Assembly: GCA_019166125.1 (NCBI GenBank)
Contig: JAHTBO010000003.1
Coordinates: 376,985 to 440,984, forward strand
From: Alcaligenaceae bacterium CGII-47
Lineage (GTDB): Bacteria; Pseudomonadota; Gammaproteobacteria; Burkholderiales; Burkholderiaceae_B
DNA length: 64,000 bases
Direction of reading: 5' to 3'
Part shown: positions 1-64,000 of the stretch, in pieces
How positions within the stretch are numbered: the stretch's first letter is position 1
Layout of the letters: each line of letters opens with the position of its first letter
Notes under the pieces: generated by a model
Database searches by the model: none
What the model saw: the letters and a program-made list of their open reading frames with translations, nothing else
What the model was told of the DNA's origin: nothing
Made by a program: the position numbers and the translations under genes

Positions 1-1
1 G

Positions 2-877
2 CCAAACGCGGCAATACGCTATTTGTTTTGGGTGCTGCTGGGTTTCGCCTGTGCCGGATTCCTCGAGTTCGGCGTCATGGCATTCTTTGTCATTATTGCG
101 CTGCTGGCTGCGGGGCTGCTGGCACGCCACAATGGCATCGATACAATCAAGCTCGCCATCTCTTCACTGGCTGATGGCGCGCGCAACGCACTGCCCGTAG
201 CGATCGCCTGTGCGCTTGTCGGGGTCATTATCGGCATCATCAATCTGACCGGCGTGGCGGCAGCATTTGGCGGCCAGGTGATTGCCATTGGCGAAAACAA
301 TCTGTTCCTCGCCCTGTTTCTCACCATGATCACCTGCCTGGTGCTGGGCATGGGCATTCCCTCTATCCCGAATTACATCATCACAAGCTCACTGGCTGCA
401 CCCATCCTGCTCAAGCTCGGTGTGCCGCTGATCGTCTCACACATGTTTGTCTTTTATTTCGGCATCATGTCAGACCTGACGCCACCTGTGGCGCTCGCCG
501 CTTTTGCTGCCGCACCAATTGCCCGCGAGAGTGGGCTGAAAATCAGTATGCAGGCGTTGCGCGTGGCGGCTGCGGGATTTGTTGTGCCCTATATGGCAGT
601 CTATTCGCCCGCATTGATGCTGCAAGGCGGGGACACCTTTGACGTTATTTACATCGTCTTCAAGGCAGTTCTGGCGGTTGGTCTCTGGGGGGTAGGCGTC
701 ACGGGCTATCTATTCATGCCGATCAACTGGTTCCAGCGCATCGTCACGATCGGCGCTGCGATCCTATTAGTCACTGCTGCCCCCGTCACCGATGAGCTCG
801 GGTTTTTAACCACAGCGCTCTTTCTCCTCTGGCATGGCTGGCGCACACGACAGGCGCGACAGCGCACGGCAGCATGA
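2..877 (+). CDS. TRAP transporter permease, TAXI-type fused subunit (C-terminal part)
   Basis: This is the C-terminal 291 residues of a large inner-membrane TRAP permease; the frame is open to the left edge, so the start lies outside the window. The visible part is almost entirely hydrophobic helices and contains the conserved glycine/proline loop LGMGIPSIPNY and the motif SDLTPPVALAAFAAAP, typical of the DctM half of 4TM/12TM fused permeases that work with TAXI-type binding proteins. Such systems import small organic acids using a sodium gradient. The stop codon overlaps the next gene (DUF1850) by four bases, the usual arrangement for this pair. The binding protein gene is presumably just upstream. 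The substrate cannot be read from the sequence. Confidence 0.85.
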   Translation, partial: PNAAIRYLFWVLLGFACAGFLEFGVMAFFVIIALLAAGLLARHNGIDTIKLAISSLADGARNALPVAIACALVGVIIGIINLTGVAAAFGGQVIAIGENNLFLALFLTMITCLVLGMGIPSIPNYIITSSLAAPILLKLGVPLIVSHMFVFYFGIMSDLTPPVALAAFAAAPIARESGLKISMQALRVAAAGFVVPYMAVYSPALMLQGGDTFDVIYIVFKAVLAVGLWGVGVTGYLFMPINWFQRIVTIGAAILLVTAAPVTDELGFLTTALFLLWHGWRTRQARQRTAA

Positions 878-1299
878 GCGCCTTGGCGGCGCTAGGCGTT
901 TGCCTCACGCTCGCAGCAGCACCTGAGGTGCCGCCGCGCTTCGTACCCGTCCAGGTATTTACCATCGCCTGGACACATTCAATCGAAAAAATACGCTGGG
1001 AAGAAGACTACACCGTTCGCGCCGATAAGCAGGGCACACCGGTACTCATCGCTGGCCACGCCCGAGTTCTAGGCTCGGGTGCAGGCATGGAACCACCGCC
1101 GGATGCCGTGTTACGCACCGATGGTTGGTATGAGTATCAACCCCACACGGCACCGCTACATATCCTGCGTATGGCACGCTCGGCGTATACGGCCGACTAC
1201 GACTGGTGCGTCAAGGGCCATTGCGAGCCTATGCGTGCGATCATGCCAACGGACGGTGGGTTCACCTTGATGCGTCCCTGCCGCCAGCCACCTGCCTGA
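874..1299 (+). CDS. DUF1850 domain-containing protein
   Basis: A 141-residue protein with a hydrophobic N-terminus ending AAAPEVPP, probably a signal peptide or anchor. The body carries the DUF1850 signature W-x-HS-x-E ... W-E-E-x-Y (TIAWTHSIEKIRWEEDYTV), and two cysteines lie in CVKGHC near the end. DUF1850 genes are regularly found directly after TAXI-TRAP permeases, and here the start codon overlaps the permease stop (ATGA). It is presumably an accessory of that transporter. No biochemical role is established that I know of. Confidence 0.8.
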   Translation: MSALAALGVCLTLAAAPEVPPRFVPVQVFTIAWTHSIEKIRWEEDYTVRADKQGTPVLIAGHARVLGSGAGMEPPPDAVLRTDGWYEYQPHTAPLHILRMARSAYTADYDWCVKGHCEPMRAIMPTDGGFTLMRPCRQPPA

Positions 1300-1311
1300 T
1301 ACCCCTGCCTG

Positions 1312-1336
1312 GGAACTTTTTCGTTTCTCGTTCGTT
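1312..1336 (+). promoter_or_regulatory. ECF-type promoter of the sigma factor gene
   Basis: GGAAC at 1312-1316 and CGTT at 1333-1336 are separated by exactly 16 bases, the classic bipartite layout of ECF sigma promoters. It lies immediately before the sigma gene, suggesting autoregulation. The same elements with the same spacer recur at 2827-2851. A start point about seven bases past CGTT would fall at roughly 1343, next to the ATG at 1344, so the transcript may be almost leaderless. Confidence 0.6.
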
Positions 1337-1343
1337 AAAGACT

Positions 1344-1895
1344 ATGATGCGAACCTTTGCCGAACTCGACGATCAACAATGCGCTGCCCTCGCTCAGCAA
1401 GGGGATAAACATGCCTTCTCTGCACTCGTTACCCGCCACCAAGATGCGGTATACCGCTTTCTGGTTCGGCTGACACGCATGCCCGATACGGCTCAGGACC
1501 TGACACAGGACACGTTCTTGCGCGCCTATCAGGGCATGGCCGCGTGGCGACCCGATGCACAATGGAAAACGTGGGTATTCAGGATTGCACGCAACCTGAG
1601 CATTGACCTGTTGCGCCGCGGGCAATATGTTCATTTTGTTGAACTCACTGATGAGCACGATACCGCCAGTGCGCAGGCAGGCCCTGAAGCGAGGATGGAA
1701 ACCGTGCAACGCTACCACATGCTGGAAGCCGCACTCGCCAAGCTCGTCCCCGAGCACCGCGAGATACTGCTGTTACGGGAAATCGAAGACATGTCCTACG
1801 AAGAGATCGCGGCGATCCTGGATATCAATCCAGGTACGGTCAAATCACGCATCGCCCGCGCACGCGCCGCACTCCTCACCCACATCGACCGTTGA
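1344..1895 (+). CDS. ECF-family RNA polymerase sigma factor (RpoE-like)
   Basis: A 183-residue sigma-70-family factor of the extracytoplasmic-function type. Region 2 is recognisable from DAVYRFLVRLTR through DLTQDTFLRAYQG and the WKTWVFRIARNLSIDLLRR segment. Region 4 ends in the helix-turn-helix MSYEEIAAILDINPGTVKSR. The frame is open further upstream to 1206, but that would run deep into the DUF1850 gene, so ATG 1344 or ATG 1347 is preferred. There is no good Shine-Dalgarno sequence, only AAAG, and an ECF-type promoter ends just in front. A zinc anti-sigma gene follows after 14 bases, so activity is probably held at the membrane until an envelope signal releases it. Confidence 0.88.
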   Translation: MMRTFAELDDQQCAALAQQGDKHAFSALVTRHQDAVYRFLVRLTRMPDTAQDLTQDTFLRAYQGMAAWRPDAQWKTWVFRIARNLSIDLLRRGQYVHFVELTDEHDTASAQAGPEARMETVQRYHMLEAALAKLVPEHREILLLREIEDMSYEEIAAILDINPGTVKSRIARARAALLTHIDR

Positions 1896-1909
1896 TAGGA
1901 GAACTGATT

Positions 1910-2359
1910 ATGCATACTCCCCAGCACGACCTGCTATCGGCCTATATTGATGATGCCTGCACGCCACAAGAGACCGAGCAGCTCAGCACCCATCTGCAAA
2001 CTTGTCCGATCTGCCGCAACGCATTGGCTGCACTGATCGCCCTGCGACAAGACTTGCGCGAACTTCCTTCGCCAACCCTGGGGTTCGATCTGGCCGCTCA
2101 ACTCCAAGACCGTCTGGTCACCAAGCCCGCACCCAGACGCCCTATGCTACCGCGCTGGCTGAGCTGGCATCCGGCAGGGCTGGCCGTCGCCGCCTCGCTC
2201 ATATCCGGACTCTGGTTGGGCACCCTGCTCGATAGCACAACACAACGAGACGCCGTCTCTGTGGATATCGCGATGGTCCGGGTATTTGATCCTATCCCAC
2301 CCGGAGGCTTATGCACAGCCAGCGCATTATGCCGCCAAGCCGAGGACTACCAGCCATGA
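1910..2359 (+). CDS. Anti-sigma factor, zinc-binding (ZAS) type
   Basis: A 149-residue single-pass membrane protein. The cytoplasmic N-terminal domain carries the ZAS zinc motif H28-x3-C32-x2-C35 (HLQTCPIC), which in this family binds the cognate ECF sigma factor. A transmembrane helix (LAVAASLISGLWLGTLL) follows at about residues 92-108, with a short periplasmic tail. TTG at 1892 would add six residues, but ATG 1910 has the AGGAGA ribosome site (1897-1902) eight bases upstream and is preferred. It lies directly behind the sigma gene and its stop overlaps the next gene (ATGA), so the three are one translation-coupled operon. Confidence 0.85.
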   Translation: MHTPQHDLLSAYIDDACTPQETEQLSTHLQTCPICRNALAALIALRQDLRELPSPTLGFDLAAQLQDRLVTKPAPRRPMLPRWLSWHPAGLAVAASLISGLWLGTLLDSTTQRDAVSVDIAMVRVFDPIPPGGLCTASALCRQAEDYQP

Positions 2360-2820
2360 CCCCCAATACCTGGAAGCGATTGCTCGCGATATCGTTAGCG
2401 TTGAATATCGGCTTTGCAGCCACCGTGACCTACAAGCAATGGCAAAACACACGCGTCAGTACCCAAGCATCAATCAGCCTACCTGAGCAATTAGGCCTAA
2501 GCCCGACTCAGCGTGAGCATTGGCAGCGTATTGAGCAAGGCTTCATCACAGACCTGAAGACCAACTGGGATCACATCCGGGTCGGCCGCAAAGCGCTTAT
2601 CGACGAGATTTTTTCTACGCATCCTGATCGCACTCGGATCGACGCGATACAGGCTGATATCGCCGCCCTGCAGAGCGCACAACAGCAGCGTGTCATCGCC
2701 CAGTTGCTCGCCGAGCGCGAACTGCTCGACGTCACCCAGCAGGCTGCGCTGAAGGCCTTGCTGCTCAGCCGCCATGCTGAGCCAGTCATCGAAGAGGAAC
2801 AACTTCACAAAGATCACTAA
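2356..2820 (+). CDS. Periplasmic metal-sensor / CpxP-ZraP-CnrX-like protein
   Basis: A 154-residue protein with an N-terminal uncleaved or signal anchor (LLAISLALNIGFAATV, about residues 9-24) followed by an all-helical periplasmic domain rich in Gln, Ala and charged residues. The segment LGLSPTQREHWQRI, the central Arg/Asp-rich helix and the long final helix resemble the heavy-metal-sensor / LTXXQ group (CnrX, ZraP, CpxP). The chosen ATG overlaps the anti-sigma stop; an in-frame ATG at 2311 inside the anti-sigma gene is less likely. In the CnrYXH system a CnrX sensor controls an anti-sigma/ECF pair in response to Ni/Co, so this may be the signal-sensing third member here. The ligand is unknown. 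Confidence 0.65.
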   Translation: MTPNTWKRLLAISLALNIGFAATVTYKQWQNTRVSTQASISLPEQLGLSPTQREHWQRIEQGFITDLKTNWDHIRVGRKALIDEIFSTHPDRTRIDAIQADIAALQSAQQQRVIAQLLAERELLDVTQQAALKALLLSRHAEPVIEEEQLHKDH

Positions 2821-2826
2821 TGCGAT

Positions 2827-2851
2827 GGAACCTTTGAGCTTGTCATACGTT
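2827..2851 (+). promoter_or_regulatory. ECF-type promoter before the DnrO-like gene
   Basis: GGAAC at 2827-2831 and CGTT at 2848-2851 are separated by 16 bases, the same elements and spacer as the promoter of the sigma gene at 1312-1336. It lies in the 93-base gap after the sensor gene. I infer that the exported protein starting at 2914 belongs to the regulon of the adjacent sigma factor. Confidence 0.6.
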
Positions 2852-2913
2852 TAATCAGTCAGTCGAGCAATCTTTCTCGGCACTACGCCCCAAACCCTGA
2901 TACGGAGTTCACT

Positions 2914-3405
2914 ATGACATCGACCAAAACCCTACTCCTGGCCATCGCTCTCTCGCTTCCCCTTGCGAGCGGCGTGACACTCGCCGCTGAAACAAGCACG
3001 CACGATCACAGCAGTGGCGCACCCACTGCGCTTGAGCTGAATGCAGGCCAAAAATGGGAAACGGACGCACCGTTGCGCCTGGCTATGGGCGAACTACGCC
3101 AAACGATCAACCAAGCGCTGCCTGACGTACATAAAGGTACATTCGACAAGCCCCAATACGATGCCCTGGCTGATTACACCAACAAACAGGTCGCCTACAT
3201 CGTGGGGAACTGTAATCTAGAGCCACAAGCCGATGCGCAATTACACATCATCGTCGCTGACCTCATCGGTGGTGCTGATATCGTATCGGGTAAAGAGCAG
3301 GCGCATCCGCGCGCAGACGGCGTGGTCAAATTGGTTGAGACCTTGAACCGCTATGGCGAGTTTTTCAATCATCCAGAATGGCAGAATATCGCGCTGTCAC
3401 ACTGA
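2914..3405 (+). CDS. Exported DnrO-like protein of unknown function
   Basis: A 163-residue protein with a clear Sec signal peptide (LLLAIALSLPLASGVTLAA) and a mature start with a His-rich patch THDHSSG. The core has LNAGQKWETDAPLR and a repeatedly helical body ending FFNHPEWQ, a pattern I associate with small periplasmic proteins annotated DnrO-like; that name is tentative. A good ribosome site (CGGAG) precedes ATG 2914. It has its own ECF-type promoter, so it is probably induced with the upstream sigma operon. The His-rich start and the metal-sensor neighbour would fit a metal or redox stress role, but that is inference. Confidence 0.55.
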   Translation: MTSTKTLLLAIALSLPLASGVTLAAETSTHDHSSGAPTALELNAGQKWETDAPLRLAMGELRQTINQALPDVHKGTFDKPQYDALADYTNKQVAYIVGNCNLEPQADAQLHIIVADLIGGADIVSGKEQAHPRADGVVKLVETLNRYGEFFNHPEWQNIALSH

Positions 3406-3479
3406 TCACCCACCCGAACGATAATTAACGTCAATATTGGTATCATCCGGACGACCATCTTGGGTATGATCGGTGCTTT

Positions 3480-3500
3480 GGGTGGGACACTTGCCCACCC
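3480..3500 (+). other. Inverted repeat upstream of the DUF2868 gene
   Basis: GGGTGGG (3480-3486) and CCCACCC (3494-3500) form a perfect 7-bp GC-rich stem with a 7-base loop. It lies 11 bases before the ATG at 3512 and after the DnrO-like gene. No T-run follows, so it is either a weak or factor-dependent terminator or a leader hairpin. Confidence 0.35.
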
Positions 3501-3511
3501 AGACGAAACGG

Positions 3512-4900
3512 ATGACACAGCCCACTTCCCTTCCTGCCTCCACGACGGCCCCCTCCTTTCAGACTGTCTGGCAGGCGGAGGCCATTCGCTTGCGCGAAGC
3601 CCATTGGGGACCGCTGGAAGATACTGCAGAGTGTCGCCGGGCTTGCCAGCCCGGTCTGGATCTGTCTGCGCGCATTCTGCTGCGCGCGCAACTGCTGGCG
3701 GCACGTGATGGGCTCACTGCGCATCTCGCACACTGGGCATGGGGCGCGCGCCTGGCCGCTGTCTTGCTGTGGGTCGTCGCAGCCATAACAGGCATCAGTG
3801 CCGCCTGGGGCGCATTGGGCTCTGGTCAAGCGCCCATTAACCTGGCTCTGGCCTTATTGACCTTGCTGGGCCTGCACAGCCTAACTTTTTTTATCTGGCT
3901 ACTGAGCCTCTGGCCTGGCACCTTGCAATCATCGGGTCTATCTCAGGCCTGGCTATGGCTCACCCAACGCCTGGCACGTGGCCCGGATGCCGCCTTAGCC
4001 TCTCAATCATTACTCAGCATGCTCGCACGCGCACGCGCCTGGCGACCCGTACTGGGCGGCATCAGTCACAGCACTTGGAGCGTCGCACTTGCCAGCGCAC
4101 TGCTTACCCTGCTGGTGCTACTCAGCACGCGTCGCTACGCCTTTCAGTGGGAAACCACGCTCCTCTCGCCCGAATCGTTCATTGTGCTCGCCCATGCCTT
4201 GGGAACCCTTCCCTCCTGGCTGGGCTTTCCCATTCCTGATGCCGGCACGATCGTCGCGAGCGACGGCCTACACCGTCTGCCAATCGCTGCGCAAGCAGAC
4301 TGGTCGGCCTGGTTGATTGGCTGCGTCCTCATCTGGGGTCTGATGCCCCGCGTGCTAGCGGGCCTGCTTTGCCTACTTATCGCCCGACGCCGCTTACGTC
4401 AGCCCTTTATGGATATCAGCCTGCCTGGCTGGTTGGAGCTGCGCGAGCGCCTCATGCCCAGGCACCGCCCGGCAGGCATCGACGCCCCTGCACCCGGCCC
4501 GGCACAACCAGTGTCCTATACGCCACCCGCACAATTATCTGTGACGAACGCTTCCGTAATATTGGGCATGGAGTTGGGCCCGGATACAAACTGGCCGCCC
4601 GAGGGTATGCCACACAAGGTACTGGATCTGGGTATTTGCGACAGCCGTGCTGATCGCCAGCGTATTGTGCAGCAGATGCAGTCATTACCCAAACGTCTGC
4701 TACTGGTCTACGATGCACGCCAGACACCGGATCGCGGCACACGCGCCTGGATAGCCGAACTGCAACAACTCTGTCCCCAGATCGATGTCCTATTGTTGAA
4801 CCGCCCCGCTCGCGAAGCGATCTGGCAGGATATTCTCGCTGGCCAGGGAATTGCTCTCATCCCCTCTCTTGCGGACTGGATCCGACAGGACGCACCATGA
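3512..4900 (+). CDS. DUF2868 domain-containing membrane protein
   Basis: A 462-residue protein with about four to six hydrophobic helices: residues about 70-95, 100-135, 185-205 and 275-300 are the clearest. The C-terminal half is a soluble domain with alternating hydrophobic strands (KRLLLVYDARQTPDRGTRAW, IDVLLLNR), consistent with a Rossmann-like fold. The ATG at 3512 is preferred over TTG 3473, which would run through the upstream hairpin. The stop overlaps the next gene by four bases. DUF2868 and DUF3482 GTPase genes occur as a pair in betaproteobacteria, so the two products probably work together at the inner membrane. The function is unknown. Confidence 0.8.
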   Translation: MTQPTSLPASTTAPSFQTVWQAEAIRLREAHWGPLEDTAECRRACQPGLDLSARILLRAQLLAARDGLTAHLAHWAWGARLAAVLLWVVAAITGISAAWGALGSGQAPINLALALLTLLGLHSLTFFIWLLSLWPGTLQSSGLSQAWLWLTQRLARGPDAALASQSLLSMLARARAWRPVLGGISHSTWSVALASALLTLLVLLSTRRYAFQWETTLLSPESFIVLAHALGTLPSWLGFPIPDAGTIVASDGLHRLPIAAQADWSAWLIGCVLIWGLMPRVLAGLLCLLIARRRLRQPFMDISLPGWLELRERLMPRHRPAGIDAPAPGPAQPVSYTPPAQLSVTNASVILGMELGPDTNWPPEGMPHKVLDLGICDSRADRQRIVQQMQSLPKRLLLVYDARQTPDRGTRAWIAELQQLCPQIDVLLLNRPAREAIWQDILAGQGIALIPSLADWIRQDAP

Positions 4901-6405
4901 CCGAACCGTTCGATCTGACTGCTTTGGTCCTCGACACGCTCGCCAAATCAGATGTTGCACCGATTGATCTGGCCGTAGTCGGCCACACCAACACGGGTAA
5001 AACCTCGCTTCTGCGCACACTGCTGCGTGACCCGAACTTTGGCGAAGTCGCGGATCGCCCTGGCACCACGCGTCACGTCGAGAGCGCCCAACTGCTGATT
5101 GGCGACGGCACGCCCGTTCTAACTCTGCGCGACACGCCCGGGCTGGAGGACAGCATGGCGGTGCTCGATTACCTCGAGCGCCTCGTCAAGCCTGACGAAC
5201 GACCCGATGGACCTGAGCGTATCCGCCGTTTTTTAGATAGCCCTGAAGGCGCACACCGCTTTGAGCAGGAGGCGCGTGTGCTATCTACAGTACTCACCTG
5301 CCATGCCGCCCTATATGTTATTGATGTACGTGATCCAATTCTGGCCAAACACAAGGACGAGCTCAGTTTGCTCACCGCCTGCGGGCGACCCATCCTGCCT
5401 ATCCTGAATTTCACCCGTAGCCCGTACAGCCAGGCTCACGCATGGCGCGAGTCTCTGGCGCGCTTGGGCCTGCATATTACGGTGGATTTCGATACCGTTG
5501 CACCCGCCCTGGATGGCGAAACGCAATTGATTGATCGGCTGAGCACGCTCCTGGAGGGGCAGGCCGACACCCTGCAGCGTCTCAAACAAGACCTGGCCGA
5601 GCAACACCAGCATCGACGTCAGGACGCGGCACGTCTGGTCGCTGAGTTATTGCTTGATGCCGCTGCGCTGCGCCTACCCTGCGAGTCGGATAAGCACGCA
5701 CAATATGCCGTCACACAGACATTGCGCGAGCGCACACGCAAACGTGAACAACAATGTGTTCAAGCCCTCCTTAAGCTTTATCATTTCAACCGGTCGACCT
5801 TCCCTGATCACGTGCTGCCGCTCGAGGGCGAGCGCTGGGGCATGGATTTATTCCACCCGCTCGCGCTCAAGGCCTTTGGCATCCAGCTGGGCAAAGGCAT
5901 GGCCACGGGTGCGGTCGCCGGCGCCACGATCGACGCCATGACGGGCGGCCTGAGCTTGGGTGCCGCCACACTGATCGGCGCAGCCGCAGGTGGCCTGTGG
6001 CAAGGCACAAACCAATGGGGTAAACGGCTCATGGGCCGACTCGCCGGCCACCTAGAGATCACCATCGATGACCCCGTCCTTGATCTGCTCGCGCTGCGCC
6101 AACTGGCACTGATCCGCGCACTAGAGCAACGCGGTCACGCAGCCCTCACGCCTATCGACCCTGGCACGCTGCTCAAGCCCACAGAGCCCATTTCTGCCCC
6201 CGTCGAGACGACTGATAAGGCGCCTGCCGACCCCGGCGTCAGCACCATCGGCAAAAACACGCTACCAGACGGCTTGCGAGCACTTCTGCACGAGGCACGC
6301 AGTCAACCCCAATGGTCGTCGCTAGGCGTTGATCCGCTGCCCGACACGCGGCGCGAACAGCATGTCAAGCGCATCGCGTCAATTTTGACCAAGGCCCTGT
6401 CTTAG
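4897..6405 (+). CDS. Era-like GTPase with DUF3482 domain
   Basis: A 502-residue GTPase. G1 is at residues 29-36 (GHTNTGKT), switch I has the GTTRH segment and G3 is DTPGLED. The G4 position reads LNFTRSP instead of a normal NKxD, a departure seen in some translation-unrelated small GTPases, so guanine specificity may be relaxed. After a helical linker a Gly/Ala-rich segment (GAVAGATIDAMTGG, ATLIGAAAGG) looks like a glycine-zipper membrane-inserting hairpin. It is translationally coupled to the DUF2868 gene through an ATGA overlap. The pair probably forms a membrane-associated GTPase module; its cellular process is unknown. Confidence 0.82.
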   Translation: MTEPFDLTALVLDTLAKSDVAPIDLAVVGHTNTGKTSLLRTLLRDPNFGEVADRPGTTRHVESAQLLIGDGTPVLTLRDTPGLEDSMAVLDYLERLVKPDERPDGPERIRRFLDSPEGAHRFEQEARVLSTVLTCHAALYVIDVRDPILAKHKDELSLLTACGRPILPILNFTRSPYSQAHAWRESLARLGLHITVDFDTVAPALDGETQLIDRLSTLLEGQADTLQRLKQDLAEQHQHRRQDAARLVAELLLDAAALRLPCESDKHAQYAVTQTLRERTRKREQQCVQALLKLYHFNRSTFPDHVLPLEGERWGMDLFHPLALKAFGIQLGKGMATGAVAGATIDAMTGGLSLGAATLIGAAAGGLWQGTNQWGKRLMGRLAGHLEITIDDPVLDLLALRQLALIRALEQRGHAALTPIDPGTLLKPTEPISAPVETTDKAPADPGVSTIGKNTLPDGLRALLHEARSQPQWSSLGVDPLPDTRREQHVKRIASILTKALS

Positions 6406-6419
6406 CTACGGCACAAGGG

Positions 6420-7373
6420 CTACCACCTCCCAGAGGCACCGCCGCCACCGCCACGGCCACCGCCGCCACTCGCACCACCGCCACCGCCACCACCAAACCC
6501 GCCACCCCCACCAAACCCGCCACCGCCGCCACGACCACCCGGTCCACGGCCGCTGGTCCCCCGCTTTGCAAAACCCATACTCCGACCAAGAAAGGCCAAC
6601 ATCACACCGATCAAGGCGGCCAGGCCGGCCATCCAGACACTCTCAAACACCACATAGACAAAGGCACCCAATACAAACGCCGACATGACCGGGGGCAGGA
6701 TCAAAGACAGAAAGGCGAGGGGTGCCAACATAAATATCGGCCGATCATCCTCAGTCACCGGGGCAGGCAAATCCTCACCCTGTATCACGGCCATCAAGGA
6801 ATCAGCCCCCGCGTCGATGCCTGCATAGAAATCACCAAAGGTGAAATGCGGCGAAATCTGATCGCGTATGATGCGTCCGGCCAGCAAGTCGGTGACCGCA
6901 CCCTCCAGGCCATAGCCCACATCGATGCGCAAGGTCCGATCATCCTTAGCCACCAGTAGCAGCACCCCATCGTCCAGGCCTTCGCGCCCGACCTTCCAGG
7001 TATCGAACACACGGCGCGCATACTGCTCGACCGTATCCTGACCGGTTGTCGCAACGATCAGGACGAATATCTGCGAACCTGCGCTACGCTCAAAACCGAC
7101 CAACTTGGCATCCAGCGTCTGGATCTGCTCGGGATCGAGCGTATCGGTCAGATCCATGACATGGCTTGTGAGGCGCGGCACCGGGACCTCTGCGGCGATG
7201 GGCTGAGTCTGCGCTTGGGCTTGGGGCGGCGTCTGCGCCAACGCCATACCGCCTGGCAAGACGAAGGCTAGCGCACCAATCAATGCTAGCTGCACCCAGC
7301 CACACCACACCGCAGCACCCTGTGCCGCCCACGTAACACATCGCCTATCTGGCGCACGACGATGACGCATCAT
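6420..7373 (-). CDS. TPM domain protein (YgcG family) with glycine-rich tail
   Basis: A 317-residue membrane protein with an N-terminal signal/anchor (about 20-45), then the TPM domain: LTSHVMDLTDTLDPEQIQ, SQIFVLIVATT, RVFDTWKVGREGLDDGVLLLV and RIDVGYGLEGAV. Two hydrophobic helices at about 220-265 follow, and the protein ends in a long glycine-rich stretch with short GGGG and FGGGG repeats. TPM proteins are membrane-anchored and exposed to the periplasm; YgcG homologues often pair with LemA. Here the start codons ATGATG overlap the LemA stop codon, so the two are coupled. The function is unclear. The GC-rich glycine coding (CCACCG repeats) near 6421-6545 is a low-complexity tract. Confidence 0.82.
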   Translation of the reverse strand: MMRHRRAPDRRCVTWAAQGAAVWCGWVQLALIGALAFVLPGGMALAQTPPQAQAQTQPIAAEVPVPRLTSHVMDLTDTLDPEQIQTLDAKLVGFERSAGSQIFVLIVATTGQDTVEQYARRVFDTWKVGREGLDDGVLLLVAKDDRTLRIDVGYGLEGAVTDLLAGRIIRDQISPHFTFGDFYAGIDAGADSLMAVIQGEDLPAPVTEDDRPIFMLAPLAFLSLILPPVMSAFVLGAFVYVVFESVWMAGLAALIGVMLAFLGRSMGFAKRGTSGRGPGGRGGGGGFGGGGGFGGGGGGGASGGGGRGGGGGASGRW

Positions 7374-7978
7374 TTAGTCTGCACCGGCACGTCAAAGCGC
7401 ACCTCGGGGTCACGCGTAATCTGCTCGGCCTTATCCACACCGTATTGCGCCTTGGGCACATAACCGAAGACTTTGGCCGTCAGCAAGGTTGGAAACTGAC
7501 GTATGGTCTGGTTATAGGCCTGCACCGCGCGCACGTAGCGCTCACGCTCGACCGTAATACGGTTTTCAGTCCCTTCAAGCTGTGACATCAGGTCGCGAAA
7601 TAGACCATCACTCTTGAGTACCGGGTAATTCTCGGAGACCGCCAGCAAGCGTGACAACCCCGAGGACAGCGCACCCTGCGCCTGAGCAAACTGTGCCATG
7701 CGTGCCGGATCATCCAGATCAGCCGCAGTAAGCTTGATCTCACCGACCTTGGCGCGCGCCTCAGTCACCTGCGTGAGCACGGCGCGCTCATTGACCATAT
7801 AGGCATTGACCGATGCGACGAGCTTAGGAACCAGATCGGCCCGGCGCTCGTACTGATTCAATGTCTGCGACCAGGCGGCATTCACCTGCTCGTCCAGACG
7901 TTGGATCTCGTTATAGCCACAGCCCGACAACATCATCGCCACCACACTAGCCGCAGCCAGCCAAATCCATCGCTTCAT
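7370..7978 (-). CDS. lemA: LemA family protein
   Basis: A 202-residue LemA protein. A lipoprotein-like signal (MMLSGCGYNEI, lipobox cysteine near residue 20) leads to a long helical domain with the family hallmarks RLDEQVNAAWSQTLNQYERRADLVPKL, NERAVL, YPVLKS and the end YGVDKAEQ followed by DPEVRFDVP. ATG 7978 has a GGAACC/AAGG ribosome site upstream on the minus strand. It is the first gene of a two-gene operon with the TPM protein, a common pairing. The lipobox suggests a membrane-tethered periplasmic protein. The role of the LemA/TPM pair is not established. Confidence 0.88.
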   Translation of the reverse strand: MKRWIWLAAASVVAMMLSGCGYNEIQRLDEQVNAAWSQTLNQYERRADLVPKLVASVNAYMVNERAVLTQVTEARAKVGEIKLTAADLDDPARMAQFAQAQGALSSGLSRLLAVSENYPVLKSDGLFRDLMSQLEGTENRITVERERYVRAVQAYNQTIRQFPTLLTAKVFGYVPKAQYGVDKAEQITRDPEVRFDVPVQTK

Positions 7979-8010
7979 TTGGGTTCCTTCAAGGTTTTAT
8001 ACAACACGGC

Positions 8011-8039
8011 TTATTTTAATGGCATGTGTACGCTATAAT
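8011..8039 (+). promoter_or_regulatory. Putative sigma-70 promoter for rhlE
   Basis: A perfect TATAAT lies at 8034-8039, with TTATTT at 8011-8016 seventeen bases upstream as a weak -35. It sits in the divergent gap between lemA and rhlE and would give rhlE a 5' leader of about 145 bases. The leader holds GCACACC/GGTGTGC (8048-8054/8064-8070) and a hairpin next to the ribosome site. Confidence 0.5.
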
Positions 8040-8161
8040 GACTCGCTGCACACCTCACCAGTCGGTGTGCTGTCTATACTGAGTTTAGAGTCAGGCTGTG
8101 CCTGGCCCAAACCCATTCATTCACTCTCATTCGTCCGCCTGGATTGGTATCTCTCAACTCG

Positions 8162-8179
8162 AGCGATAGGCTGATCGCT
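8162..8179 (+). other. Hairpin abutting the rhlE ribosome site
   Basis: AGCGAT (8162-8167) pairs with ATCGCT (8174-8179) around a 6-base loop. The GGAG ribosome site begins at the next base (8180), and a T-rich run (8184-8194) follows. It could act as a temperature- or helicase-sensitive translation control, or as a weak attenuator. This is only a sequence observation. Confidence 0.35.
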
Positions 8180-8192
8180 GGAGTTTTATTTT

Positions 8193-9638
8193 TTGACTAC
8201 CTCTATTTCTTTTGCCGAGCTTGGCCTGGCAGAGCCGATTCTGCGTGCTGTGCATGACGCTGGCTATACCCACCCCACCCCCATTCAGGCCCAGGCGATC
8301 CCACGCGTGCTCGAAGGCGGTGATCTGTTGGCCGCCGCACAGACCGGTACGGGCAAAACGGCCGGCTTTACCTTGCCTATTCTGAATTACCTCCTGACTC
8401 ATCCGATGGAGACCCGCAAAGCCGGTCGCCCACGCGTGTTGGTGCTCACCCCGACTCGCGAGCTAACCGCTCAGGTCGAGGAATCAGTGCGCCTCTACAG
8501 CCAGCATACCCGCATCAACTCGATGGTGATGTTCGGCGGCGTCAATATCAAACCACAAATTAGCGCACTCAGGAAAAACCTAGACATCCTGGTCGCCACT
8601 CCCGGCCGTCTGCTGGACCATGCCCAACAAAAAACGGTCGACCTCTCTGGCGTCGAAATTCTCGTCCTGGACGAGGCCGACCGCATGTTGGACATGGGCT
8701 TTATCCGTGACATCCGCCGTATCATTGCGTTATTGCCCGCCAAACGCCAGAATCTGCTGTTCTCGGCGACATTCTCCGACGAGATCCGCGAACTGTCCAA
8801 GGGCGTGCTACGCAACGCCTCCGAGGTATCGGTCGCACGGCGAAATACCGCCTCCGAACTGGTCGCCCAGAGCGTTGTCATGACCGAACAAAGTCACAAG
8901 CGCGATCTGATCAGCCACATCATCCGTGATAGCGGCTGGCATCAGGTGCTGGTCTTTACGCGCACCAAGCACGGCGCGAATCGTCTGGCCGAAAAGCTCG
9001 TCAAAGACGGCCTGAATGCCGCGGCGATCCATGGCAATAAAAGTCAGGCTGCGCGTACGCGTGCGCTCGCCGGCTTTAAGGAAGGCAAGGTCGCTGTGCT
9101 GGTGGCAACTGATATCGCCGCACGCGGTCTGGACATCGACCATCTGCCCCAAGTCGTGAACTTCGAGCTACCTAATATTCCCGAAGACTACGTGCATCGA
9201 ATCGGGCGCACGGGGCGTGCTGGCAGCACGGGGTCGGCACTCTCACTCGTGGACAGAACCGAGATCAAGTTCCTCAAGGCCATCGAGCGCATGCTCAACA
9301 AAACCATTCCGCTACAGACCATCGAAGGCTGGAACCCAGCCGAAATGGTCCACACCGAGGCGCATCCTGATCCGCGCGATCAACGCGATGCGCAACGCAC
9401 ACGTGGCCCACGCGAAGTCCGTGACAATCGTCGCCCACAGCCTGCCTCAGATACTCGCCGTCCCGGTGCGCGAACGGGTAGCAGTAGTGCGCGCAGCCAT
9501 GGCGCTCCCGGCAACACGCCCGCCACTTCGCGCGAACGCGGCCCGCAAGGCGCGACACCCGCTCGTCCACGTAGCGCGGCCCCGCGTCGTGCTGGGGGTC
9601 GTTCAGGCCAAAGCGCGCTGCTGCACAAACAGGACTAA
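8193..9638 (+). CDS. rhlE: DEAD-box ATP-dependent RNA helicase (RhlE type)
   Basis: A 481-residue helicase. The motifs appear in order: Q-motif TPIQAQAIP, Walker [28 protein letters not shown] in [27 protein letters not shown] and HRIGRTGR. A basic, Arg/Pro-rich tail from about residue 385 replaces structured sequence, as in RhlE proteins that bind RNA non-specifically. The start is a TTG with GGAG nine bases upstream, giving the expected [12 protein letters not shown] opening; no closer ATG fits. Family members remodel structured RNA in ribosome assembly and RNA decay and are often cold-induced. It is transcribed alone from its own promoter. Confidence 0.92.
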
Positions 9639-9664
9639 CTTAACCCTCGACTGCTCGCCGCATC

Positions 9665-10294
9665 ATGTCCTTTTCCCTCTGGCTCACCTTTTTTGCTGCA
9701 TCCTGGGCGATTTCTTTTTCACCCGGCCCAGGCGCAATCTCGGCGATGGCCTCCGGGCTGAAATACGGATTTCGACGCGGCTACTGGACGACGCTAGGGC
9801 TGGAATGCGGTATTTTGTGCCAACTCGCCATCGTGGCACTGGGCCTGGGCGCCCTGCTCGCCACGTCCGAGTTGGCCTTCGCCATGGTTAAATGGGTCGG
9901 TGTGGCCTACCTGATCTACCTCGGGGCCAAGCAATTTCGCACGGATGCGATGCCTGTCGCCGTCGAGGCACGACCTACCGGGAACGTTGAAATACGCGAA
10001 CAGATCATGCGCGGCTATCTGGTCAATATGACGAATCCCAAAGGTACGATGTTCCTGCTGGCGGTCGTGCCACAGTTCCTAGACTTGGCGCAGCCTTTGC
10101 CCTTGCAGTACGTCATCATTGGCGCCACGCTTTGTTTTACTGACCTGGTCGCCATGGGTTGCTACACCTCGTTGTCCTCGCGAATCCTGCGTCTGATGCA
10201 CAAGCCTGGCCACATAAGATGGCTTAACCGAGGGTTCGGCGCGCTGTTTATCCTTGCCGGTACAATTCTCGCCTCTCTGGGGCGGCGCGCATGA
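9665..10294 (+). CDS. LysE/RhtB family exporter
   Basis: A 209-residue membrane protein with the LysE superfamily layout of about six helices. The N-terminal signature is FSPGPGAISAMASGLKYGFRRGY, and the central NMTNPKGTMFLLAVVPQF is the second family hallmark. Members export amino acids or related small metabolites using the proton gradient; the substrate cannot be assigned. It sits 26 bases after rhlE on the same strand and 32 bases before prfC, and could be read through from either side. Confidence 0.85.
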   Translation: MSFSLWLTFFAASWAISFSPGPGAISAMASGLKYGFRRGYWTTLGLECGILCQLAIVALGLGALLATSELAFAMVKWVGVAYLIYLGAKQFRTDAMPVAVEARPTGNVEIREQIMRGYLVNMTNPKGTMFLLAVVPQFLDLAQPLPLQYVIIGATLCFTDLVAMGCYTSLSSRILRLMHKPGHIRWLNRGFGALFILAGTILASLGRRA

Positions 10295-10326
10295 GCGCGT
10301 TTATCCAAATACTCTAGAATCTGCAC

Positions 10327-11934
10327 ATGAATTTAGCTGACGAAGTCGCGCGTCGACGCACCTTTGCCATTATCTCGCACCCCGACGCAGGGAAAACCAC
10401 CCTCACAGAGAAGCTGCTGCTGTTCGCTGGTGCGATCCAGATTGCAGGCAGCGTCAAGGCACGCAAAGCCAGCCGTCACGCTTCCTCGGACTGGATGGAG
10501 ATCGAAAAACAGCGTGGCATCTCGGTTGCCTCATCGGTGATGCAGATCGAATACCGCGACTGCGTCATCAATTTGCTCGACACGCCGGGGCACCAGGACT
10601 TCTCTGAGGATACCTATCGTGTCCTCACCGCAGTGGATGCTGCACTCATGGTGATCGACGCGGCCAATGGCGTCGAACCTCAGACAATTCGACTGCTACA
10701 AGTCTGCCGCGCGCGCAATACCCCCATCATTACATTCATCAACAAGCTGGACCGCGAAGTTCAAGAGCCCCTTGATCTGCTCGCCGAAATCGAAGCGCAT
10801 CTGGGCATGGACGCCATCCCCTTCTCATGGCCCGTCGGCATGGGACGGCATTTTGGCGGTGTTTTCGATATTCGCCACGATCATATGCGGATCTTCAAAC
10901 CTGGCTCCGAACGTCATCATGACGACAACGAGACCATTGAGGGCCTCAACAACCCCGCCATTGCAGAACGCTTTGGCGATAATTTCACCAAGGCGCACGA
11001 AGAGATCGGCTTGATCATCGGCGCCACGCCAGAATTTGACCGCGCCAAGTTCCTGGCTGGGCTTCAGACACCGGTGTTTTTTGGCTCGGCAATCAATAAC
11101 TTCGGTGTACGCGAAGTACTCGATGCGCTGGTCGAACAAGCCCCACCCCCAGGACCGCGCACGGCTGTACAGCGCATCGTCTATCCCGAAGAACCTAAAT
11201 TCAGCGGCGTGGTCTTCAAAGTCCAGGCCAATATGGATCCCGCCCACCGCGATCGGGTCGCCTTTGTGCGTGTCAGCTCAGGTCATTTTCAGCGGGGTAT
11301 GCGTCTGACGATCGGGCGCAACGGTAAGGAGATCCGTCCCAATAACGTGGTGTCGTTTTTATCCCAGCGCAGGGAAATCCTGGAAGAGGCCTATGCGGGC
11401 GACATCATCGGCATCCCCAACCATGGCGTCCTGCAATTAGGCGACGTCCTGACCGAAGGCGAAACGCTGACGTTCACGGGCCTGCCGTTCTTTGCGCCTG
11501 AGCTTTTCCAGGCGGTCGAAGTCAAGGATCCCTTACGCACCAAGCAATTGCGCACCGGCCTCACCCAATTAGGCGAGGAGGGTGCAATTCAGGTGTTCCG
11601 GCCACAGATGGCGGGTGGCGCGCTCCTGCTGGGTGCGGTTGGACAATTGCAGTTCGAGGTGGTGGCCCATCGTCTCAAGACCGAATATGGGGCGGAAGCT
11701 CGGCTCATGCCCTCGCGTTATCACATGGCGCGGTGGGTCACGGCAGAGGACCCCAAGGCCATGAAGAAGTTTCTCGAATCCAATGCTGCAAATATCGCCT
11801 ACGACGTTGTCAACGCCACCGCATTCCTGGCCACATCAGCGGCACAATTACGCGTCGTCCAAGAGCTTTATCCCAACATTCAGTTTCACGCAATGCGTGA
11901 GCATTCTGGACAGGTTTTTGGCGAAGGAATCTAA
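10327..11934 (+). CDS. prfC: Peptide chain release factor 3
   Basis: A 535-residue translational GTPase, the normal RF3 length. G1 HPDAGKTTLTEKLL, the switch region with RGISVASSVMQ, G3 DTPGHQDFSEDTYR and G4 NKLDRE are all intact. The middle has the RF3-specific DIRHDHMRIF region, and the C-terminus HAMREHSGQVFG matches the family. RF3 removes RF1 or RF2 from the ribosome after peptide release. ATG 10327 is preceded by TAGAAT; no strong ribosome site is visible. Confidence 0.95.
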   Translation: MNLADEVARRRTFAIISHPDAGKTTLTEKLLLFAGAIQIAGSVKARKASRHASSDWMEIEKQRGISVASSVMQIEYRDCVINLLDTPGHQDFSEDTYRVLTAVDAALMVIDAANGVEPQTIRLLQVCRARNTPIITFINKLDREVQEPLDLLAEIEAHLGMDAIPFSWPVGMGRHFGGVFDIRHDHMRIFKPGSERHHDDNETIEGLNNPAIAERFGDNFTKAHEEIGLIIGATPEFDRAKFLAGLQTPVFFGSAINNFGVREVLDALVEQAPPPGPRTAVQRIVYPEEPKFSGVVFKVQANMDPAHRDRVAFVRVSSGHFQRGMRLTIGRNGKEIRPNNVVSFLSQRREILEEAYAGDIIGIPNHGVLQLGDVLTEGETLTFTGLPFFAPELFQAVEVKDPLRTKQLRTGLTQLGEEGAIQVFRPQMAGGALLLGAVGQLQFEVVAHRLKTEYGAEARLMPSRYHMARWVTAEDPKAMKKFLESNAANIAYDVVNATAFLATSAAQLRVVQELYPNIQFHAMREHSGQVFGEGI

Positions 11935-11987
11935 GTCATCCTATACAATGCAATGAACGTTCTGATTCTTGAACCGGGGGATTGTTC

Positions 11988-12623
11988 ATGTCCTGGCGTT
12001 TGATTTTCGCCATCTTATTGATTACCGCAGGCGCAGCCGCCTGGGGTGGACTGCAACTGGGCGATTGGCTGATTGCCCATGGCCCCGAGGCCTCTATCGC
12101 CCCCGTTGTCAATCAGACGACGCCCTTGGTCCCTGTGCTCGACGCCGATGGCAAACCGCATGCTGCCGTCGCGCCCCAGCCGCTGCCTGATGGTCGTCTG
12201 GGCGTACCTGCACCGCAGCCGCCCGTGGACTGGGCCGTCACCACCAGCCCGCTCATGGACTCAGCACCGCCTATCGCCTTGGCCACCACCATGATCTCGA
12301 TGGATGAAGCCATCCAGCTTGCATCGATGCAGCGGCAAGACGGCCTCCAGGGTATCGCGGATGCCAGCGCTTTGGATCCCAGCCGCCAGCCGATCCAGCC
12401 CATCGATATCACCCAGGCGCCGCCTCCCGCTGCAGCATCTGTTGGCACGGGTGCCACCCGAGGTGACTGGCAAGCCGCCTTCCGGCGCGAGCTCAGTGCC
12501 TGTGAGGGCGTCGGGTTCTTTTCCAGGCCCACCTGCGCATGGGCAGCTCGCAACAAATATTGCGAACCTAATGGTGCCTGGGGTCTGGTGGACGGCTGTC
12601 CCGCCCGCAGGCAGGGCAATTAG
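11988..12623 (+). CDS. Hypothetical membrane-anchored protein with C-terminal cysteine motif
   Basis: A 211-residue protein I cannot name. An N-terminal transmembrane anchor (LIFAILLITAGAAAWGGLQL) is followed by a long Pro/Ala-rich, probably unstructured region. A compact C-terminal domain carries four cysteines in the pattern C-x-GFF-x-RPTCAWAARNKYC-x-PN-x-AWG-x4-CP. I recall this tail from conserved Burkholderiales hypotheticals but know no function. ATG 11988 is used because GGGGG lies eight bases upstream; TTG 11982 is the alternative. It is convergent with rpoN. Confidence 0.6.
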   Translation: MSWRLIFAILLITAGAAAWGGLQLGDWLIAHGPEASIAPVVNQTTPLVPVLDADGKPHAAVAPQPLPDGRLGVPAPQPPVDWAVTTSPLMDSAPPIALATTMISMDEAIQLASMQRQDGLQGIADASALDPSRQPIQPIDITQAPPPAAASVGTGATRGDWQAAFRRELSACEGVGFFSRPTCAWAARNKYCEPNGAWGLVDGCPARRQGN

Positions 12624-12668
12624 GCCGAACAGGCCGACCAGTCAGCAGACCCGCGTGCCGCATCGCTA

Positions 12669-14033
12669 TTACAGGTCGCGCATTTTCCGTAACGCCGTAA
12701 CAGGAACGCCCATGATCTCCCGATACTTGGCGACCGTGCGTCGAGCAATCACCACCCCCTGGTCGGCCAACAACTGCGCAATCTGACTATCTGACCAAGG
12801 TTTTTGAGGCGGTTCCTGAGCCAGGATGGTCTTAATCATGGTCTGCACGGCCAAAGCCGAGGTCTCCTCGCCGGTATCAGTCTGCATCACCGAGCCAAAA
12901 AAATACTTGAGCTCGAACACACCTTGAGGCGTTTGGGCATACTTGAGGCGCGTCGCCCGCGAGATTGTCGATTCATGCAGCCCCAGCAACTGAGCGATGT
13001 CACGCAGCACCAAGGGGCGCAAAGCACGGGGCCCCGTCTCCAGGAACGCCTGTTGATGCGTCGCGATTGCCTGGGCAACACGCAATACAGTCTGGTTGCG
13101 CTGCCCCAAGCCGCGTATGAACCCATGCGCCTGCTGAAGCTGCTCACGCAGAGGTGCCGGCTGCTCGAGCGCTTCGGACTGATCCAGCCATTGTGCGTAC
13201 TGTGGGTTGACACGTACATGCGTCGCGAGTGCCGGATTAAGGCTGACTTCCCAATTTCCATGCGCTTTGTATATCAGCACATCAGGCACGATGTAATGAA
13301 TGTCTCCGGCGCCCCAGTCTCCTGCGGGGCGTGGATTAAGGCGGCGCAACAAGGCATGGGCGGCATCAAGTCGTGTGCGCGTGCAGGCCAGCGCCTTGCA
13401 CAAGCGCGCAAACTTGCCTGCCGCCAGTAGTGCCAAATTCGACGCACTCGCCAGTTCTCGCGCACAGGCCCATACCTCCTCGTCAAGCGAACAACGATCA
13501 ATGAGCCGGTCTAACTGCAGGACCAAACACTCCGCCAGGTTTCGCGCGCCAATGCCAGGCGGATCAAACGACTGCAACAAGGACAAGGCGGTGCGCCATT
13601 CATCGGGCATCAAGGCGAGTTCTCTGGGCATATCGATCGCGATCTTCTCCAGAGACTGCGCGAGGTAGCCTTGCTCATCCAACTCACCGATCAACAGCGT
13701 CACCAGCCCCCGATCACGCGGCGTCGCCCGGGTCAGATGCAATTGTTGTAAAAGAAATTCCTGTAGACTCTGACGAATTATGGTTTCGGGGATATCATCG
13801 CTGGCAAGTTGCCTGGCTCGCGGCGCCCACCAGCGATCCAGCCATTCAGATTGCTGGGCGGCGGTATTGGGCTCGTCTACCAGTTCCAGCATAGGATTAT
13901 CCAGGAGCGCCTGCGCCAGCATCTGCTCCAGCTCATAGGACGAGCATTGCAGCAGTTGAATCGCCTGCTGCAATTGGGGGGTCAACGCCAGATGTTGATG
14001 CTGACCCAGTTCCAGCGACTGATGTGATTGCAT
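12669..14033 (-). CDS. rpoN: RNA polymerase sigma-54 factor
   Basis: A 454-residue RpoN. The N-terminal glutamine-rich activator-interacting region (LALTPQLQQAIQLLQCSSYELEQ) is followed by the core-binding domain, the helix-turn-helix around LGLHESTISRATR, and the C-terminal RpoN box ARRTVAKYRE that reads the -24 element. Transcription from its promoters needs AAA+ activators. An in-frame stop lies four codons upstream of the ATG, so this start is well fixed, yet no Shine-Dalgarno sequence is present. It is not followed by hpf or ptsN as in many relatives; the downstream neighbour is the convergent hypothetical gene. Confidence 0.93.
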   Translation of the reverse strand: MQSHQSLELGQHQHLALTPQLQQAIQLLQCSSYELEQMLAQALLDNPMLELVDEPNTAAQQSEWLDRWWAPRARQLASDDIPETIIRQSLQEFLLQQLHLTRATPRDRGLVTLLIGELDEQGYLAQSLEKIAIDMPRELALMPDEWRTALSLLQSFDPPGIGARNLAECLVLQLDRLIDRCSLDEEVWACARELASASNLALLAAGKFARLCKALACTRTRLDAAHALLRRLNPRPAGDWGAGDIHYIVPDVLIYKAHGNWEVSLNPALATHVRVNPQYAQWLDQSEALEQPAPLREQLQQAHGFIRGLGQRNQTVLRVAQAIATHQQAFLETGPRALRPLVLRDIAQLLGLHESTISRATRLKYAQTPQGVFELKYFFGSVMQTDTGEETSALAVQTMIKTILAQEPPQKPWSDSQIAQLLADQGVVIARRTVAKYREIMGVPVTALRKMRDL

Positions 14034-14047
14034 TTTAGAATACGGCT

Positions 14048-14599
14048 ATGACTACTGAACCCACCTTGCTTCCAAACGCCCGCGATCATGCGTTACTACG
14101 CAATATTCTGCTTAAGCTCACCGCCACCCAAAAAATTATTGCAACTGCAGTGGTGGTGATCGTGACGCTGATTTGGTATGACCTGCTCAACCGGCTCCTT
14201 GCATTTGGCGGCGCTATTGATTACGCCGCCTTGCACGTGCTGGGTGCCGAGGGAAGCGCATTGTTGCAACGATACAACCCATTTTTCTGGTGGGCGACCA
14301 TTGTGCTGTGCACGATCATTATTGCCTACTTTCTCTATCTATTCGTACGCAGCACCGCGCAACGCACACGTCAGCGCCCGATCGATCAACACAGCGTCAC
14401 CCAATTATGCCAGGGGCTCTCGGCACCGGCTCTAGACGTGCTCTTGTGGGCTTGGCAAAATCGTAGCGAACCGCTGCGCATCGGTGATCTGCAACGCACG
14501 CGCAACGAGTTGCGTGCCCATCGTGCCACCAAGCTCCAACATGCGGCTCGCCAGCTCGCCATGATCGAGGAAGCGCGTCGCAAGCACGACCCCATCTGA
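14048..14599 (+). CDS. Hypothetical inner-membrane protein
   Basis: A 183-residue protein with two transmembrane helices (about residues 30-48 and 80-100) and a cytoplasmic C-terminal region rich in Arg and Gln that looks helical. I recognise no family. Its ATG lies only 14 bases from the divergent rpoN ATG, and no ribosome site is visible; no better internal start exists. The open frame, its length and codon use like its neighbours support it as a real gene. Confidence 0.6.
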   Translation: MTTEPTLLPNARDHALLRNILLKLTATQKIIATAVVVIVTLIWYDLLNRLLAFGGAIDYAALHVLGAEGSALLQRYNPFFWWATIVLCTIIIAYFLYLFVRSTAQRTRQRPIDQHSVTQLCQGLSAPALDVLLWAWQNRSEPLRIGDLQRTRNELRAHRATKLQHAARQLAMIEEARRKHDPI

Positions 14600-14643
14600 T
14601 TATTTTCTTGCCAAGCACCTAATAATGTGTTTGACTTGAGGCT

Positions 14644-14784
14644 ATGGAACGTACGCCCGTCACCTCTGTTGACCTCATCCGCAGCCTTGCTGCGGATTCG
14701 TTCGCGTATGTCGCATCCAACGCCAGAGCCTACCCACTCCTGTCCGCGCCCCTGCTACTGCTACCGATCGGTTGCCGAGCCTAG
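14644..14784 (+). CDS. leuL: Putative leucine leader peptide upstream of leuA
   Basis: A 46-codon ORF ending 98 bases before leuA. Near its end it reads PLLSAPLLLLP, six leucines in ten codons, including two CTA codons that are rare in such a GC-rich genome. GAGG lies just before the ATG, with short spacing. Leucine-rich leader peptides controlling leuA by ribosome-mediated attenuation are known in proteobacteria, so this is a natural candidate. The symbol is used by analogy. The peptide itself has no expected function. A competing short frame starts at 14708, so translation needs proof. Confidence 0.55.
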   Translation: MERTPVTSVDLIRSLAADSFAYVASNARAYPLLSAPLLLLPIGCRA

Positions 14785-14876
14785 CGTCGCGTGGTAGCTC
14801 GGTAGCCTGCAATCGCCACATCCCCCCGGTTTCCGGCGCCTGTCATGATCTGATAGGCCCACAGCATTAGACAGGT
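14770..14876 (+). promoter_or_regulatory. leuA leader RNA with alternative hairpins
   Basis: GGTTGCCGAGC (14770-14780) can pair along 11 positions, two of them G-U, with GCTCGGTAGCC (14797-14807); this stem overlaps the end of the leader ORF. Downstream, GCCTGTCA (14838-14845) can pair with TGATAGGC (14851-14858). Alternatively, CCTGTC (14839-14844) can pair with GACAGG (14870-14875), which contains the presumed leuA ribosome site. No T-run follows, so control may act on translation or through Rho. The structures were read by eye. Confidence 0.45.
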
Positions 14877-14882
14877 ATAGCC

Positions 14883-16583
14883 ATGATCCAGCACCCCGCA
14901 GATAAGTACATTCCGTTTAAACCATTCGAGCGCGATTTTGCCGAGCGCACGTGGCCAAGCAAACGTATCACTCATCCCCCTATCTGGATGAGCACCGATT
15001 TGCGCGACGGCAACCAGTCGCTGATCGAGCCCATGAGTGTCGAGCGTAAACTGCGTTTTTTCGAGCAACTGATCAGAATCGGTTTTAAGGAAATCGAGGT
15101 TGGCTTCCCCTCTGCCTCACAGACCGACTTCGATTTTGTACGTAAATTAATAGACGAACAGCGCATCCCCGATGATGTCACAATCATTGCGCTGACCCAG
15201 GCCCGTGAGGATCTGATCGCCCGTACCGTAGAGGCTGCCGCTGGCGCCAAACAAGCCATCATTCACCTGTATAACGCCTGTGCACCGGCTTTTCGCAAGA
15301 TCGTATTTCGCATGAGCCGTGCCGAAGTCTGCGATATCGCCGTACAGGGCACACGCATCGTGCGCGCTGAGCTCGCCAAGCACCCCGAGACACAGTGGCG
15401 CTACCAGTACTCACCCGAGGTGTTCAGCACCACCGAGCCCGAGTTCGCCCTCGAGGTTTGCAACGCGGTGGCCGATGCCTGGCAACCCACTATTGACTCA
15501 AAAATCATCTTCAATCTGCCCGCGACCATCGAGGCGACCACGCCCAATCTGTACGCTGATCAGATCGAGTGGATGCATAACAATCTGGCGCAGCGTGACA
15601 AAATTATTCTTAGTGTCCACCCACACAATGATCGCGGCACCGCTGTCGCTGCCGCAGAATTCGCGGTCATGGCCGGCGCCGATCGCATCGAAGGGTGCTT
15701 GTTCGGTAATGGCGAACGAACCGGCAATGTGGATCTGGTGACACTGGCGCTGAATCTCTACACTCAGGGTATTCATCCTGGCCTGGATTTTTCAGACATT
15801 GACGAGGTTCGTCGCTGCGTAGAGTACTGCAACCAGTTGCCTGTGCATCCGCGCCATCCCTATGCGGGCGACTTGGTCTTTACCGCCTTTTCAGGCTCAC
15901 ATCAGGATGCCATCAAAAAGGGGTTTGCCATTCAGCAACCCGATGCACTCTGGGAGGTGCCGTACCTGCCGATCGACCCCGCTGACCTGGGTCGCAGCTA
16001 CGATGCCGTCATTCGCGTCAATAGCCAATCGGGCAAAGGGGGTGTTTCGTACCTGCTCGAGCAAGAGCACGGCTTAGTCCTGCCCCGTCGTCTGCAAATC
16101 GAATTTAGCCGTGCGATCCAGCGTGTCACCGATCAGACCGGCAGCGAAGTCACCCCAAGCGCGGTCTACGAGATCTTTACACGCGAATACCTGGATATCG
16201 AAGCCCCCTGGCACCTCATACGCCACCGCATCACCGGCAGCCAAAAGGGCGGCAAACAAAAACAGTTCGCCATCGAGGTCGAACTTGAAGTCAATGGCGA
16301 AACCCGTCATCTGACTGGCGAAGGCGATGGTGCCATATCGGCGTTTGTCAATGCATTAGGGGTAGACGCCCGAATTATGGACTACCAAGAGCATGCTATC
16401 GGTACGGGTACCGACACCCGCGCCGCCTCGTATGTTGAAATGCGCATTGGCGATGCACCGAGTGGCTTTGGTGTCGGCATCCACGCAGATATTGTCACCT
16501 CGTCGTTCCTCGCTATCCTGAGCGCCTTCAATCGTCATGCCATGACACAAAAGCGCCCAGCCAGCGATACCATCGCCGCCTGA
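14883..16583 (+). CDS. leuA: 2-isopropylmalate synthase, long form
   Basis: A 566-residue enzyme that condenses acetyl-CoA with 2-oxoisovalerate, the first step of leucine synthesis. The catalytic TIM barrel has the [11 protein letters not shown] metal-binding start and [11 protein letters not shown] with its metal histidines. The C-terminal regulatory domain, which binds leucine in this family, ends [13 protein letters not shown]. The length matches the longer LeuA class found in Burkholderiales and actinobacteria rather than the roughly 520-residue enteric form. ATG 14883 has a weak AGG site seven bases upstream that may be masked by leader RNA pairing. It is monocistronic; leuBCD are not in the window. 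Confidence 0.95.
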
Positions 16584-16604
16584 CGATTACCTAAGCCAGC
16601 GCTG

Positions 16605-16955
16605 TCACCATAGCGGCGCAGGCTCCCAGGTCACATCCTCGCCCTTTTCTCGGGCCAGACGCAGCATGGTCAGCAATGGCCATGCGCGCCGTCGAAAGCT
16701 CACAGACTGCAAGATGGGATGATCTGTTGCATCATCGTCATGGCCACCCTCGTGTTCGGGTGCATCGTGATCGGTATCCGCCGCCACTGCGTGCTCGATG
16801 CCAGCAATCGCCTGGTCAAGCTGCATGCGCGTAATAACGCCCCGCTCGGGCAGTCCACCCTCGAAGGTCTTGCCGGCTGCCTGCAGAATTGGTAAGGCAT
16901 GCTGTCCGTACATCAGGATCTCGGCAGCTGATTTGGAGTGAAAGAGTACAAGCAT
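16605..16955 (-). CDS. DUF1840 domain-containing protein
   Basis: A 116-residue protein. The opening MLVLFHSKSAAEILMYGQHALPILQ and the closing RRAWPLLTMLRLAREKGEDVTW are the conserved ends of the DUF1840 family, common in betaproteobacteria. Between them lies a variable linker with many His and Asp residues (DTDHDAPEHEGGHDDD) that could bind metal. No signal peptide is seen, so it is probably cytoplasmic. The function is unknown. It is convergent with leuA. Confidence 0.78.
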   Translation of the reverse strand: MLVLFHSKSAAEILMYGQHALPILQAAGKTFEGGLPERGVITRMQLDQAIAGIEHAVAADTDHDAPEHEGGHDDDATDHPILQSVSFRRRAWPLLTMLRLAREKGEDVTWEPAPLW

Positions 16956-17048
16956 AGACGGTTTTCCTCAGTGGACATGTTTATACATTAACCTAACTTT
17001 TATACCTCGCCAAGCGCCAAGATATCCATACCATACGTGGAGCGCTTG

Positions 17049-20000
17049 ATGAAACTCTTTGTACGCCTGAGCCTGGTCGCGACCCTTACCCAACTGTTCT
17101 ACCTCATCTGTGCGGGCCTTGCCCAAGCACAGGGAACCTGCCAGGCGCCGATGCTGGGTACGCCCTGCGCCCAGGGTGATGCCCCCTACTACACTGGCGC
17201 CGAACCCCAGCTTAATCTAGGCATTGGCAACCCGATCCATCTGGCCACCGGTAACAAGCACCAGTATGACATTGATCTGCCTGCCCGGGTTCTGGACCCT
17301 TTTCCGGGATTGGCCCGCGTCTACAACGCCCAGGACCCACGCCACAGCGCATTGGGTGCCGGCTGGCAGCTCGCCCTGGATGCGCGCCTGGTCCAGCGCG
17401 ACCGGCACTCGATTGTCGTCCAGGCAGACGGAAGTCATATTCGGTTTGACCTAAGCGGTGGCCCGTCCCGCCCATCGGGTAGCGGTTCGCTGCAAACCCA
17501 TCATGATGGTCACCAATGGATCTGGCCAGATGGCACCCGATTAAGCTTTGATGCCCAAGGCGCCCTGATTCGTCAGCATACCCCTGGTAGACTGCCGATC
17601 CAAATCACCCGCCATGCCTCAGGCCTGCTCGCAGGCGCCATTCAAACCATCACGCAAGGCCAGCACACGATCTCATTGAACTACAACACATCAGGGCCAT
17701 ACCCCACGCTAAGCGACGCACAAACCCCTGCAGGGCGCTTCAGCTACCACTACGAGCACGCAGAGGGCTCAATGCCGCCTCGACTGGTCCGCGTCATGCG
17801 TCCCGATGGCATGCAGCGCCATTATCTGTACGAACCCGCCTGGCAATCAGGGAACACCCATGCGCTCACCGGTTTGGTCATCCAGGCACATGACGGCACC
17901 TCAGTGCGCACCCAGAGTTGGTTCTACGATACCCAAGGGCGTGCCACCACCAGCATCCCTGGCCCACCCGATTCCAGCGCGGGACGCCTGGACATCGAAT
18001 ATCGACAAGCCGCCACGCCGATCAGCGCAGGCCATACCCGCGTCCATCAGGCATCAGGGCAAGTTACCAATTTTCATTTTTCGCTTATTGGTGGACGCTA
18101 TGCTTTATTAAGCGCCCAAGGCGCGCAATGCCCTGCCTGTGCAGCAACAGGCACACAGGCTCGCTATGATGCACAAGGCCGAATGAACGAAATCAACGGG
18201 ACGCATATTGCACGCAATGAAGCGGGGCAAATAACAAGCATCACACCCCAGACCGACGGCTGGGCGGGGCTCACGCTGCACTATGACCCCTTGGGGCGAC
18301 GTCATGCCTGGCAATCTGCCCTGACCGGCCTGACTCGAACCAGCTATGACCGCCATCATCGTCCCACAACCCTGCACTACGCAAACAACGATACCCTGGC
18401 AATCCGCTACGACCCCAGACATCGCCCCATTCGCCTGGACGCCCGCCATGGCAGGCAGACCGTGTCTACCCACCTGGCTTGGCAAGGCCGTCAACTAAGC
18501 CGCATCCAACATCCAGAGGAAAACGAAACTCGCCAGTACGATGCACAAGGCCGCCTCGCCCATCGCACCATCGATCGACCCATCAGTCAGCTGCACTATG
18601 AGGAATCACTTGCCTATGACGCACATCACCGCGTCATCCGCCATGTTTTACCCGAAGGCGGCAGCCTGCACTACGAATGGGGCACAGGCCAGCAACTCTT
18701 GGGGCTTACCTGGCAGGACGCCGCTGGGCGCACGCACACCGTAATCCGCCACGAACCGGGACGTGCCGGATATCAGTACGGCAATGGCCTACGTCTAAGC
18801 ACCTATGCCGATACCCATGGACGGACCAATATATTGGCTCTGCACCAAGAGGGGACACCGCTGTGGCTCGTACAGCACAGCCACGATAGGCTGGGCCGAC
18901 TGACGCATCTCCAACATTCGATGCCTCAGGCAGGATTTGGCCAAGGCTGGCGTTATGCCTACGATGCTTCATCACGCTTGATCGGCGTGCGTGGGCAGCG
19001 CCAGAACCACCGTGACAGGCAGCACCCGAGGCAGGCCAATGCGCAACAGGAATGGCTAGCCTGGTCAGCCGAAGGCGCCTTGGTCGCCCGACAGATCAAG
19101 TCAGATAGCAAGTCAGATAGCAAGTCAGATATCGAGCACCTGGCCCCATCCCATCAACGCGCAGCACTACAGCGTGACCCCTCAGGCCTCCCCACCGAGT
19201 GGGCGGGCCTGGCCCTGAGCTATGGCGCACAACGTCGCCTCGCCCAGATATCCCGCGACGGACAGCTCGTATCAGCCTATGGACATAACGCATTTGGTCA
19301 TCAGATCCGGCAGCGTACGCCCACAGCCAGCACCGAGCTGTTCTATCTGGATAATCGTGTTGTTGCGGAATGGCGCGATGCGCACCTGGCGCCCGCCAAG
19401 ACGCCCTTTCGGATCACGCGTCGCTACCTCTACGCCCATGAGGTCCCGGTCGGCTTTATAGACTGGAGTGGCTCTGATGGCCCGGAACTTTTTTTCATCC
19501 ACGCCGATTTACTGGGTGCGCCGCGTATGGTGACAGACACGGCGCAAGCTGTGCGCTGGCTGGCCGACGCCACACCAGGCGGTAGGACACACCGTATTCA
19601 GGGTGATCTCGATCTGGCGTTGCGCCTGCCGGGACAGTACGGCGACCCAGCGACCGGCTGGCATGACAATATTTTTCGTACTTATGACCCGCAGCGCATG
19701 CACTACCTAGAGCCCGACCCCCTAGGCCCGCTCCCTGGCCATCAGGCGCTGGGCTATGCCGCCCAGCAACCCGGTCGATATGTCGACCCTCTGGGCCTAT
19801 TATTGATGGCGTTCGATGGTACACGCAATGACAGGCAGACCGAGAGCAACATCTGGAAGCTGAGCCAGTACTATCAGGACGGTCCGGTGTTTTACCACTC
19901 GGGCCCGGGTAACGAGGCCTATCTGGATTGGGACGCGCTCACCGCCTGGAGCGCCGGGCAGACTATCCGTACACAATGGCAGTCTCTGTTGAACGCCTTG

Positions 20001-20831
20001 TCACAAGCCAGTCGCCAGGGGCAATCGCCACCCATAGATATTCTTGGCTACTCGCGCGGCGCAGCCCTGGCACGACATTTCGCCAATGAAATTGCCCAAT
20101 ACACGCGCGACGGCTGGTTCTCTTATCAGGATCCGCTGCGCGGCACGATCAGCCTATGCGTTAATCTGCGCTTTATGGGTTTGTTTGAGACGGTTGCCCA
20201 GTTTGGCTTGCTGGGTATCAACAATACAGCCTATGACCTGAGTATCGCCAGCGCGTGGCAATGGGTCGCCCATGCGGTGGCCGCAAACGAGCGTCGTGGC
20301 ATCCTCCCCCTGGTCTCGGCCGACCCACAGGCGCATCAAAACACGGTCGAATCACCCTTTATCGGCGCGCATGCGGATATCGGCGGTGGTGTCCTGCGCA
20401 ACGACCAAGGCCAGGCCGAGCGTCATGGCGATTTATCAGATGTCGCGCTGGCCTGGATGCTCTGGCAGGCGCGCGCGGCTTCAGTGAGTTTTAGTGATCT
20501 CAACGCGACAGATCATACGGTGAGCCAGGCAATTTTGCATGATGAACGCTCTACGGCCTCGCGCCTCATCGATAGCGACCGCGCCATTCAGGACAGCCGC
20601 GGGCTGAGCACCCTATCACAACAAGGACAGCATGCTCAGTTAGGCGAGCAGCAGCGCCAGATGCTGGAGCAATATATCCGACGCGTCGAGGACTGGCGCC
20701 TCAGCTCGGGCAGCGAAGTGGGCGAGGTGGATATGCAGGGCTATGGTCAATGGTTAGAGCACACCTTGGGGCTGCCACCGCTGGGCCAAGCACCTGCCGC
20801 CCAGAGCAATGCGCCAGCCGATTCGAATTGA
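17049..20831 (+). CDS. Secreted Rhs/YD-repeat protein with C-terminal Tle1-like (DUF2235) phospholipase domain
   Basis: A 1260-residue protein. It begins with a Sec signal peptide (VATLTQLFYLICAGLAQAQ), then a DUF6531-like start (NPIHLATGNKHQYDIDLP) and many YD repeats that should form an Rhs cage. The Rhs core ends FRTYDPQRMHYLEPDPLG ... YVDPLGL, with DPLGL at residues 913-917. The tip (918-1260) begins LMAFDGTRND and has the lipase elbow GYSRG (1000-1004, Ser1002) and GAHADIGGG (1106-1114), typical of DUF2235/Tle1 esterases. ATG 17049 has GGAG six bases upstream. No VgrG, PAAR or evident immunity gene is adjacent; argS follows. It is probably a polymorphic toxin or envelope lipase; the export route is unclear. 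Confidence 0.82.
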   Translation: MKLFVRLSLVATLTQLFYLICAGLAQAQGTCQAPMLGTPCAQGDAPYYTGAEPQLNLGIGNPIHLATGNKHQYDIDLPARVLDPFPGLARVYNAQDPRHSALGAGWQLALDARLVQRDRHSIVVQADGSHIRFDLSGGPSRPSGSGSLQTHHDGHQWIWPDGTRLSFDAQGALIRQHTPGRLPIQITRHASGLLAGAIQTITQGQHTISLNYNTSGPYPTLSDAQTPAGRFSYHYEHAEGSMPPRLVRVMRPDGMQRHYLYEPAWQSGNTHALTGLVIQAHDGTSVRTQSWFYDTQGRATTSIPGPPDSSAGRLDIEYRQAATPISAGHTRVHQASGQVTNFHFSLIGGRYALLSAQGAQCPACAATGTQARYDAQGRMNEINGTHIARNEAGQITSITPQTDGWAGLTLHYDPLGRRHAWQSALTGLTRTSYDRHHRPTTLHYANNDTLAIRYDPRHRPIRLDARHGRQTVSTHLAWQGRQLSRIQHPEENETRQYDAQGRLAHRTIDRPISQLHYEESLAYDAHHRVIRHVLPEGGSLHYEWGTGQQLLGLTWQDAAGRTHTVIRHEPGRAGYQYGNGLRLSTYADTHGRTNILALHQEGTPLWLVQHSHDRLGRLTHLQHSMPQAGFGQGWRYAYDASSRLIGVRGQRQNHRDRQHPRQANAQQEWLAWSAEGALVARQIKSDSKSDSKSDIEHLAPSHQRAALQRDPSGLPTEWAGLALSYGAQRRLAQISRDGQLVSAYGHNAFGHQIRQRTPTASTELFYLDNRVVAEWRDAHLAPAKTPFRITRRYLYAHEVPVGFIDWSGSDGPELFFIHADLLGAPRMVTDTAQAVRWLADATPGGRTHRIQGDLDLALRLPGQYGDPATGWHDNIFRTYDPQRMHYLEPDPLGPLPGHQALGYAAQQPGRYVDPLGLLLMAFDGTRNDRQTESNIWKLSQYYQDGPVFYHSGPGNEAYLDWDALTAWSAGQTIRTQWQSLLNALSQASRQGQSPPIDILGYSRGAALARHFANEIAQYTRDGWFSYQDPLRGTISLCVNLRFMGLFETVAQFGLLGINNTAYDLSIASAWQWVAHAVAANERRGILPLVSADPQAHQNTVESPFIGAHADIGGGVLRNDQGQAERHGDLSDVALAWMLWQARAASVSFSDLNATDHTVSQAILHDERSTASRLIDSDRAIQDSRGLSTLSQQGQHAQLGEQQRQMLEQYIRRVEDWRLSSGSEVGEVDMQGYGQWLEHTLGLPPLGQAPAAQSNAPADSN
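19098..19130 (+). repeat. 12-bp tandem repeat inside the rhs gene
   Basis: AAGTCAGATAGC occurs at 19098 and 19110, followed by a third partial copy from 19122. It encodes KSDSKSDSKSD in a linker of the Rhs shell. Because the unit is 12 bases, copy-number change would keep the frame. Confidence 0.8.
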
Positions 20832-20948
20832 TCACCAGGCCCTGAATGGCGGGGTATGTTGAAATCACGCTATCATTGGGTTCATTATTGTCTTGACGCC
20901 CAGGCGCTCAGCGACGATCCGTCGCCCACTATTTTGTATCCCACCTAT

Positions 20949-22634
20949 ATGCTTCCAGAGCACCACGCACAGCTCATCGCCCTTATCCAATCCGCGCTCG
21001 ACTCAATCCTCCCCGACGCGGCCCCAGACATCACCTTAGAGCGCCCCAAGGTCTCTGCCCATGGCGACATCGCCACCAATGTCGCGATGCAGGTCGCAAA
21101 GGCCGCACGTCGTAACCCGCGCGAGCTTGCGCAGCAGCTCGTCGAGGCAATCATGGCCGATCCGCGTGCCGTGTCGCTCATTATGCAGGCGCAGGTAGCG
21201 GGGCCGGGTTTCATCAACTTCCGCCTGGCTAACGAGGCACATCAGGCCGTGCTCGAGGCCATTCGCACACAAGGTGAGCGCTTTGGTCACCGCTCGGCAC
21301 AGTCCAATAAGGTCATGGTCGAGTTCGTCTCGGCCAACCCGACGGGCCCGCTGCACGTCGGCCATGCACGCCAGGCTGCACTGGGCGATTCGATCTGCCG
21401 ACTATTTACCACGCAAGGCGCCCAGGTCACGCGCGAGTTCTATTACAACGATGCGGGGAATCAGATCCACAACCTGGTCATCAGCGTCCAGGCACGAGCA
21501 CGCGGCATCCACCCGGACTCCGAGCAATTCCCTGCTGATGGCTATAAGGGTGATTACATTCTGGATATCGCCCAGGACTACCTGGCATGCGCGACGGTCC
21601 AGGCGTCAGACGGCGAACCCATTCAGGCCAGTGGCAATATTGATGACGAGCAGGCAGTCCGACAATTTGCGGTCGCCTATCTAAGGCACGAGCAGGATCT
21701 GGATTTGCAGGCCTTCGACCTTAAATTTGATCGCTATTATCTCGAAAGCTCGCTCTACACCAGCGGACGCGTCGAGCAGACCGTACAGGCGTTGATCGCC
21801 ACCGGCTATACCTACGAGCTGGACGGTGCATTATGGTTGCGCACGACAGCGCTCGGGACGGGCGACGATAAGGACCGCGTCATGCGTAAGTCCGAAGGCG
21901 GATATACGTACTTTGTGCCTGATGTGGCCTACCATACGACCAAATGGGAACGCGGTTTTCAGCAGGCAATCAATATTCAGGGTACCGATCACCATGGCAC
22001 AATTGCCCGGGTACGTGCTGGACTACAGGCTCTGGACTTGGGTATTCCCCAGGACTACCCCACCTATGTGTTGCACAAAATGGTGCGTGTCATGCGCGAT
22101 GGTGCCGAGGTCAAGATCTCCAAGCGCGCGGGCAGCTACGTGACGCTACGCGATCTGATTGACTGGGTAGGGCGTGACGCAGTACGCTTTTTTCTTGCTC
22201 AGCGCCGCGCTGATTCAGAGTTTGTGTTTGATGTGGATCTGGCACGCTCACGCAGCGAAGAAAATCCGGTCTATTACATCCAGTATGCACACGCCCGTAT
22301 CCACTCCATCCTCAACCAACACGCCGATATGTCTGCACGTATCGACGATGCCAATACCGCCGGGCTTATTGCTTCGACCGAAATTTCACTCTTGCAGCGT
22401 CTGGCCGAGTACCCCGGTGTTCTCACCCAGGCGGCGCACGAATTGGCGCCTCACCAGCTTGCCTTCTGGCTACGCGACTGCGCGGCAGACTTCCATGCCT
22501 GGTATAACGCTGAACGCATTTTGGTCGATGATCAGGGCTTACGCGCGGCACGCCTGCGTCTGGCCAAGTCCACGGCCCAAGTCATCGCTAACGGCCTGGG
22601 TTTACTCGGCGTGAGTGCTCCGGAAAGGATGTAA
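20949..22634 (+). CDS. argS: Arginyl-tRNA synthetase
   Basis: A 561-residue class I aminoacyl-tRNA synthetase that charges tRNA-Arg. The N-terminal Add-1 domain leads to the HIGH motif, here HVGH at residues 136-139 after SANPTGPL. The KMSKS equivalent is [12 protein letters not shown], and the C-terminal anticodon-binding domain includes [15 protein letters not shown], normal for ArgS. ATG 20949 gives the usual MLPE-type start of Burkholderiales ArgS; the frame extends to 20856 but that stretch looks non-coding. The 117 bases after rhs hold no other feature I recognise. The SPOR protein and dsbA follow closely. Confidence 0.95.
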
Positions 22635-22636
22635 GG

Positions 22637-23284
22637 ATGGCAGCCCGCAAACGCACTAAATCCCGTAGTTCTGGCGCCTGGTTTGGCCTGATTCTAGGTA
22701 TGGTTCTGGGGGTTGGCGCTGCAGTCGCCGTCGCCCTATTTGTCACCCAGGTACCGATGCCCTTTGCAGACAAGGCCAGTCGCAATGCGCCGCAGACCCT
22801 ACTGCCTGATGTCGGTAATGCGCCTGACCCCAACATCGGCCTATACGGCAAGGATGGCGCCGCAGGCACGCTGACCGGACAGGCTTCCACCGCACCCTCC
22901 GGTATTCTCGCAACGGAACCCCCCGTTGACGCGCCCAAAAACCCGCTGGCCGACGATATCGGCAAGCTGATCGCCAACCTAAGCTCGCCCAAAGCTGAGG
23001 CGCCTGTGACGCCAGCGGCCCCCGCCGCGCCCAAGGCGCCAGCACCCGGCACTCAGACGATCTATTATCTGCAAACGGGTGCCTTCCGCTCGCGAAATGA
23101 TGCTGAGGCGATGAATGCACGCGTATTGATGCTCGGTTTGCCAGTGCGCATCGAGCAAACTCAATCCAATGGCACCACTCTGAACCGGGTGCGTGTCGGC
23201 CCATTCAAGGGGATAGACGAGATGAATCAGGCGCGCGCAAAGCTGGGCACTGAGCAGATCGAATCCTCTGTTGTCCGTCCCTAA
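22637..23284 (+). CDS. SPOR domain protein
   Basis: A 215-residue bitopic membrane protein. A basic cytoplasmic start (MAARKRTKSRSS) precedes one transmembrane helix (FGLILGMVLGVGAAVAVALF, about 18-38). A Pro/Ala-rich periplasmic linker follows, then a SPOR domain from about residue 138 (YYLQTGAFRSRNDAEAMNARV ... NRVRVGPFKGIDEMNQARAKL). SPOR domains bind septal peptidoglycan stripped of stem peptides, so it is an FtsN-like cell-division or cell-wall protein. It starts two bases after the argS stop and runs into dsbA, an order common in Burkholderiales. Confidence 0.88.
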   Translation: MAARKRTKSRSSGAWFGLILGMVLGVGAAVAVALFVTQVPMPFADKASRNAPQTLLPDVGNAPDPNIGLYGKDGAAGTLTGQASTAPSGILATEPPVDAPKNPLADDIGKLIANLSSPKAEAPVTPAAPAAPKAPAPGTQTIYYLQTGAFRSRNDAEAMNARVLMLGLPVRIEQTQSNGTTLNRVRVGPFKGIDEMNQARAKLGTEQIESSVVRP

Positions 23285-23309
23285 AATACTGCAATGCACG
23301 GAGCCCGCA

Positions 23310-23936
23310 ATGAAAAACCTACTGTCTCGCACCCTGTCCGGTATCGCCCTGAGCAGTGCGATGCTATTGACCCCACCTGTATGGGCGGCTGACTCCTACA
23401 TTACGATTAATCCAGCCCAGCCCTCTGACACGCCCGAAAAGATCGAGGTCCTGGAATTTTTTGCCTATACCTGCCCGCATTGCGCTGCCATTGAACCCAT
23501 GGTCGAGAAATGGGCCAAGACCTTGCCTGATAATGTGGTCGTCCGAGGCGTGCCCGTCGCCTTCAATGCAAGCATGGTCGATCTACAAAAGCTCTATTTC
23601 ACACTCGACGCTCTGGGTCGCCTGGATTTACACCCGGTGGTCTTTAAGGCGATTCACGACGAGCACGAGCGTCTATTCAAGGCAGACGCCATCATGGATT
23701 GGGTGGCCAAACAGGGCGTGGATCGTCAAACCTTCCAGGATGCCTTCAACTCATTTGGCATCAATGCCAAAGTCATGCATGCTAATGAGCTGGCCAAGAC
23801 CTATCGTATCGAGGGCACACCTAGCCTGGCGGTGGGCGGCAAATACGTGACCTCACCTTCAATGACAGGCACCTATGAAGGGGCAATCGAAGAAGCTGAC
23901 AAGCTGCTCAAACAGATCCTGAGTCAGGCCAAATAG
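23310..23936 (+). CDS. dsbA: Thiol:disulfide interchange protein DsbA
   Basis: A 208-residue periplasmic oxidase that introduces disulfides into exported proteins. A signal peptide ends near PPVWAA. The thioredoxin fold carries the active site CPHC at residues 55-58 (YTCPHCAAIEP), and the cis-proline loop is in IEGTPSLAVGG. The ATG at 23310 has CGGAG upstream; an in-frame GTG at 23271 would start before the signal peptide and overlap the SPOR gene. DsbB is not in the window. Confidence 0.93.
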   Translation: MKNLLSRTLSGIALSSAMLLTPPVWAADSYITINPAQPSDTPEKIEVLEFFAYTCPHCAAIEPMVEKWAKTLPDNVVVRGVPVAFNASMVDLQKLYFTLDALGRLDLHPVVFKAIHDEHERLFKADAIMDWVAKQGVDRQTFQDAFNSFGINAKVMHANELAKTYRIEGTPSLAVGGKYVTSPSMTGTYEGAIEEADKLLKQILSQAK

Positions 23937-23977
23937 CCCCTGGACACGGCACAATCCACACGAGCCGCCAGCGCGCA

Positions 23978-25192
23978 TCAGCCCTGGCGCGCCACCTCAA
24001 AAGCCTGCTTCAGATCCGCAATCAGATCGCGCGGATCCTCTAGACCGATATACAGGCGTACAACACAATCAGCGCTCAAGCGCGTCTCGTGCTGACGTGC
24101 CCAATAGCTATGTGATGCCAAGGCGGCAGGGTCTACCAATGAAACCAGGCTCTCGTACCCGCCCCATGAGTAGCCAATCCCAAATAAAGTCAAGGCGTCG
24201 ATCAGACGTCGCACCCCTGCGGGGCTCATGTCCAGTGCGACAGACAGCAGGCCATTGGAACCTGTGCAATCGCGTTGCCACAAGGCGTGGCCCATATCCT
24301 CGGGCCAGGCCGGATGGAATATTTGCAGCACCTCGGGGCGCTCGGCAAGAAACTCGCACACCTGCAGCGCATGTGCCGCACTCTGACGCATGCGTATGCC
24401 TAGGGTGCGCACCCCGCGCAAGGCAAGCCACACATCGTCGGCGCTTACCGTCAGCCCCAGTGCATAGTGGTTCTCGCCTAGACGTCGGTTCAGACCGACA
24501 TCACGCGCCACGACCGCACCCATCATCAAATCGGAGTGTCCTCCCAAATACTTGGTCGCGGCCATCACGGACACATCCACACCCATCGCCAGTGGGCGAT
24601 AGATATAGCCCGATCCCCAGGTGTTGTCAGCCACCACCACCAGACTATGTTCCTGGGCCCATTGAACGAGGGCCGGCAGATCAAGCATCTCCATCAGTAA
24701 GGAACCTGGTGACTCGATGTATAAGACACGCGTATTGGGCCGCACAGCGGCCTCTAGTGCCTCGGGCGAGGCACGGCAATAGCTTGCTTCGACCCCCATG
24801 CGCGAGAACACGGTCCGATCCAGATAGCGCACGGGGCCATAGGCGCAATCTGCAACGAGCACATGCTCGCCGGTATTCAACAAAGCCAGCATCGCCAAAC
24901 TGATTGCGGCCATACCCGATGGGGCAAGATAGGCGCGTGTGCCGCCTTCGAGGTCGCAGAGCACCTGCTCGAACGCAGCATGCGTCTGTAAGCCCACACG
25001 TCCATAGGTTGCTACACGTTCACCACGCCCCTTGGCAGCCTGCGCCTTATCCAACGCATCCATATTGGCGAAACGCACCGTGCTTGTACGCATCGAAGGC
25101 ATCGCCACCGGAGCGCAGTGCGTATCCGGATCAAAAATGGCCATGCCGGAATGCTGAAGCACGGTATCAATATGGGGATCTGACAATGACAT
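23978..25192 (-). CDS. metC: Cystathionine beta-lyase (Cys/Met metabolism PLP enzyme)
   Basis: A 404-residue pyridoxal-phosphate enzyme of the Cys/Met metabolism family. The PLP-binding lysine is in VMAATKYLGGHSDLMMG, preceded by VVADNTWGSGY where the aspartate contacts the cofactor ring nitrogen. The C-terminal SWGGYESLV and RLYIGLEDPRDLIADL are typical of MetC. The expected reaction is cleavage of cystathionine to homocysteine, pyruvate and ammonia. Substrate choice among MetC, MetB and MetY-type enzymes cannot be proven from motifs, but the SWGGYESL signature favours MetC. It is followed downstream by nothing on its strand and is convergent with dsbA. Confidence 0.85.
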   Translation of the reverse strand: MSLSDPHIDTVLQHSGMAIFDPDTHCAPVAMPSMRTSTVRFANMDALDKAQAAKGRGERVATYGRVGLQTHAAFEQVLCDLEGGTRAYLAPSGMAAISLAMLALLNTGEHVLVADCAYGPVRYLDRTVFSRMGVEASYCRASPEALEAAVRPNTRVLYIESPGSLLMEMLDLPALVQWAQEHSLVVVADNTWGSGYIYRPLAMGVDVSVMAATKYLGGHSDLMMGAVVARDVGLNRRLGENHYALGLTVSADDVWLALRGVRTLGIRMRQSAAHALQVCEFLAERPEVLQIFHPAWPEDMGHALWQRDCTGSNGLLSVALDMSPAGVRRLIDALTLFGIGYSWGGYESLVSLVDPAALASHSYWARQHETRLSADCVVRLYIGLEDPRDLIADLKQAFEVARQG

Positions 25193-25224
25193 GAAATCAA
25201 CCTAATGGAAAAACGGGTTTGCAC

Positions 25225-26298
25225 TCAGATGCGTTGAAAACGGTAGATGTTCTGCGCATCTATCGTGCGGCGCAATTGGCCCTCGAAGTACAAAGCGTGC
25301 AGGTGGGCAATCGCCTCTCCCATGGCAAAACCAAGCTGGTGCATGTCAAGCTTGCGGCGGAATAGAACCGGAAGGATGTCCATGGCACTGACCGGCTCGG
25401 CACAGGCTGCCAGCACCTCATCCAGGCGCGCGGCATGATGCTTGTGTTGCTGGGTAATACGTTCGTGCAGACCACGAAATGGTCTGCCATGGGAGGGCAG
25501 CACAAGCGTGCTCTCGGCCAGGATATCGTAGGCATTGAGTGAATTCAGATACAGCGGCAGAGGATTGGCCTGAGGCTCTAGATCGAATACGCTGATATTC
25601 GTAGAGATACGCGGCAGGACCATATCGCCTGAAATCAGCACGCCCAGCGACTCGCACGATAAGGACGCATGCTCGGGTGCATGGCCGTAGCCCACGATAA
25701 CCCGCCAATCACGCCCGCCTATATTGATGCGCTGGTCATGCATCAAACGGTTATAACTGCTCGGCATACCCGGCACGAGTCCCGAGTAGTAGTGGGTGCG
25801 GGCACGAATTTGCGCCTGGGCATCCGGATCCACCAAGCCATGGCGCATAAAATGCTGGGCCGCGGACTCGCCCATCGGACCGCTGCCATCACTTGGGGCG
25901 CTGGGCGGCCGTGCCCACATCCGAGCCAGGACATAGTCCGTCATGGTCATCCACAGCGGCGCCTGCCACCGTTCACACAGCCATTGCGCAAGTCCCACAT
26001 GATCGGGATGCATATGCGTCACCACGACACGGAGCACGGGCAAACCGTCCAATGCATGCTCAAAGACTGCCTCCCAGTGCTCACGAACCTCGTCGCGCGA
26101 GATACCTGTATCCACCACCGTCCATCCCGCACGCCCATCAATTTCATCGCGTAGCAGCCACAAATTAATGTGATCAAGCGCAAAAGGCAGGGGCATGCGT
26201 ATCCACTGCACCCCATCAGCGACGCTCATTGCACGCCCCGGCTCGGGTAAGACATCGCCCCACGGATAGCTTAGGCGGCTTTCATTCTCATTCATCAT
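25225..26298 (-). CDS. MBL-fold metallo-hydrolase
   Basis: A 357-residue metallo-beta-lactamase-fold protein. The metal motif is THMHPDHVGL, followed by the later histidine region GYGHAPEHASL and LPSHGRPFRGL near residue 255. A C-terminal winged-helix-like extension (DILPVLFRRKLDMHQLGFAMGEAIAHL) resembles the LACTB2-type or thioesterase-like subgroup. ATG 26298 or ATG 26295 are both possible behind GGAG. The gene is divergent from the MerR regulator and shares its operator-bearing gap, so it may be LiuR-controlled and act on a CoA thioester; that is inference. Confidence 0.78.
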   Translation of the reverse strand: MMNENESRLSYPWGDVLPEPGRAMSVADGVQWIRMPLPFALDHINLWLLRDEIDGRAGWTVVDTGISRDEVREHWEAVFEHALDGLPVLRVVVTHMHPDHVGLAQWLCERWQAPLWMTMTDYVLARMWARPPSAPSDGSGPMGESAAQHFMRHGLVDPDAQAQIRARTHYYSGLVPGMPSSYNRLMHDQRINIGGRDWRVIVGYGHAPEHASLSCESLGVLISGDMVLPRISTNISVFDLEPQANPLPLYLNSLNAYDILAESTLVLPSHGRPFRGLHERITQQHKHHAARLDEVLAACAEPVSAMDILPVLFRRKLDMHQLGFAMGEAIAHLHALYFEGQLRRTIDAQNIYRFQRI

Positions 26299-26342
26299 TC
26301 ATCTCCACACCGGTACAGGTTTTACGTATTATGGCATCATCA

Positions 26343-26358
26343 TTCACGTTAACGTCAA
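26343..26358. promoter_or_regulatory. Probable LiuR operator in the merR/MBL divergent gap
   Basis: ACGTTAACGT at 26346-26355 is a perfect 10-bp palindrome, extended to TTN-ACGTTAACGT-NAA with one mismatched pair. It resembles the stronger palindrome before the leucine catabolic operon at 26857-26876. It lies 16 bases before the merR start and 45 bases before the divergent metallo-hydrolase start, so it may control both. Confidence 0.55.
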
Positions 26359-26373
26359 CATGACAGCGCTATT

Positions 26374-26835
26374 ATGAGCCAAGCGACCTGGACCATTTCA
26401 GAACTCTCGCACGAGTTTTCGATCACCCCTCGAACCATCCGCTATTACGAGGATCAGGGGATCGTCAGCCCAGTCCGTGAGGGACGCAAGCGCATCTATC
26501 ATCCACGCGACCGCACACGCCTGAAGCTCGCCTTACGGGGGCGGCGCCTGGGGCTACAACTGGCCGAGATCCTCAAGCTCATCAATCTGTACGATGAGCC
26601 GGGTGCGAACACCACCGCTCAATTGCAACATTACGCCCAGGTACTGCACCAACACCGCCAAAACCTCGAGCGACAGCGCCGCGACCTGGACCTCACCCTG
26701 CGCGAAATCCGCCAACAGCAGGATGACTGTATGGCCCTGCTGCGTGCACGCGGCGCGCTGCCCGAGGATGCGGACATCGATGCTGATATGAATCCAGACA
26801 CAAATACGCGCATAATCAAGTCCATCACTTCTTAA
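26374..26835 (+). CDS. liuR: MerR-family transcriptional regulator, LiuR type
   Basis: A 153-residue MerR regulator. The winged helix-turn-helix spans about residues 7-75 (SELSHEFSITPRTIRYYEDQGIVSP, KRIYHPRDRTRLKLALRGRRLGLQL), followed by a long dimerising coiled coil and a short acidic tail. It lacks the clustered cysteines of metal-sensing MerR proteins. Its position directly before isovaleryl-CoA dehydrogenase, with matching palindromes on both sides, identifies it as LiuR, the regulator of leucine/isovalerate breakdown, which probably senses an acyl-CoA intermediate. Confidence 0.85.
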   Translation: MSQATWTISELSHEFSITPRTIRYYEDQGIVSPVREGRKRIYHPRDRTRLKLALRGRRLGLQLAEILKLINLYDEPGANTTAQLQHYAQVLHQHRQNLERQRRDLDLTLREIRQQQDDCMALLRARGALPEDADIDADMNPDTNTRIIKSITS

Positions 26836-26856
26836 GTTTGCGCACGATACACTAAT

Positions 26857-26876
26857 TGACGTTTACGTAAACGTCA
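26857..26876 (+). promoter_or_regulatory. LiuR operator of the leucine catabolic operon
   Basis: A perfect 20-bp palindrome, TGACGTTTACGTAAACGTCA. Its first half overlaps a -35-like TTGACG (26856-26861), and the palindrome fills most of the spacer, the way MerR-family sites are placed. The operon's first gene begins 44 bases downstream, behind AGGAG. Confidence 0.8.
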
Positions 26877-26919
26877 GTGCAAAATACTGATTTGATGCGC
26901 TATTGACCAGGAGACACCC

Positions 26920-28098
26920 ATGAACCTACCCGGCTTGAATTTCCACCTCGGCACCGATCTGGATATGCTGCGTGATGCGGTACGCGATTTTGCCCAGGCA
27001 GAGATCGCGCCCCGGGCGGCCGCAGCCGACCGGGACGATCAATTTCCAATGGATTTGTGGCGCAAGTTCGGCGATATCGGCCTGCTCGGCGTGACGGTGG
27101 GCGAGGAGTATGGGGGGGCGAACCTGGGCTACCTGGCACACATGATCGCCATGGAGGAGATCTCACGCGCAAGCGCCTCTATCGCCTTATCCTACGGGGC
27201 TCACTCTAATTTGTGCGTGAATCAGTTGCACCGCAATGGCACTGAGGCACAAAAGCGCACCTACCTGCCTGGCCTGATCTCTGGTGAGAAAATTGGCGCG
27301 CTGGCGATGAGTGAATCAGGTGCAGGCTCGGATGTCGTGAGCATGACGCTACGCGCGGACAAGCGCGCAGATCACTACGTGCTCAACGGCACCAAGATGT
27401 GGATCACCAACGGCCCCGATGCGGATACGCTGGTTGTCTACGCCAAGACAGATCCACAGGCGCGGCAACGCGGGATCACGGCTTTTATCGTGGAAAAGGG
27501 TTTCAAGGGCTTTTCCGTTGCACAAAAGCTCGACAAGCTTGGCATGCGGGGCAGTCATACCGGCGAACTGGTATTTCAGGATTGCGAAGTCCCCGAGGAG
27601 AACATCCTGGGCACCTTGAACGGTGGCGTCAAAGTACTGATGAGTGGACTGGATTATGAGCGCGCCGTGCTTGCTGCCGGACCGCTGGGCATTATGCAGG
27701 CAGTCATGGACGTGGTGCTCCCCTATGTCCACGAACGCAAGCAGTTCGGCCAGGCGATCGGTGAATTCCAGCTCATTCAGGGCAAGGTCGCCGATCTCTA
27801 CACCACCCTGCAGGCAAGTCGGGCCTTTTGCTACACCGTTGGCAAGAACCTCGATAGTCTGGGCAGCGATCATATCCGCCAGGTACGCAAGGACTGCGCC
27901 GCAGTCATTCTATACTGCGCTGAAAAAGCCACCTGGATGGCGGGTGAAGGCATACAGATACTGGGTGGCAATGGCTACATCAATGACTACCCGACCGGAC
28001 GGTTGTGGCGGGACGCCAAGCTCTATGAAATCGGTGCTGGCACGAGCGAGATTCGACGGATGCTGATTGGTCGCGAACTCTTTAATGAAACCGCATAA
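26920..28098 (+). CDS. liuA: Isovaleryl-CoA dehydrogenase
   Basis: A 392-residue flavin acyl-CoA dehydrogenase that turns isovaleryl-CoA into 3-methylcrotonyl-CoA. Signatures include [16 protein letters not shown] and [19 protein letters not shown]. Further on come [20 protein letters not shown] and the C-terminal [38 protein letters not shown]. The segment [13 protein letters not shown] carries the internal glutamate that acts as base in isovaleryl-CoA dehydrogenases. AGGAG lies nine bases before the ATG. It heads the LiuR-controlled operon. Electrons would pass to ETF. Confidence 0.93.
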
Positions 28099-28122
28099 GG
28101 ATTTGGATTAGGACGATTAATT

Positions 28123-30006
28123 ATGGGCTACCTGGGCGACCACCAACGTATCGAGCCGCTCGCATCTCGGGGACGTTCTCCTGAGGACGTGGCACATACG
28201 ATCCTGGCCGGATTTGATCGTCACTACTCACTATTCCGCTATAGCGCGCAACGTGCCAAGGCCTTATTTGAGTCGGGGGACTGGCACGGCATCCAGCAGT
28301 TGGCACGCGAGCGTATCGAGTACTACGACACCCGAGTACACGAATGCACAAGCGCGCTAAGCGTCATCCTGCGGGGTAGCGCGGCAAGTCCGGCGGGCGC
28401 CTCTGCCGATACGCGCCTGACAGACGAGCAACTGCAATTCTGGCAAGAAGCCAAGACCCGCTTCGTCGCACTACTGACCAGCCATCGACAACCTGAATGC
28501 GCAGAAACGTTCTTTAACTCGGTCTCCTGCCGCATCCTGCATCGCAATTACTTCAACAATGATTTCATCTTTGTACGCCCAGCAATCGCCACGGAATACA
28601 TTGACAGCACCTTACCCTCGTACCGCTCATACTATCCTCTACAAGATGGCCTAGAGCGCTGTATCGTGCGCATGGTGGCAGATTTCGGGTTGGCGGCACC
28701 CTACGCAGACCTACCCGCCGACGCCCGCAAACTCGCGCGCCTGGCATTGCGCCAACTGCGTCTGTCCCTCTCGCGCGAGACCAGCCAGCGCCTGGCACCG
28801 GACTGCCAGATCCAGGTACTGAATACGCTATTTTTCCGCAATAAGGGGGCCTATATCCTGGGGCGCCTGATCAACCAGACCGCCATTTATCCTTTTGCCA
28901 TTGCCTTGCTCCACACGCCCTCGAGCCAGATCCAACTCGACGCGCTCCTGCACACCAGCGATGATCTAAGCACGCTATTTAGCTTCACCCGTGCTTATTT
29001 TCTCGTGGATATGGAGGCGCCAGCCGCTTATGTGGATTTTTTGAATTCACTTTTTCCCCGCAAACCCAAGGCCGAGATCTACACGGCAATCGGCCTGCAA
29101 AAGCAAGGCAAGACGCTGTTTTACAGAGATTTCCTGCACCACCTATCGCACTCACGCGATGCTTTTGATATTGCGCCAGGCATCAAGGGCATGGTGATGA
29201 CGGTCTTTACCCTGCCGTCCTATCCCTATGTATTCAAGCTGATCCGTGATTCGATCGCCAAGCCGGGCATGGATGCCATCACGGTCCGTCGTAAATACCA
29301 GCTCGTGAAAAAACACGATCGAGTCGGGCGCATGGCTGACACCTGGGAGTACTCACTCGTTGCACTCCCGCGCGAACGCTTCTCCAAAGCCCTGCTTGCC
29401 GAGCTGCGTGCCGAGGTCCCGAGTCTGCTCGAAGAGAGCCACGACACCATCGTACTCAAGCACGTCTATATCGAACGACGCATGACACCGCTTAATATGT
29501 ACCTCTCGCGCGCCTCGGACAGCGCATTGGAATCCGCCATACGCCAATATGGGCAGGCGATCCGCGAGCTGGCTGCCGCCAATATTTTTCCAGGCGATAT
29601 GCTCTTTAAGAACTTTGGTCTGACTCGTTTGGGTCGCGTCGTATTCTATGACTATGACGAAATCCAACGCATGACCGAGATGAACTTTCGCCTGATCCCC
29701 CCCGCACCCAACGAAGAGGCCGAAATGTCAGCCGAACCCTGGTACCCGGTTGGCAAGAATGATGTTTTCCCCGAAGAATTCCGCTATTTCCTGCTCGGTG
29801 ATGCACGCGTGCGTGCGGCTTTCCTCAAGCACCATGCCGAGCTATTAGAGGCACAATGGTGGCAGGCCTGCAGAGAGCGTGCCGCGCATGGTCGTATCGA
29901 GGACATTTTCCCGTACGATAATGCCAGGAGGCTACATCTGAATGCCGCACCCCCCTCTTATCCACGATTGTCGATGAATATTACCCAAGGAGTCCATCAT
30001 GTCTGA
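28123..30006 (+). CDS. aceK: Isocitrate dehydrogenase kinase/phosphatase
   Basis: A 627-residue bifunctional enzyme that phosphorylates and dephosphorylates isocitrate dehydrogenase, steering carbon between the TCA cycle and the glyoxylate bypass. Recognisable features are the N-terminal regulatory part with YYDTRVHE, the kinase-like region KHDRVGRMADTWEYS, NIFPGDMLFKNFGLTRLGRVVFYDYDEI with the catalytic Asp and metal-binding residues, and the closing EEFRYFLLGD. The length is slightly above the enteric AceK. It is unusual to find it without aceBA; here it sits between liuA and the thiolase, and its end overlaps the thiolase start by eight bases, tying it to acetyl-CoA production from leucine. 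Confidence 0.93.
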   Translation: MGYLGDHQRIEPLASRGRSPEDVAHTILAGFDRHYSLFRYSAQRAKALFESGDWHGIQQLARERIEYYDTRVHECTSALSVILRGSAASPAGASADTRLTDEQLQFWQEAKTRFVALLTSHRQPECAETFFNSVSCRILHRNYFNNDFIFVRPAIATEYIDSTLPSYRSYYPLQDGLERCIVRMVADFGLAAPYADLPADARKLARLALRQLRLSLSRETSQRLAPDCQIQVLNTLFFRNKGAYILGRLINQTAIYPFAIALLHTPSSQIQLDALLHTSDDLSTLFSFTRAYFLVDMEAPAAYVDFLNSLFPRKPKAEIYTAIGLQKQGKTLFYRDFLHHLSHSRDAFDIAPGIKGMVMTVFTLPSYPYVFKLIRDSIAKPGMDAITVRRKYQLVKKHDRVGRMADTWEYSLVALPRERFSKALLAELRAEVPSLLEESHDTIVLKHVYIERRMTPLNMYLSRASDSALESAIRQYGQAIRELAAANIFPGDMLFKNFGLTRLGRVVFYDYDEIQRMTEMNFRLIPPAPNEEAEMSAEPWYPVGKNDVFPEEFRYFLLGDARVRAAFLKHHAELLEAQWWQACRERAAHGRIEDIFPYDNARRLHLNAAPPSYPRLSMNITQGVHHV

Positions 30007-31180
30007 TCCTATCGTACTCGTATCTGTTGCCCGCACCCCCATGGGGTCCATGATGGGCAGCCTGTCTGGCCTATCAGCCCACGAACTCGGCTCTGTCGTC
30101 ATCCGTGCCGCCGTCGAGCGCGCGGGCATCAAGGGTGAATCCATCGACGAAGTCATCATGGGCAATGTGCTCCAGGCCGGTCAAGGCCAGGCCCCTGCCC
30201 GCCAGGCTGCAATCGGTGCAGGGCTTCCTCTAGGGGTTGCATGCAGCACCTTGCACAAGGTCTGCGGCTCGGGGCTGAAGGCTGTCATGCTCGCCCATGA
30301 CATCATCAAGGCCGAGAGTGCCGAGGTGGTTGTCGCTGGCGGCCAAGAAAGCATGAGCAATGCGCCTTACCTGTTGCTGCGTGGTCGGCAGGGCTATCGC
30401 TACGGCCACTCGACTGTGTATGACCACATGGCCTTGGACGGTCTGGAAGACGCATACAAACGCGGCACCGCCATGGGTGTATTCGCCGAGGACTGCGCGG
30501 CGAAATACAGCTTCACCCGCGAGCAGCAGGACGAATTTTCACTCGAATCCTTGCGCCGTGCCCGCAAGGCCACCGAGGACGGCAGTTTCAAATGGGAAAT
30601 CACGCCGGTGACGATCGCCGGACGCAAAGGCGACACGATCGTGGACACAGACGAAGGCCCAACCAAGGCCATGCCCGACAAGATCCCGACCCTCAAGCCC
30701 GCCTTCAAAAAAGACGGTACCGTCACCGCCGCCAACGCCTCATCCATCTCCGATGGCGCCTCTGCCATGGTCGTGATGCGCGCCTCGACCGCTAAAAAAC
30801 TGGGAGCAACACCGCTGGCACGCATCGTGGCACACACTCAGCACGCTCAGGAACCTGGCTGGTTTACCACGGCTCCGGTGGGTGCCATGAAAAAACTCTT
30901 TGCCAAAACGGGCTGGAGCGCCGAGGACGTCGATCTCTATGAGATCAACGAAGCCTTTGCCGTCGTCACCATGGCCGCCATGGTCGAGCTCAAGCTCTCG
31001 CACGACAAGGTCAATGTCCACGGCGGGGCGACTGCATTGGGCCACCCTATTGGTGCATCGGGCGCCCGCCTGCTCACCACGCTGGTGGGCGCACTACGCC
31101 AGTCCGGCGGCAAGCGCGGCATTGCGACCTTGTGCATTGGTGGCGGTGAAGCGGTCGCGCTTGCTATCGAAATGATGTAA
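29999..31180 (+). CDS. Acetyl-CoA C-acetyltransferase (thiolase)
   Basis: A 393-residue thiolase, the usual length. The acyl-carrying Cys89 is in LHKVCGSGLKAV, the catalytic histidine is in NVHGGATALGHPIGASG and the second cysteine is in ATLCIGGGEAVA. It interconverts two acetyl-CoA with acetoacetyl-CoA, or cleaves longer 3-ketoacyl-CoAs; in this operon it fits the acetoacetate branch that ends leucine breakdown. The ATG lies inside the end of aceK (eight-base overlap) behind AAGGAG, so the two are translationally coupled. A strong hairpin follows the stop. Confidence 0.93.
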   Translation: MSDPIVLVSVARTPMGSMMGSLSGLSAHELGSVVIRAAVERAGIKGESIDEVIMGNVLQAGQGQAPARQAAIGAGLPLGVACSTLHKVCGSGLKAVMLAHDIIKAESAEVVVAGGQESMSNAPYLLLRGRQGYRYGHSTVYDHMALDGLEDAYKRGTAMGVFAEDCAAKYSFTREQQDEFSLESLRRARKATEDGSFKWEITPVTIAGRKGDTIVDTDEGPTKAMPDKIPTLKPAFKKDGTVTAANASSISDGASAMVVMRASTAKKLGATPLARIVAHTQHAQEPGWFTTAPVGAMKKLFAKTGWSAEDVDLYEINEAFAVVTMAAMVELKLSHDKVNVHGGATALGHPIGASGARLLTTLVGALRQSGGKRGIATLCIGGGEAVALAIEMM

Positions 31181-31183
31181 GTC

Positions 31184-31209
31184 CAGGGCGCGGATGCTCC
31201 CGCGCCCTG
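31184..31209 (+). other. Intercistronic hairpin between thiolase and liuB
   Basis: CAGGGCGCGG (31184-31193) pairs perfectly with CCGCGCCCTG (31200-31209), a 10-bp GC-rich stem with a 6-base loop. No T-run follows, and the downstream gene starts 17 bases later behind AGGA. It is more likely an mRNA-stability or processing element, or a partial terminator, than a full stop. Confidence 0.6.
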
Positions 31210-31225
31210 TCTACCAGGAATCCTT

Positions 31226-32830
31226 ATGCCCGTTCTAGAATCACGCATCAACCCGAGGTCCCAGGCCTTCCAGGAAAATGCCCAGGCCATGCTCGCTCAG
31301 ATTGATGATCTACGTGCACAACTGGCCCGCACGGCCCTGGGAGGCAGCGACAACGCCCGGGCCAAGCACCTGGCGCGCGGCAAGCTGCTGCCGCGCGAGC
31401 GGGTCGAGCGCCTACTAGATCCGGGCACCCCATTCCTGGAGCTCTCTGCGTTGGCGGCCCATGATATCTATCACAACGCCTCGCCCGGTGCCGGCATCAT
31501 CACCGGCATTGGGCGGATTGCAGGCACGGAATGCGTGATCATCTGCAACGATGCAACGGTCAAGGGGGGCACTTACTACCCACTAACCGTCAAAAAGCAT
31601 CTGCGCGCCCAAGAGATCGCCCAACAAAACCACCTGCCTTGTATCTATCTGGTGGATTCGGGGGGGGCCAACCTGCCCAATCAGGACGAGGTATTCCCGG
31701 ACCGTGATCACTTTGGGCGGATTTTCTATAACCAGGCGGTCATGTCCTCGATGGGCATCGCGCAGATTGCAGCCGTGATGGGCTCATGCACCGCTGGCGG
31801 TGCCTATGTCCCGGCCATGAGCGACGAATCCATCATCGTACGCGACCAGGGCACAATATTTTTGGCTGGCCCGCCGCTTGTCAAGGCGGCGACAGGCGAG
31901 GAAGTCTCTGCCGAGGATCTGGGGGGCGGCGACGTGCACACCCGCCTGTCCGGTGTGGCGGATCACCTCGCAAGCGATGATACCCATGCGCTACGCCTGG
32001 TGCGCGATGCCGTGGGACGCCTGAACCTCACTAAGCCCGCACCACCCATGCAGCCCTGGACTGAGCCGCTCTACGACCCCCAAGAGCTCAACGGCATCAT
32101 TCCCAAGGACACACGTCACCCCTACGATGTACGTGAGGTGATCGCCCGTATTGTCGATGGCTCGGCCTTCGATGAATTCAAGGCGCGCTTTGGCACCACA
32201 CTGATTACTGGCTTTGCCCATATCTATGGCATGACGGTCGGGATCGTCGCGAATAACGGCGTACTGTTTTCCGAAGCGGCCCAAAAAGGCACACACTTCA
32301 TCGAGCTGTGCTGCCAACGCAAGATTCCCCTGGTGTTTTTACAAAACATCACCGGCTTTATGGTTGGGCGCAAATACGAAAACGAAGGGATCGCACGCCA
32401 CGGCGCCAAGATGGTCACCGCGGTCGCCACCGCCGCCGTACCGAAATTCACCGTGCTGATCGGCGGCTCGTTTGGCGCCGGCAATTACGGCATGTGTGGC
32501 CGCGCCTTTAGTCCGCGCTTGCTGTTTTTGTGGCCGAATGCCCGCATCTCGGTGATGGGCGGCGAACAGGCAGCAAGCGTGCTCGCCACCGTCCGGCGCG
32601 ATGGGATCGAGCGCAAGGGCGGCCAGTGGAGCCTCGACGAAGAGGCAGCCTTCAAGGCACCGATTCTGACCCAATACGAGCACGAGGGACATCCCTACTA
32701 CTCCAGCGCCAGGCTCTGGGACGACGGCATCATCCAGCCCGCCGACACGAGACGAGTGCTAGGCCTAGGCCTGTCGGCGGCACGCAATGCCCCAATCGAG
32801 GACACGCGATTCGGCGTGTTCAGAATGTAG
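31226..32830 (+). CDS. liuB: Methylcrotonyl-CoA carboxylase, carboxyltransferase (beta) subunit
   Basis: A 534-residue carboxyltransferase that moves the carboxyl from biotin to 3-methylcrotonyl-CoA. The crotonase-fold signatures are clear: [55 protein letters not shown] and, in the second half, [15 protein letters not shown] and [15 protein letters not shown]. The YxxxE-type ending and length fit MCC rather than propionyl-CoA carboxylase. It lies after the thiolase hairpin and 15 bases before the alpha subunit. In many proteobacteria a liuC hydratase sits between these subunits; here it is absent. Confidence 0.93.
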
Positions 32831-32845
32831 ACCCAAGGAGACAAG

Positions 32846-34870
32846 GTGTTCGATACGCTCTTGATTGCCAATCGCGGCGAAATTGCCTGCCGGGTCGCCG
32901 CAACGGCCCGACGTATGGGTATCCGTACAGTGGCGGTGTATTCCGACGCAGATGCTCAGGCACGCCACGTAGCGGCCTGCGATGTAGCGGTACATATTGG
33001 TGGGCCCGAGCCCGCCGCCAGTTACCTGCGTAGCGAGGCCATTATCCAGGCCGCTTTACGCACCGGCGCACAAGCCATCCATCCAGGCTATGGCTTTCTA
33101 TCTGAAAACGCAGATTTTTCCAAGGCATGTGCTCAGGCAGGCATTGTCTTTGTTGGACCACCCGCCCAGGCCATTGCCGCCATGGGAAGCAAATCTGCCG
33201 CAAAGACTTTGATGGGCGCAGCGGGTGTACCGCTGGTGCCGGGTTATCACGGCGACAATCAGGACCCAGGCTTTCTCCAATCTCAGGCGGATGCCATGGG
33301 CTACCCCGTACTCATCAAGGCGAGCGCCGGAGGCGGGGGCAAGGGCATGCGTATTGTCGAGGATAGCGCAGCCTTCGCCGAGGCACTGGCTTCATGCAAA
33401 CGTGAGGCGGCCAGCAGCTTTGGCAGCGACCAGGTGCTGCTCGAACGCTATCTGCAGCAACCTCGCCATATCGAGATCCAGGTATTCGCCGACACCCATG
33501 GCCAGTGCGTGTATCTGTTTGAGCGCGACTGCTCGGTGCAGCGCCGCCACCAAAAGGTCATCGAGGAGGCCCCCGCGCCCGGCATGACACCCGAGCGACG
33601 GGCCGCCATGGGCGAGGCGGCCGTCGCTGCGGCACGTGCCGTGGGCTATGTCGGTGCCGGCACCGTAGAATTCATCGTCGAGCCCGATGGTCGCTTTTAT
33701 TTCATGGAAATGAATACCCGCCTGCAAGTCGAGCACCCTGTCACTGAAATGATTACCGGCCACGACTTGGTGGCCTGGCAGCTTAAGGTTGCAGCGGGCG
33801 AGCCTCTGCCTGCCACCCAAGCGCAATTACGCCTGACCGGACACGCCATCGAGGCACGCATCTACGCTGAAAATCCAGAAAATGGCTTCCTGCCCTCTAT
33901 CGGCACGCTGCACACCCTGAGCTTTCCTCCACATGTGGTATTCCAGAACGGGCCGGTACGCGTCGATGGCGGCGTCCAGGCAGGCGATACCATTACCCCC
34001 TACTACGATCCCATGATCGCCAAGCTGATCGTCTACGGCGAGGATCGTGAGCAGGCTCGCCAGCGCATGATCCGCACGCTAGGTGCCGTACGCAGTACGG
34101 GGGTACACACCAATATCGCGTTTCTCAGGCGCCTGATGGCAAATCCTGCCTTTGTGACGGCAGATCTGGATACCGGCCTGATTGAACATCAGCATGCACA
34201 CCTATTCCCACCTGCCCAAGCCGTGGCACCAGGCGTACTCGGCCTGGCCACCGCTGCGCTCTTGTGCGCACAAGGTCAGGGCAGTCCGACCGAGCGACCC
34301 ACTCAGGCCGACCCATGGTCGCACGCTGACGGTTGGCGCATCGCCGGTACCTACACCCGCGAGATTCTATTCACGGACGCATTGCAGACCTACACGGTAC
34401 GCCTGGAGCGCGCCGGCCCACACTGGCAACTCATCAGCAGTGACGCCGCACCACAGCCCTTCACCTGGTCCTCCCAAGACTCCCTTCCCATGCAAATCCG
34501 CGTGCGACTGGATGATATTGATACACGCGGCAGTGTCGTGATCCAAGACCGGGTCATTGAGCTATTCGTGGATGGAGAACGTCACACCCTTACCTGGGCA
34601 GACCCGATCGCCCTGGCTGAGGGACAGGTTGATGAGCGACAAGGCGGGCTGACGGCCCCCATGCCTGGCAAAATTCTGTCCATCGCGGTCCAGGCAGGCC
34701 AGACTATCGAGCGCGGTGCGCCGCTGATCGTCATGGAGGCCATGAAAATGGAACATACCATCCACGCGCCCACCGATGGCATTGTCGAGGAGGTCTTTTT
34801 TGTTGTTGGTGACCAGGTAACGGAAGGGTCTGCGCTCATCGCACTGCGCGAGCGCTCAGCCGACGCATGA
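32846..34870 (+). CDS. liuD: Methylcrotonyl-CoA carboxylase, biotin carboxylase (alpha) subunit
   Basis: A 674-residue biotin-dependent subunit. The biotin carboxylase part begins FDTLLIANRGEIACRV and holds the ATP-grasp glycine loop KASAGGGGKGMRIV, MEMNTRLQVEHPVTEM and the CO2-site RDCSVQRRHQK. The C-terminal biotinyl domain carries VMEAMKMEH with the biotin lysine at 634. Between them is the BT-type linker of MCC. The start is GTG 32846 with AAGGAG upstream. Together with liuB it makes 3-methylglutaconyl-CoA. The hydratase and HMG-CoA lyase needed for the next two steps are not nearby. Confidence 0.93.
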   Translation: MFDTLLIANRGEIACRVAATARRMGIRTVAVYSDADAQARHVAACDVAVHIGGPEPAASYLRSEAIIQAALRTGAQAIHPGYGFLSENADFSKACAQAGIVFVGPPAQAIAAMGSKSAAKTLMGAAGVPLVPGYHGDNQDPGFLQSQADAMGYPVLIKASAGGGGKGMRIVEDSAAFAEALASCKREAASSFGSDQVLLERYLQQPRHIEIQVFADTHGQCVYLFERDCSVQRRHQKVIEEAPAPGMTPERRAAMGEAAVAAARAVGYVGAGTVEFIVEPDGRFYFMEMNTRLQVEHPVTEMITGHDLVAWQLKVAAGEPLPATQAQLRLTGHAIEARIYAENPENGFLPSIGTLHTLSFPPHVVFQNGPVRVDGGVQAGDTITPYYDPMIAKLIVYGEDREQARQRMIRTLGAVRSTGVHTNIAFLRRLMANPAFVTADLDTGLIEHQHAHLFPPAQAVAPGVLGLATAALLCAQGQGSPTERPTQADPWSHADGWRIAGTYTREILFTDALQTYTVRLERAGPHWQLISSDAAPQPFTWSSQDSLPMQIRVRLDDIDTRGSVVIQDRVIELFVDGERHTLTWADPIALAEGQVDERQGGLTAPMPGKILSIAVQAGQTIERGAPLIVMEAMKMEHTIHAPTDGIVEEVFFVVGDQVTEGSALIALRERSADA

Positions 34871-34914
34871 CTTGTCAAGTACACTGTCGGTCAAGCCCGC
34901 ACGTTTTGACTGCT

Positions 34915-35376
34915 ATGTACGATATTCTGGTTTACCTGTTTGAGAACTATTACACCCCGCAGGCTTGCCCCAAGGCTGAAATCCTGGCGAGCAAGCTGGC
35001 GGCCGTCGGCTTCGAGAACGAAGACATCGACGACGCCCTGTCATGGCTACGCAATCTGGCCGACGCGACCGAGCAGTGCCTTGCACTGACTCAGCACCAC
35101 GAGAGCACCGCGCAGCGCATCTATGCCGACCATGAGTACCAGTCGCTGGGCACTGAGGCGATCGGCTTCATCGTTTTCCTCGAAAACTCGGGGGTATTGC
35201 CGCCGGCCCTGCGTGAGATCCTGATCGAATGCGCTCAGGCCACCCACCAATCTCCGCTGTCGCTCGCCGAGATCAAGGTCATCGCACTGATGGTCCTCTG
35301 GAGCCAGGAAGCTGAAGTCGATCATTTGATCTTCGAGGAACTCCTGGCAGACGATAACGCCCGTCCCTCGCACTGA
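34915..35376 (+). CDS. smg: Smg protein (DUF494)
   Basis: A 153-residue helical protein. The start YDILVYLFENYY and the body with LASKLAAVGFENEDIDDALSWL and EHESTAQRIYADHEYQSLG-like sequence are the DUF494/Smg family. TTG/ATG starts upstream (34867) overlap liuD; ATG 34915 gives the canonical MYDILVYLFE opening. Smg genes usually lie between dprA and topB in betaproteobacteria; here topB is close by but dprA is not. The function is not settled. Confidence 0.88.
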   Translation: MYDILVYLFENYYTPQACPKAEILASKLAAVGFENEDIDDALSWLRNLADATEQCLALTQHHESTAQRIYADHEYQSLGTEAIGFIVFLENSGVLPPALREILIECAQATHQSPLSLAEIKVIALMVLWSQEAEVDHLIFEELLADDNARPSH

Positions 35377-35385
35377 GCGCGACGC

Positions 35386-36237
35386 ATGGCCCAGGCCCTG
35401 CCCAGCGCCGCCTATACCGGTCGCTTTGCACCCACCCCGAGTGGACCACTACACGCCGGCTCGTTGATCACCGCACTTGCCAGCTACCTGGATGCGCGCG
35501 CCCATCAGGGACGCTGGCACCTACGCATCGAAGACATCGACACGCCGCGTGTGGTGCACGGCGCAGATCAGCACATCATGCAACAACTACAAGCGCTGGA
35601 AATGCGCTGGGACGCGCCACCCATCTGGCAATCCCGGCGCCTGCGCCACTACCAGGCCGCTTTCAAGCAGCTTGAGCAGGCAGGCAGCATCTATGGCTGC
35701 GCCTGCACCCGCGCACAGCTCCCTCCTGGTCCCTATCCAGGCATCTGTCGCGATGGCCTCGCTGCTGGAACCGGCCCCCGCGCCTGGCGTTGGCGCGTTC
35801 CAGCGGGCCGCGTCTCGTTCGAAGATCGCTGGGCAGGCCCGCAGACGCAGGACGTCGCCCAGGAGGTCGGGGACTTCATCCTGCGCCGTGCAGACGGGGT
35901 GTGGACGTATCAACTTGCTGTCGTGGTGGATGATGCTGCCCAGCATATTACGCATATTGTGCGTGGTGCAGACCTCCTGGACTCTACCGCCAGACAGATT
36001 CTACTTACCCAGGCGCTGGGTGCTTTGCCAGCGCTCACTTTGCACGTCCCCCTGCTGTGCGATACCCAAGGGTATAAACTCTCCAAACAAAACCATGCGC
36101 CAGCACTCGATCTCACGCACCCGCTTGAGACCTTATTGAGTGCCTGGCGTGCCTTGGGCTTTGATGCCTCGGGTATAAATACCCTTGAGGCCTTTTGGCC
36201 GTACGCCACCCAACAATGGCACCAGAGATTTCCCTGA
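35386..36237 (+). CDS. gluQ: Glutamyl-Q tRNA(Asp) synthetase
   Basis: A 283-residue truncated glutamyl-tRNA synthetase paralogue. [20 protein letters not shown] is the HIGH region and KLSKQN is the KMSKS equivalent. A zinc-ribbon-like [18 protein letters not shown] matches the family. It lacks the anticodon-binding domain, as expected for GluQ-RS, which attaches glutamate to queuosine at position 34 of tRNA-Asp. It starts nine bases after smg and probably shares its transcript. Confidence 0.92.
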
Positions 36238-36294
36238 TACACTTTAAAGGTATGATCCGCGCTAGTGCTGCAGCGCTGCAGTGATTGGAACCAC

Positions 36295-38991
36295 ATGACT
36301 AAAACACTCATCATTGCCGAGAAACCCTCGGTTGCTCTGGATATATCGCGCGCCCTAGGTGGCTTCACCCGGGAAGGCGACTACTTCGAGAGCGACCAAT
36401 TTGTGCTGTCGTCCAGCGTGGGCCACCTGCTCAGCCTCGTTGCGCCTAACGATCCAGTACGCGGCAAATGGAGCTTTGCGCAACTACCAGTCATCCCGCC
36501 GCAATTCGAACTCGGACCCACCGACAAACGCTCAGCCGAACGCTTAAAGCTCCTGCTCAAACTGCTCAAGCGCAAGGACGTTGGCGCAGTCATTAACGCC
36601 TGCGACGCAGGCCGCGAGGGCGAGTTAATTTTTCGCTATATCGTCCAATACGCGGGCGTCAAAAAGCCCATTCAGCGCCTTTGGCTGCGATCAATGACCC
36701 AGGCGGCGATTCGCGAGGCCTTTGACAATCTGCGCGACGATGAAACCATGAAGCCCCTAGAGGCCGCTGCCCGTTCGCGCGCCGAGGCCGATTGGCTCGT
36801 GGGCATTAACGGCACACGCGCCATGACCGCCTTCAACAGCAAGGATGGGGGCTTTTTCAAAACGCCGGTCGGGCGCGTTCAGACCCCGACCTTGGCCATC
36901 GTCATGGAACGCGAGGACCGCATCCGCCAGTTTGTCTCGCGCGACTACTGGGAGGTACATGCCTCCTTTGTGGCTGCGGCAGGCCTGTACGAAGGCCGCT
37001 GGATCGACCCGGCCTTCAAAAAGGACGAACACGACCCCGAGCAGCGTGAATCACGCCTCTGGTCAGCCACAGCGGCACAGAGCGTGGTCACCGCCTGCCG
37101 AGACCAATCGGGCAGCGTGTCCGAGGAATCCAAGCCCACGACTCAAATGTCTCCCGCGCTGTTTGATCTGACCTCCTTACAGCGCGAGGCCAACTCGCGT
37201 TTTGGATTTTCTGCCAAGACCACCCTGTCGCTCGCCCAGACACTCTACGAGCGCCACAAGGCGCTGACCTACCCACGGACTGATTCCCGTTATCTGCCCG
37301 AGGACTACGTCACCACCGTCAAAGAGACGATGCAGGCATTGGCCAACAGCGAATCAGGAAGCGCACGCAGTCTGCACACATTCGCCGCTCAGGTGGTCAG
37401 CAAAGGCTGGGTCAAGCCCAATCGACGCATTTTTGATGACAAAAAGGTCTCGGATCACTTTGCCATCATCCCGACGCTACAAATCCCTCGCGAGCTAAGT
37501 GATGCGGAAGCCAAGATCTACGAACTGATCACACGCCGCTTCCTTGCCGTGTTTTTCCCGAGTGCAGAGTTCCGGGTCACGACCCGCATCACGACCGTCT
37601 CTGGCCACCAATTCAAGACCGAAGGCAAGGTCCTGGTCTCACCAGGCTGGTTAGCGATCTACGGGCGCGATGCCCAGGGCGACGAGGCCTCTCTGGTCGC
37701 TGTGGCCCCGGGAGAATCCGTACACACCGAGGATATCGAGGCGCGGGAATTAGCCACCAAGCCGCCCGCACGCTTTAACGAAGCGACGCTGCTATCGGCC
37801 ATGGAAGGCGCCGGTAAGCTCATCGACGACGAGGCCTTGCGCGAGGCCATGTCCGAACGCGGCCTGGGCACACCGGCCACCCGCGCCTCCATTATCGAAG
37901 GGCTCATCAACGAGACCTATCTGCGCCGCGAAGGCCGCGACCTCGTGCCCAGCGCCAAGGCTCGCCAGCTCATGACCCTGCTCTCAGGTCTAGGGGTAAA
38001 CGAGCTGACCTCACCTGAACTTACCGGCGAGTGGGAACACCGCCTCAAGAAAATAGAGCAACGTGAACTTAACCGCGATGACTTCATGCGCGAGATCGCG
38101 CAAATGACGCAAATCATCGTTAAGCGCGCCAAAGAATACGAGCGCGACACGGTGCCCGGCGACTACGCGACCCTACAGACGCCCTGCCCAAAATGCGGCA
38201 GCGTGGTCAAGGAAAACTACCGTCGCTACGCGTGTACCTCATGCGACTTCTCTATTGGCAAACACCCAGGTGGGCGCACCTTCGAGACCGCCGAGGTCGA
38301 GGAACTGCTTACACAGCGTCAGTTGGGCCCCCTCACCGGCTTCATCAGCAAGATGGGCCGCCCTTTTGCAGCGCTATTGCGTATTACCGAGGAATATAAG
38401 CTGGAGTTCGACTTTGGACAAAAGGACGACGAGGATACCGAGCCCGTCGATTTCTCGGGGCGTGAATCTCTGGGCCCCTGCCCGAAATGCAGCAGCCATG
38501 TCTACGAGCACGGCCTGAACTACGTCTGCGAAAAGTCCGTCGGCCCCGATAAATCCTGCGACTTCCGCACGGGCAAAATCATCCTGCAACAAGAGATCTC
38601 CCCCGAACAGATTCGTAAACTTCTCTCCGAGGGCAAGACCGCCTTGCTCGATGGCTTTATATCAAGCCGCACCAATCGCAAGTTCAAGGCTTATCTATCC
38701 AAGCAGGAAAACGGCAAGATCGGCTTTGAATTCGAGGTGCGCGCCGCCAAACCAGGGGCCAAGACCGCAAGCAAGTCCGCTGCGGCTAAGAAATCAGCTG
38801 CAAAAAAGACTACAGCGACTAAAACAGCGACTAAGAGCGCACCTGTCAAAAAAGCCGCACAGAAAACTGCCGTTAAAAAGACCGCGGTCAAAAAGACTGC
38901 CGTTAAAAAATCAGCCGTTAAAAAAGCGGCAGCTAAAAAGTCCCTGGCCCCCAAGACCGCAACACCGGCCGAAGACGAACCCGCATTTTAG
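36295..38991 (+). CDS. topB: DNA topoisomerase III
   Basis: An 898-residue type IA topoisomerase. The TOPRIM domain opens KTLIIAEKPSVALDISRALGG and contains INACDAGREGELIFRY. The active-site tyrosine is Tyr326 in LTYPRTDSRYLP. After the core come two zinc-ribbon-like modules (CPKCGSVV ... CTSCDF and CPKCSSHV ... CEKSVGPDKSCDF). The end, from about residue 820, is a Lys/Ala-rich tail resembling histone H1, with five 15-bp repeats. Such enzymes decatenate DNA and resolve recombination and replication intermediates with RecQ-like helicases. ATG 36295 gives the family start; the frame extends to 36265. Confidence 0.95.
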   Translation: MTKTLIIAEKPSVALDISRALGGFTREGDYFESDQFVLSSSVGHLLSLVAPNDPVRGKWSFAQLPVIPPQFELGPTDKRSAERLKLLLKLLKRKDVGAVINACDAGREGELIFRYIVQYAGVKKPIQRLWLRSMTQAAIREAFDNLRDDETMKPLEAAARSRAEADWLVGINGTRAMTAFNSKDGGFFKTPVGRVQTPTLAIVMEREDRIRQFVSRDYWEVHASFVAAAGLYEGRWIDPAFKKDEHDPEQRESRLWSATAAQSVVTACRDQSGSVSEESKPTTQMSPALFDLTSLQREANSRFGFSAKTTLSLAQTLYERHKALTYPRTDSRYLPEDYVTTVKETMQALANSESGSARSLHTFAAQVVSKGWVKPNRRIFDDKKVSDHFAIIPTLQIPRELSDAEAKIYELITRRFLAVFFPSAEFRVTTRITTVSGHQFKTEGKVLVSPGWLAIYGRDAQGDEASLVAVAPGESVHTEDIEARELATKPPARFNEATLLSAMEGAGKLIDDEALREAMSERGLGTPATRASIIEGLINETYLRREGRDLVPSAKARQLMTLLSGLGVNELTSPELTGEWEHRLKKIEQRELNRDDFMREIAQMTQIIVKRAKEYERDTVPGDYATLQTPCPKCGSVVKENYRRYACTSCDFSIGKHPGGRTFETAEVEELLTQRQLGPLTGFISKMGRPFAALLRITEEYKLEFDFGQKDDEDTEPVDFSGRESLGPCPKCSSHVYEHGLNYVCEKSVGPDKSCDFRTGKIILQQEISPEQIRKLLSEGKTALLDGFISSRTNRKFKAYLSKQENGKIGFEFEVRAAKPGAKTASKSAAAKKSAAKKTTATKTATKSAPVKKAAQKTAVKKTAVKKTAVKKSAVKKAAAKKSLAPKTATPAEDEPAF
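38866..38940 (+). repeat. 15-bp repeats coding the lysine-rich topB tail
   Basis: Five consecutive 15-base units from 38866 read TAVKK, TAVKK, TAVKK, SAVKK, AAAKK. Units one and three are nearly identical in sequence (ACTGCCGTTAAAAAG/A). They extend the C-terminal histone-H1-like tail of topoisomerase III. Confidence 0.8.
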
Positions 38992-38992
38992 A

Positions 38993-39016
38993 CTGGCCAG
39001 GCGTGGGGCTGGCCAG
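38993..39016 (+). terminator. Possible terminator hairpin after topB
   Basis: CTGGCCAG occurs at 38993-39000 and again at 39009-39016; being self-complementary, the copies can form an 8-bp stem around an 8-base loop. It lies two bases after the topB stop and before the convergent dctM stop. No T-run is present, so termination here would need Rho. Confidence 0.4.
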
Positions 39017-39046
39017 CGCACCGAGTGCCACGCGCATCGCATCCAC

Positions 39047-40324
39047 TCAGTGATACACCAAATCCCTGAAATACAGCGACAAGGCTGGCACATAGGTAAT
39101 CACAACCAGACAGACGAACACCACGCCCACAAAGGGCAATAAGGGCCGAATGAGCCGCTCGATCGGGATCTTGGCCACCGTACAGGCAGCAAACAGATTC
39201 ACCCCAAAGGGCGGCGTCACCATCCCGAGCGCCAAATTGACCACCATAATCACACCGAAATGCGCCGGATCGACCCCAAACTGCATCGCTACCGGCAATA
39301 ACAGCGGTGCCAGCACAACGATCGAGGCCGATGTTTCAATAAACATGCCGATAAAAAACAAGGCGACATTAATGCCCAGCAAAAAGCTATATTCATTCGT
39401 AAAGATATGCGAGAGCCAGGCGCCCAGCGCCATCGGCACCCCGGCGCGATTCAACAAAAAGCCAAAAACCCCGGCATTGGCAATCACGAACATAATAATG
39501 GCTGTCGACACAACCGAGCGATGAAAAGTGCGCGATAACGTCTTTAGACTCAGGCGTCGATAGACAAACATCCCGACAAATAAGGCATAGACCACCGCTA
39601 CCGCCGACGCCTCAGTCGGTGTAAAGATCCCACCATAAATCCCCCCCAGGATAATGATCGGCATCAGCAGCGCCCACCAGGCACGCTTGAATGCCGTCCA
39701 TAACGGCAAGCGGCCTTCCCCGTCATGCTTACCGAGGCCATTGCTGCGTGCATACCACCAGACATAGCCCATCAAGCCAGCCGCAATGATGATCCCGGGC
39801 CCGATCCCGGCGATAAATATCTCGCCCACAGAGGTGTCTGTGGACACCGCAAACAAAATCATAGGGATGGACGGTGGAATAATCACCCCCAGCTCTGCCG
39901 CCGAGGCCTGCAGAGACGCAGAAAACGGGAGTGGGTAGCCATGCTTGACCATGGCAGGAATCAGGATCGCACCGACAGCGAAGGTGGTCGCCACGCTAGA
40001 GCCCGCCACTGCCGCAAAAATCATACAGGTCAGCACGCAACTGCATGCCAAACCACCCTGCACCCCGCCTACCAGACTCTTGGCAAACTCCACCATGCGC
40101 TCGGATATCCCACCTTCCTCCATCAGGTTGCCGGCAAGGATAAAGAAGGGCACCGCCATTAGCGGGTACTTATCCATCGAGGCATATAACTGCTGGGCAA
40201 TGACCAACCACGTCATCTGGCCGTCATACGCCACGCCCAACATGCTCGACAAGCCAATCGCCACCGCGATGGGCACGGTCAGCACGAAGAACAGCAGCAT
40301 CGAGATGACCATCAACTGCGGCAT
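39047..40324 (-). CDS. dctM: TRAP transporter large permease DctM (first system)
   Basis: A 425-residue membrane protein with about 12 hydrophobic helices. DctM hallmarks include PLMAVPFFILAGNLMEEGGI, SSVATTFAVGAILIPAM, ELGVIIPPSIPMILFA and LLLPVAMQFGVDPAHFGVIMVVNLALGMVTPPFGVNLF. ATG 40324 is used; the frame runs back to 40390, but that would overlap the small subunit. With DctQ and DctP it forms a sodium-driven uptake system for an organic acid. It is the last gene of the dctPQM run on the minus strand. Confidence 0.92.
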   Translation of the reverse strand: MPQLMVISMLLFFVLTVPIAVAIGLSSMLGVAYDGQMTWLVIAQQLYASMDKYPLMAVPFFILAGNLMEEGGISERMVEFAKSLVGGVQGGLACSCVLTCMIFAAVAGSSVATTFAVGAILIPAMVKHGYPLPFSASLQASAAELGVIIPPSIPMILFAVSTDTSVGEIFIAGIGPGIIIAAGLMGYVWWYARSNGLGKHDGEGRLPLWTAFKRAWWALLMPIIILGGIYGGIFTPTEASAVAVVYALFVGMFVYRRLSLKTLSRTFHRSVVSTAIIMFVIANAGVFGFLLNRAGVPMALGAWLSHIFTNEYSFLLGINVALFFIGMFIETSASIVVLAPLLLPVAMQFGVDPAHFGVIMVVNLALGMVTPPFGVNLFAACTVAKIPIERLIRPLLPFVGVVFVCLVVITYVPALSLYFRDLVYH

Positions 40325-40331
40325 AGGCGGC

Positions 40332-40820
40332 TCATATGTTGTCGATATGGGTGCGACGTGGGCCTTCAGCCCAATACGCAATGACGGCAATCAGAGAGAG
40401 CACCGCACCAATGGGAATAGCGATATACACCCAGGAGATCGAAGCATCCAGGCTAGGCATCGTCTGGAACCGCACCCGCCATGTCATCTGGCCACCAACC
40501 CAAGTGAGAAAGCCCAGAAAAGACACCACGACCAGCAAGACCGCGTGTTCCAGTCGACGCGCCCACGGTTTACCCAACAGACTGTGCAGCATCTCGACGC
40601 TGAGCATGGCGCCTTGACGAAACGCCAAGGCAACACCGAGCATGACCGCCCAGATAATCGACGCACGTGTCCAGGCCTCACTCCAGGCCGAGGGCGACTC
40701 GAGGACGAATCGCGCCAAGACCTGGTAGAAGCCAGCAATCACCGCCGTCAAGAGCAGCAACTGCGCCACCATAGACACCAGGCGGAACAAGGCCTGGTCC
40801 AGACCATGCAGAAAGCGCAT
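40332..40820 (-). CDS. dctQ: TRAP transporter small permease DctQ (first system)
   Basis: A 162-residue four-helix membrane subunit. The typical features are an N-terminal helix, VLESPSAWSEAWTRASIIWAVMLGVALAFRQGAM and the closing SISWVYIAIPIGAVLSLIAVI. It binds DctM and completes the carrier. It is seven bases upstream of dctM and three bases downstream of dctP. Confidence 0.88.
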   Translation of the reverse strand: MRFLHGLDQALFRLVSMVAQLLLLTAVIAGFYQVLARFVLESPSAWSEAWTRASIIWAVMLGVALAFRQGAMLSVEMLHSLLGKPWARRLEHAVLLVVVSFLGFLTWVGGQMTWRVRFQTMPSLDASISWVYIAIPIGAVLSLIAVIAYWAEGPRRTHIDNI

Positions 40821-40823
40821 GGC

Positions 40824-41804
40824 CTATTGTGTATTGCGGATAGCTTCGACGAGTTCCTTGCCGAACTGCTTGTAGTACTGCGGATAGATCGGCTCTACCG
40901 CCTTGACAAAGGCCGCATGGTCCACAATATTGACCTGCATGCCTTGCGCCTTCAGCTCGGCGATACCGCTTTGCTCGACATTGTCTACAAACTTGCGCAT
41001 TGCCAGCGCCGAGGCGTGTGCAGCGTCCTTGAAATGAGCCTTGTCCGCATCGGACAAGCCATCATATACAGCCGGTGACATCAGAACCAGAGCGGGGCCG
41101 TAGACATGTGCGGTAAGCGAGAGGTATTTTTGCATCTGCCACATCTTGACCGATACGATCACCGACAGCGGGTTCTCTTGGCCATCAATCGTGCCTTGTT
41201 GCAGGGCCGTCGCCACCTCAGGCCAAGCCATCGGTGTCGCCAGCACACCCAATTCGCGGAAGGCGGCGATATGGATAGGGTTTTCCGTGGTGCGGATCTT
41301 GAGCCCCTTAATGTCAGCGGGCACCGCGACCGGGCGTACATTATTGGTCAGGTGGCGGAACCCCTGCTCACCCCAGGCGAGCGCGATCAGGCCGCGCTTA
41401 GGGAATTCCGCCAGCATGTCCTGACCAAGCTTGCTGTCGAGCACCTTGCGGGCATGCGCCAGATCACGAAAGAGGAACGGGACGTCAAACACCCCAGTCT
41501 GCGGCACAAAGTTCAGTGAGGCGCCTGTTGACACGATCGCCAGATCAATCGTGCCCAGTTGCAGGCCCTCGATTACCTCGCGCTCGCCACCCAGGGCGCT
41601 ATTGGCGAACTGCTGGACCTTGAATGCACCCTTGGTGCTGTTCTCTAGCGATGTCGAGAACGCTGCAGCCCCTGCGCCGTAGTGGGAGTTCTCGGATAAG
41701 GCATAAGCCATTTTAAGGGTGGTCTGTGCGAGCACGGGTGCGGCCATCATGGCACTCACGAGCGACGCAGCCATCAGGCATTTAAATAGATGTTTCCCTT
41801 GCAT
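40824..41804 (-). CDS. dctP: TRAP transporter substrate-binding protein DctP (first system)
   Basis: A 326-residue periplasmic binding protein with a signal peptide (LMAASLVSAMMAAPVLAQ). DctP features are GEREVIEGLQLGTIDLAIVSTG, LPF-like VPFLFRDLAHAR, KGLKIRTTENPIH (the arginine that usually grips the substrate carboxylate) and GTIDGQENPLSVI. ATG 41804 has GGAG seven bases upstream; the longer frame to 41873 has no site. It is the first of the dctPQM genes and lies 87 bases after the acetolactate synthase, so the four may be cotranscribed. Confidence 0.9.
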   Translation of the reverse strand: MQGKHLFKCLMAASLVSAMMAAPVLAQTTLKMAYALSENSHYGAGAAAFSTSLENSTKGAFKVQQFANSALGGEREVIEGLQLGTIDLAIVSTGASLNFVPQTGVFDVPFLFRDLAHARKVLDSKLGQDMLAEFPKRGLIALAWGEQGFRHLTNNVRPVAVPADIKGLKIRTTENPIHIAAFRELGVLATPMAWPEVATALQQGTIDGQENPLSVIVSVKMWQMQKYLSLTAHVYGPALVLMSPAVYDGLSDADKAHFKDAAHASALAMRKFVDNVEQSGIAELKAQGMQVNIVDHAAFVKAVEPIYPQYYKQFGKELVEAIRNTQ

Positions 41805-41891
41805 TGCGAGGTCTCCTTCCCTATCAATAGGGGGTATTTGTTCAAAGAGGATTAAAAATACTGTTTTATCCAAGCAAACTCAAGCACGCCC

Positions 41892-43643
41892 TTATGTTTC
41901 GACATACCAGGTGTCCTCGGAGAGCATCACCTGCTGATGTCCATACCCTGCAGGCATCATAGGGAAGCAATTCTGTAAGGGCACGACTGCCACATCAAGA
42001 AAATACGGCCCGTCATGCGCCATACAAATCGCGAGCGCTGCATCCAGTTCAAGCGGGTTTTCGACGCGTGCGGCGCCCCAGCCAAAGGCATGAGCCAGCG
42101 CCACAAAATCAGGAATCGAGGCGTTATAGCTATGGCTGTAGCGCCCATCATGAATCAATTCCTGCCACTGACGCACCATACCCATATGGCCATTGTTGCA
42201 GAGCACGAGCTTGACCGCTGCGTGATGCTGTACGGCAGTGGCCAGCTCCTGAATATTCATAAGCACCGAGGCATCGCCACTTACACACACGACAACTTTA
42301 TCAGGGTGCGCGATCTGCGCACCGATCGCCGCGGGCAAGCCATACCCCATGGTACCTGCGCCGCCCGAGGTCAACCATCGATTGGGGCGATTGATACGGA
42401 TGTATTGCGCTGCCCACATCTGATGCTGGCCCACGTCGGTCGCAACAATCGCGTCCTGACCGTCCAGCATGTGATCAACACGCTGCATCAAGTGCTGCGG
42501 CAAAATATGCTGCGTCGAGGGCTCGACCTTCAAGCAGTCTTTCGCCTGCCAGACACGGATACGCTGCCACCATTCATCCAGATGGCTGGCCGCTTGCTCG
42601 TATTCGCCCAGTTCCTTATGCAAGGCACGCAGTAGCGGGTAGCAATCACCCACCAGCGCGACGTCCGCGCGCACGACCTTATTGATCGAGGCCGGGTCAA
42701 TATCCAGATGAATTTTGCTCGCATGCGGACAAAAGTCAGACAAGCGTCCAGTGATGCGATCATCGAAGCGCGCGCCCACACAAACAATCAAATCTGCATG
42801 ATGCATAGCGAGATTGGCTTGCAAGGTACCGTGCATACCCAACATACCTAAGAACTGCGGATCATCAGCAGGGAAGGCGCCCAAGCCCATAAGCGTCAGC
42901 GTGCAGGGCGCGCCGGTACTCTGCACCAGGCTGGCAAAGGCCTGGCAGGCATCCACACCGGAATTGATCAGACCGCCCCCCCCATAAAATACGGGACGCT
43001 TGGCGCGCGCAATCAGCGCTGCAGCACGCTTGACCGCCGCCTCGACGGCAGGCGAGGTGGTCTGGACACTGAGCTGGCGCTCGGGCTCGGCCTGCGTAAA
43101 CTCGGGTGGCACCAAATTAATCTGAATGTCTTTAGGAAAATCCAGCAACACGGGGCCCGGACGGCCCTCACGCGTCAAGCGGTAGGCCTTGGCTGCGAGC
43201 GCAGCAACGTCTTCAGAGCGCCTGATCTGCGCATTCCACTTGGTCACAGGTCGCGATATGCCAATTGCATCGCACTCCTGGAAGGCATCCGTACCGATTG
43301 CACTCGTCACCACCTGCCCACTAATACATAGCACCGGGATCGAATCGCACAGTGCATCGAGCAGGCCGGTCGTGGTGTTGGACATGCCCGGGCCTGAAGT
43401 CACCAACACGACGCCAGGGCGCCCAGTTGTGCGCGCATAACCCTCGGCGGCGTGTACGGCACCCTGCTCATGGCGCACCAGCACGTGACGCAGGCGCGAC
43501 TCGGCGTACAGCGCATCGTACAGGGGCAACACGGCGCCACCCGGATAGCCAAAAATAGTATCAACCCCAAGGGTAATCAGGGTGTCGAGCAGCACCTCGG
43601 CACCGTTGCGGCCGGGTGTTTCTGCAGGCATGTTCACGATCAT
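41892..43643 (-). CDS. ilvB: Acetolactate synthase large (catalytic) subunit
   Basis: A thiamine-diphosphate enzyme of about 583 residues. The catalytic glutamate is in [17 protein letters not shown], followed by [12 protein letters not shown] and [20 protein letters not shown], which distinguish AHAS from other ThDP enzymes. The ThDP-magnesium motif is [29 protein letters not shown], and [17 protein letters not shown] follows. It makes acetolactate from two pyruvates or acetohydroxybutyrate. Starts at 43652, 43643 and 43631 are possible; 43643 has GAGG closest to good spacing. The regulatory subunit gene ilvN is not adjacent, so this is probably a secondary or degradative copy. Confidence 0.88.
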
Positions 43644-43701
43644 GAACCTCATGGTGGTAAATCGGGGATAATGACTGAGTTTATCGCTTTTGCTCACGAT
43701 C

Positions 43702-44199
43702 ATGGCTATCACCCCCACCCCATGGCATGTTGTGCGCAGCTCCTCGCTACATGGACGGGGCGTATTTGCCGCCACAGACATCCCGGCAGGCACTCGTATC
43801 CTGAACTATGCCGGACGCCGTCTCACGCCCGAGCAGGCCGACGAGCGTTGGCCCGTGGATCCCAACGACCCGTATCACACCTTTTACTTTGCGCTCAGCT
43901 CAGGCAAGGTGATCGACGGCGGGCAGCGCGGCAACGACGCACGTTGGATTAATCACTCCTGTAGCCCAAACTGCGAAGCCCGCGAAAATGCCGCAGAGAC
44001 GCGCGTCGCCATCTATGCGCTTGTGGATATTGCATCTGGCGCCGAGCTGACCTATGACTATGGCTTGTTCACAGAAGAGCGCATGACCCGCACCCTCAAA
44101 CAGCATTACCGCTGCCTGTGCGGCACACCCGAGTGCCGGGGCACCATGCTGGCACTTAAAAAGCCGAGGCCGCGCAAAAGGCCGACAACTGCGGGATAG
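43702..44199 (+). CDS. SET-domain protein
   Basis: A 165-residue protein that is almost entirely a SET methyltransferase fold: [21 protein letters not shown] at the start, the cofactor/pseudoknot motif [13 protein letters not shown], then [11 protein letters not shown], and a post-SET CxCx4C motif [14 protein letters not shown]. All core SET residues expected for S-adenosylmethionine-dependent lysine methylation are present. The basic tail ends [13 protein letters not shown]. Bacterial SET proteins are uncommon but occur in Burkholderiales; targets are unknown. ATG 43702 is preferred to TTG 43690. It is divergent from ilvB with a 58-base gap. Confidence 0.85.
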
Positions 44200-44243
44200 T
44201 CCGCAATGGCAGCTGGGACATCCCGGGTTAGTATGGAGGCGTT

Positions 44244-44741
44244 ATGACCGAACACGCTCCGATGCCTCCCGCCCCCCCTGTGCGCATGTCACTACGCGTC
44301 GAAGACTGGCTCACCGTTCTCTCTCTGGGTACGCTGGCGATCATCACCATGACGAATGTGATCGTACGCTACCTGACGGATCAGTCGTTTGCCTGGACCG
44401 AGGAAATTTCTATTTTCTTGCTTATCGTACTTACGATGAGCGCCAGCTCGTCTGCCTTTGTACGCATGCTGCATATCCGCATCGAACTAATTGCCGATGG
44501 CGGCTCGCCCGCCCGCAAACGTAGGCTAGGCATTACCGCTGACACGATCACGCTGCTATTCTTTGTTCTGTTGACTGTTTTGCTGGGTCGCATGGCTTTG
44601 GATGAATTAAACTGGGGGGATACCTCTCCGGCCATCGGTATACCGACCTGGTGGTACACGATGTGGTTGCCCGTCTTATCCGGGCTCATCAGCCTGCGTC
44701 TGGCGGGAATGCTCACGCGTCGCTTGCGCGGCACACAATGA
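44244..44741 (+). CDS. dctQ: TRAP transporter small permease DctQ (second system)
   Basis: A 165-residue four-helix subunit: LGTLAIITMTNVIVRYLTDQSFAWTEEISIFLLIVLTMSASSSAF matches the DctQ pattern. Its stop overlaps the next gene by four bases. It is the first gene of a dctQMP run on the plus strand, with the binding protein last, the mirror of the order in the first system. Confidence 0.88.
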   Translation: MTEHAPMPPAPPVRMSLRVEDWLTVLSLGTLAIITMTNVIVRYLTDQSFAWTEEISIFLLIVLTMSASSSAFVRMLHIRIELIADGGSPARKRRLGITADTITLLFFVLLTVLLGRMALDELNWGDTSPAIGIPTWWYTMWLPVLSGLISLRLAGMLTRRLRGTQ

Positions 44742-46036
44742 TCCCGACGCTCCTGTTCACGCTATTTGTCGTACTCATGCTCATTGGCGTGCCGGTTGGC
44801 GTCGCCTTGGGCGCTGCGGGGACACTCGCCATTGCACTGGCCAATCCTGATACCCATTGGTTTGGCACGATGGCGATTTCTCAGAGCTTCTATGCTGGTC
44901 TGGGAAAATATCCACTGCTTGCAATTCCGATGTTTGTGCTGGTGGGTTCGATTTTTGATCGTTCCGGCGTCGCAAGCCGACTGGTGCGCCTGGCGCTCTC
45001 TGTCACGGGGCGGGGGCCCGGCATGCTCGCCGTCGTCACCATCAGTGTCGCCATGTTCCTGGGTGGCATTTCGGGCTCGGGTCCAGCCTGTGCCGCAGCG
45101 GTCGGCGCCGTCATGATTGCTGCCATGAACCGGGCGGGTTACCCACCGGCCTATTCAGCCAGCGTCGTCGCGGCGGGGGCCGCCACCGATATTCTGATCC
45201 CGCCGTCTATTGCCTTTATCGTCTACTCCATTCTGGTGCCCCAGGCCTCGGTGCCTGCGCTGTTTGCTGCAGGCATGCTCCCAGGGCTGTTGGCTGGAAT
45301 AGGCCTCATCATCCCGGCAGTCTGGCTCGCACGGCGCCACAATATGGGCCAAAATGAACAAACCGAGCCGCGCCCACCGTTCTGGCGCAGCCTCTACGAG
45401 TCGCTGTGGGGCCTGGCTGCGCCAGTCATCATTCTGGGCGGCATGCGCATGGGCTACTTCACGCCCACCGAAGCTGCGGTCGTGGCCGTGTTCTACGGCC
45501 TATTCATCGGCATTTTTGTACATCGCACGATGACGATCCGTGATCTATTTCCCATTCTGCGCGAGGCGGGCGAGCTCTCGGCCGTCATCATGATCGTGGT
45601 CACCCTAGCAGGAATTTTTGCCTGGTCACTGTCAACGCTGAGCATCATCGATCCAGTCACCCACGCCATTGTAAATTCGGGCCTGGGTGAATACGGTATC
45701 CTCGCGCTGCTGATCCTGCTGCTGATTGTGCTGGGTATGTTTCTGGATGGAATATCTATCTTTTTAATCTTCGTGCCCCTACTCATGCCGATTGCTCAGG
45801 CGTACCATTGGGATTTGGTGTGGTTTGGCGTCATCCTTACCCTGATGGTCGCCGTCGGCCAATTCACGCCGCCCGTCGCTGTGAACCTGATGGTGTCCTG
45901 CAAGATCGCCAATGTTCCCATGGAACACACCGTACGCTGGGTGGTCTGGCTACTCGCAGGAATGATGAGCACGCTAATCATTGTGATTGCATTTCCAGAA
46001 ATTGCCCTATGGCTACCACGTTATCTGGGCTATTAA
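44738..46036 (+). CDS. dctM: TRAP transporter large permease DctM (second system)
   Basis: A 432-residue permease with about 12 helices. Signature stretches are GLGKYPLLAIPMFVLVGSIFDRSGV, GGISGSGPACAAAVGAVMIAAM, ATDILIPPSIAFIVYSILVP and VPLLMPIAQAYHWDLVWFGVILTLMVAVGQFTPPVAVNL. ATG 44738 forms an ATGA overlap with dctQ. It differs clearly from the first DctM, so the two carriers are not a recent duplication. Confidence 0.92.
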   Translation: MIPTLLFTLFVVLMLIGVPVGVALGAAGTLAIALANPDTHWFGTMAISQSFYAGLGKYPLLAIPMFVLVGSIFDRSGVASRLVRLALSVTGRGPGMLAVVTISVAMFLGGISGSGPACAAAVGAVMIAAMNRAGYPPAYSASVVAAGAATDILIPPSIAFIVYSILVPQASVPALFAAGMLPGLLAGIGLIIPAVWLARRHNMGQNEQTEPRPPFWRSLYESLWGLAAPVIILGGMRMGYFTPTEAAVVAVFYGLFIGIFVHRTMTIRDLFPILREAGELSAVIMIVVTLAGIFAWSLSTLSIIDPVTHAIVNSGLGEYGILALLILLLIVLGMFLDGISIFLIFVPLLMPIAQAYHWDLVWFGVILTLMVAVGQFTPPVAVNLMVSCKIANVPMEHTVRWVVWLLAGMMSTLIIVIAFPEIALWLPRYLGY

Positions 46037-46057
46037 TTATTTATTCAGGAGGAGTTC

Positions 46058-47083
46058 ATGAAACTACGCACCCTGCTTGGCACATTAGCCTGCACGCTGG
46101 CGGCTTTATCCGTCACCGCAACGGCCCAGGCCGCTGATTACAAGTCCGAATACAAGCTCTCGATCGTGGTTGGCACCGCCTTCCCCTGGGGCCAGGGCGC
46201 GGTGATCTGGTCGGATCTGGTACGCGAGCGCACCGACGGTCGCATCAATATCAAAATCTATCCAGGCACCTCGCTGGTGCAAGGCGATCAGACCCGTGAA
46301 TTCACCGCCATCCGCCAAGGGGTAATCGACATGGCGATCGGCTCAACCATCAACTGGTCCCCGCAGGTCAAAGAGCTGAATCTGTTCTCCCTGCCCTTCC
46401 TCATGCCTGACTATGCCGCGATCGACGCGCTCATCGACGGCGCAGTCGGCGAATCGCTATTCAAGACCCTCGCCACCAAGGGCGTCGTGCCCCTCGCGTG
46501 GGGTGAGAACGGCTACCGCCAACTAAGCAACTCCAAGCACGCCGTCAAGACCCCTGAGGATCTAAAGGGCCTCAAGCTTCGCGTCGTTGGCTCACCGCTA
46601 TACATCGATACCTTCACCGCATTGGGCGCAAACCCAACCCAAATGAGCTGGGCCGATGCGCAGCCCGCATTGGCAAACGGTGCGGTTGATGGTCAGGAAA
46701 ATCCGCTATCGATTTACGCTGGCGCCAAGCTCTACGATGTGGCGCAAAAATACCTCACATTGTGGAACTATGTCGCTGACCCCTTGATTTTTGTCGTCAA
46801 CCAGGAGGTCTGGAATTCCTGGAGCCCTGAGGACCAAAAAATCGTACACGAGGCGGCACTTGAGGCGGCCAAAAAGGAAATCATGATTGCCCGCAAGGGC
46901 GTGACCTCTACCGACCCCTCATTGCTCAAGGACATCGAGAGCCATGGCGTGACGGTGACCGTCTTGTCGCCCGAGCAGATCAACGCGTTTGCCAAAGTCA
47001 CGCAGCCTGTTTTCGACAAGTGGACGCAGCAAATTGGGCCGGCTCTGGTTAAACAAGCCCAGACCGATATTGCCAAGCGCTAA
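46058..47083 (+). CDS. dctP: TRAP transporter substrate-binding protein DctP (second system)
   Basis: A 341-residue periplasmic binding protein with a signal peptide (LACTLAALSVTATAQAA). Family features are GDQTREFTAIRQGVIDMAIGS, LFSLPFLMPDYAAIDALI, LKGLKLRVVGSPLYIDTF with the substrate-contacting arginine, and WADAQPALANGAVDGQENPLSIY. AGGAG lies seven bases before the ATG. It is the last gene of the second TRAP set; the substrate is probably a carboxylate, but no closer assignment is possible. Confidence 0.9.
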   Translation: MKLRTLLGTLACTLAALSVTATAQAADYKSEYKLSIVVGTAFPWGQGAVIWSDLVRERTDGRINIKIYPGTSLVQGDQTREFTAIRQGVIDMAIGSTINWSPQVKELNLFSLPFLMPDYAAIDALIDGAVGESLFKTLATKGVVPLAWGENGYRQLSNSKHAVKTPEDLKGLKLRVVGSPLYIDTFTALGANPTQMSWADAQPALANGAVDGQENPLSIYAGAKLYDVAQKYLTLWNYVADPLIFVVNQEVWNSWSPEDQKIVHEAALEAAKKEIMIARKGVTSTDPSLLKDIESHGVTVTVLSPEQINAFAKVTQPVFDKWTQQIGPALVKQAQTDIAKR

Positions 47084-47132
47084 TCAGTAACCGTGGCGCG
47101 CGCGGGCCTGCGCGACGCCTTGGGCAGACCCG

Positions 47133-47158
47133 GTGGCACATGACATTTCATGTGCCAC
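47133..47158 (+). terminator. Strong hairpin between dctP and the acidic small protein
   Basis: GTGGCACATGA (47133-47143) and TCATGTGCCAC (47148-47158) form a perfect 11-bp stem with a 4-base loop. No T-run follows. It lies 49 bases after dctP and 22 bases before the next ATG. It may end the dctQMP transcript in a factor-dependent way or lie in the leader of the following gene. Confidence 0.5.
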
Positions 47159-47180
47159 ACCTATTCGGAGCGGCACAATC

Positions 47181-47384
47181 ATGTCGAAAAAAAGATCTCA
47201 GCAACTGGATCCAGACGAAGTCGCCCTGATTCAGTGGTGTACCGAAGTCGAGGAACTGTTTGTCGCCGCAGGGGCCTCGCGCGATGAGGCCCAGGCGCAC
47301 ATCGAAGAAGAGGCCGAGTGGTTTACCGACCTGTTCTACGAGGGGCTGAGCCCCGAGGAGGCCGCCAAGCAGGCGCTTAATTAA
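47181..47384 (+). CDS. Small acidic hypothetical protein
   Basis: A 67-residue cytoplasmic protein, strongly acidic: EEVEELF-like helices (QWCTEVEELFVAAG) and HIEEEAEWFTDLFYEGLSPEEAAKQALN. I do not recognise a named family. GGAG lies ten bases before ATG 47181, which is preferred over TTG/ATG codons upstream inside the hairpin. It is convergent with yaeQ, 13 bases apart. Codon use and the clean start suggest a real gene. Confidence 0.6.
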   Translation: MSKKRSQQLDPDEVALIQWCTEVEELFVAAGASRDEAQAHIEEEAEWFTDLFYEGLSPEEAAKQALN

Positions 47385-47397
47385 AATGGACGCGCGC

Positions 47398-47937
47398 CTA
47401 ATTCAGCGCAATCGGCTCGACACTGACCTCGCCTTTTTCTCCTGACACCCACACGGTTCCATCCTGCACGTTGAAGTTCAGCACCATGCTGCGCTCGACC
47501 AATGCCGCCAACGCCAGGGTGACCTCTGTCGGCAGTGCGAAAACCTTCAGGTTGCGCGCCCGCGCTACCTTCGCTTTGACGCCTGCCCACCAAATATCCG
47601 CGCTACGGCCATAGGCAAACACGATCACTTCATCAGCACGACCGCAGGCCTTGAGCAGACGGCGCTCGTCCGGCAGGCCAACCTCTATCCATTGGCGAAC
47701 TGCGCCGGTCAGATCCTGACGCCACAGCGCAGGCTCGTCGACTTCACTCAGGCCACGCGTAAACGTCAACAACTCATCACCATCCACATATAAGGCATAG
47801 ACCAGCAGGCGGACCATCAGGCGCTCATCAGTCTCCGACGGATGCCGGGCAACGGTCACAGCGTGGCTGCCGTAGTAGCTGCGATCATTATCGGCAACAT
47901 TGAGTTCTGCTTTGTAGATGGTTGCGCTTAGGGCCAT
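47398..47937 (-). CDS. yaeQ: YaeQ family protein
   Basis: A 179-residue protein, close to the 181 residues of enteric YaeQ. The opening MALSATIYKAELNVADNDR, then YYGSHAVTVARHPSETDERLMVRLL and LSEVDEPALWRQDLTG, are the family signature. YaeQ has a restriction-endonuclease-like fold, but its role is unsettled; enteric YaeQ was once linked to RfaH suppression. It is a single gene on the minus strand. Confidence 0.9.
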   Translation of the reverse strand: MALSATIYKAELNVADNDRSYYGSHAVTVARHPSETDERLMVRLLVYALYVDGDELLTFTRGLSEVDEPALWRQDLTGAVRQWIEVGLPDERRLLKACGRADEVIVFAYGRSADIWWAGVKAKVARARNLKVFALPTEVTLALAALVERSMVLNFNVQDGTVWVSGEKGEVSVEPIALN

Positions 47938-48155
47938 GTCGTGTGCAATGTAGGATTGGAAAAACCGCAGCGCTAGCTTGCGCCACGGTGTGCCGACCGA
48001 GTGTACCGCCTATATGAGATCGCTCAGGCTGATACTAAGGGATCGATCTTGGAGACTGAGCCAATATTGCGGCGGGTAATCCATTGCTACGCATCGCAAA
48101 TCTGCCCCACTAGTGATAATCAACGATCTCAACATCATCGGCATTCCCACCTGAA
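47938..48155. other. Intergenic stretch with no recognised gene
   Basis: About 220 bases upstream of yaeQ contain no ORF of note. They lead into the relic coding stretch that begins near 48160. The region presumably holds the yaeQ promoter, but no clear -35/-10 pair was identified. Confidence 0.4.
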
Positions 48156-48161
48156 ATCCTA

Positions 48162-48287
48162 AAACCTACCGCCGGGGCGCTCATCATCAAACCTGCTCAG
48201 AACACCTTTTGGGGTGGCTATGCAGGCTATTTCCAGGATCCTGATCAGCACCTATGGGAAGTCGTCTGGAATCCCCAGCTCCTGCCC
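48162..48287 (+). pseudogene. Relic of a VOC-family (glyoxalase-like) protein, C-terminal end
   Basis: The frame through 48183-48287 reads LIIKPAQNTFWGGYAGYFQDP and then DQHLWEVVWNPQLLP, recognisable as the C-terminal beta-strand module of a vicinal-oxygen-chelate protein (pattern KPA-x-x-TFWGGY-x-GYF-x-DPD-x-x-LWEV-x-WNP). No start codon or upstream half of the gene is present. The reading frame continues directly into a GST relic, so the original stop and intergenic sequence have been deleted. Confidence 0.7.
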
Positions 48288-48299
48288 CAGGGGCCAGCT

Positions 48300-48482
48300 G
48301 GGGGCTACGAGACGATTCAATGGCTGATGTTTCAGATGGGCGGGATCGGACCGATATTCGGACAGGTAGGATTTTTCAATAAATTCGCTGGCGAGGAGTA
48401 CGCAATCGCGCCAGTCAGACGGCCGCAAGCCCTTAGGAATCAGATCAATTGCTCACGGCGAGCCTTTCCGTTGCAGCACTAG
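48300..48482 (+). pseudogene. Relic of a glutathione S-transferase (YfcG/Ure2p-like)
   Basis: In the same frame as the VOC relic, 48303-48410 reads GYETIQWLMFQMGGIGPIFG and then QVGFFNKFAGEEY, the well-known segment after the thioredoxin domain of YfcG/Ure2p-type glutathione S-transferases (WLMFQMGG-x-GP-x-x-GQ). The similarity fades after about 48410, and the frame runs on to a TAG overlapping the BCCT gene end. The N-terminal glutathione-binding domain is absent, so this is a fragment. Confidence 0.7.
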
Positions 48483-50070
48483 GCTGAGGACGAACCGGCA
48501 CGACCTGCCCATGCCGCATGATCCCGGAGATCACGGGAGACGAGAGTTCCGCCCCGAAGTCCTGACGCACCCAGCGTAGCAGCGACACCAACATAATGAC
48601 GAGTACCGGGATCATCGGCAAGGCGACCAATACCGTAGAAATCTGCACTGCCTCCAGACCACCGACGGATAAGAGACCAACCCCTACAAAGGCCAACATC
48701 AGCGTCCACAGAATACGGTTCCAGCGTGCTGGCTCCTGGTAGCCCGAGATTTCTTTGGTACACACCGCTGCCAGCATATAAGCTGAGGAGTCCACCGTCG
48801 TCGCCAAAAAAACAAAGCACAGCAAGGTAAAGGCTGGCAGCACTAAACCAGATAGCGGCAGGGTTTTTAAAATCGCCACGACCGTCGCAGGGGTGCCGCT
48901 CTTACTCAAAATAGCCTGTAGATCCAGCGCACCGCTCATCTGCAGATCCAGGGCATAACCACCCCATATGGCGAAGAATGCCCAACACCCCACGCTGCCC
49001 CAGACCACACCATTAACGATAAGCTCCTTGATCGTGCGGCCTCGCGAAATCCGTGCAACAAACAGGCCCATCATCGGCGCATAGGCCACCCACCATGCCC
49101 AGTAGAAAATCGTCCAACTCTCAGGAAAGCCGCCATGCTTGATCGGGTCAGTCCAGAAACTAATACGGAAAAAATTATCCAGTAGTAGACCAAAGCTGTT
49201 GCTCCACAAGTTCAGCAGAAATATTGTAGGTCCTGCAATCAGTACAAAAAACAGGATTAGGAATCCTAAGACAGCATTGATATTAGAGAGCGTTTGAATA
49301 CCCTTGTTCAAGCCGTTATAGACGCTCCAGGCAATCATCCCAGTCCATGCTGCCAGAATACTCATTTGCAATAAGAATGAATCGCCAACCCCAAAGATAG
49401 CCTGAAACAATTCGGACACTAGCGGCACAGACAATCCCAGAGATGTTCCCACACCTCCGGTAATGGAAAAAATTACAATAATATCGATCAATTTTCCCAC
49501 TGGACCATCTACAGCATCACCCAGCACACCTCGACAGGCCTCACTCATGCGCAAGACATGGACCTTACGAACATAGAGCGCATAAGCAATGGGTAAGGCG
49601 GGCATCAGATACAAAGCCCAGGGCACGACCCCCCAATGAAACATTGGATACATCGCCGCCCACTCCGCAGCGATTGATGTACCCACCTCTAATCCCATAG
49701 GCGGACCTGAGAGAAAATAAAGAGGCTCGACAAAAGCCCAGTTACATATTGAAATACCTATGCCAGCACAGAACAGCATGACGATCCACGAGACTTTCTT
49801 GAATTCTGGAACATCGTCCGGACCCCCGAGCTTAATACGCCCAATCGGCCCAAAGGCCAGCCAGCACATAACGAAAAAGCTACCAATCCCGGCCAGCAGG
49901 TAGAGCCAGCCAAACGTGCTAGTTGTCCAACTTAGAACATTACTGATAGCGATTTTTCCCGCATCAGGATAAATCATCAAGGGACTGACTACAGCCAGGA
50001 TGACAATGATTGCCGGCCATAAGACAGATTGATCAATAGTCAGATTATTTCTTTCTTTAACATCGCTCAC
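48445..50070 (-). CDS. BCCT-family transporter, CaiT-like
   Basis: A 541-residue carrier with about 12 helices. The segment FWTDPIKHGGFPESWTIFYWAWWVAYAPMMGLFVARISRGRT closely follows the CaiT/BetP core, keeping the WW-x-x-Y aromatic box that binds a trimethylammonium group. PMFHWGVVPWALYLMPALPIAYALYVRK is the second conserved stretch. Known BCCT substrates include carnitine, gamma-butyrobetaine, betaine, choline and dimethylsulfoniopropionate. The glycine site usually linked to sodium coupling reads CAGIGISICNW. The coding is visibly more AT-rich than neighbouring genes. With the CaiD- and CaiE-like genes nearby, carnitine or gamma-butyrobetaine is the best guess. Confidence 0.85.
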   Translation of the reverse strand: MSDVKERNNLTIDQSVLWPAIIVILAVVSPLMIYPDAGKIAISNVLSWTTSTFGWLYLLAGIGSFFVMCWLAFGPIGRIKLGGPDDVPEFKKVSWIVMLFCAGIGISICNWAFVEPLYFLSGPPMGLEVGTSIAAEWAAMYPMFHWGVVPWALYLMPALPIAYALYVRKVHVLRMSEACRGVLGDAVDGPVGKLIDIIVIFSITGGVGTSLGLSVPLVSELFQAIFGVGDSFLLQMSILAAWTGMIAWSVYNGLNKGIQTLSNINAVLGFLILFFVLIAGPTIFLLNLWSNSFGLLLDNFFRISFWTDPIKHGGFPESWTIFYWAWWVAYAPMMGLFVARISRGRTIKELIVNGVVWGSVGCWAFFAIWGGYALDLQMSGALDLQAILSKSGTPATVVAILKTLPLSGLVLPAFTLLCFVFLATTVDSSAYMLAAVCTKEISGYQEPARWNRILWTLMLAFVGVGLLSVGGLEAVQISTVLVALPMIPVLVIMLVSLLRWVRQDFGAELSSPVISGIMRHGQVVPVRPQPSAATERLAVSN

Positions 50071-50188
50071 GGTTTGTGTCTCCTAAGCTACATGTAATTA
50101 TTTTTTAGAGTTTCAGTTATTGTTATAAAAGCCTGAAAACTCGCTCTAAATTGTTATGTCATTATCTTTCTTGTTATATGCATCTCAC
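50071..50188 (-). other. Gap between ligase and BCCT genes with imperfect hairpin
   Basis: The 118-base AT-rich gap holds an imperfect inverted repeat (GAGTTTCAG near 50113 and CTGAAAACTC near 50135). TAGGAG lies close to the BCCT start on the minus strand. It could be an attenuation or processing site within the minus-strand transcript, or hold a separate BCCT promoter. Confidence 0.3.
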
Positions 50189-52282
50189 TTATCCACTCAT
50201 CCGAATCAAGGCATCAGCCGCCACAGCGCCCTTGCCTTTTGGGCGCACCATTAGGGGATTGATATCCAACTCGGTAATACTGTCCCAGCGACTCAATGCA
50301 AAATCAGCCACGGCCATCACAGCATCCACGACCGCCACCATGTCCCCCTCCGGCCGGCCACGGTACCCCTGCAACAGAGCAGCGCCCTTCAACGAACACA
50401 GCGCTTCATGCACCATTTCTCTGGATACGGGTAATAACAAGGTCACACTGTCATTGATCAAATTAACCAAGATCCCGCCACTCCCGATGATCAACGCCAG
50501 ACCGAACTGCTTATCGCGTTTGAGCCCAATAATAAGTTCCCCAACCGCATCAGTGATCATCGGCTCGACCAAGAAACGAATATCCTCCAGACCCTGGCTA
50601 GCAAGGCGTTCAGCCATATCCCGGGCGGCAGCAACTACTGCAGGGCAATCCTTCAGCCCCAATACAACAGCCCCAGCTTCGGTCTTATGCGCCAGACGGT
50701 CACTGACTCCCTTTATGACCACGGGATAACCTACTCGATCAGCAGCGCGCGCGACTTCAGCCTGCATAACCATCTCACCACCGGGCGAGCACAGGCCATG
50801 AACGCCAAGCAACTGCTTAGACGCCCACTCATCCAGCATCTGGCTCTCTTCGACCGCTGATACTTGACGCAACAGCAGGTCGCGCGGGGCCAGCATGGCA
50901 GCAACCTGGCGCCGACGCTCGCCATAGCGAACCCACTGCGTCAGAGCGGATACGCCATCCCTGAGCCCCTGTAGTGGGGCAATGCCTGCGGCGGCGAGTC
51001 GCACACGCGCATCTTCTGGCATCAACTCACAGAAGTTGCTGATAACAGCTGCTGTCTTGCTATGATCCGCGTGTGCTGCGATCACGGCATCGATGGCAAC
51101 CTGCCAGTCGCTATCATCGCCAATTCCCTGTTTGGGAAAGTCTAGAATCAACAAGGTTGCATCATATTCGCCCTTCATCATAATGCTGAACACAGCACGA
51201 CAGGCGTCAAAATTGCCCCAGATCGATGTGTTGTAATCCAGTGGGTTTGACCGGCTGGCAAAACTCGGTAACCAGTCGTCAAGCTGTCGATTCTGAGCTT
51301 CAGACAGAGCAGGAAGCTGCAGATGCGTTCGCTCCAAGCTGTCAGCCAGCATGGCGCTGTCCCCACCCGAACACGTCAGCACACCGACTCTTGCACCAGC
51401 AGGCAGCTCGCACAAGGCCGCGATCTTGAGCGTTTCCACCAACTCGCTCAAGGCGTAAACGCGCAAAATACCAAACCGATCAAACAGTGCCTGATATAAC
51501 TCATCGGAGCCCGCCAGCGAGCTGGTGTGGCTTAAGGTCAGCTGTGTGCCGATCTCCGATGTGCCGGCCTTCAACACAATCAGCGGCACGCCCTTTTGCA
51601 GTGCCTTTAACGCTGCCCGGCCAAAGGACTCGATGTCCTTGATGCCTTCAATGTAGAACCCGATCGCAGCGACTCGCTCATCATCGAGCAGGGGCTCAAT
51701 GTAGTCGCCCACCCCTAGCACCGCCTGATTGCCCACGCTGATGACATGCGTGATCGGCAAGGATCGCTCGTGCATCGTCAGGTTCAGCGCGACATTACCA
51801 CTCTGGCTGATGATGGCAACTCCGCGCTGTGTGCGCACACCGCAGAGCCGATCCGGCCAGAGAGCAACTCCATTTGTGAAGTTCAACAGACCATAGCAAT
51901 TGGGACCTACCAGCGCCATGTCTGCGGCAGCAGCGACGAGATCATCCTGCAACTGGACACCCGATCCACCAACCTCGGCAAAGCCAGCGGCATAGCACAC
52001 CACGCCACCACACCCGCGATCTCGCAGCTGTGCAACGAGCGGTACCGTCGCCTGGGCATTCACCGATATAAACGCAGCATCTGGCACACCTGGCAGTGCG
52101 GCAACCGATGGATAGCACGTTACCCCTGCAATCTGCTTATGCTTGGGATTGACGATCCAGATATCGCCGTCAAAACCAATACTCTGAGTATTGCGGATCG
52201 GTAGCTCCAGATTGGTGCCACCGATCATCACGATGCTACGGGGCGACAGCAGGCGCCGCAAATTATCTTGCTTGGACATCAT
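50189..52282 (-). CDS. NDP-forming acyl-CoA ligase (acetate-CoA ligase superfamily)
   Basis: A 697-residue fused alpha/beta enzyme. The CoA-binding domain opens LLSPRSIVMIGGTNLE; a ligase-CoA domain follows, with the phosphohistidine in LTLSHTSSLAGSDELY. The C-terminal ATP-grasp domain has GYPVVIKGVSDRLAHKTEAGAVVLGL. Relatives activate acetate, ferulate and other acids, and one group (DddX) cleaves DMSP in an ATP- and CoA-dependent way. In this cluster it takes the place of CaiB/CaiC and probably activates carnitine or gamma-butyrobetaine. The start may be ATG 52282 or ATG 52279. It is 21 bases downstream of the acyl-CoA dehydrogenase. Confidence 0.85.
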   Translation of the reverse strand: MMSKQDNLRRLLSPRSIVMIGGTNLELPIRNTQSIGFDGDIWIVNPKHKQIAGVTCYPSVAALPGVPDAAFISVNAQATVPLVAQLRDRGCGGVVCYAAGFAEVGGSGVQLQDDLVAAAADMALVGPNCYGLLNFTNGVALWPDRLCGVRTQRGVAIISQSGNVALNLTMHERSLPITHVISVGNQAVLGVGDYIEPLLDDERVAAIGFYIEGIKDIESFGRAALKALQKGVPLIVLKAGTSEIGTQLTLSHTSSLAGSDELYQALFDRFGILRVYALSELVETLKIAALCELPAGARVGVLTCSGGDSAMLADSLERTHLQLPALSEAQNRQLDDWLPSFASRSNPLDYNTSIWGNFDACRAVFSIMMKGEYDATLLILDFPKQGIGDDSDWQVAIDAVIAAHADHSKTAAVISNFCELMPEDARVRLAAAGIAPLQGLRDGVSALTQWVRYGERRRQVAAMLAPRDLLLRQVSAVEESQMLDEWASKQLLGVHGLCSPGGEMVMQAEVARAADRVGYPVVIKGVSDRLAHKTEAGAVVLGLKDCPAVVAAARDMAERLASQGLEDIRFLVEPMITDAVGELIIGLKRDKQFGLALIIGSGGILVNLINDSVTLLLPVSREMVHEALCSLKGAALLQGYRGRPEGDMVAVVDAVMAVADFALSRWDSITELDINPLMVRPKGKGAVAADALIRMSG

Positions 52283-52303
52283 AAGTTCTCGCGCGCCTTC
52301 GTA

Positions 52304-53470
52304 TTACCAACCGGTGTAGAGGTCAAGACCGCGCTTTTTGATCTGGCCGCTGATCACCACGCGCTGTATCTCTGACGTGCCTTCCCAGATACGATCCACG
52401 CGGGTATCCCGCCACAGCCGCTCGACGGGCTGCTCACGCATATAGCCTCTGCCACCGAGGATCTGCACGGCCTTATCGCACACGCGACCCACCATCTCGG
52501 AGCAAAATAACTTCAAGGCTGAGGCATGCGCATGATTGCGTTTGCGGTCGCCGCTTTGATCAATTTCCCAGCTCAAGCGATAAAGCATGGACTTTGCCGC
52601 CATGATCTCGACAGCCATATCTGCCAGCATGAACTCAATCGCCTGGAAATCCCGGATAGGCTGGCCAAACTGAATTCGCTCAGCGGCGTACTTATTGGCC
52701 TCCTCGGTCGCGCGAATGGCTCCACCTACGCAGCGTGCGGCGATACCCAGGCGAGCTTCCACAAACCAGTCTTTGGTCATGTTGTAACCTTCGCCGATGT
52801 CGCCAAGGATCTTATCCTCACCCACCACGACATCTTTGAAAATAAATTCGGGATGCTTAAAAGCAAAGTGATGCGTATAGAGGGGCGTGCGCTTGACCTC
52901 GACACCAGGCAGATTCTTATCCACAAAAAACACTGCGGATTTGGCGGGGTCCCCATCGACGTGTGCGTGCACCAGGATGTAGTCGGCGATATCGCCAATT
53001 GTGACGAACCACTTTTCGCCGTTTATTTTCCAGCCGCCCTCGACCTTGTCTGCACGGGTCATACACTGCGATGGATCCGAGCCAGCTTCAGCTTCGGTGA
53101 TCGCGTAGGCGTCACGGCGTTTGCCTTGGCAGGTGGGGATTAGATATTCTTCTTTTTGCGCCTGCGTGGCAAAGCGCATGGGATAGGACGGATACCACAG
53201 GGCATCCCAGATCGCGCCGGTCGCTTTGCCGAGTTGTTCGTTTAACAAGCTCTGCTCAAATATGGAAAAACCCTGGCCGCCATCTGCCTTACTGTGATTA
53301 GGCGCATTGAATTCCCATGCCAGCGTGGCTGCGATGATTTTTTGATGTGTTTCTCTGCTGATGCCGTCGTTCTCTTCGCACTCTATCTCATGAGGGAACA
53401 GAACCTGCTCGGTGAATTCTTTTGCCTTGGCCTGCAATGCCAAATGCTCTTTTGAAAGATTGAAATCCAT
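52304..53470 (-). CDS. Acyl-CoA dehydrogenase, CaiA-like position
   Basis: A 388-residue flavoprotein. Family features are YAITEAEAGSDPSQCMTRADK, GEKWFVTIGDIADYILVHA, ERIQFGQPIRDFQAIEFMLADMAVEIMAAKSMLYRL and the C-terminal QILGGRGYMREQPVERLWRDTRVDRIWEGTSEIQR, whose Glu in GTSE is the usual catalytic base. The flavin and CoA sites look complete, so it is probably active. In E. coli CaiA reduces crotonobetainyl-CoA; this protein looks like a standard beta-oxidation enzyme that would oxidise gamma-butyrobetainyl-CoA or a similar thioester. GGAG lies before ATG 53470. It is the first gene of the minus-strand arm. Confidence 0.88.
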   Translation of the reverse strand: MDFNLSKEHLALQAKAKEFTEQVLFPHEIECEENDGISRETHQKIIAATLAWEFNAPNHSKADGGQGFSIFEQSLLNEQLGKATGAIWDALWYPSYPMRFATQAQKEEYLIPTCQGKRRDAYAITEAEAGSDPSQCMTRADKVEGGWKINGEKWFVTIGDIADYILVHAHVDGDPAKSAVFFVDKNLPGVEVKRTPLYTHHFAFKHPEFIFKDVVVGEDKILGDIGEGYNMTKDWFVEARLGIAARCVGGAIRATEEANKYAAERIQFGQPIRDFQAIEFMLADMAVEIMAAKSMLYRLSWEIDQSGDRKRNHAHASALKLFCSEMVGRVCDKAVQILGGRGYMREQPVERLWRDTRVDRIWEGTSEIQRVVISGQIKKRGLDLYTGW

Positions 53471-53750
53471 ATTGAGTCTCCACTGACTATTGCTGTGATA
53501 TGCCGGATACCCGAGGAATCAGGCGATTGCTTTTTATGCTACGTCAGGGACTTGGATCTTAATTGATGAAACGCGACACGAATGTTTATTTTCCCGACAG
53601 ATATCTAAAACCTTAAGCCACGTTAGTCCTAACAACGCGTCGTTTTTATTAAGCGATATGTCGTATATGCTCAACAGTATGGTGAGACATAACTGCTAAG
53701 GTAGAACGACCCGACAGCGTGCTACCTATCAGATGGAAAAGGAATCTTGC
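53471..53750. promoter_or_regulatory. Divergent regulatory region of the carnitine-type cluster
   Basis: The 280-base AT-rich gap separates the divergent acyl-CoA dehydrogenase and caiD-like genes and should hold both promoters. CCCGACAG occurs as a direct repeat at 53593-53600 and 53710-53717. No full palindrome was found. AraC/GlxA-type regulators often use paired direct half-sites, so this is the natural place for the regulator encoded at 55906-56895 to bind. The site assignment is inference. Confidence 0.45.
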
Positions 53751-54536
53751 ATGGCAACATCCGTACAGACTGCACAACATGGTGCGGTGCTGATAATTAC
53801 CTTGGATCGCCCAAAAGCCAATGCTATCGACTGCGCCACCAGCCGTCGGCTGCACGAAATACTCAGCATGTTCAAAGAAAGCCCCAATCTACAGGTCGCT
53901 ATCCTTACCGGTGCCGGAGAACGGTTCTTCTGCGCAGGCTGGGACCTGAATGCAGCGGTCAGTGGCGAGGCCGTTGATGCAGATCACGGACCAGGCGGAT
54001 TTGCTGGACTAACAGAGCTGTTTTCCCTCAATAAGCCGGTCATCGCTGCGGTCAATGGCATGGCGGTTGGTGGCGGGTTCGAGTTGGCCCTCGCCTGCGA
54101 CCTGATCGTAGCCGTCGAGCAGGCTCAATTTTTCCTACCTGAAGCCCAGATCGGTATCGTCCCAGATTCGGGTGGCGTATTTCGCCTGCCCAAGCGCCTG
54201 CCACGATCCGTCGCTCTTGAAATGATGCTTACCGGGCGGCGTATGGGTGCCGCTGAGGCGCTCCGATGGGGCCTCGTCAATGCGGTAGTGAATAGCGACT
54301 CGTTGATCCCCAATGCCCTAGCACTTGCTGCCCGTATCACTGCCAGTGCACCGCTGGCCCAACAGGCGATCAAGGAATTAGTGAATGCATCCGAAAACTT
54401 GTCCGTCGCAGACGCCTTCGCGCTACAACGCAGCGACACACTTCCCGCTTATCGTTGTATGCTCCATTCCGAGGACGCCTCCGAGGGAATCCAGGCATTC
54501 GCTGACGGTCGGACACCCGCCTGGAAAGGCTGCTAA
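53751..54536 (+). CDS. caiD: CaiD-like enoyl-CoA hydratase (crotonobetainyl-CoA hydratase type)
   Basis: A 261-residue crotonase-fold enzyme, exactly the length of E. coli CaiD. Similarity to remembered CaiD is strong along the whole protein: TLDRPKANAID, ITGAGE-like TGAGERFFCAGWDLNAA, DHGPGGFAGLTELF, VNGMAVGGGFELALA, LPEAQIGIVPDSGGVFRLPK and TGRRMGAAEALRWG, ending PAWKGC. Expected reaction: reversible hydration of crotonobetainyl-CoA to L-carnitinyl-CoA. ATG 53751 has AAAAGGA about eight bases upstream; an in-frame ATG at 53733 is less likely. It heads the plus-strand arm of the cluster. Confidence 0.82.
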   Translation: MATSVQTAQHGAVLIITLDRPKANAIDCATSRRLHEILSMFKESPNLQVAILTGAGERFFCAGWDLNAAVSGEAVDADHGPGGFAGLTELFSLNKPVIAAVNGMAVGGGFELALACDLIVAVEQAQFFLPEAQIGIVPDSGGVFRLPKRLPRSVALEMMLTGRRMGAAEALRWGLVNAVVNSDSLIPNALALAARITASAPLAQQAIKELVNASENLSVADAFALQRSDTLPAYRCMLHSEDASEGIQAFADGRTPAWKGC

Positions 54537-54547
54537 AGAAACTCATT

Positions 54548-55330
54548 ATGATCACTATATTCAAACCTGATTTGTTTGCTGAGCAGACCGTACTCGTCAC
54601 GGGCGGCGGCAGCGGCATCGGCCTGGCCATTGCCCGTCTTTTCGGACAGTTGGGCGCCAGTGTCATCATCGCCGCCCGCGATGAGACGCGTTTGAGCGCG
54701 GCTGCGACGAGCCTGACTGAGGCGGGTCTGCGTGTCACTACGCAGGCCGTGAACATCCGAGACATGGACTCGGTCGACGCCTTATTCGAGCGCCTGGACG
54801 CCCAAGGCATCGGGATCGATGTTCTCGTCAATAATGCAGGTGGCCAGTTCACAGCACCGGCCCTGGATATCTCCGCCAATGGCTTTCGTTCCGTATTGGA
54901 CCTGAATTTGCAAGGGACTTTTCAGATGAGTCAGCGCTATGCGCGCCACTGCCAGTCCCGCAAGGCGACCGGCTGTATTGTCAATATCGTGCTCTGCCTG
55001 GAGCAAGGCATCCCTGGCATGGCCCATGCAGCAGCGGCACGCGCGGGCGTTGTGAACCTGACTAAAACCTTGGCCTGGGAATGGGCGAGTTTGGGCATTC
55101 GGATCAATGCAATTGCGCCAGGCACCATCGAGACAAGCGGTCTGAAGAACTACGACTCCGATAACTTGCAGCGAGGCATAGCCAAGCTGCCCATCAAGCG
55201 CATGGGTTCGCCCGAAGAGGTCGCTCAAGCAGTCGCTTTTTTGGCCAGCGACGCTGCAGCCTATATCACCGGCATCTGCCTCGCACAGGATGGTGGCGAG
55301 CACCTGACGGGCGCCTCCCCCCAGTATTGA
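54548..55330 (+). CDS. SDR-family oxidoreductase, PECR/DECR-like, lacking the canonical YxxxK
   Basis: A 260-residue short-chain dehydrogenase. The nucleotide motif TGGGSGIG and NNAGG are normal, and the C-terminus ends [10 protein letters not shown]. At the active site the usual YxxxK is replaced by [14 protein letters not shown], the arrangement seen in peroxisomal trans-2-enoyl-CoA reductase-type SDRs, where the pattern reads HSGAARAG. The substrate is therefore probably a CoA thioester: reduction of crotonobetainyl-CoA, or oxidation of a 3-hydroxyacyl-CoA. It starts 11 bases after caiD and ends 20 bases before caiE. No SDR belongs to the classical cai operon. Confidence 0.78.
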
Positions 55331-55350
55331 TACACAGAAAGGATCACGCC

Positions 55351-55941
55351 ATGCCCTGCTATGAATTTGAAGGCCTCACACCAGTGGTACACCCCAGCGC
55401 CTATGTGCATCCCACTGCTGTTCTCATCGGCGATGTAATTGTCGGCCCGGGTGTGTATATCGCTCCCTTAGCCTCACTGCGTGGCGATTACGGACGCCTC
55501 ATTCTGGAGGCGGGCGCCAACCTGCAGGACAATTGCGTCATGCATGGCTACTGTGATATGGATACCATCGTGCAAACCAACGGCCATATCGGCCATGGCG
55601 CAATTCTCCACGGATGCATCATTCAGCGAAACGCGCTGGTCGGCATGAATGCTGTAGTAATGGATGGCGCGGTCATTGGCGAGGACAGTATTGTTGCTGC
55701 AATGAGCTTTGTGAAAGCGGGCTTCCAGGGCCAGCCCCGGCAGCTTCTTCTGGGCTCTCCTGCCAAGGTCATCAGGGAAGTGTCTGAAGCAGACCTGCAC
55801 TGGAAGGGTCTCAATACCCTAGAGTATCAGGCACTAGCTCGGCGCTCAGCATCCAGTATGCATGAGGTCCAGCCTCTACAGGAGTCCGAGCCTAACCGAC
55901 CCCGCTTACGTGGTATCACCAACGTCCAGCCTAAGGCATGA
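55351..55941 (+). CDS. caiE: CaiE-like gamma-carbonic-anhydrase-fold protein
   Basis: A 196-residue left-handed beta-helix hexapeptide protein, the same length as E. coli CaiE. The match to remembered CaiE is strong: [80 protein letters not shown] and [12 protein letters not shown]. The metal-binding histidines of the gamma-carbonic anhydrase fold are in MHG and [10 protein letters not shown]. PaaY is the closest alternative, but the SLRGDYG, MHGYCD and SFVKAGF stretches favour CaiE. CaiE's exact role is not settled (it has been linked to CaiB/CaiD cofactor supply). AAAGGA lies seven bases before ATG 55351. Its end overlaps the convergent regulator gene. Confidence 0.85.
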
Positions 55942-56895
55942 GCGACTGGCACTCGGGCTGCAGCTAAAATGTCTTCGATAGCTACGGGTAAAGTGCGCGG
56001 CTGACCCAAAGCCACAGGCGATACCGATTTCGGCAATGCTCAAACGAGAATCCTTGAGCAACTGCTGGGCATGCTCCAGCCGCAAGCTCATATAGTATGC
56101 CGCCGGAGAACGCTTCAGGTGGGTGCGAAACAAGCGTTCCAACTGGCGTACCGACATACACGCATATCCGGCTAATTGACTGAGTGTGACGGGATCTTCA
56201 AGGTTTCTCTCCATCTGTTCGACGACTCTCAATAGCCTGGGGTGATCGATATTGAGCCGATCGGCCAGATCAATGCGTTGCTTATCGGATTTTTGCCGGA
56301 TACCGCTCTTAATGAACTGCTCACACACCCGGATTGCAAGGTCATAGCCAAAATCAGCCTGAATGATGTGGAGCATCAAATCAATCGCTGCCGTACCGCC
56401 CGCACAGGTAATAAGGTTCCGATCTATTTCAAATAACTCGTTTGTGATCTCCAGACCAGGATGATCTTCCTGAAAAGCGGATGCTGCTTCCCAGTGCATC
56501 GTCACGCGACGATTTTTCAATAGACCTGCCGCCTCCAACAAGTGGCATCCAGTGTCCATCGCACCGATCACAGCGCCGTTATTGGTAATTTTCTTGAGCC
56601 AGGCAGTGGTGCTCTTTTGAATGTATTTTTCAGGATGAAAACTAGAGCAGATGAATAGATTTCTAGGCGCCGGGACACCATGGATCGAATCAGAGCGCTG
56701 TAGCATCAACTGATTGCTCGCAAACACGGGTTCGTCAGTTTCAGTCAACAACTGCCAACGAAAAACCGCCCTGCCTGCAAAGCGATTCGCTACCCGCATC
56801 GGTTCAATCGCCGAGAGCAGGGCGACCATCGCATATTCAGGCAGCAATAGAAACGAGACCGTCAGCGTTCCGTCAACATCAGGCTTGAGAATCAT
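55906..56895 (-). CDS. GlxA-family AraC transcriptional regulator (CdhR/GbdR-like)
   Basis: A 329-residue regulator with an N-terminal DJ-1/GATase1-like domain ([60 protein letters not shown]) and a C-terminal AraC double helix-turn-helix ([50 protein letters not shown]). The same architecture is used by the Pseudomonas carnitine and betaine regulators CdhR and GbdR. It overlaps the caiE end by 36 bases tail to tail. It starts nine bases after the amn stop, so it may be transcribed with purine genes, but function more likely concerns the cai-type cluster. TTG 56901 is an alternative start. Confidence 0.83.
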
Positions 56896-56904
56896 CGACA
56901 AACT

Positions 56905-58401
56905 CTATTTGAACGCGGTCTCGATGAAACTACGCAACTTGCGTGAGTGCAGCCGCTCTCTAGGCATTTCACGCAACTTCTCGAGTGCGCGAATACCAAT
57001 ATGCAAATGCTGATTCACCTGCGTACGATAGAACGCGCTTGCCATGCCAGGCAGCTTCAGTTCCCCGTGCAGCGGCTTATCTGACACACACAACAGCGTC
57101 CCATAAGGCACCCGGAAGCGGAACCCATTGGCAGCAATCGTCGCTGACTCCATATCCAGCGCAATGGCACGTGACTGGGACAGCCGCTGCACCGGTTCCT
57201 GCTGATCACGTAGTTCCCAATTGCGGTTATCAATCGTTGCCACGGTCCCGGTACGCATGATTTTTTTCAATTCCCAACCCGACAAACCAGCGACCTCAGC
57301 CACGGCCTGCTCTAGTGCGACCTGCACCTCGGCGAGCGGGGGCACGGGCACCCAGATCGGCAAATCATCATCCAACACATGATCCTGGCGCACATAGCCG
57401 TGCGCCAGCACGTAGTCACCCAGACGCTGCGTGGTGCGTAGCCCTGCGCAATGACCCAGCATCAGCCAGGCAGACGGGCGCAACACGGCCACGTGATCGG
57501 TGATGGTCTTGGCATTGGACGGCCCCACGCCGATATTGATCAACGTGATTCCGGAATGATTGGCACGCTTGAGGTGGTAGGATGGCATTTGCGGGCCGAC
57601 CCCAGGCGGGCTACTGTCCAACCCCGCGGTCTCAGGCGTCACGATCCGATTGCCCGGCTCGACCAACTCGGTATAGCCCCCGACACCGCGCACAAGCGTC
57701 TCACGCGCCCACCTGGCGAACTCATCAACATAGAACTGATAATTAGTAAACAGCACGAAGTCCTGAAAGTGCTGTGGCGCCGTCGCGGTGTAATGCTGCA
57801 GGCGATGCAGCGAGTAATCCACACGGGGTGCCGTAAACGGCCCCAGAGGACGTGGTACGCCAGGGCGGTCTTGCCATGTGCCATTCACAATCGCGTCGTC
57901 AGTCACCGCGAGGTCGGGTACGTCGAAGTGATCCCTCAGTGTATTGCCCGGCGACTCTGTGTATTCGCCCTCGACGTACTCACCTTCGGGAAATGAAAAA
58001 TGCAGCGGAATAGGCATATCCGACTCGCCGATTTCTACGGGTACACCATGATTGCGGATCAACAAACCGATCTGTTCACACAGGTAGTCGTGGAATAAGG
58101 CTGGCTGCGTGACCGTCGTCATATACAGGCCTGGTTCGACCAGATGGCCGTACGATAATCGGCTATCAACCTCCTGGTAGGTCTGGATGCGGATACGAAT
58201 GGCCGGGTAGCAGGCGCGTACACGCTGCCCCGGGGGCAAACCGTCTGCGCAATAAGACCGGAACGCCTCACGGATGAATGAGGTGTTGCGCGCATAGATG
58301 TCCAGCAACTTCTGGGTCGCCGCATGGGCATCGGTATAACTGGAAAACGGAATAAGTATGGGCAGCATCGTCGGCCGCGTCGTGTGCATAAAATCGTTCA
58401 T
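56905..58401 (-). CDS. amn: AMP nucleosidase
   Basis: A 498-residue enzyme that splits AMP to adenine and ribose 5-phosphate. The N-terminal domain includes YPAIRIRIQTYQEVDSRLSYG and PIPLHFSF; the nucleoside-phosphorylase-like C-terminal domain has INIGVGPSNAKTITDH, RPSAWLMLGHCAGLR and AIALDMESATIAANGFRF. The length is close to the 484 residues of E. coli Amn. With guanine deaminase and xanthine dehydrogenase upstream, it fits purine salvage and breakdown. It is 18 bases downstream of guaD. Confidence 0.92.
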   Translation of the reverse strand: MNDFMHTTRPTMLPILIPFSSYTDAHAATQKLLDIYARNTSFIREAFRSYCADGLPPGQRVRACYPAIRIRIQTYQEVDSRLSYGHLVEPGLYMTTVTQPALFHDYLCEQIGLLIRNHGVPVEIGESDMPIPLHFSFPEGEYVEGEYTESPGNTLRDHFDVPDLAVTDDAIVNGTWQDRPGVPRPLGPFTAPRVDYSLHRLQHYTATAPQHFQDFVLFTNYQFYVDEFARWARETLVRGVGGYTELVEPGNRIVTPETAGLDSSPPGVGPQMPSYHLKRANHSGITLINIGVGPSNAKTITDHVAVLRPSAWLMLGHCAGLRTTQRLGDYVLAHGYVRQDHVLDDDLPIWVPVPPLAEVQVALEQAVAEVAGLSGWELKKIMRTGTVATIDNRNWELRDQQEPVQRLSQSRAIALDMESATIAANGFRFRVPYGTLLCVSDKPLHGELKLPGMASAFYRTQVNQHLHIGIRALEKLREMPRERLHSRKLRSFIETAFK

Positions 58402-58419
58402 GTACTCATTATCGCCTGA

Positions 58420-59748
58420 TCAGCGCGCCCGCGTATGTACCTGCTGGCCCGCCGCATAAGTCGCGGCCACCGCCCGATCATCTCCCAGCATTGCCAGAGC
58501 AAACAGCAGCTCCTCGAGCGATTCGGAATGGGATGTCCGGCGTGCCAGCAGCGGCGTGGCACTGGGGTCCAACACCACAAAATCCGCCTCTGCACCAATT
58601 GCCAAGGTGCCAATCTGGCCCGAGAGATTTAGATCACGCGCCGCACCTTGCGTCGCCAACCAGAACATACGCCGTGCCGTCAGGTAATAGCCCGAGAGCC
58701 GGGCAACCTTGTGGGCCTCATTCATCGTATGAAACATGGAAAACGACGACCCGCCACCTACGTCTGTAGCCAGGGCCACCGCCGTGTCTGATTTTTCAGC
58801 CGCGGCAAAATCGAACAGACCGCTACCCAAAAACAGATTCGAGGTTGGACAGTGCGCCGCCACCGCGCCTGTATCGTGCATACGCTGCCAATCCGTATCA
58901 TCCAACCAGACACAATGTCCGTATACCGCACGCGGGCGCAATAGCCCATATTGATCATAAATATCCAGGTAGCTGCGCGCATCCGGAAACAATGCCGCAG
59001 CCCATTTCACCTCATCCTCATTCTCGGCGACGTGGCTCTGGATGAACACGTCCTGATACTGCCGGGCCAATTCCCCACAGCGCCCGAGTTGCTCTGGGGT
59101 GGAGGTCGGCGCGAACCGCGGCGTAAGCGCATACATCTGCCGCCCCGTGCCGTGCCAGCGTTGTAGCAGCGCCTCGCTCTCGCGCGCACCGGACTCGGCC
59201 GTATCACGCAAAAACGCCGGGCAGTTGCGATCCATCATGACCTTGCCCGCGATCATGCGCAGATTACGCGCATGGCTCTGGGCAAAGAACGCCTCAACCG
59301 ACTCGGGATGTACGGTGCAATACACTAGGGCCGTGGTGGTCCCGCAACGCAATAGCTCATCCAGGAAAAAATGTGCGACCTCTGCGGCGTATTCTGGATT
59401 TTCAAAACGACGTTCAGTCGGGAAGGTGTATTTTTCCAGCCATGGCAACAGGCCAGGCGCAGGTGAGGCAATGATATCGGTCTGCGGATAATGGATATGA
59501 GCGTCGATAAAGCCAGGCACGATTAGCTTACCGCGCCAGTCCACAATCGGTACAGTAGGCGCCAAGGTCGCCACCAAACGTGCATAGTCACCCACCTGCT
59601 CGATGTGGCCACCGCGTACCACCAGCAGACCATCCTCGACCCATTCGACCGCCTCATCCTCGGCCTGTCTGTCATCGCGAAAATACAATAGATGCGCACG
59701 ATAGGCGCGCACCGAGTCGGCCGTATGGCCATGTCCAGGCGTGGTCAT
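58420..59748 (-). CDS. guaD: Guanine deaminase
   Basis: A 442-residue amidohydrolase that converts guanine to xanthine. Zinc ligands are in PGFIDAHIHYPQTD, in FIQSHVAENEDEV, in YGHCVWLDD and in ATDVGGGSSFSM; the guanine-specific LPWLEKYTFPTERRF is present. It lies downstream of xdhC and feeds xanthine to the xanthine dehydrogenase encoded by the same operon. Confidence 0.93.
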   Translation of the reverse strand: MTTPGHGHTADSVRAYRAHLLYFRDDRQAEDEAVEWVEDGLLVVRGGHIEQVGDYARLVATLAPTVPIVDWRGKLIVPGFIDAHIHYPQTDIIASPAPGLLPWLEKYTFPTERRFENPEYAAEVAHFFLDELLRCGTTTALVYCTVHPESVEAFFAQSHARNLRMIAGKVMMDRNCPAFLRDTAESGARESEALLQRWHGTGRQMYALTPRFAPTSTPEQLGRCGELARQYQDVFIQSHVAENEDEVKWAAALFPDARSYLDIYDQYGLLRPRAVYGHCVWLDDTDWQRMHDTGAVAAHCPTSNLFLGSGLFDFAAAEKSDTAVALATDVGGGSSFSMFHTMNEAHKVARLSGYYLTARRMFWLATQGAARDLNLSGQIGTLAIGAEADFVVLDPSATPLLARRTSHSESLEELLFALAMLGDDRAVAATYAAGQQVHTRAR

Positions 59749-59772
59749 AGGGAGTCATTCCGAAAAAAGGTT

Positions 59773-60792
59773 TCAGACAAGGGCGTGGGCACACTGCATA
59801 GGGGTGAGACGGGTCGCGCCATCAACACGCGCCCGCAACAGTTGGGCGGCCACTGCGACCGCGATGACAGCCGGCTGCTTACCGATGATACCCGGCTCGC
59901 CGATGGGGCAGACAATCTGGCGATAACGTTCCTCAGGGATCCCGCGCGCACGGAACCGGTGTTCAAATTTTTGACGTTTGCTCATTGATCCGATCAGCCC
60001 AAGATACGCCACATCATCGCGACGCAGCAGATATTCACACAGGCGCTGATCCAGCGCATGATCATGCGTCATAATCAGAAAGAAACTCTCGGGGGGCGCC
60101 TGATCGATGATCGCCTCAGGGGTATCCGTGGCTTCTATGGTTATATTGTCCGGTAACGCCGTTGGAAACATCTCCTCGCGCTCATCCACCCAAGTGACCC
60201 GACAAGGCAGTGTCCCAAGAATATGCACCAACGCCTTACCCACATGGCCGGCACCAAAAATGACGATATTCTGGGTGGCGGGCGCAATCCGCTCGGCGTA
60301 GAACATGACACCCTGCTCGTCTTTGGCTAGCAATTTATTGGGGACCGAATCATCCGCACCCAAGTCCGGCGCCTGCGCAAGCTGCACCTGAGCAGCCCCC
60401 CCTTGGGACGTCAGACTGACTCGACGCACCACGGCCTGACCAAGCAACAAACGATCACGCAAAGACATCAGCCAGACACGATCCGACTCGTTCAGACGCT
60501 CGAACAGCAGATGCACCATGCCACCGCAGCACTGGCCCAATGAGGGTCCCAACGGCAGGCGTTCGATCCAGCGGTCAGGCACATGGGCGGCGTACAGACG
60601 TTTGCGGGCAATGTCCACAGCCATCCACTCCAACTGGCCGCCACCTATGGTGAGCCACTGCCGTTTATCCGAGACAAGCAGCTTGGCCCCTGCTTCGCGA
60701 GGCGTTGAGCCCTGTGCCCAGCCCACGCTCACCAATGCCAGGGCCTGGCCCCGGTCAAGGCTCCAGAGCGCCTGATCGATCCAGTCATGCAT
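59773..60792 (-). CDS. xdhC: Xanthine dehydrogenase accessory protein XdhC
   Basis: A 339-residue XdhC. The N-terminal XdhC/CoxI domain (VSVGWAQGSTPREAGAKLLV, CCGGMVHLLFERL) and the C-terminal Rossmann-like domain (IFGAGHVGKALVHILGTLPCRVTWVDERE, YLGLIGSMSKRQKFEHRFRARGI) are complete. XdhC binds the molybdenum cofactor, protects it until sulfuration and inserts it into XdhB. Its ATG overlaps the xdhB stop by one base (TAATG). Confidence 0.93.
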   Translation of the reverse strand: MHDWIDQALWSLDRGQALALVSVGWAQGSTPREAGAKLLVSDKRQWLTIGGGQLEWMAVDIARKRLYAAHVPDRWIERLPLGPSLGQCCGGMVHLLFERLNESDRVWLMSLRDRLLLGQAVVRRVSLTSQGGAAQVQLAQAPDLGADDSVPNKLLAKDEQGVMFYAERIAPATQNIVIFGAGHVGKALVHILGTLPCRVTWVDEREEMFPTALPDNITIEATDTPEAIIDQAPPESFFLIMTHDHALDQRLCEYLLRRDDVAYLGLIGSMSKRQKFEHRFRARGIPEERYRQIVCPIGEPGIIGKQPAVIAVAVAAQLLRARVDGATRLTPMQCAHALV

Positions 60793-63170
60793 TACTGCAC
60801 GCTGCGCTCGCGCAGCGCCTCAACAGCAAACAGGATCGCCTCGGGCGTAGCCGGGGCATTGAGCACGGGTTCACCACGCCCGTCTCCGACACTATTTGCA
60901 ATTGCATCGCGTATTGCATTGAAGACACTAAACCCCAGCAATAACGGCGGTTCACCGACGGCTTTGGAGCGATGAACCGTGTCCTTGGGATTACTGTGCT
61001 TGAACAACTTCACTCGGAAATCATTTGGACAATCGCTGATCGCCGGGATTTTGTAGGTCGAGGGCGCATGCGTCATCAGGCGCCCATCCTTGTTCCACCA
61101 CAGCTCCTCGGTGGTCAACCAACCCATACCCTGGATAAAGCCACCCTCGACCTGGCCCAGGTCAATCGCCGGATTGATCGATGCCCCCACATCATGCAAC
61201 AGATCGGCACGCAAGAGCTTCCATTCACCCGTCAGCGTATCGATCACGACCTCGGACACTGCCGCACCGTAGGCAAAGTAAAAGAACGGATGACCATGCA
61301 TCGTGGCCTTGTCCCAGGTGATCCCCGGCGTGGCGTAAAACCCGTCTGACCAAAGCTGGACACGGGCCCAATACGCCTCCTCGACCAGTTGAGCAAAGGG
61401 GATCGTGCGACCATTCACATTCACCTGTCGATAAGCAAAGACCACCGATTCTGGCGTCCCGCCATACGTCTGCGCAGCAAAATTGGCTAGACGCGTACGC
61501 AACTTCAGCGCTGCGTCCTCGGCCGCCTTGCCATTCAGGTCAGTGCCGGTGGATGCCGCCGTCGCCGAGGTGTTGGCAACCTTACTGGTATCCGTCGCGG
61601 TGACCCGCACACAGTCCAGATCCAGGCCCAATACATTCGCAGCGACCTGAGCAACCTTGGTGTTCAGGCCCTGACCCATTTCGGTGCCACCGTGATTGAC
61701 AAGGACCGAGCCATCGCGATAGATATGCACCAGCGCGCCTGCCTGATTGAAGGCCGCCACATTAAAGGAAATACCGAACTTGACCGGTGTAAGCGCCAAG
61801 CCCTTTTTGAGGATGGGGCTGGTGGCGTTAAACACGCGCACCGCCTTGCGACGTGCGCGATAGTCGCTACTGGCCTCGAGCTCATCAACTAATGGCGTGA
61901 GCAGATTATGTTCGACCACCTGCCCATAAGGCGTCACATTACGCGATTCAACACCATAGAAATTCAAGCGGCGTACATCAAGCGGATCCTTACCAAGTTG
62001 ACGGCTGATGCGATCAATGATGACCTCGATCATGAGTGCACCCTGCGGGCCACCAAAGCCGCGGAACGCGGTGTTGGACTGTTTGTTGGTCTTAGCGCAC
62101 ATCGCCACCAGCTCGACATCGGGCACGTAATACGCATTATCAAAGTGGCAAATGGCGCGACTGGCAACCGCCTCGGTCAGATCGGCGGAAAACCCCGAGT
62201 CCAGTGTCATATGCAACTGGACACCCAGAATGCGTCCTTCATCATCAAAGCCCACGTCGTAGTCGTAAAAGAACCCATGACGCTTGCCTGTGATCATAAA
62301 GTCATCATCACGATCCACGCGCAGCTTGATCGGCCGCTGTAATCGATGCGCGCACATCGAAGCCAGACAAGCAAACAAGGCCGATTGGGATTCCTTGCCG
62401 CCAAACCCCCCGCCCATGCGTCGACACTCGATCAGCACCTGATGGGCATGCCAGCCCAGGGTATGGGCAACGACCGCCTGCATCTCGGTAGGGTGTTGCG
62501 TCGAGCACCAGACCAACATCCCCTTGCCTTCCTTGGGTATCGCATACGAGATCTGCCCTTCGAGGTAGAACTGTTCCTGTCCATTGCACTCAAAGGTATC
62601 CTTGATCCGATGGGGTGCCGTCGCCAAGGCGCCCTCTGGGTCTCCGTTGTGTAGCCGTAAATCCGGCAACACTCTGGATTCTGCGGCGCGGGCTTGCTGC
62701 GGTGTGTGAATCGCGGGCAGATCCTCGTACTCGAGCTGACCCAGGCGTGCAGCACGACGTGCATGATCGACAGACTCGGCCACCACAATAAAGACCGGTT
62801 GGCCAAGGTACTGCACCAAGCCATCTGCCAGCAAAGGGTCATCATGCAGGACGGGGCCGCAGTTATTCTCACCGGGAATGTCCTGTGCGGTATAGACGGC
62901 AATCACGCCGGGGGCGCTACGCACTGCCTCCAGATCCATCGTCAAAATTCGCGCATGCGATCTTTGGGATAAGCCTAATGCCGCGTAGAGCGTCCCGCGT
63001 AACTCAGGGATGTCGTCGGTATACGTCGCCTCGCCGCTGACATGCAAAATGGCCGACTCATGAGGGCTGGATGCACCCGCAGCAGACTCACCGGCCACAG
63101 GGCGCGGGATCCGATCATTGCTCACCGCCAGACGATCCAGCTCGTCAGGCACCGCTACTCGCATATTCAT
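60792..63170 (-). CDS. xdhB: Xanthine dehydrogenase molybdopterin-binding subunit
   Basis: A 792-residue large subunit of xanthine dehydrogenase. It holds EATYTDDIPELRGTLYAALGLS, RRMGGGFGGKESQS with the GGGFGGKE molybdopterin contact, QSNTAFRGFGGPQGALMIEV with the substrate arginine, and the catalytic glutamate region LGQVEGGFIQGMGW. It hydroxylates hypoxanthine and xanthine to urate, passing electrons to the FeS/FAD subunit encoded upstream. The start ATG 63170 lies 11 bases after the xdhA stop. Confidence 0.95.
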   Translation of the reverse strand: MNMRVAVPDELDRLAVSNDRIPRPVAGESAAGASSPHESAILHVSGEATYTDDIPELRGTLYAALGLSQRSHARILTMDLEAVRSAPGVIAVYTAQDIPGENNCGPVLHDDPLLADGLVQYLGQPVFIVVAESVDHARRAARLGQLEYEDLPAIHTPQQARAAESRVLPDLRLHNGDPEGALATAPHRIKDTFECNGQEQFYLEGQISYAIPKEGKGMLVWCSTQHPTEMQAVVAHTLGWHAHQVLIECRRMGGGFGGKESQSALFACLASMCAHRLQRPIKLRVDRDDDFMITGKRHGFFYDYDVGFDDEGRILGVQLHMTLDSGFSADLTEAVASRAICHFDNAYYVPDVELVAMCAKTNKQSNTAFRGFGGPQGALMIEVIIDRISRQLGKDPLDVRRLNFYGVESRNVTPYGQVVEHNLLTPLVDELEASSDYRARRKAVRVFNATSPILKKGLALTPVKFGISFNVAAFNQAGALVHIYRDGSVLVNHGGTEMGQGLNTKVAQVAANVLGLDLDCVRVTATDTSKVANTSATAASTGTDLNGKAAEDAALKLRTRLANFAAQTYGGTPESVVFAYRQVNVNGRTIPFAQLVEEAYWARVQLWSDGFYATPGITWDKATMHGHPFFYFAYGAAVSEVVIDTLTGEWKLLRADLLHDVGASINPAIDLGQVEGGFIQGMGWLTTEELWWNKDGRLMTHAPSTYKIPAISDCPNDFRVKLFKHSNPKDTVHRSKAVGEPPLLLGFSVFNAIRDAIANSVGDGRGEPVLNAPATPEAILFAVEALRERSVQ

Positions 63171-63180
63171 CTCAGCCTCC

Positions 63181-64000
63181 TTAGGCGATATCCGCTAACA
63201 CAGCGGTGCTCACCTGACGCGTCGTGAGGGGCGTCCCAGGCGCGGTTTCCAGATAAAAACGATACAAAACATTCTGTGCAGCCTTCATCCGATAAGCATC
63301 ACTCGCACGCATATCGGTCAAGGGCTTGAAGTCAGCCGTGAGTGCCTGCATCGCTAGCCGGACATGTTGCTCGTCCCAGGCTTGGCCCAGCACCGTCTGT
63401 TCTGCAGCAGGTGCGCGGCAAGGCGTCGCAGCGACACCACCGAAACTGAACCGTGCGCGCCGGACCACCCCTTCCGGATCCAATGATACGGCGAAGGCGG
63501 CACAAACCGCCGAGATATCCTGATCAAAACGTTTAGAGATCTTGTAGGTACGAAACTGCTGATCTGCGAGCGCCAGCGGTACACGCATACCCTGCACGAA
63601 CTCGCCCGCCTCGAGTGCGCTCTTTTGGTAGGCCAGGTAAAAGTCCTCCAAAGGCATTTCGCGCACGCGCTCACCGCGACGCAAAACAATACGCGTGCCC
63701 AGGGCAATCAAGGCTGGCATCGAATCACCAATCGGCGAGCCATTGGCCACGTTGCCACCCAGCGTCCCGGCATTGCGAATCGGAAAGGAGGCAAAGCGTT
63801 GGCGCAGCTCGGCGAACTCAGGATAATGCGTCACCAATGCATCGTACGCATCGTTTAGCGAAGCCCCAGCGCCAATGTTCAAATAGCCATCGGCCTGCTG
63901 CTCAATTTCACGCAGTGCCTCTACCTGACCGATATAAATCAGATGTGGCAGGTCGCGGAATTGCTTTGTTACCCACAGACCAACGTCCGTACTGCCTGCA
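63181..64000 (-). CDS. xdhA: Xanthine dehydrogenase FAD/FeS subunit (partial)
   Basis: The C-terminal 270-odd residues of the small subunit; the gene runs off the right edge. The frame is open from 64000 and reads AGSTDVGLWVTKQFRDLPHL, the FAD-binding AGGTD-like motif, followed by IGAGASLNDAY, RNAGTLGGNVANGSPIGDS and the C-terminal CO dehydrogenase flavoprotein domain ending VLYRFYLE. The N-terminal [2Fe-2S] domains are outside the window. The operon order is xdhA, xdhB, xdhC, guaD, amn, all on the minus strand. Confidence 0.92.
   Translation of the reverse strand, partial: AGSTDVGLWVTKQFRDLPHLIYIGQVEALREIEQQADGYLNIGAGASLNDAYDALVTHYPEFAELRQRFASFPIRNAGTLGGNVANGSPIGDSMPALIALGTRIVLRRGERVREMPLEDFYLAYQKSALEAGEFVQGMRVPLALADQQFRTYKISKRFDQDISAVCAAFAVSLDPEGVVRRARFSFGGVAATPCRAPAAEQTVLGQAWDEQHVRLAMQALTADFKPLTDMRASDAYRMKAAQNVLYRFYLETAPGTPLTTRQVSTAVLADIA

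Follow-up and report, generated by a model that had tools for sequence, protein, structure and literature searches.

The genes considered here lie within a window of 64,000 nucleotides, by which we mean the whole stretch of DNA analysed, and occupy seven intact open reading frames (ORFs) at positions 48445-56901. The NCBIfam and Pfam families of these ORFs match the seven-gene cluster listed in the initial annotation. Three genes on the minus strand encode a BCCT-family transporter (541 aa; 48445-50070; Pfam PF02028, 498.8 bits), an NDP-forming acyl-CoA ligase (697 aa; 50189-52282; ATP-grasp_5, Succ_CoA_lig and CoA_binding_2 domains) and an acyl-CoA dehydrogenase (ACD, 388 aa; 52304-53470). 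A divergent intergenic region read from the sequence (53471-53732) separates this set from three genes on the plus strand, which encode a CaiD-type crotonobetainyl-CoA hydratase (267 aa; 53733-54536), an SDR of the PECR/AtuG type (260 aa; 54548-55330) and a PaaY-related orthologue of CaiE (55351-55941, in an ORF that opens at 55327). Finally, a GlxA/GbdR-type regulator of the AraC family is encoded on the minus strand at 55906-56901, with an internal ATG that agrees with the end at 56895 given previously; its closest NCBIfam model is GbdR (321.7 bits, below the cut-off of 480), and it combines DJ-1/PfpI and HTH_18 domains. Neither the promoter scan (5 hits, against 6.9 expected) nor the terminator scan (8, against 7.6 with a standard deviation of 2.7) rose above shuffled sequences, and no word of 10-12 bases common to at least five of the six group-1 divergent regions was found within the mismatch limits used.

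The assignment to carnitine metabolism had been made conditional on the phylogeny of the CaiD- and CaiE-like proteins, which might have grouped with unrelated hydratases and with PaaY, respectively. In the trees, the former joins E. coli CaiD and stays separate from PaaF and PaaG, and the latter joins E. coli CaiE and not PaaY (support 86/98), so that the assignment withstands this check. The CaiD-like protein is 59% identical to CaiD and 39% to PaaF of E. coli K-12, and scores 363.7 bits with the NCBIfam CaiD model, below the cut-off of 500, the next crotonase model reaching 255.2; both crotonase glutamates, at the positions that we take them to occupy, are found in a motif alignment. The CaiE-like protein passes the CaiE cut-off (380.5 bits against 305) and falls under that of PaaY (310.2 against 319.6), with 73% identity to CaiE and 62% to PaaY of E. 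coli K-12. To our knowledge, the function of CaiE in E. coli itself is unsettled.

The ligase belongs to a clade with a support of 100/100 (tree of a 37-row subset), apart from DddX and 4-hydroxybutyrate ligase. Among the 49 clade sequences compared, four clade-specific aromatic residues stand out (Y350, W355, W142 and W393), of which Y350 and W355 are found in 49 of 49 clade ligases and in none of 21 generic ones; these aromatics lie in the segments that correspond to the sulfonium-binding parts of the DMSP lyase DddX. A ligase of this clade sits with an ACD and CaiD in most loci compared, often adjoining carnitine dehydrogenase and BKACE; at locus L035, for instance, the carnitine 3-dehydrogenase model is matched with 718.9 bits (cut-off 592). 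The ACD follows a similar pattern, since one clade (support 88, unstarred) joins the copies from clusters like that of the window to those from carnitine-dehydrogenase operons, with W235, W353 and W362 common to both. Its identity is 91% to the Psychrobacter copies and 34-38% to most ACDs of the rhizobial/roseobacter type. Glu363 stands at the catalytic column, in agreement with the catalytic glutamate noted initially, where E. coli CaiA has Gly. That column holds Asp in 33 of 49 cluster ACDs, every one of them outside the group of the window, and the ACDs of the two groups may therefore not work alike. Similarity to CaiA is otherwise distant (31% identity to the E. coli protein; 171 bits against an NCBIfam cut-off of 540). 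Judged by sequence, the two proteins are candidates for a γ-butyrobetaine/carnitine:CoA ligase of the bco-type clade and a γ-butyrobetainyl-CoA dehydrogenase, respectively.

The two remaining enzymatic and transport components agree less well with what had been proposed for them. The SDR was expected to act as a dehydrogenase of a hydroxyacyl thioester, a role weakened by its active site: where alcohol dehydrogenases have their catalytic Tyr and Lys, it has Ala161 and Arg165, a pair present in all six orthologues; hence it is probably not a carnitinyl-CoA dehydrogenase. Among solved SDRs, AtuG (6lln) and human PECR (1yxm) are within the top three by score behind 3imf, and DECR2 is also among the best solved relatives. 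AtuG and PECR carry Ser and Arg, as read from the alignment, where the SDR of the window has Ala and Arg, and their substrates are unrelated to those proposed here. A 50%-identical SDR also adjoins an ACD in Sphingopyxis. As for the transporter, its description as CaiT-like is only loosely appropriate: it is indeed a BCCT with the WW-x-x-Y aromatic box (WAWWVAY), but among PDB chains it scores higher with DddT (463 bits, the best match) than with CaiT (301), and its 448.5 bits fall short of the 541 required by the CaiT equivalog model, with 33% identity to CaiT of E. coli K-12. The column of CaiT Arg262, which reportedly has a role in Na+-independent antiport, is occupied by Asn in an alignment read by eye. 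Uptake of γ-butyrobetaine, crotonobetaine or carnitine is its likely function.

Five other genomes carry these genes in the same arrangement, one of them without the BCCT gene, and together with the window's own genome they represent three families; this recurrence argues against a chance assembly. The resulting six-genome variant comprises two Castellaniella, two Psychrobacter, one Pontibacterium and one Marinobacterium, all with the SDR and CaiE, and none of the six loci has a linked carnitine dehydrogenase or BKACE. A search for the SDR among at most the six best candidates per genome matched 1 of 398, the window's own genome only; absences carry little weight at this depth, as in two further searches that scored at most the best five and the best two candidates per genome. 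In the comparison of loci, the AraC protein cluster and two others were mixed with antisense ORFs and left out of the counts; no near-identical plasmid copies of the gene cluster were found. In C. caeni, the place after the ligase is taken by a family-5 SBP/ABC transporter and not by a BCCT. A natural hybrid is found in M. jannaschii (L077), where BKACE and a protein resembling L-carnitine dehydrogenase are encoded in one stretch together with an ACD and a ligase of the variant type (89% and 66% identity).

When compared with known systems, the cluster is nearest to the operons of the rhizobial/roseobacter type (S. meliloti BcoAB, strain HK4, R. leguminosarum L106 and Ruegeria pomeroyi SPO_RS21285-21265), with which it shares the combination of NDP-forming ligase, ACD, carnitinyl-CoA dehydratase and GlxA-family regulator; the bco-type features found in the window are a ligase of the carnitine-linked clade, a linked ACD and a linked CaiD-type dehydratase. 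This combination had been thought undescribed. However, annotated genomes of Rhizobium and Ruegeria show the core set side by side, and S. meliloti BcoAB is published as an ATP-dependent γ-butyrobetaine:CoA ligase (PMC8364193), so that the core is not new. The ligase of the R. leguminosarum plasmid locus L106 falls in the same clade as that of the window, and BcoAB would belong there too, judging by its operon and not by its sequence. What is unusual is the six-genome variant, which has the SDR and CaiE and lacks a linked carnitine dehydrogenase or BKACE; no literature on it was among the matches listed, in a search that left most subscription papers outside. Set against the operons above, the cluster of the window has no linked carnitine dehydrogenase/thioesterase or BKACE, and a BCCT takes the place of the ABC transporter. 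A 22-kb stretch of R. pomeroyi holds no gene annotated as carnitine 3-dehydrogenase or BKACE either. With the cai operon of E. coli, the cluster shares CaiD, CaiE, a BCCT transporter and an ACD-family enzyme, but it differs in its NDP-forming ligase instead of CaiC, in the additional SDR, in its GlxA-family regulator and in the catalytic column of the ACD, and no CaiB CoA-transferase was matched in the genome at E ≤ 1e-40. Other systems are further removed. The bbu cluster of Emergencia timonensis, an anaerobe, likewise handles γ-butyrobetaine as its CoA ester and encodes an enzyme of the ACD family as well as a transporter of the BCCT type, but activation is by the CoA transferases BbuB/C and trimethylamine is eliminated (PMC8364193). 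Plasmid pP32BP2 of Psychrobacter was rejected as the same system, since its CAR module is described as encoding a monooxygenase system for carnitine, and CaiA and CaiB as the only contents of its CAI module (PMC6514802). The carnitine island of SAR11 represents a different route, based on a γ-butyrobetaine dioxygenase (PMC12421898), and a thiodipropionate cluster includes a "carnitinyl-CoA dehydratase", with the growth phenotype credited to other genes in the abstract (PMC6370202).

Taken together, these comparisons make it fairly probable that the cluster turns γ-butyrobetaine into carnitine via CoA esters, by a bco-type route with an SDR/CaiE ending. The BCCT would import γ-butyrobetaine, and probably crotonobetaine and carnitine too; the ligase would form the CoA ester; the ACD would oxidise γ-butyrobetainyl-CoA to crotonobetainyl-CoA, with electrons presumably passing to ETF; and CaiD would hydrate the latter to L-carnitinyl-CoA. 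The SDR and CaiE may stand in for the absent carnitine dehydrogenase/BKACE part, where CaiE, a candidate thioesterase or helper, would most likely release carnitine from CoA or assist in its release, and the SDR, of the enoyl-CoA-reductase type without Tyr/Lys, would most likely act on the enoyl-CoA pool, the cluster as a whole being under the putative control of the GlxA-family regulator. The initial proposal of a carnitine-type substrate and of the oxidative order ligase, ACD, CaiD is in this respect supported by the CaiD and CaiE trees, by the grouping of ligase and ACD with copies near carnitine dehydrogenase/BKACE, and by the acidic residue of the ACD against the Gly of CaiA. On the other side, no enzyme for carnitine beyond carnitinyl-CoA was matched in the window's genome, which leaves a growth pathway incomplete on paper, the SDR resembles reductases, which fits the reverse direction, the BCCT is nearer to DddT than to CaiT, and CaiD stays under its equivalog cut-off. 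More tentatively, the PECR/AtuG-type SDR and CaiE might constitute a second ending that replaces carnitine dehydrogenase/BKACE, either as a reversible, redox-buffered exchange between γ-butyrobetaine, crotonobetaine and carnitine or as an undescribed breakdown of carnitinyl-CoA; if true, this would give CaiE a testable role.

Other explanations are also conceivable. In a reductive, cai-like use, carnitine or crotonobetaine would be activated, CaiD would dehydrate, the SDR (with NADPH) and/or the ACD would reduce the product to γ-butyrobetaine, and the BCCT would exchange substrate for product. The closeness of CaiD and CaiE to the E. coli cai proteins speaks for it, as do the reductase-type relatives of the SDR with its missing ketoreductase Tyr/Lys, and so does the genome, where searches for an enzyme beyond carnitinyl-CoA found no match to carnitine dehydrogenase at 1e-30, nor to BKACE or a YeaW-related Rieske protein at 1e-20. 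We nonetheless consider this reading unlikely, in view of the Glu in the ACD, the Asn at the CaiT Arg262 column, the hybrid locus L077, in which genes for carnitine oxidation accompany the same ligase and ACD, and the aerobic lifestyle of several hosts. In the genome of P. fozii CECT 5889, which carries the variant, the YeaW search gave a best match of only 28%; a carnitine-monooxygenase-like gene set is reported for this strain (PMC6514802), so that carnitine would have a fate there. The full β-oxidation initially envisaged, in which the SDR makes 3-dehydrocarnitinyl-CoA and a housekeeping thiolase yields betainyl-CoA and acetyl-CoA, is favoured by the presence of the SDR and CaiE in the six loci without linked carnitine dehydrogenase/BKACE, but it is improbable given the replaced Tyr and Lys in all six orthologues, the lack of a thiolase among the seven genes (NCBIfam/Pfam) and the unmatched Rieske protein that might deal with betaine.

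Two further readings would change the chemistry altogether. BbuA is an ACD-like flavoenzyme that converts γ-butyrobetainyl-CoA to crotonyl-CoA and trimethylamine, as stated in PMC8364193, and an ACD working likewise, with CaiD and the SDR processing crotonyl-CoA, would account for the missing downstream genes; genes for a 3-hydroxybutyryl-CoA dehydrogenase and a short-chain enoyl-CoA hydratase adjoin the cluster in Pontibacterium, which is consistent with this idea. Its chances appear slim, however, because the ACD shares a clade with its counterparts from carnitine-dehydrogenase operons (BbuA being compared by description only), CaiD is by orthology a crotonobetainyl-CoA hydratase, and a terminator-like hairpin, read by eye, precedes the Pontibacterium pair. 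A role in the use of DMSP or a β-betaine, with a DddX-like ligase/lyase, a DddT-like BCCT and the remaining enzymes handling acryloyl-CoA, as in the DddX/DddT cluster of Psychrobacter sp. D2, whose transporter is of the same family and whose ligase is of the same superfamily, was taken up on the PDB search, in which the ligase and the transporter score best with DddX and DddT, respectively. It gains from the ACD, which among NCBIfam models scores best with acryloyl-CoA reductase (236 bits, far under the cut-off of 640), and from an acidic residue (D/E) before W393, near the DddX Glu432 stretch, in seven of seven variant-group ligases. That acid is, however, unconserved in the wider clade. Of the DddX residues compared, His292 has a retained equivalent (H252), the column of Trp391 holds Asn351, and DddX F435 and E432 correspond to Q394 and S391 in phmmer and to other residues in a MAFFT alignment, where the stretch is gapped and unsure. 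Moreover, DddX ties with the 3HP and 4HB ligases (236, 235.3 and 231.6 bits), lies outside the ligase clade and is no more than 29% identical to any row of the tree; none of the seven genes, we assume, belongs to the DddB or DddC families, and CaiD, CaiE and the carnitine genes of L077 point elsewhere. This reading was dropped on the ligase tree and the residue comparison, and we give it hardly any credence.

CaiD and CaiE, proteins of the anaerobic cai operon, are joined here to a ligase and a dehydrogenase of the bco type within a single cluster that appears to be mobile, which isolates a clean question: what substitutes for carnitine dehydrogenase/BKACE, and what the job of CaiE is. The aromatic signature of the ligase clade may, in addition, be of use for finding γ-butyrobetaine users.

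The core of the cluster (48445-56901) represents an already known type of route, now seen in further hosts, so that the initial annotation's view of the combination as undescribed does not hold; for the variant end of the pathway, comprising an SDR and CaiE, no description was found in the literature searched. All seven genes are intact, and two divergent sets flank the interval 53471-53732: the acyl-CoA dehydrogenase (ACD), NDP-forming CoA ligase and BCCT genes lie on one side on the minus strand, and the CaiD, SDR and CaiE genes on the other side on the plus strand, with the GlxA-type regulator gene being convergent with CaiE. The cluster has a G+C content of 54.0%, against 57.9% for the window, which sits in contig C13 of the 3.45 Mb assembly. 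Comparison of sequences supports the predicted mechanism up to carnitinyl-CoA.

Several related systems are described in the literature or annotated in other genomes. Lonza strain HK4, a relative of Rhizobium meliloti, converts gamma-butyrobetaine into carnitine by a fatty-acid-like route (PMC2131755), and BcoAB of Sinorhizobium meliloti is reported as an ATP-dependent gamma-butyrobetaine:CoA ligase, employed for the preparation of the CoA ester (PMC8364193). The S. meliloti protein SM2011_c01638 is described as converting carnitine to 3-dehydrocarnitine and also betainyl-CoA to betaine (PMC12482172), a dual role that fits the annotated dehydrogenase-thioesterase fusion (of NF005716 length) next to the Rhizobium ligase. 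On the megaplasmid of Ruegeria pomeroyi DSS-3, the genes for a GlxA regulator, an ACD, the ligase, a DJ-1/PfpI protein and a carnitinyl-CoA dehydratase follow each other in a row, and neither a carnitine dehydrogenase nor a BKACE is annotated within the 22-kb stretch examined; the locus is unlinked to cntTUVW (SPO2995-2998), the verified carnitine transporter of this organism (PMC10130141). On a Sinorhizobium numidicum plasmid, the ligase gene is followed by a carnitinyl-CoA dehydratase gene and two ACD genes, and genes for a BKACE and a PaaI-type thioesterase lie about 3-5 kb upstream.

A genome scan for the ligase yielded 50 loci. In the 51 neighbourhoods clustered (scan loci and window, minus L028, which is the same place as L033), many of them on incomplete contigs, the ligase was present in 50, the ACD in 47, a CaiD-type protein in 44, a BKACE-type protein in 25, a carnitine-dehydrogenase-type protein in 20, the SDR cluster in nine and CaiE in six. 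The ligase alignment of 70 rows had three parts: the window's copy with those of the five further variant loci and of the Marinobacterium jannaschii locus L077 (seven in all), 42 more clade members, and 21 generic homologues that came from the family to which the window belongs. Because their aligned stretches were too short, two of the 23 generic loci were omitted, as were L047, L074, L075 and L078. Y350 and W355 are conserved in 49/49 clade ligases, W142 in 48/49 and W393 in 45/49, and each in 0/21 generic ones. The stretches of DddX containing its cation-pi residues Trp391 and Phe435 (PMC8163506) lie near these aromatic stretches, though not column for column. A starred branch separates the 49 from the 21, and the clade retains 100/100 support in a smaller tree in which DddX and 4-hydroxybutyrate:CoA ligase join 27 of these 49 and eight of the 21. 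S. meliloti BcoAB, judging by its operon, is presumably also a member. An orthologous ligase was found in two of 200 genomes of the family including the window's own (100% and 67% identity), the remaining matches at E<=1e-80 reaching at most 37%, and in one of 399 genomes of the order, again the window's own, with at most two candidates per genome scored. The ligases of L034 (57%) and L072 (52%) branch beside the window's group; their contigs, short or one-sided, show neither SDR nor CaiE.

The 49 cluster ACDs likewise group together in one clade, apart from CaiA and from 11 of 14 own-genome paralogues, with a support of 88 on an unstarred branch surrounded by long ones. All seven members of the window's group and 90% or more of the other cluster ACDs have W235, W353 and W362; in six paralogues and CaiA, W235 and W362 occur in none and W353 in one. 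Since the catalytic column holds Glu in 16 (including all seven of the window's group) and Asp in 33 of the 49 cluster copies, and Gly in E. coli CaiA, the residues favour a dehydrogenase.

The carnitine-type assignment of CaiD and CaiE withstood the refuting test proposed in the initial annotation, because both trees place the window's proteins with E. coli CaiD and CaiE rather than with unrelated hydratases or PaaY. Window CaiD is 59% identical to E. coli CaiD and 39% to PaaF, and window CaiE 73% to CaiE and 62% to PaaY. In a quick 49-row tree, with SH-aLRT as the only support measure, the cluster CaiDs form a group that includes E. coli CaiD (98*) and leaves out PaaF, PaaG, L053 (whose best crotonase match is distant) and a second hydratase of the Pontibacterium locus. 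In the 37-row CaiE tree, the window, the five other variant-cluster copies and two other genomes of the window's genus (L111, L127) join E. coli CaiE (86/98, unstarred), outside of which are E. coli PaaY and the remaining family matches. The first of these two genomes (G145, L153/L111) encodes CaiE at 347.6 bits, above the curated cut-off, close to a contig end; a TRAP solute-binding protein that shares 88% identity with the one at 46058-47083 of the window is encoded some 8 kb away. This genome gave no ligase match at E<=1e-80.

The SDR is a doubtful candidate for the dehydrogenase of carnitinyl-CoA, as which it had been proposed, because Ala161 and Arg165 replace the Tyr and Lys of the triad, with Ala and Arg in 6/6 variant SDRs; oxidation by the usual SDR mechanism is thus questionable on these residues. 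Its top-scoring solved relatives are 3imf, AtuG (6lln), PECR (1yxm) and DECR2 (4fc6); PECR and DECR reduce enoyl-CoA. At 1e-45, the SDR was detected in three of ten genomes of the genus: the window's own, Castellaniella caeni (75%) and one with a 43% match. On a Sphingopyxis plasmid, a 50%-identical SDR adjoins an ACD, together with hydratase and biotin-dependent carboxylase genes.

The arrangement CaiE-SDR-CaiD divergent from ACD-ligase is shared by six genomes, namely the window's, C. caeni, two Psychrobacter, Pontibacterium and a Marinobacterium MAG. The BCCT gene comes next in five, C. caeni having instead a family-5 solute-binding protein and an ABC transporter. Horizontal transfer of the variant is suggested, since the ACDs of the other five loci are 85-91% identical to the window's despite a locus G+C of 45% to 66% (those measured). 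In none of the six genomes does a carnitine dehydrogenase match come close to the curated score, two of them giving weak matches (176 and 152 bits), and a BKACE was found in two (C. caeni, 362 bits; Pontibacterium, 228 bits), in neither case within the examined stretch around the cluster. The window's own genome yielded neither protein, nor, at limits of 1e-40 and 1e-20 respectively, a match to CaiB or a Rieske protein related to YeaW. L077 is a hybrid, combining an ACD and ligase of the variant type with a CaiD of the other group, a BKACE and a protein resembling L-carnitine dehydrogenase (310 bits against a cut-off of 414). Within it, positions 13194-15728 encode an 844-residue protein in which two stretches belong to CoA-transferase family III, a DddD-like layout. 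The Pontibacterium BCCT gene is followed by a terminator-like hairpin, read by eye, and then by genes for a 3-hydroxybutyryl-CoA dehydrogenase and a short-chain enoyl-CoA hydratase (L031:14089-15759).

Outside the cluster, a second BCCT gene of the window's genome (G000:C1:450514-451959) scores 675.8 bits with Pfam, above the cluster's BCCT. By reading, an acetolactate-synthase-like gene (41892-43793) lies between two TRAP-type transporter gene sets (39047-41873 and 44244-47083). At 56905-63882, the regulator gene adjoins an AMP nucleosidase-like gene, the one gene here that was scanned against family models, and beyond it come genes which appear to encode guanine deaminase and parts of xanthine dehydrogenase.
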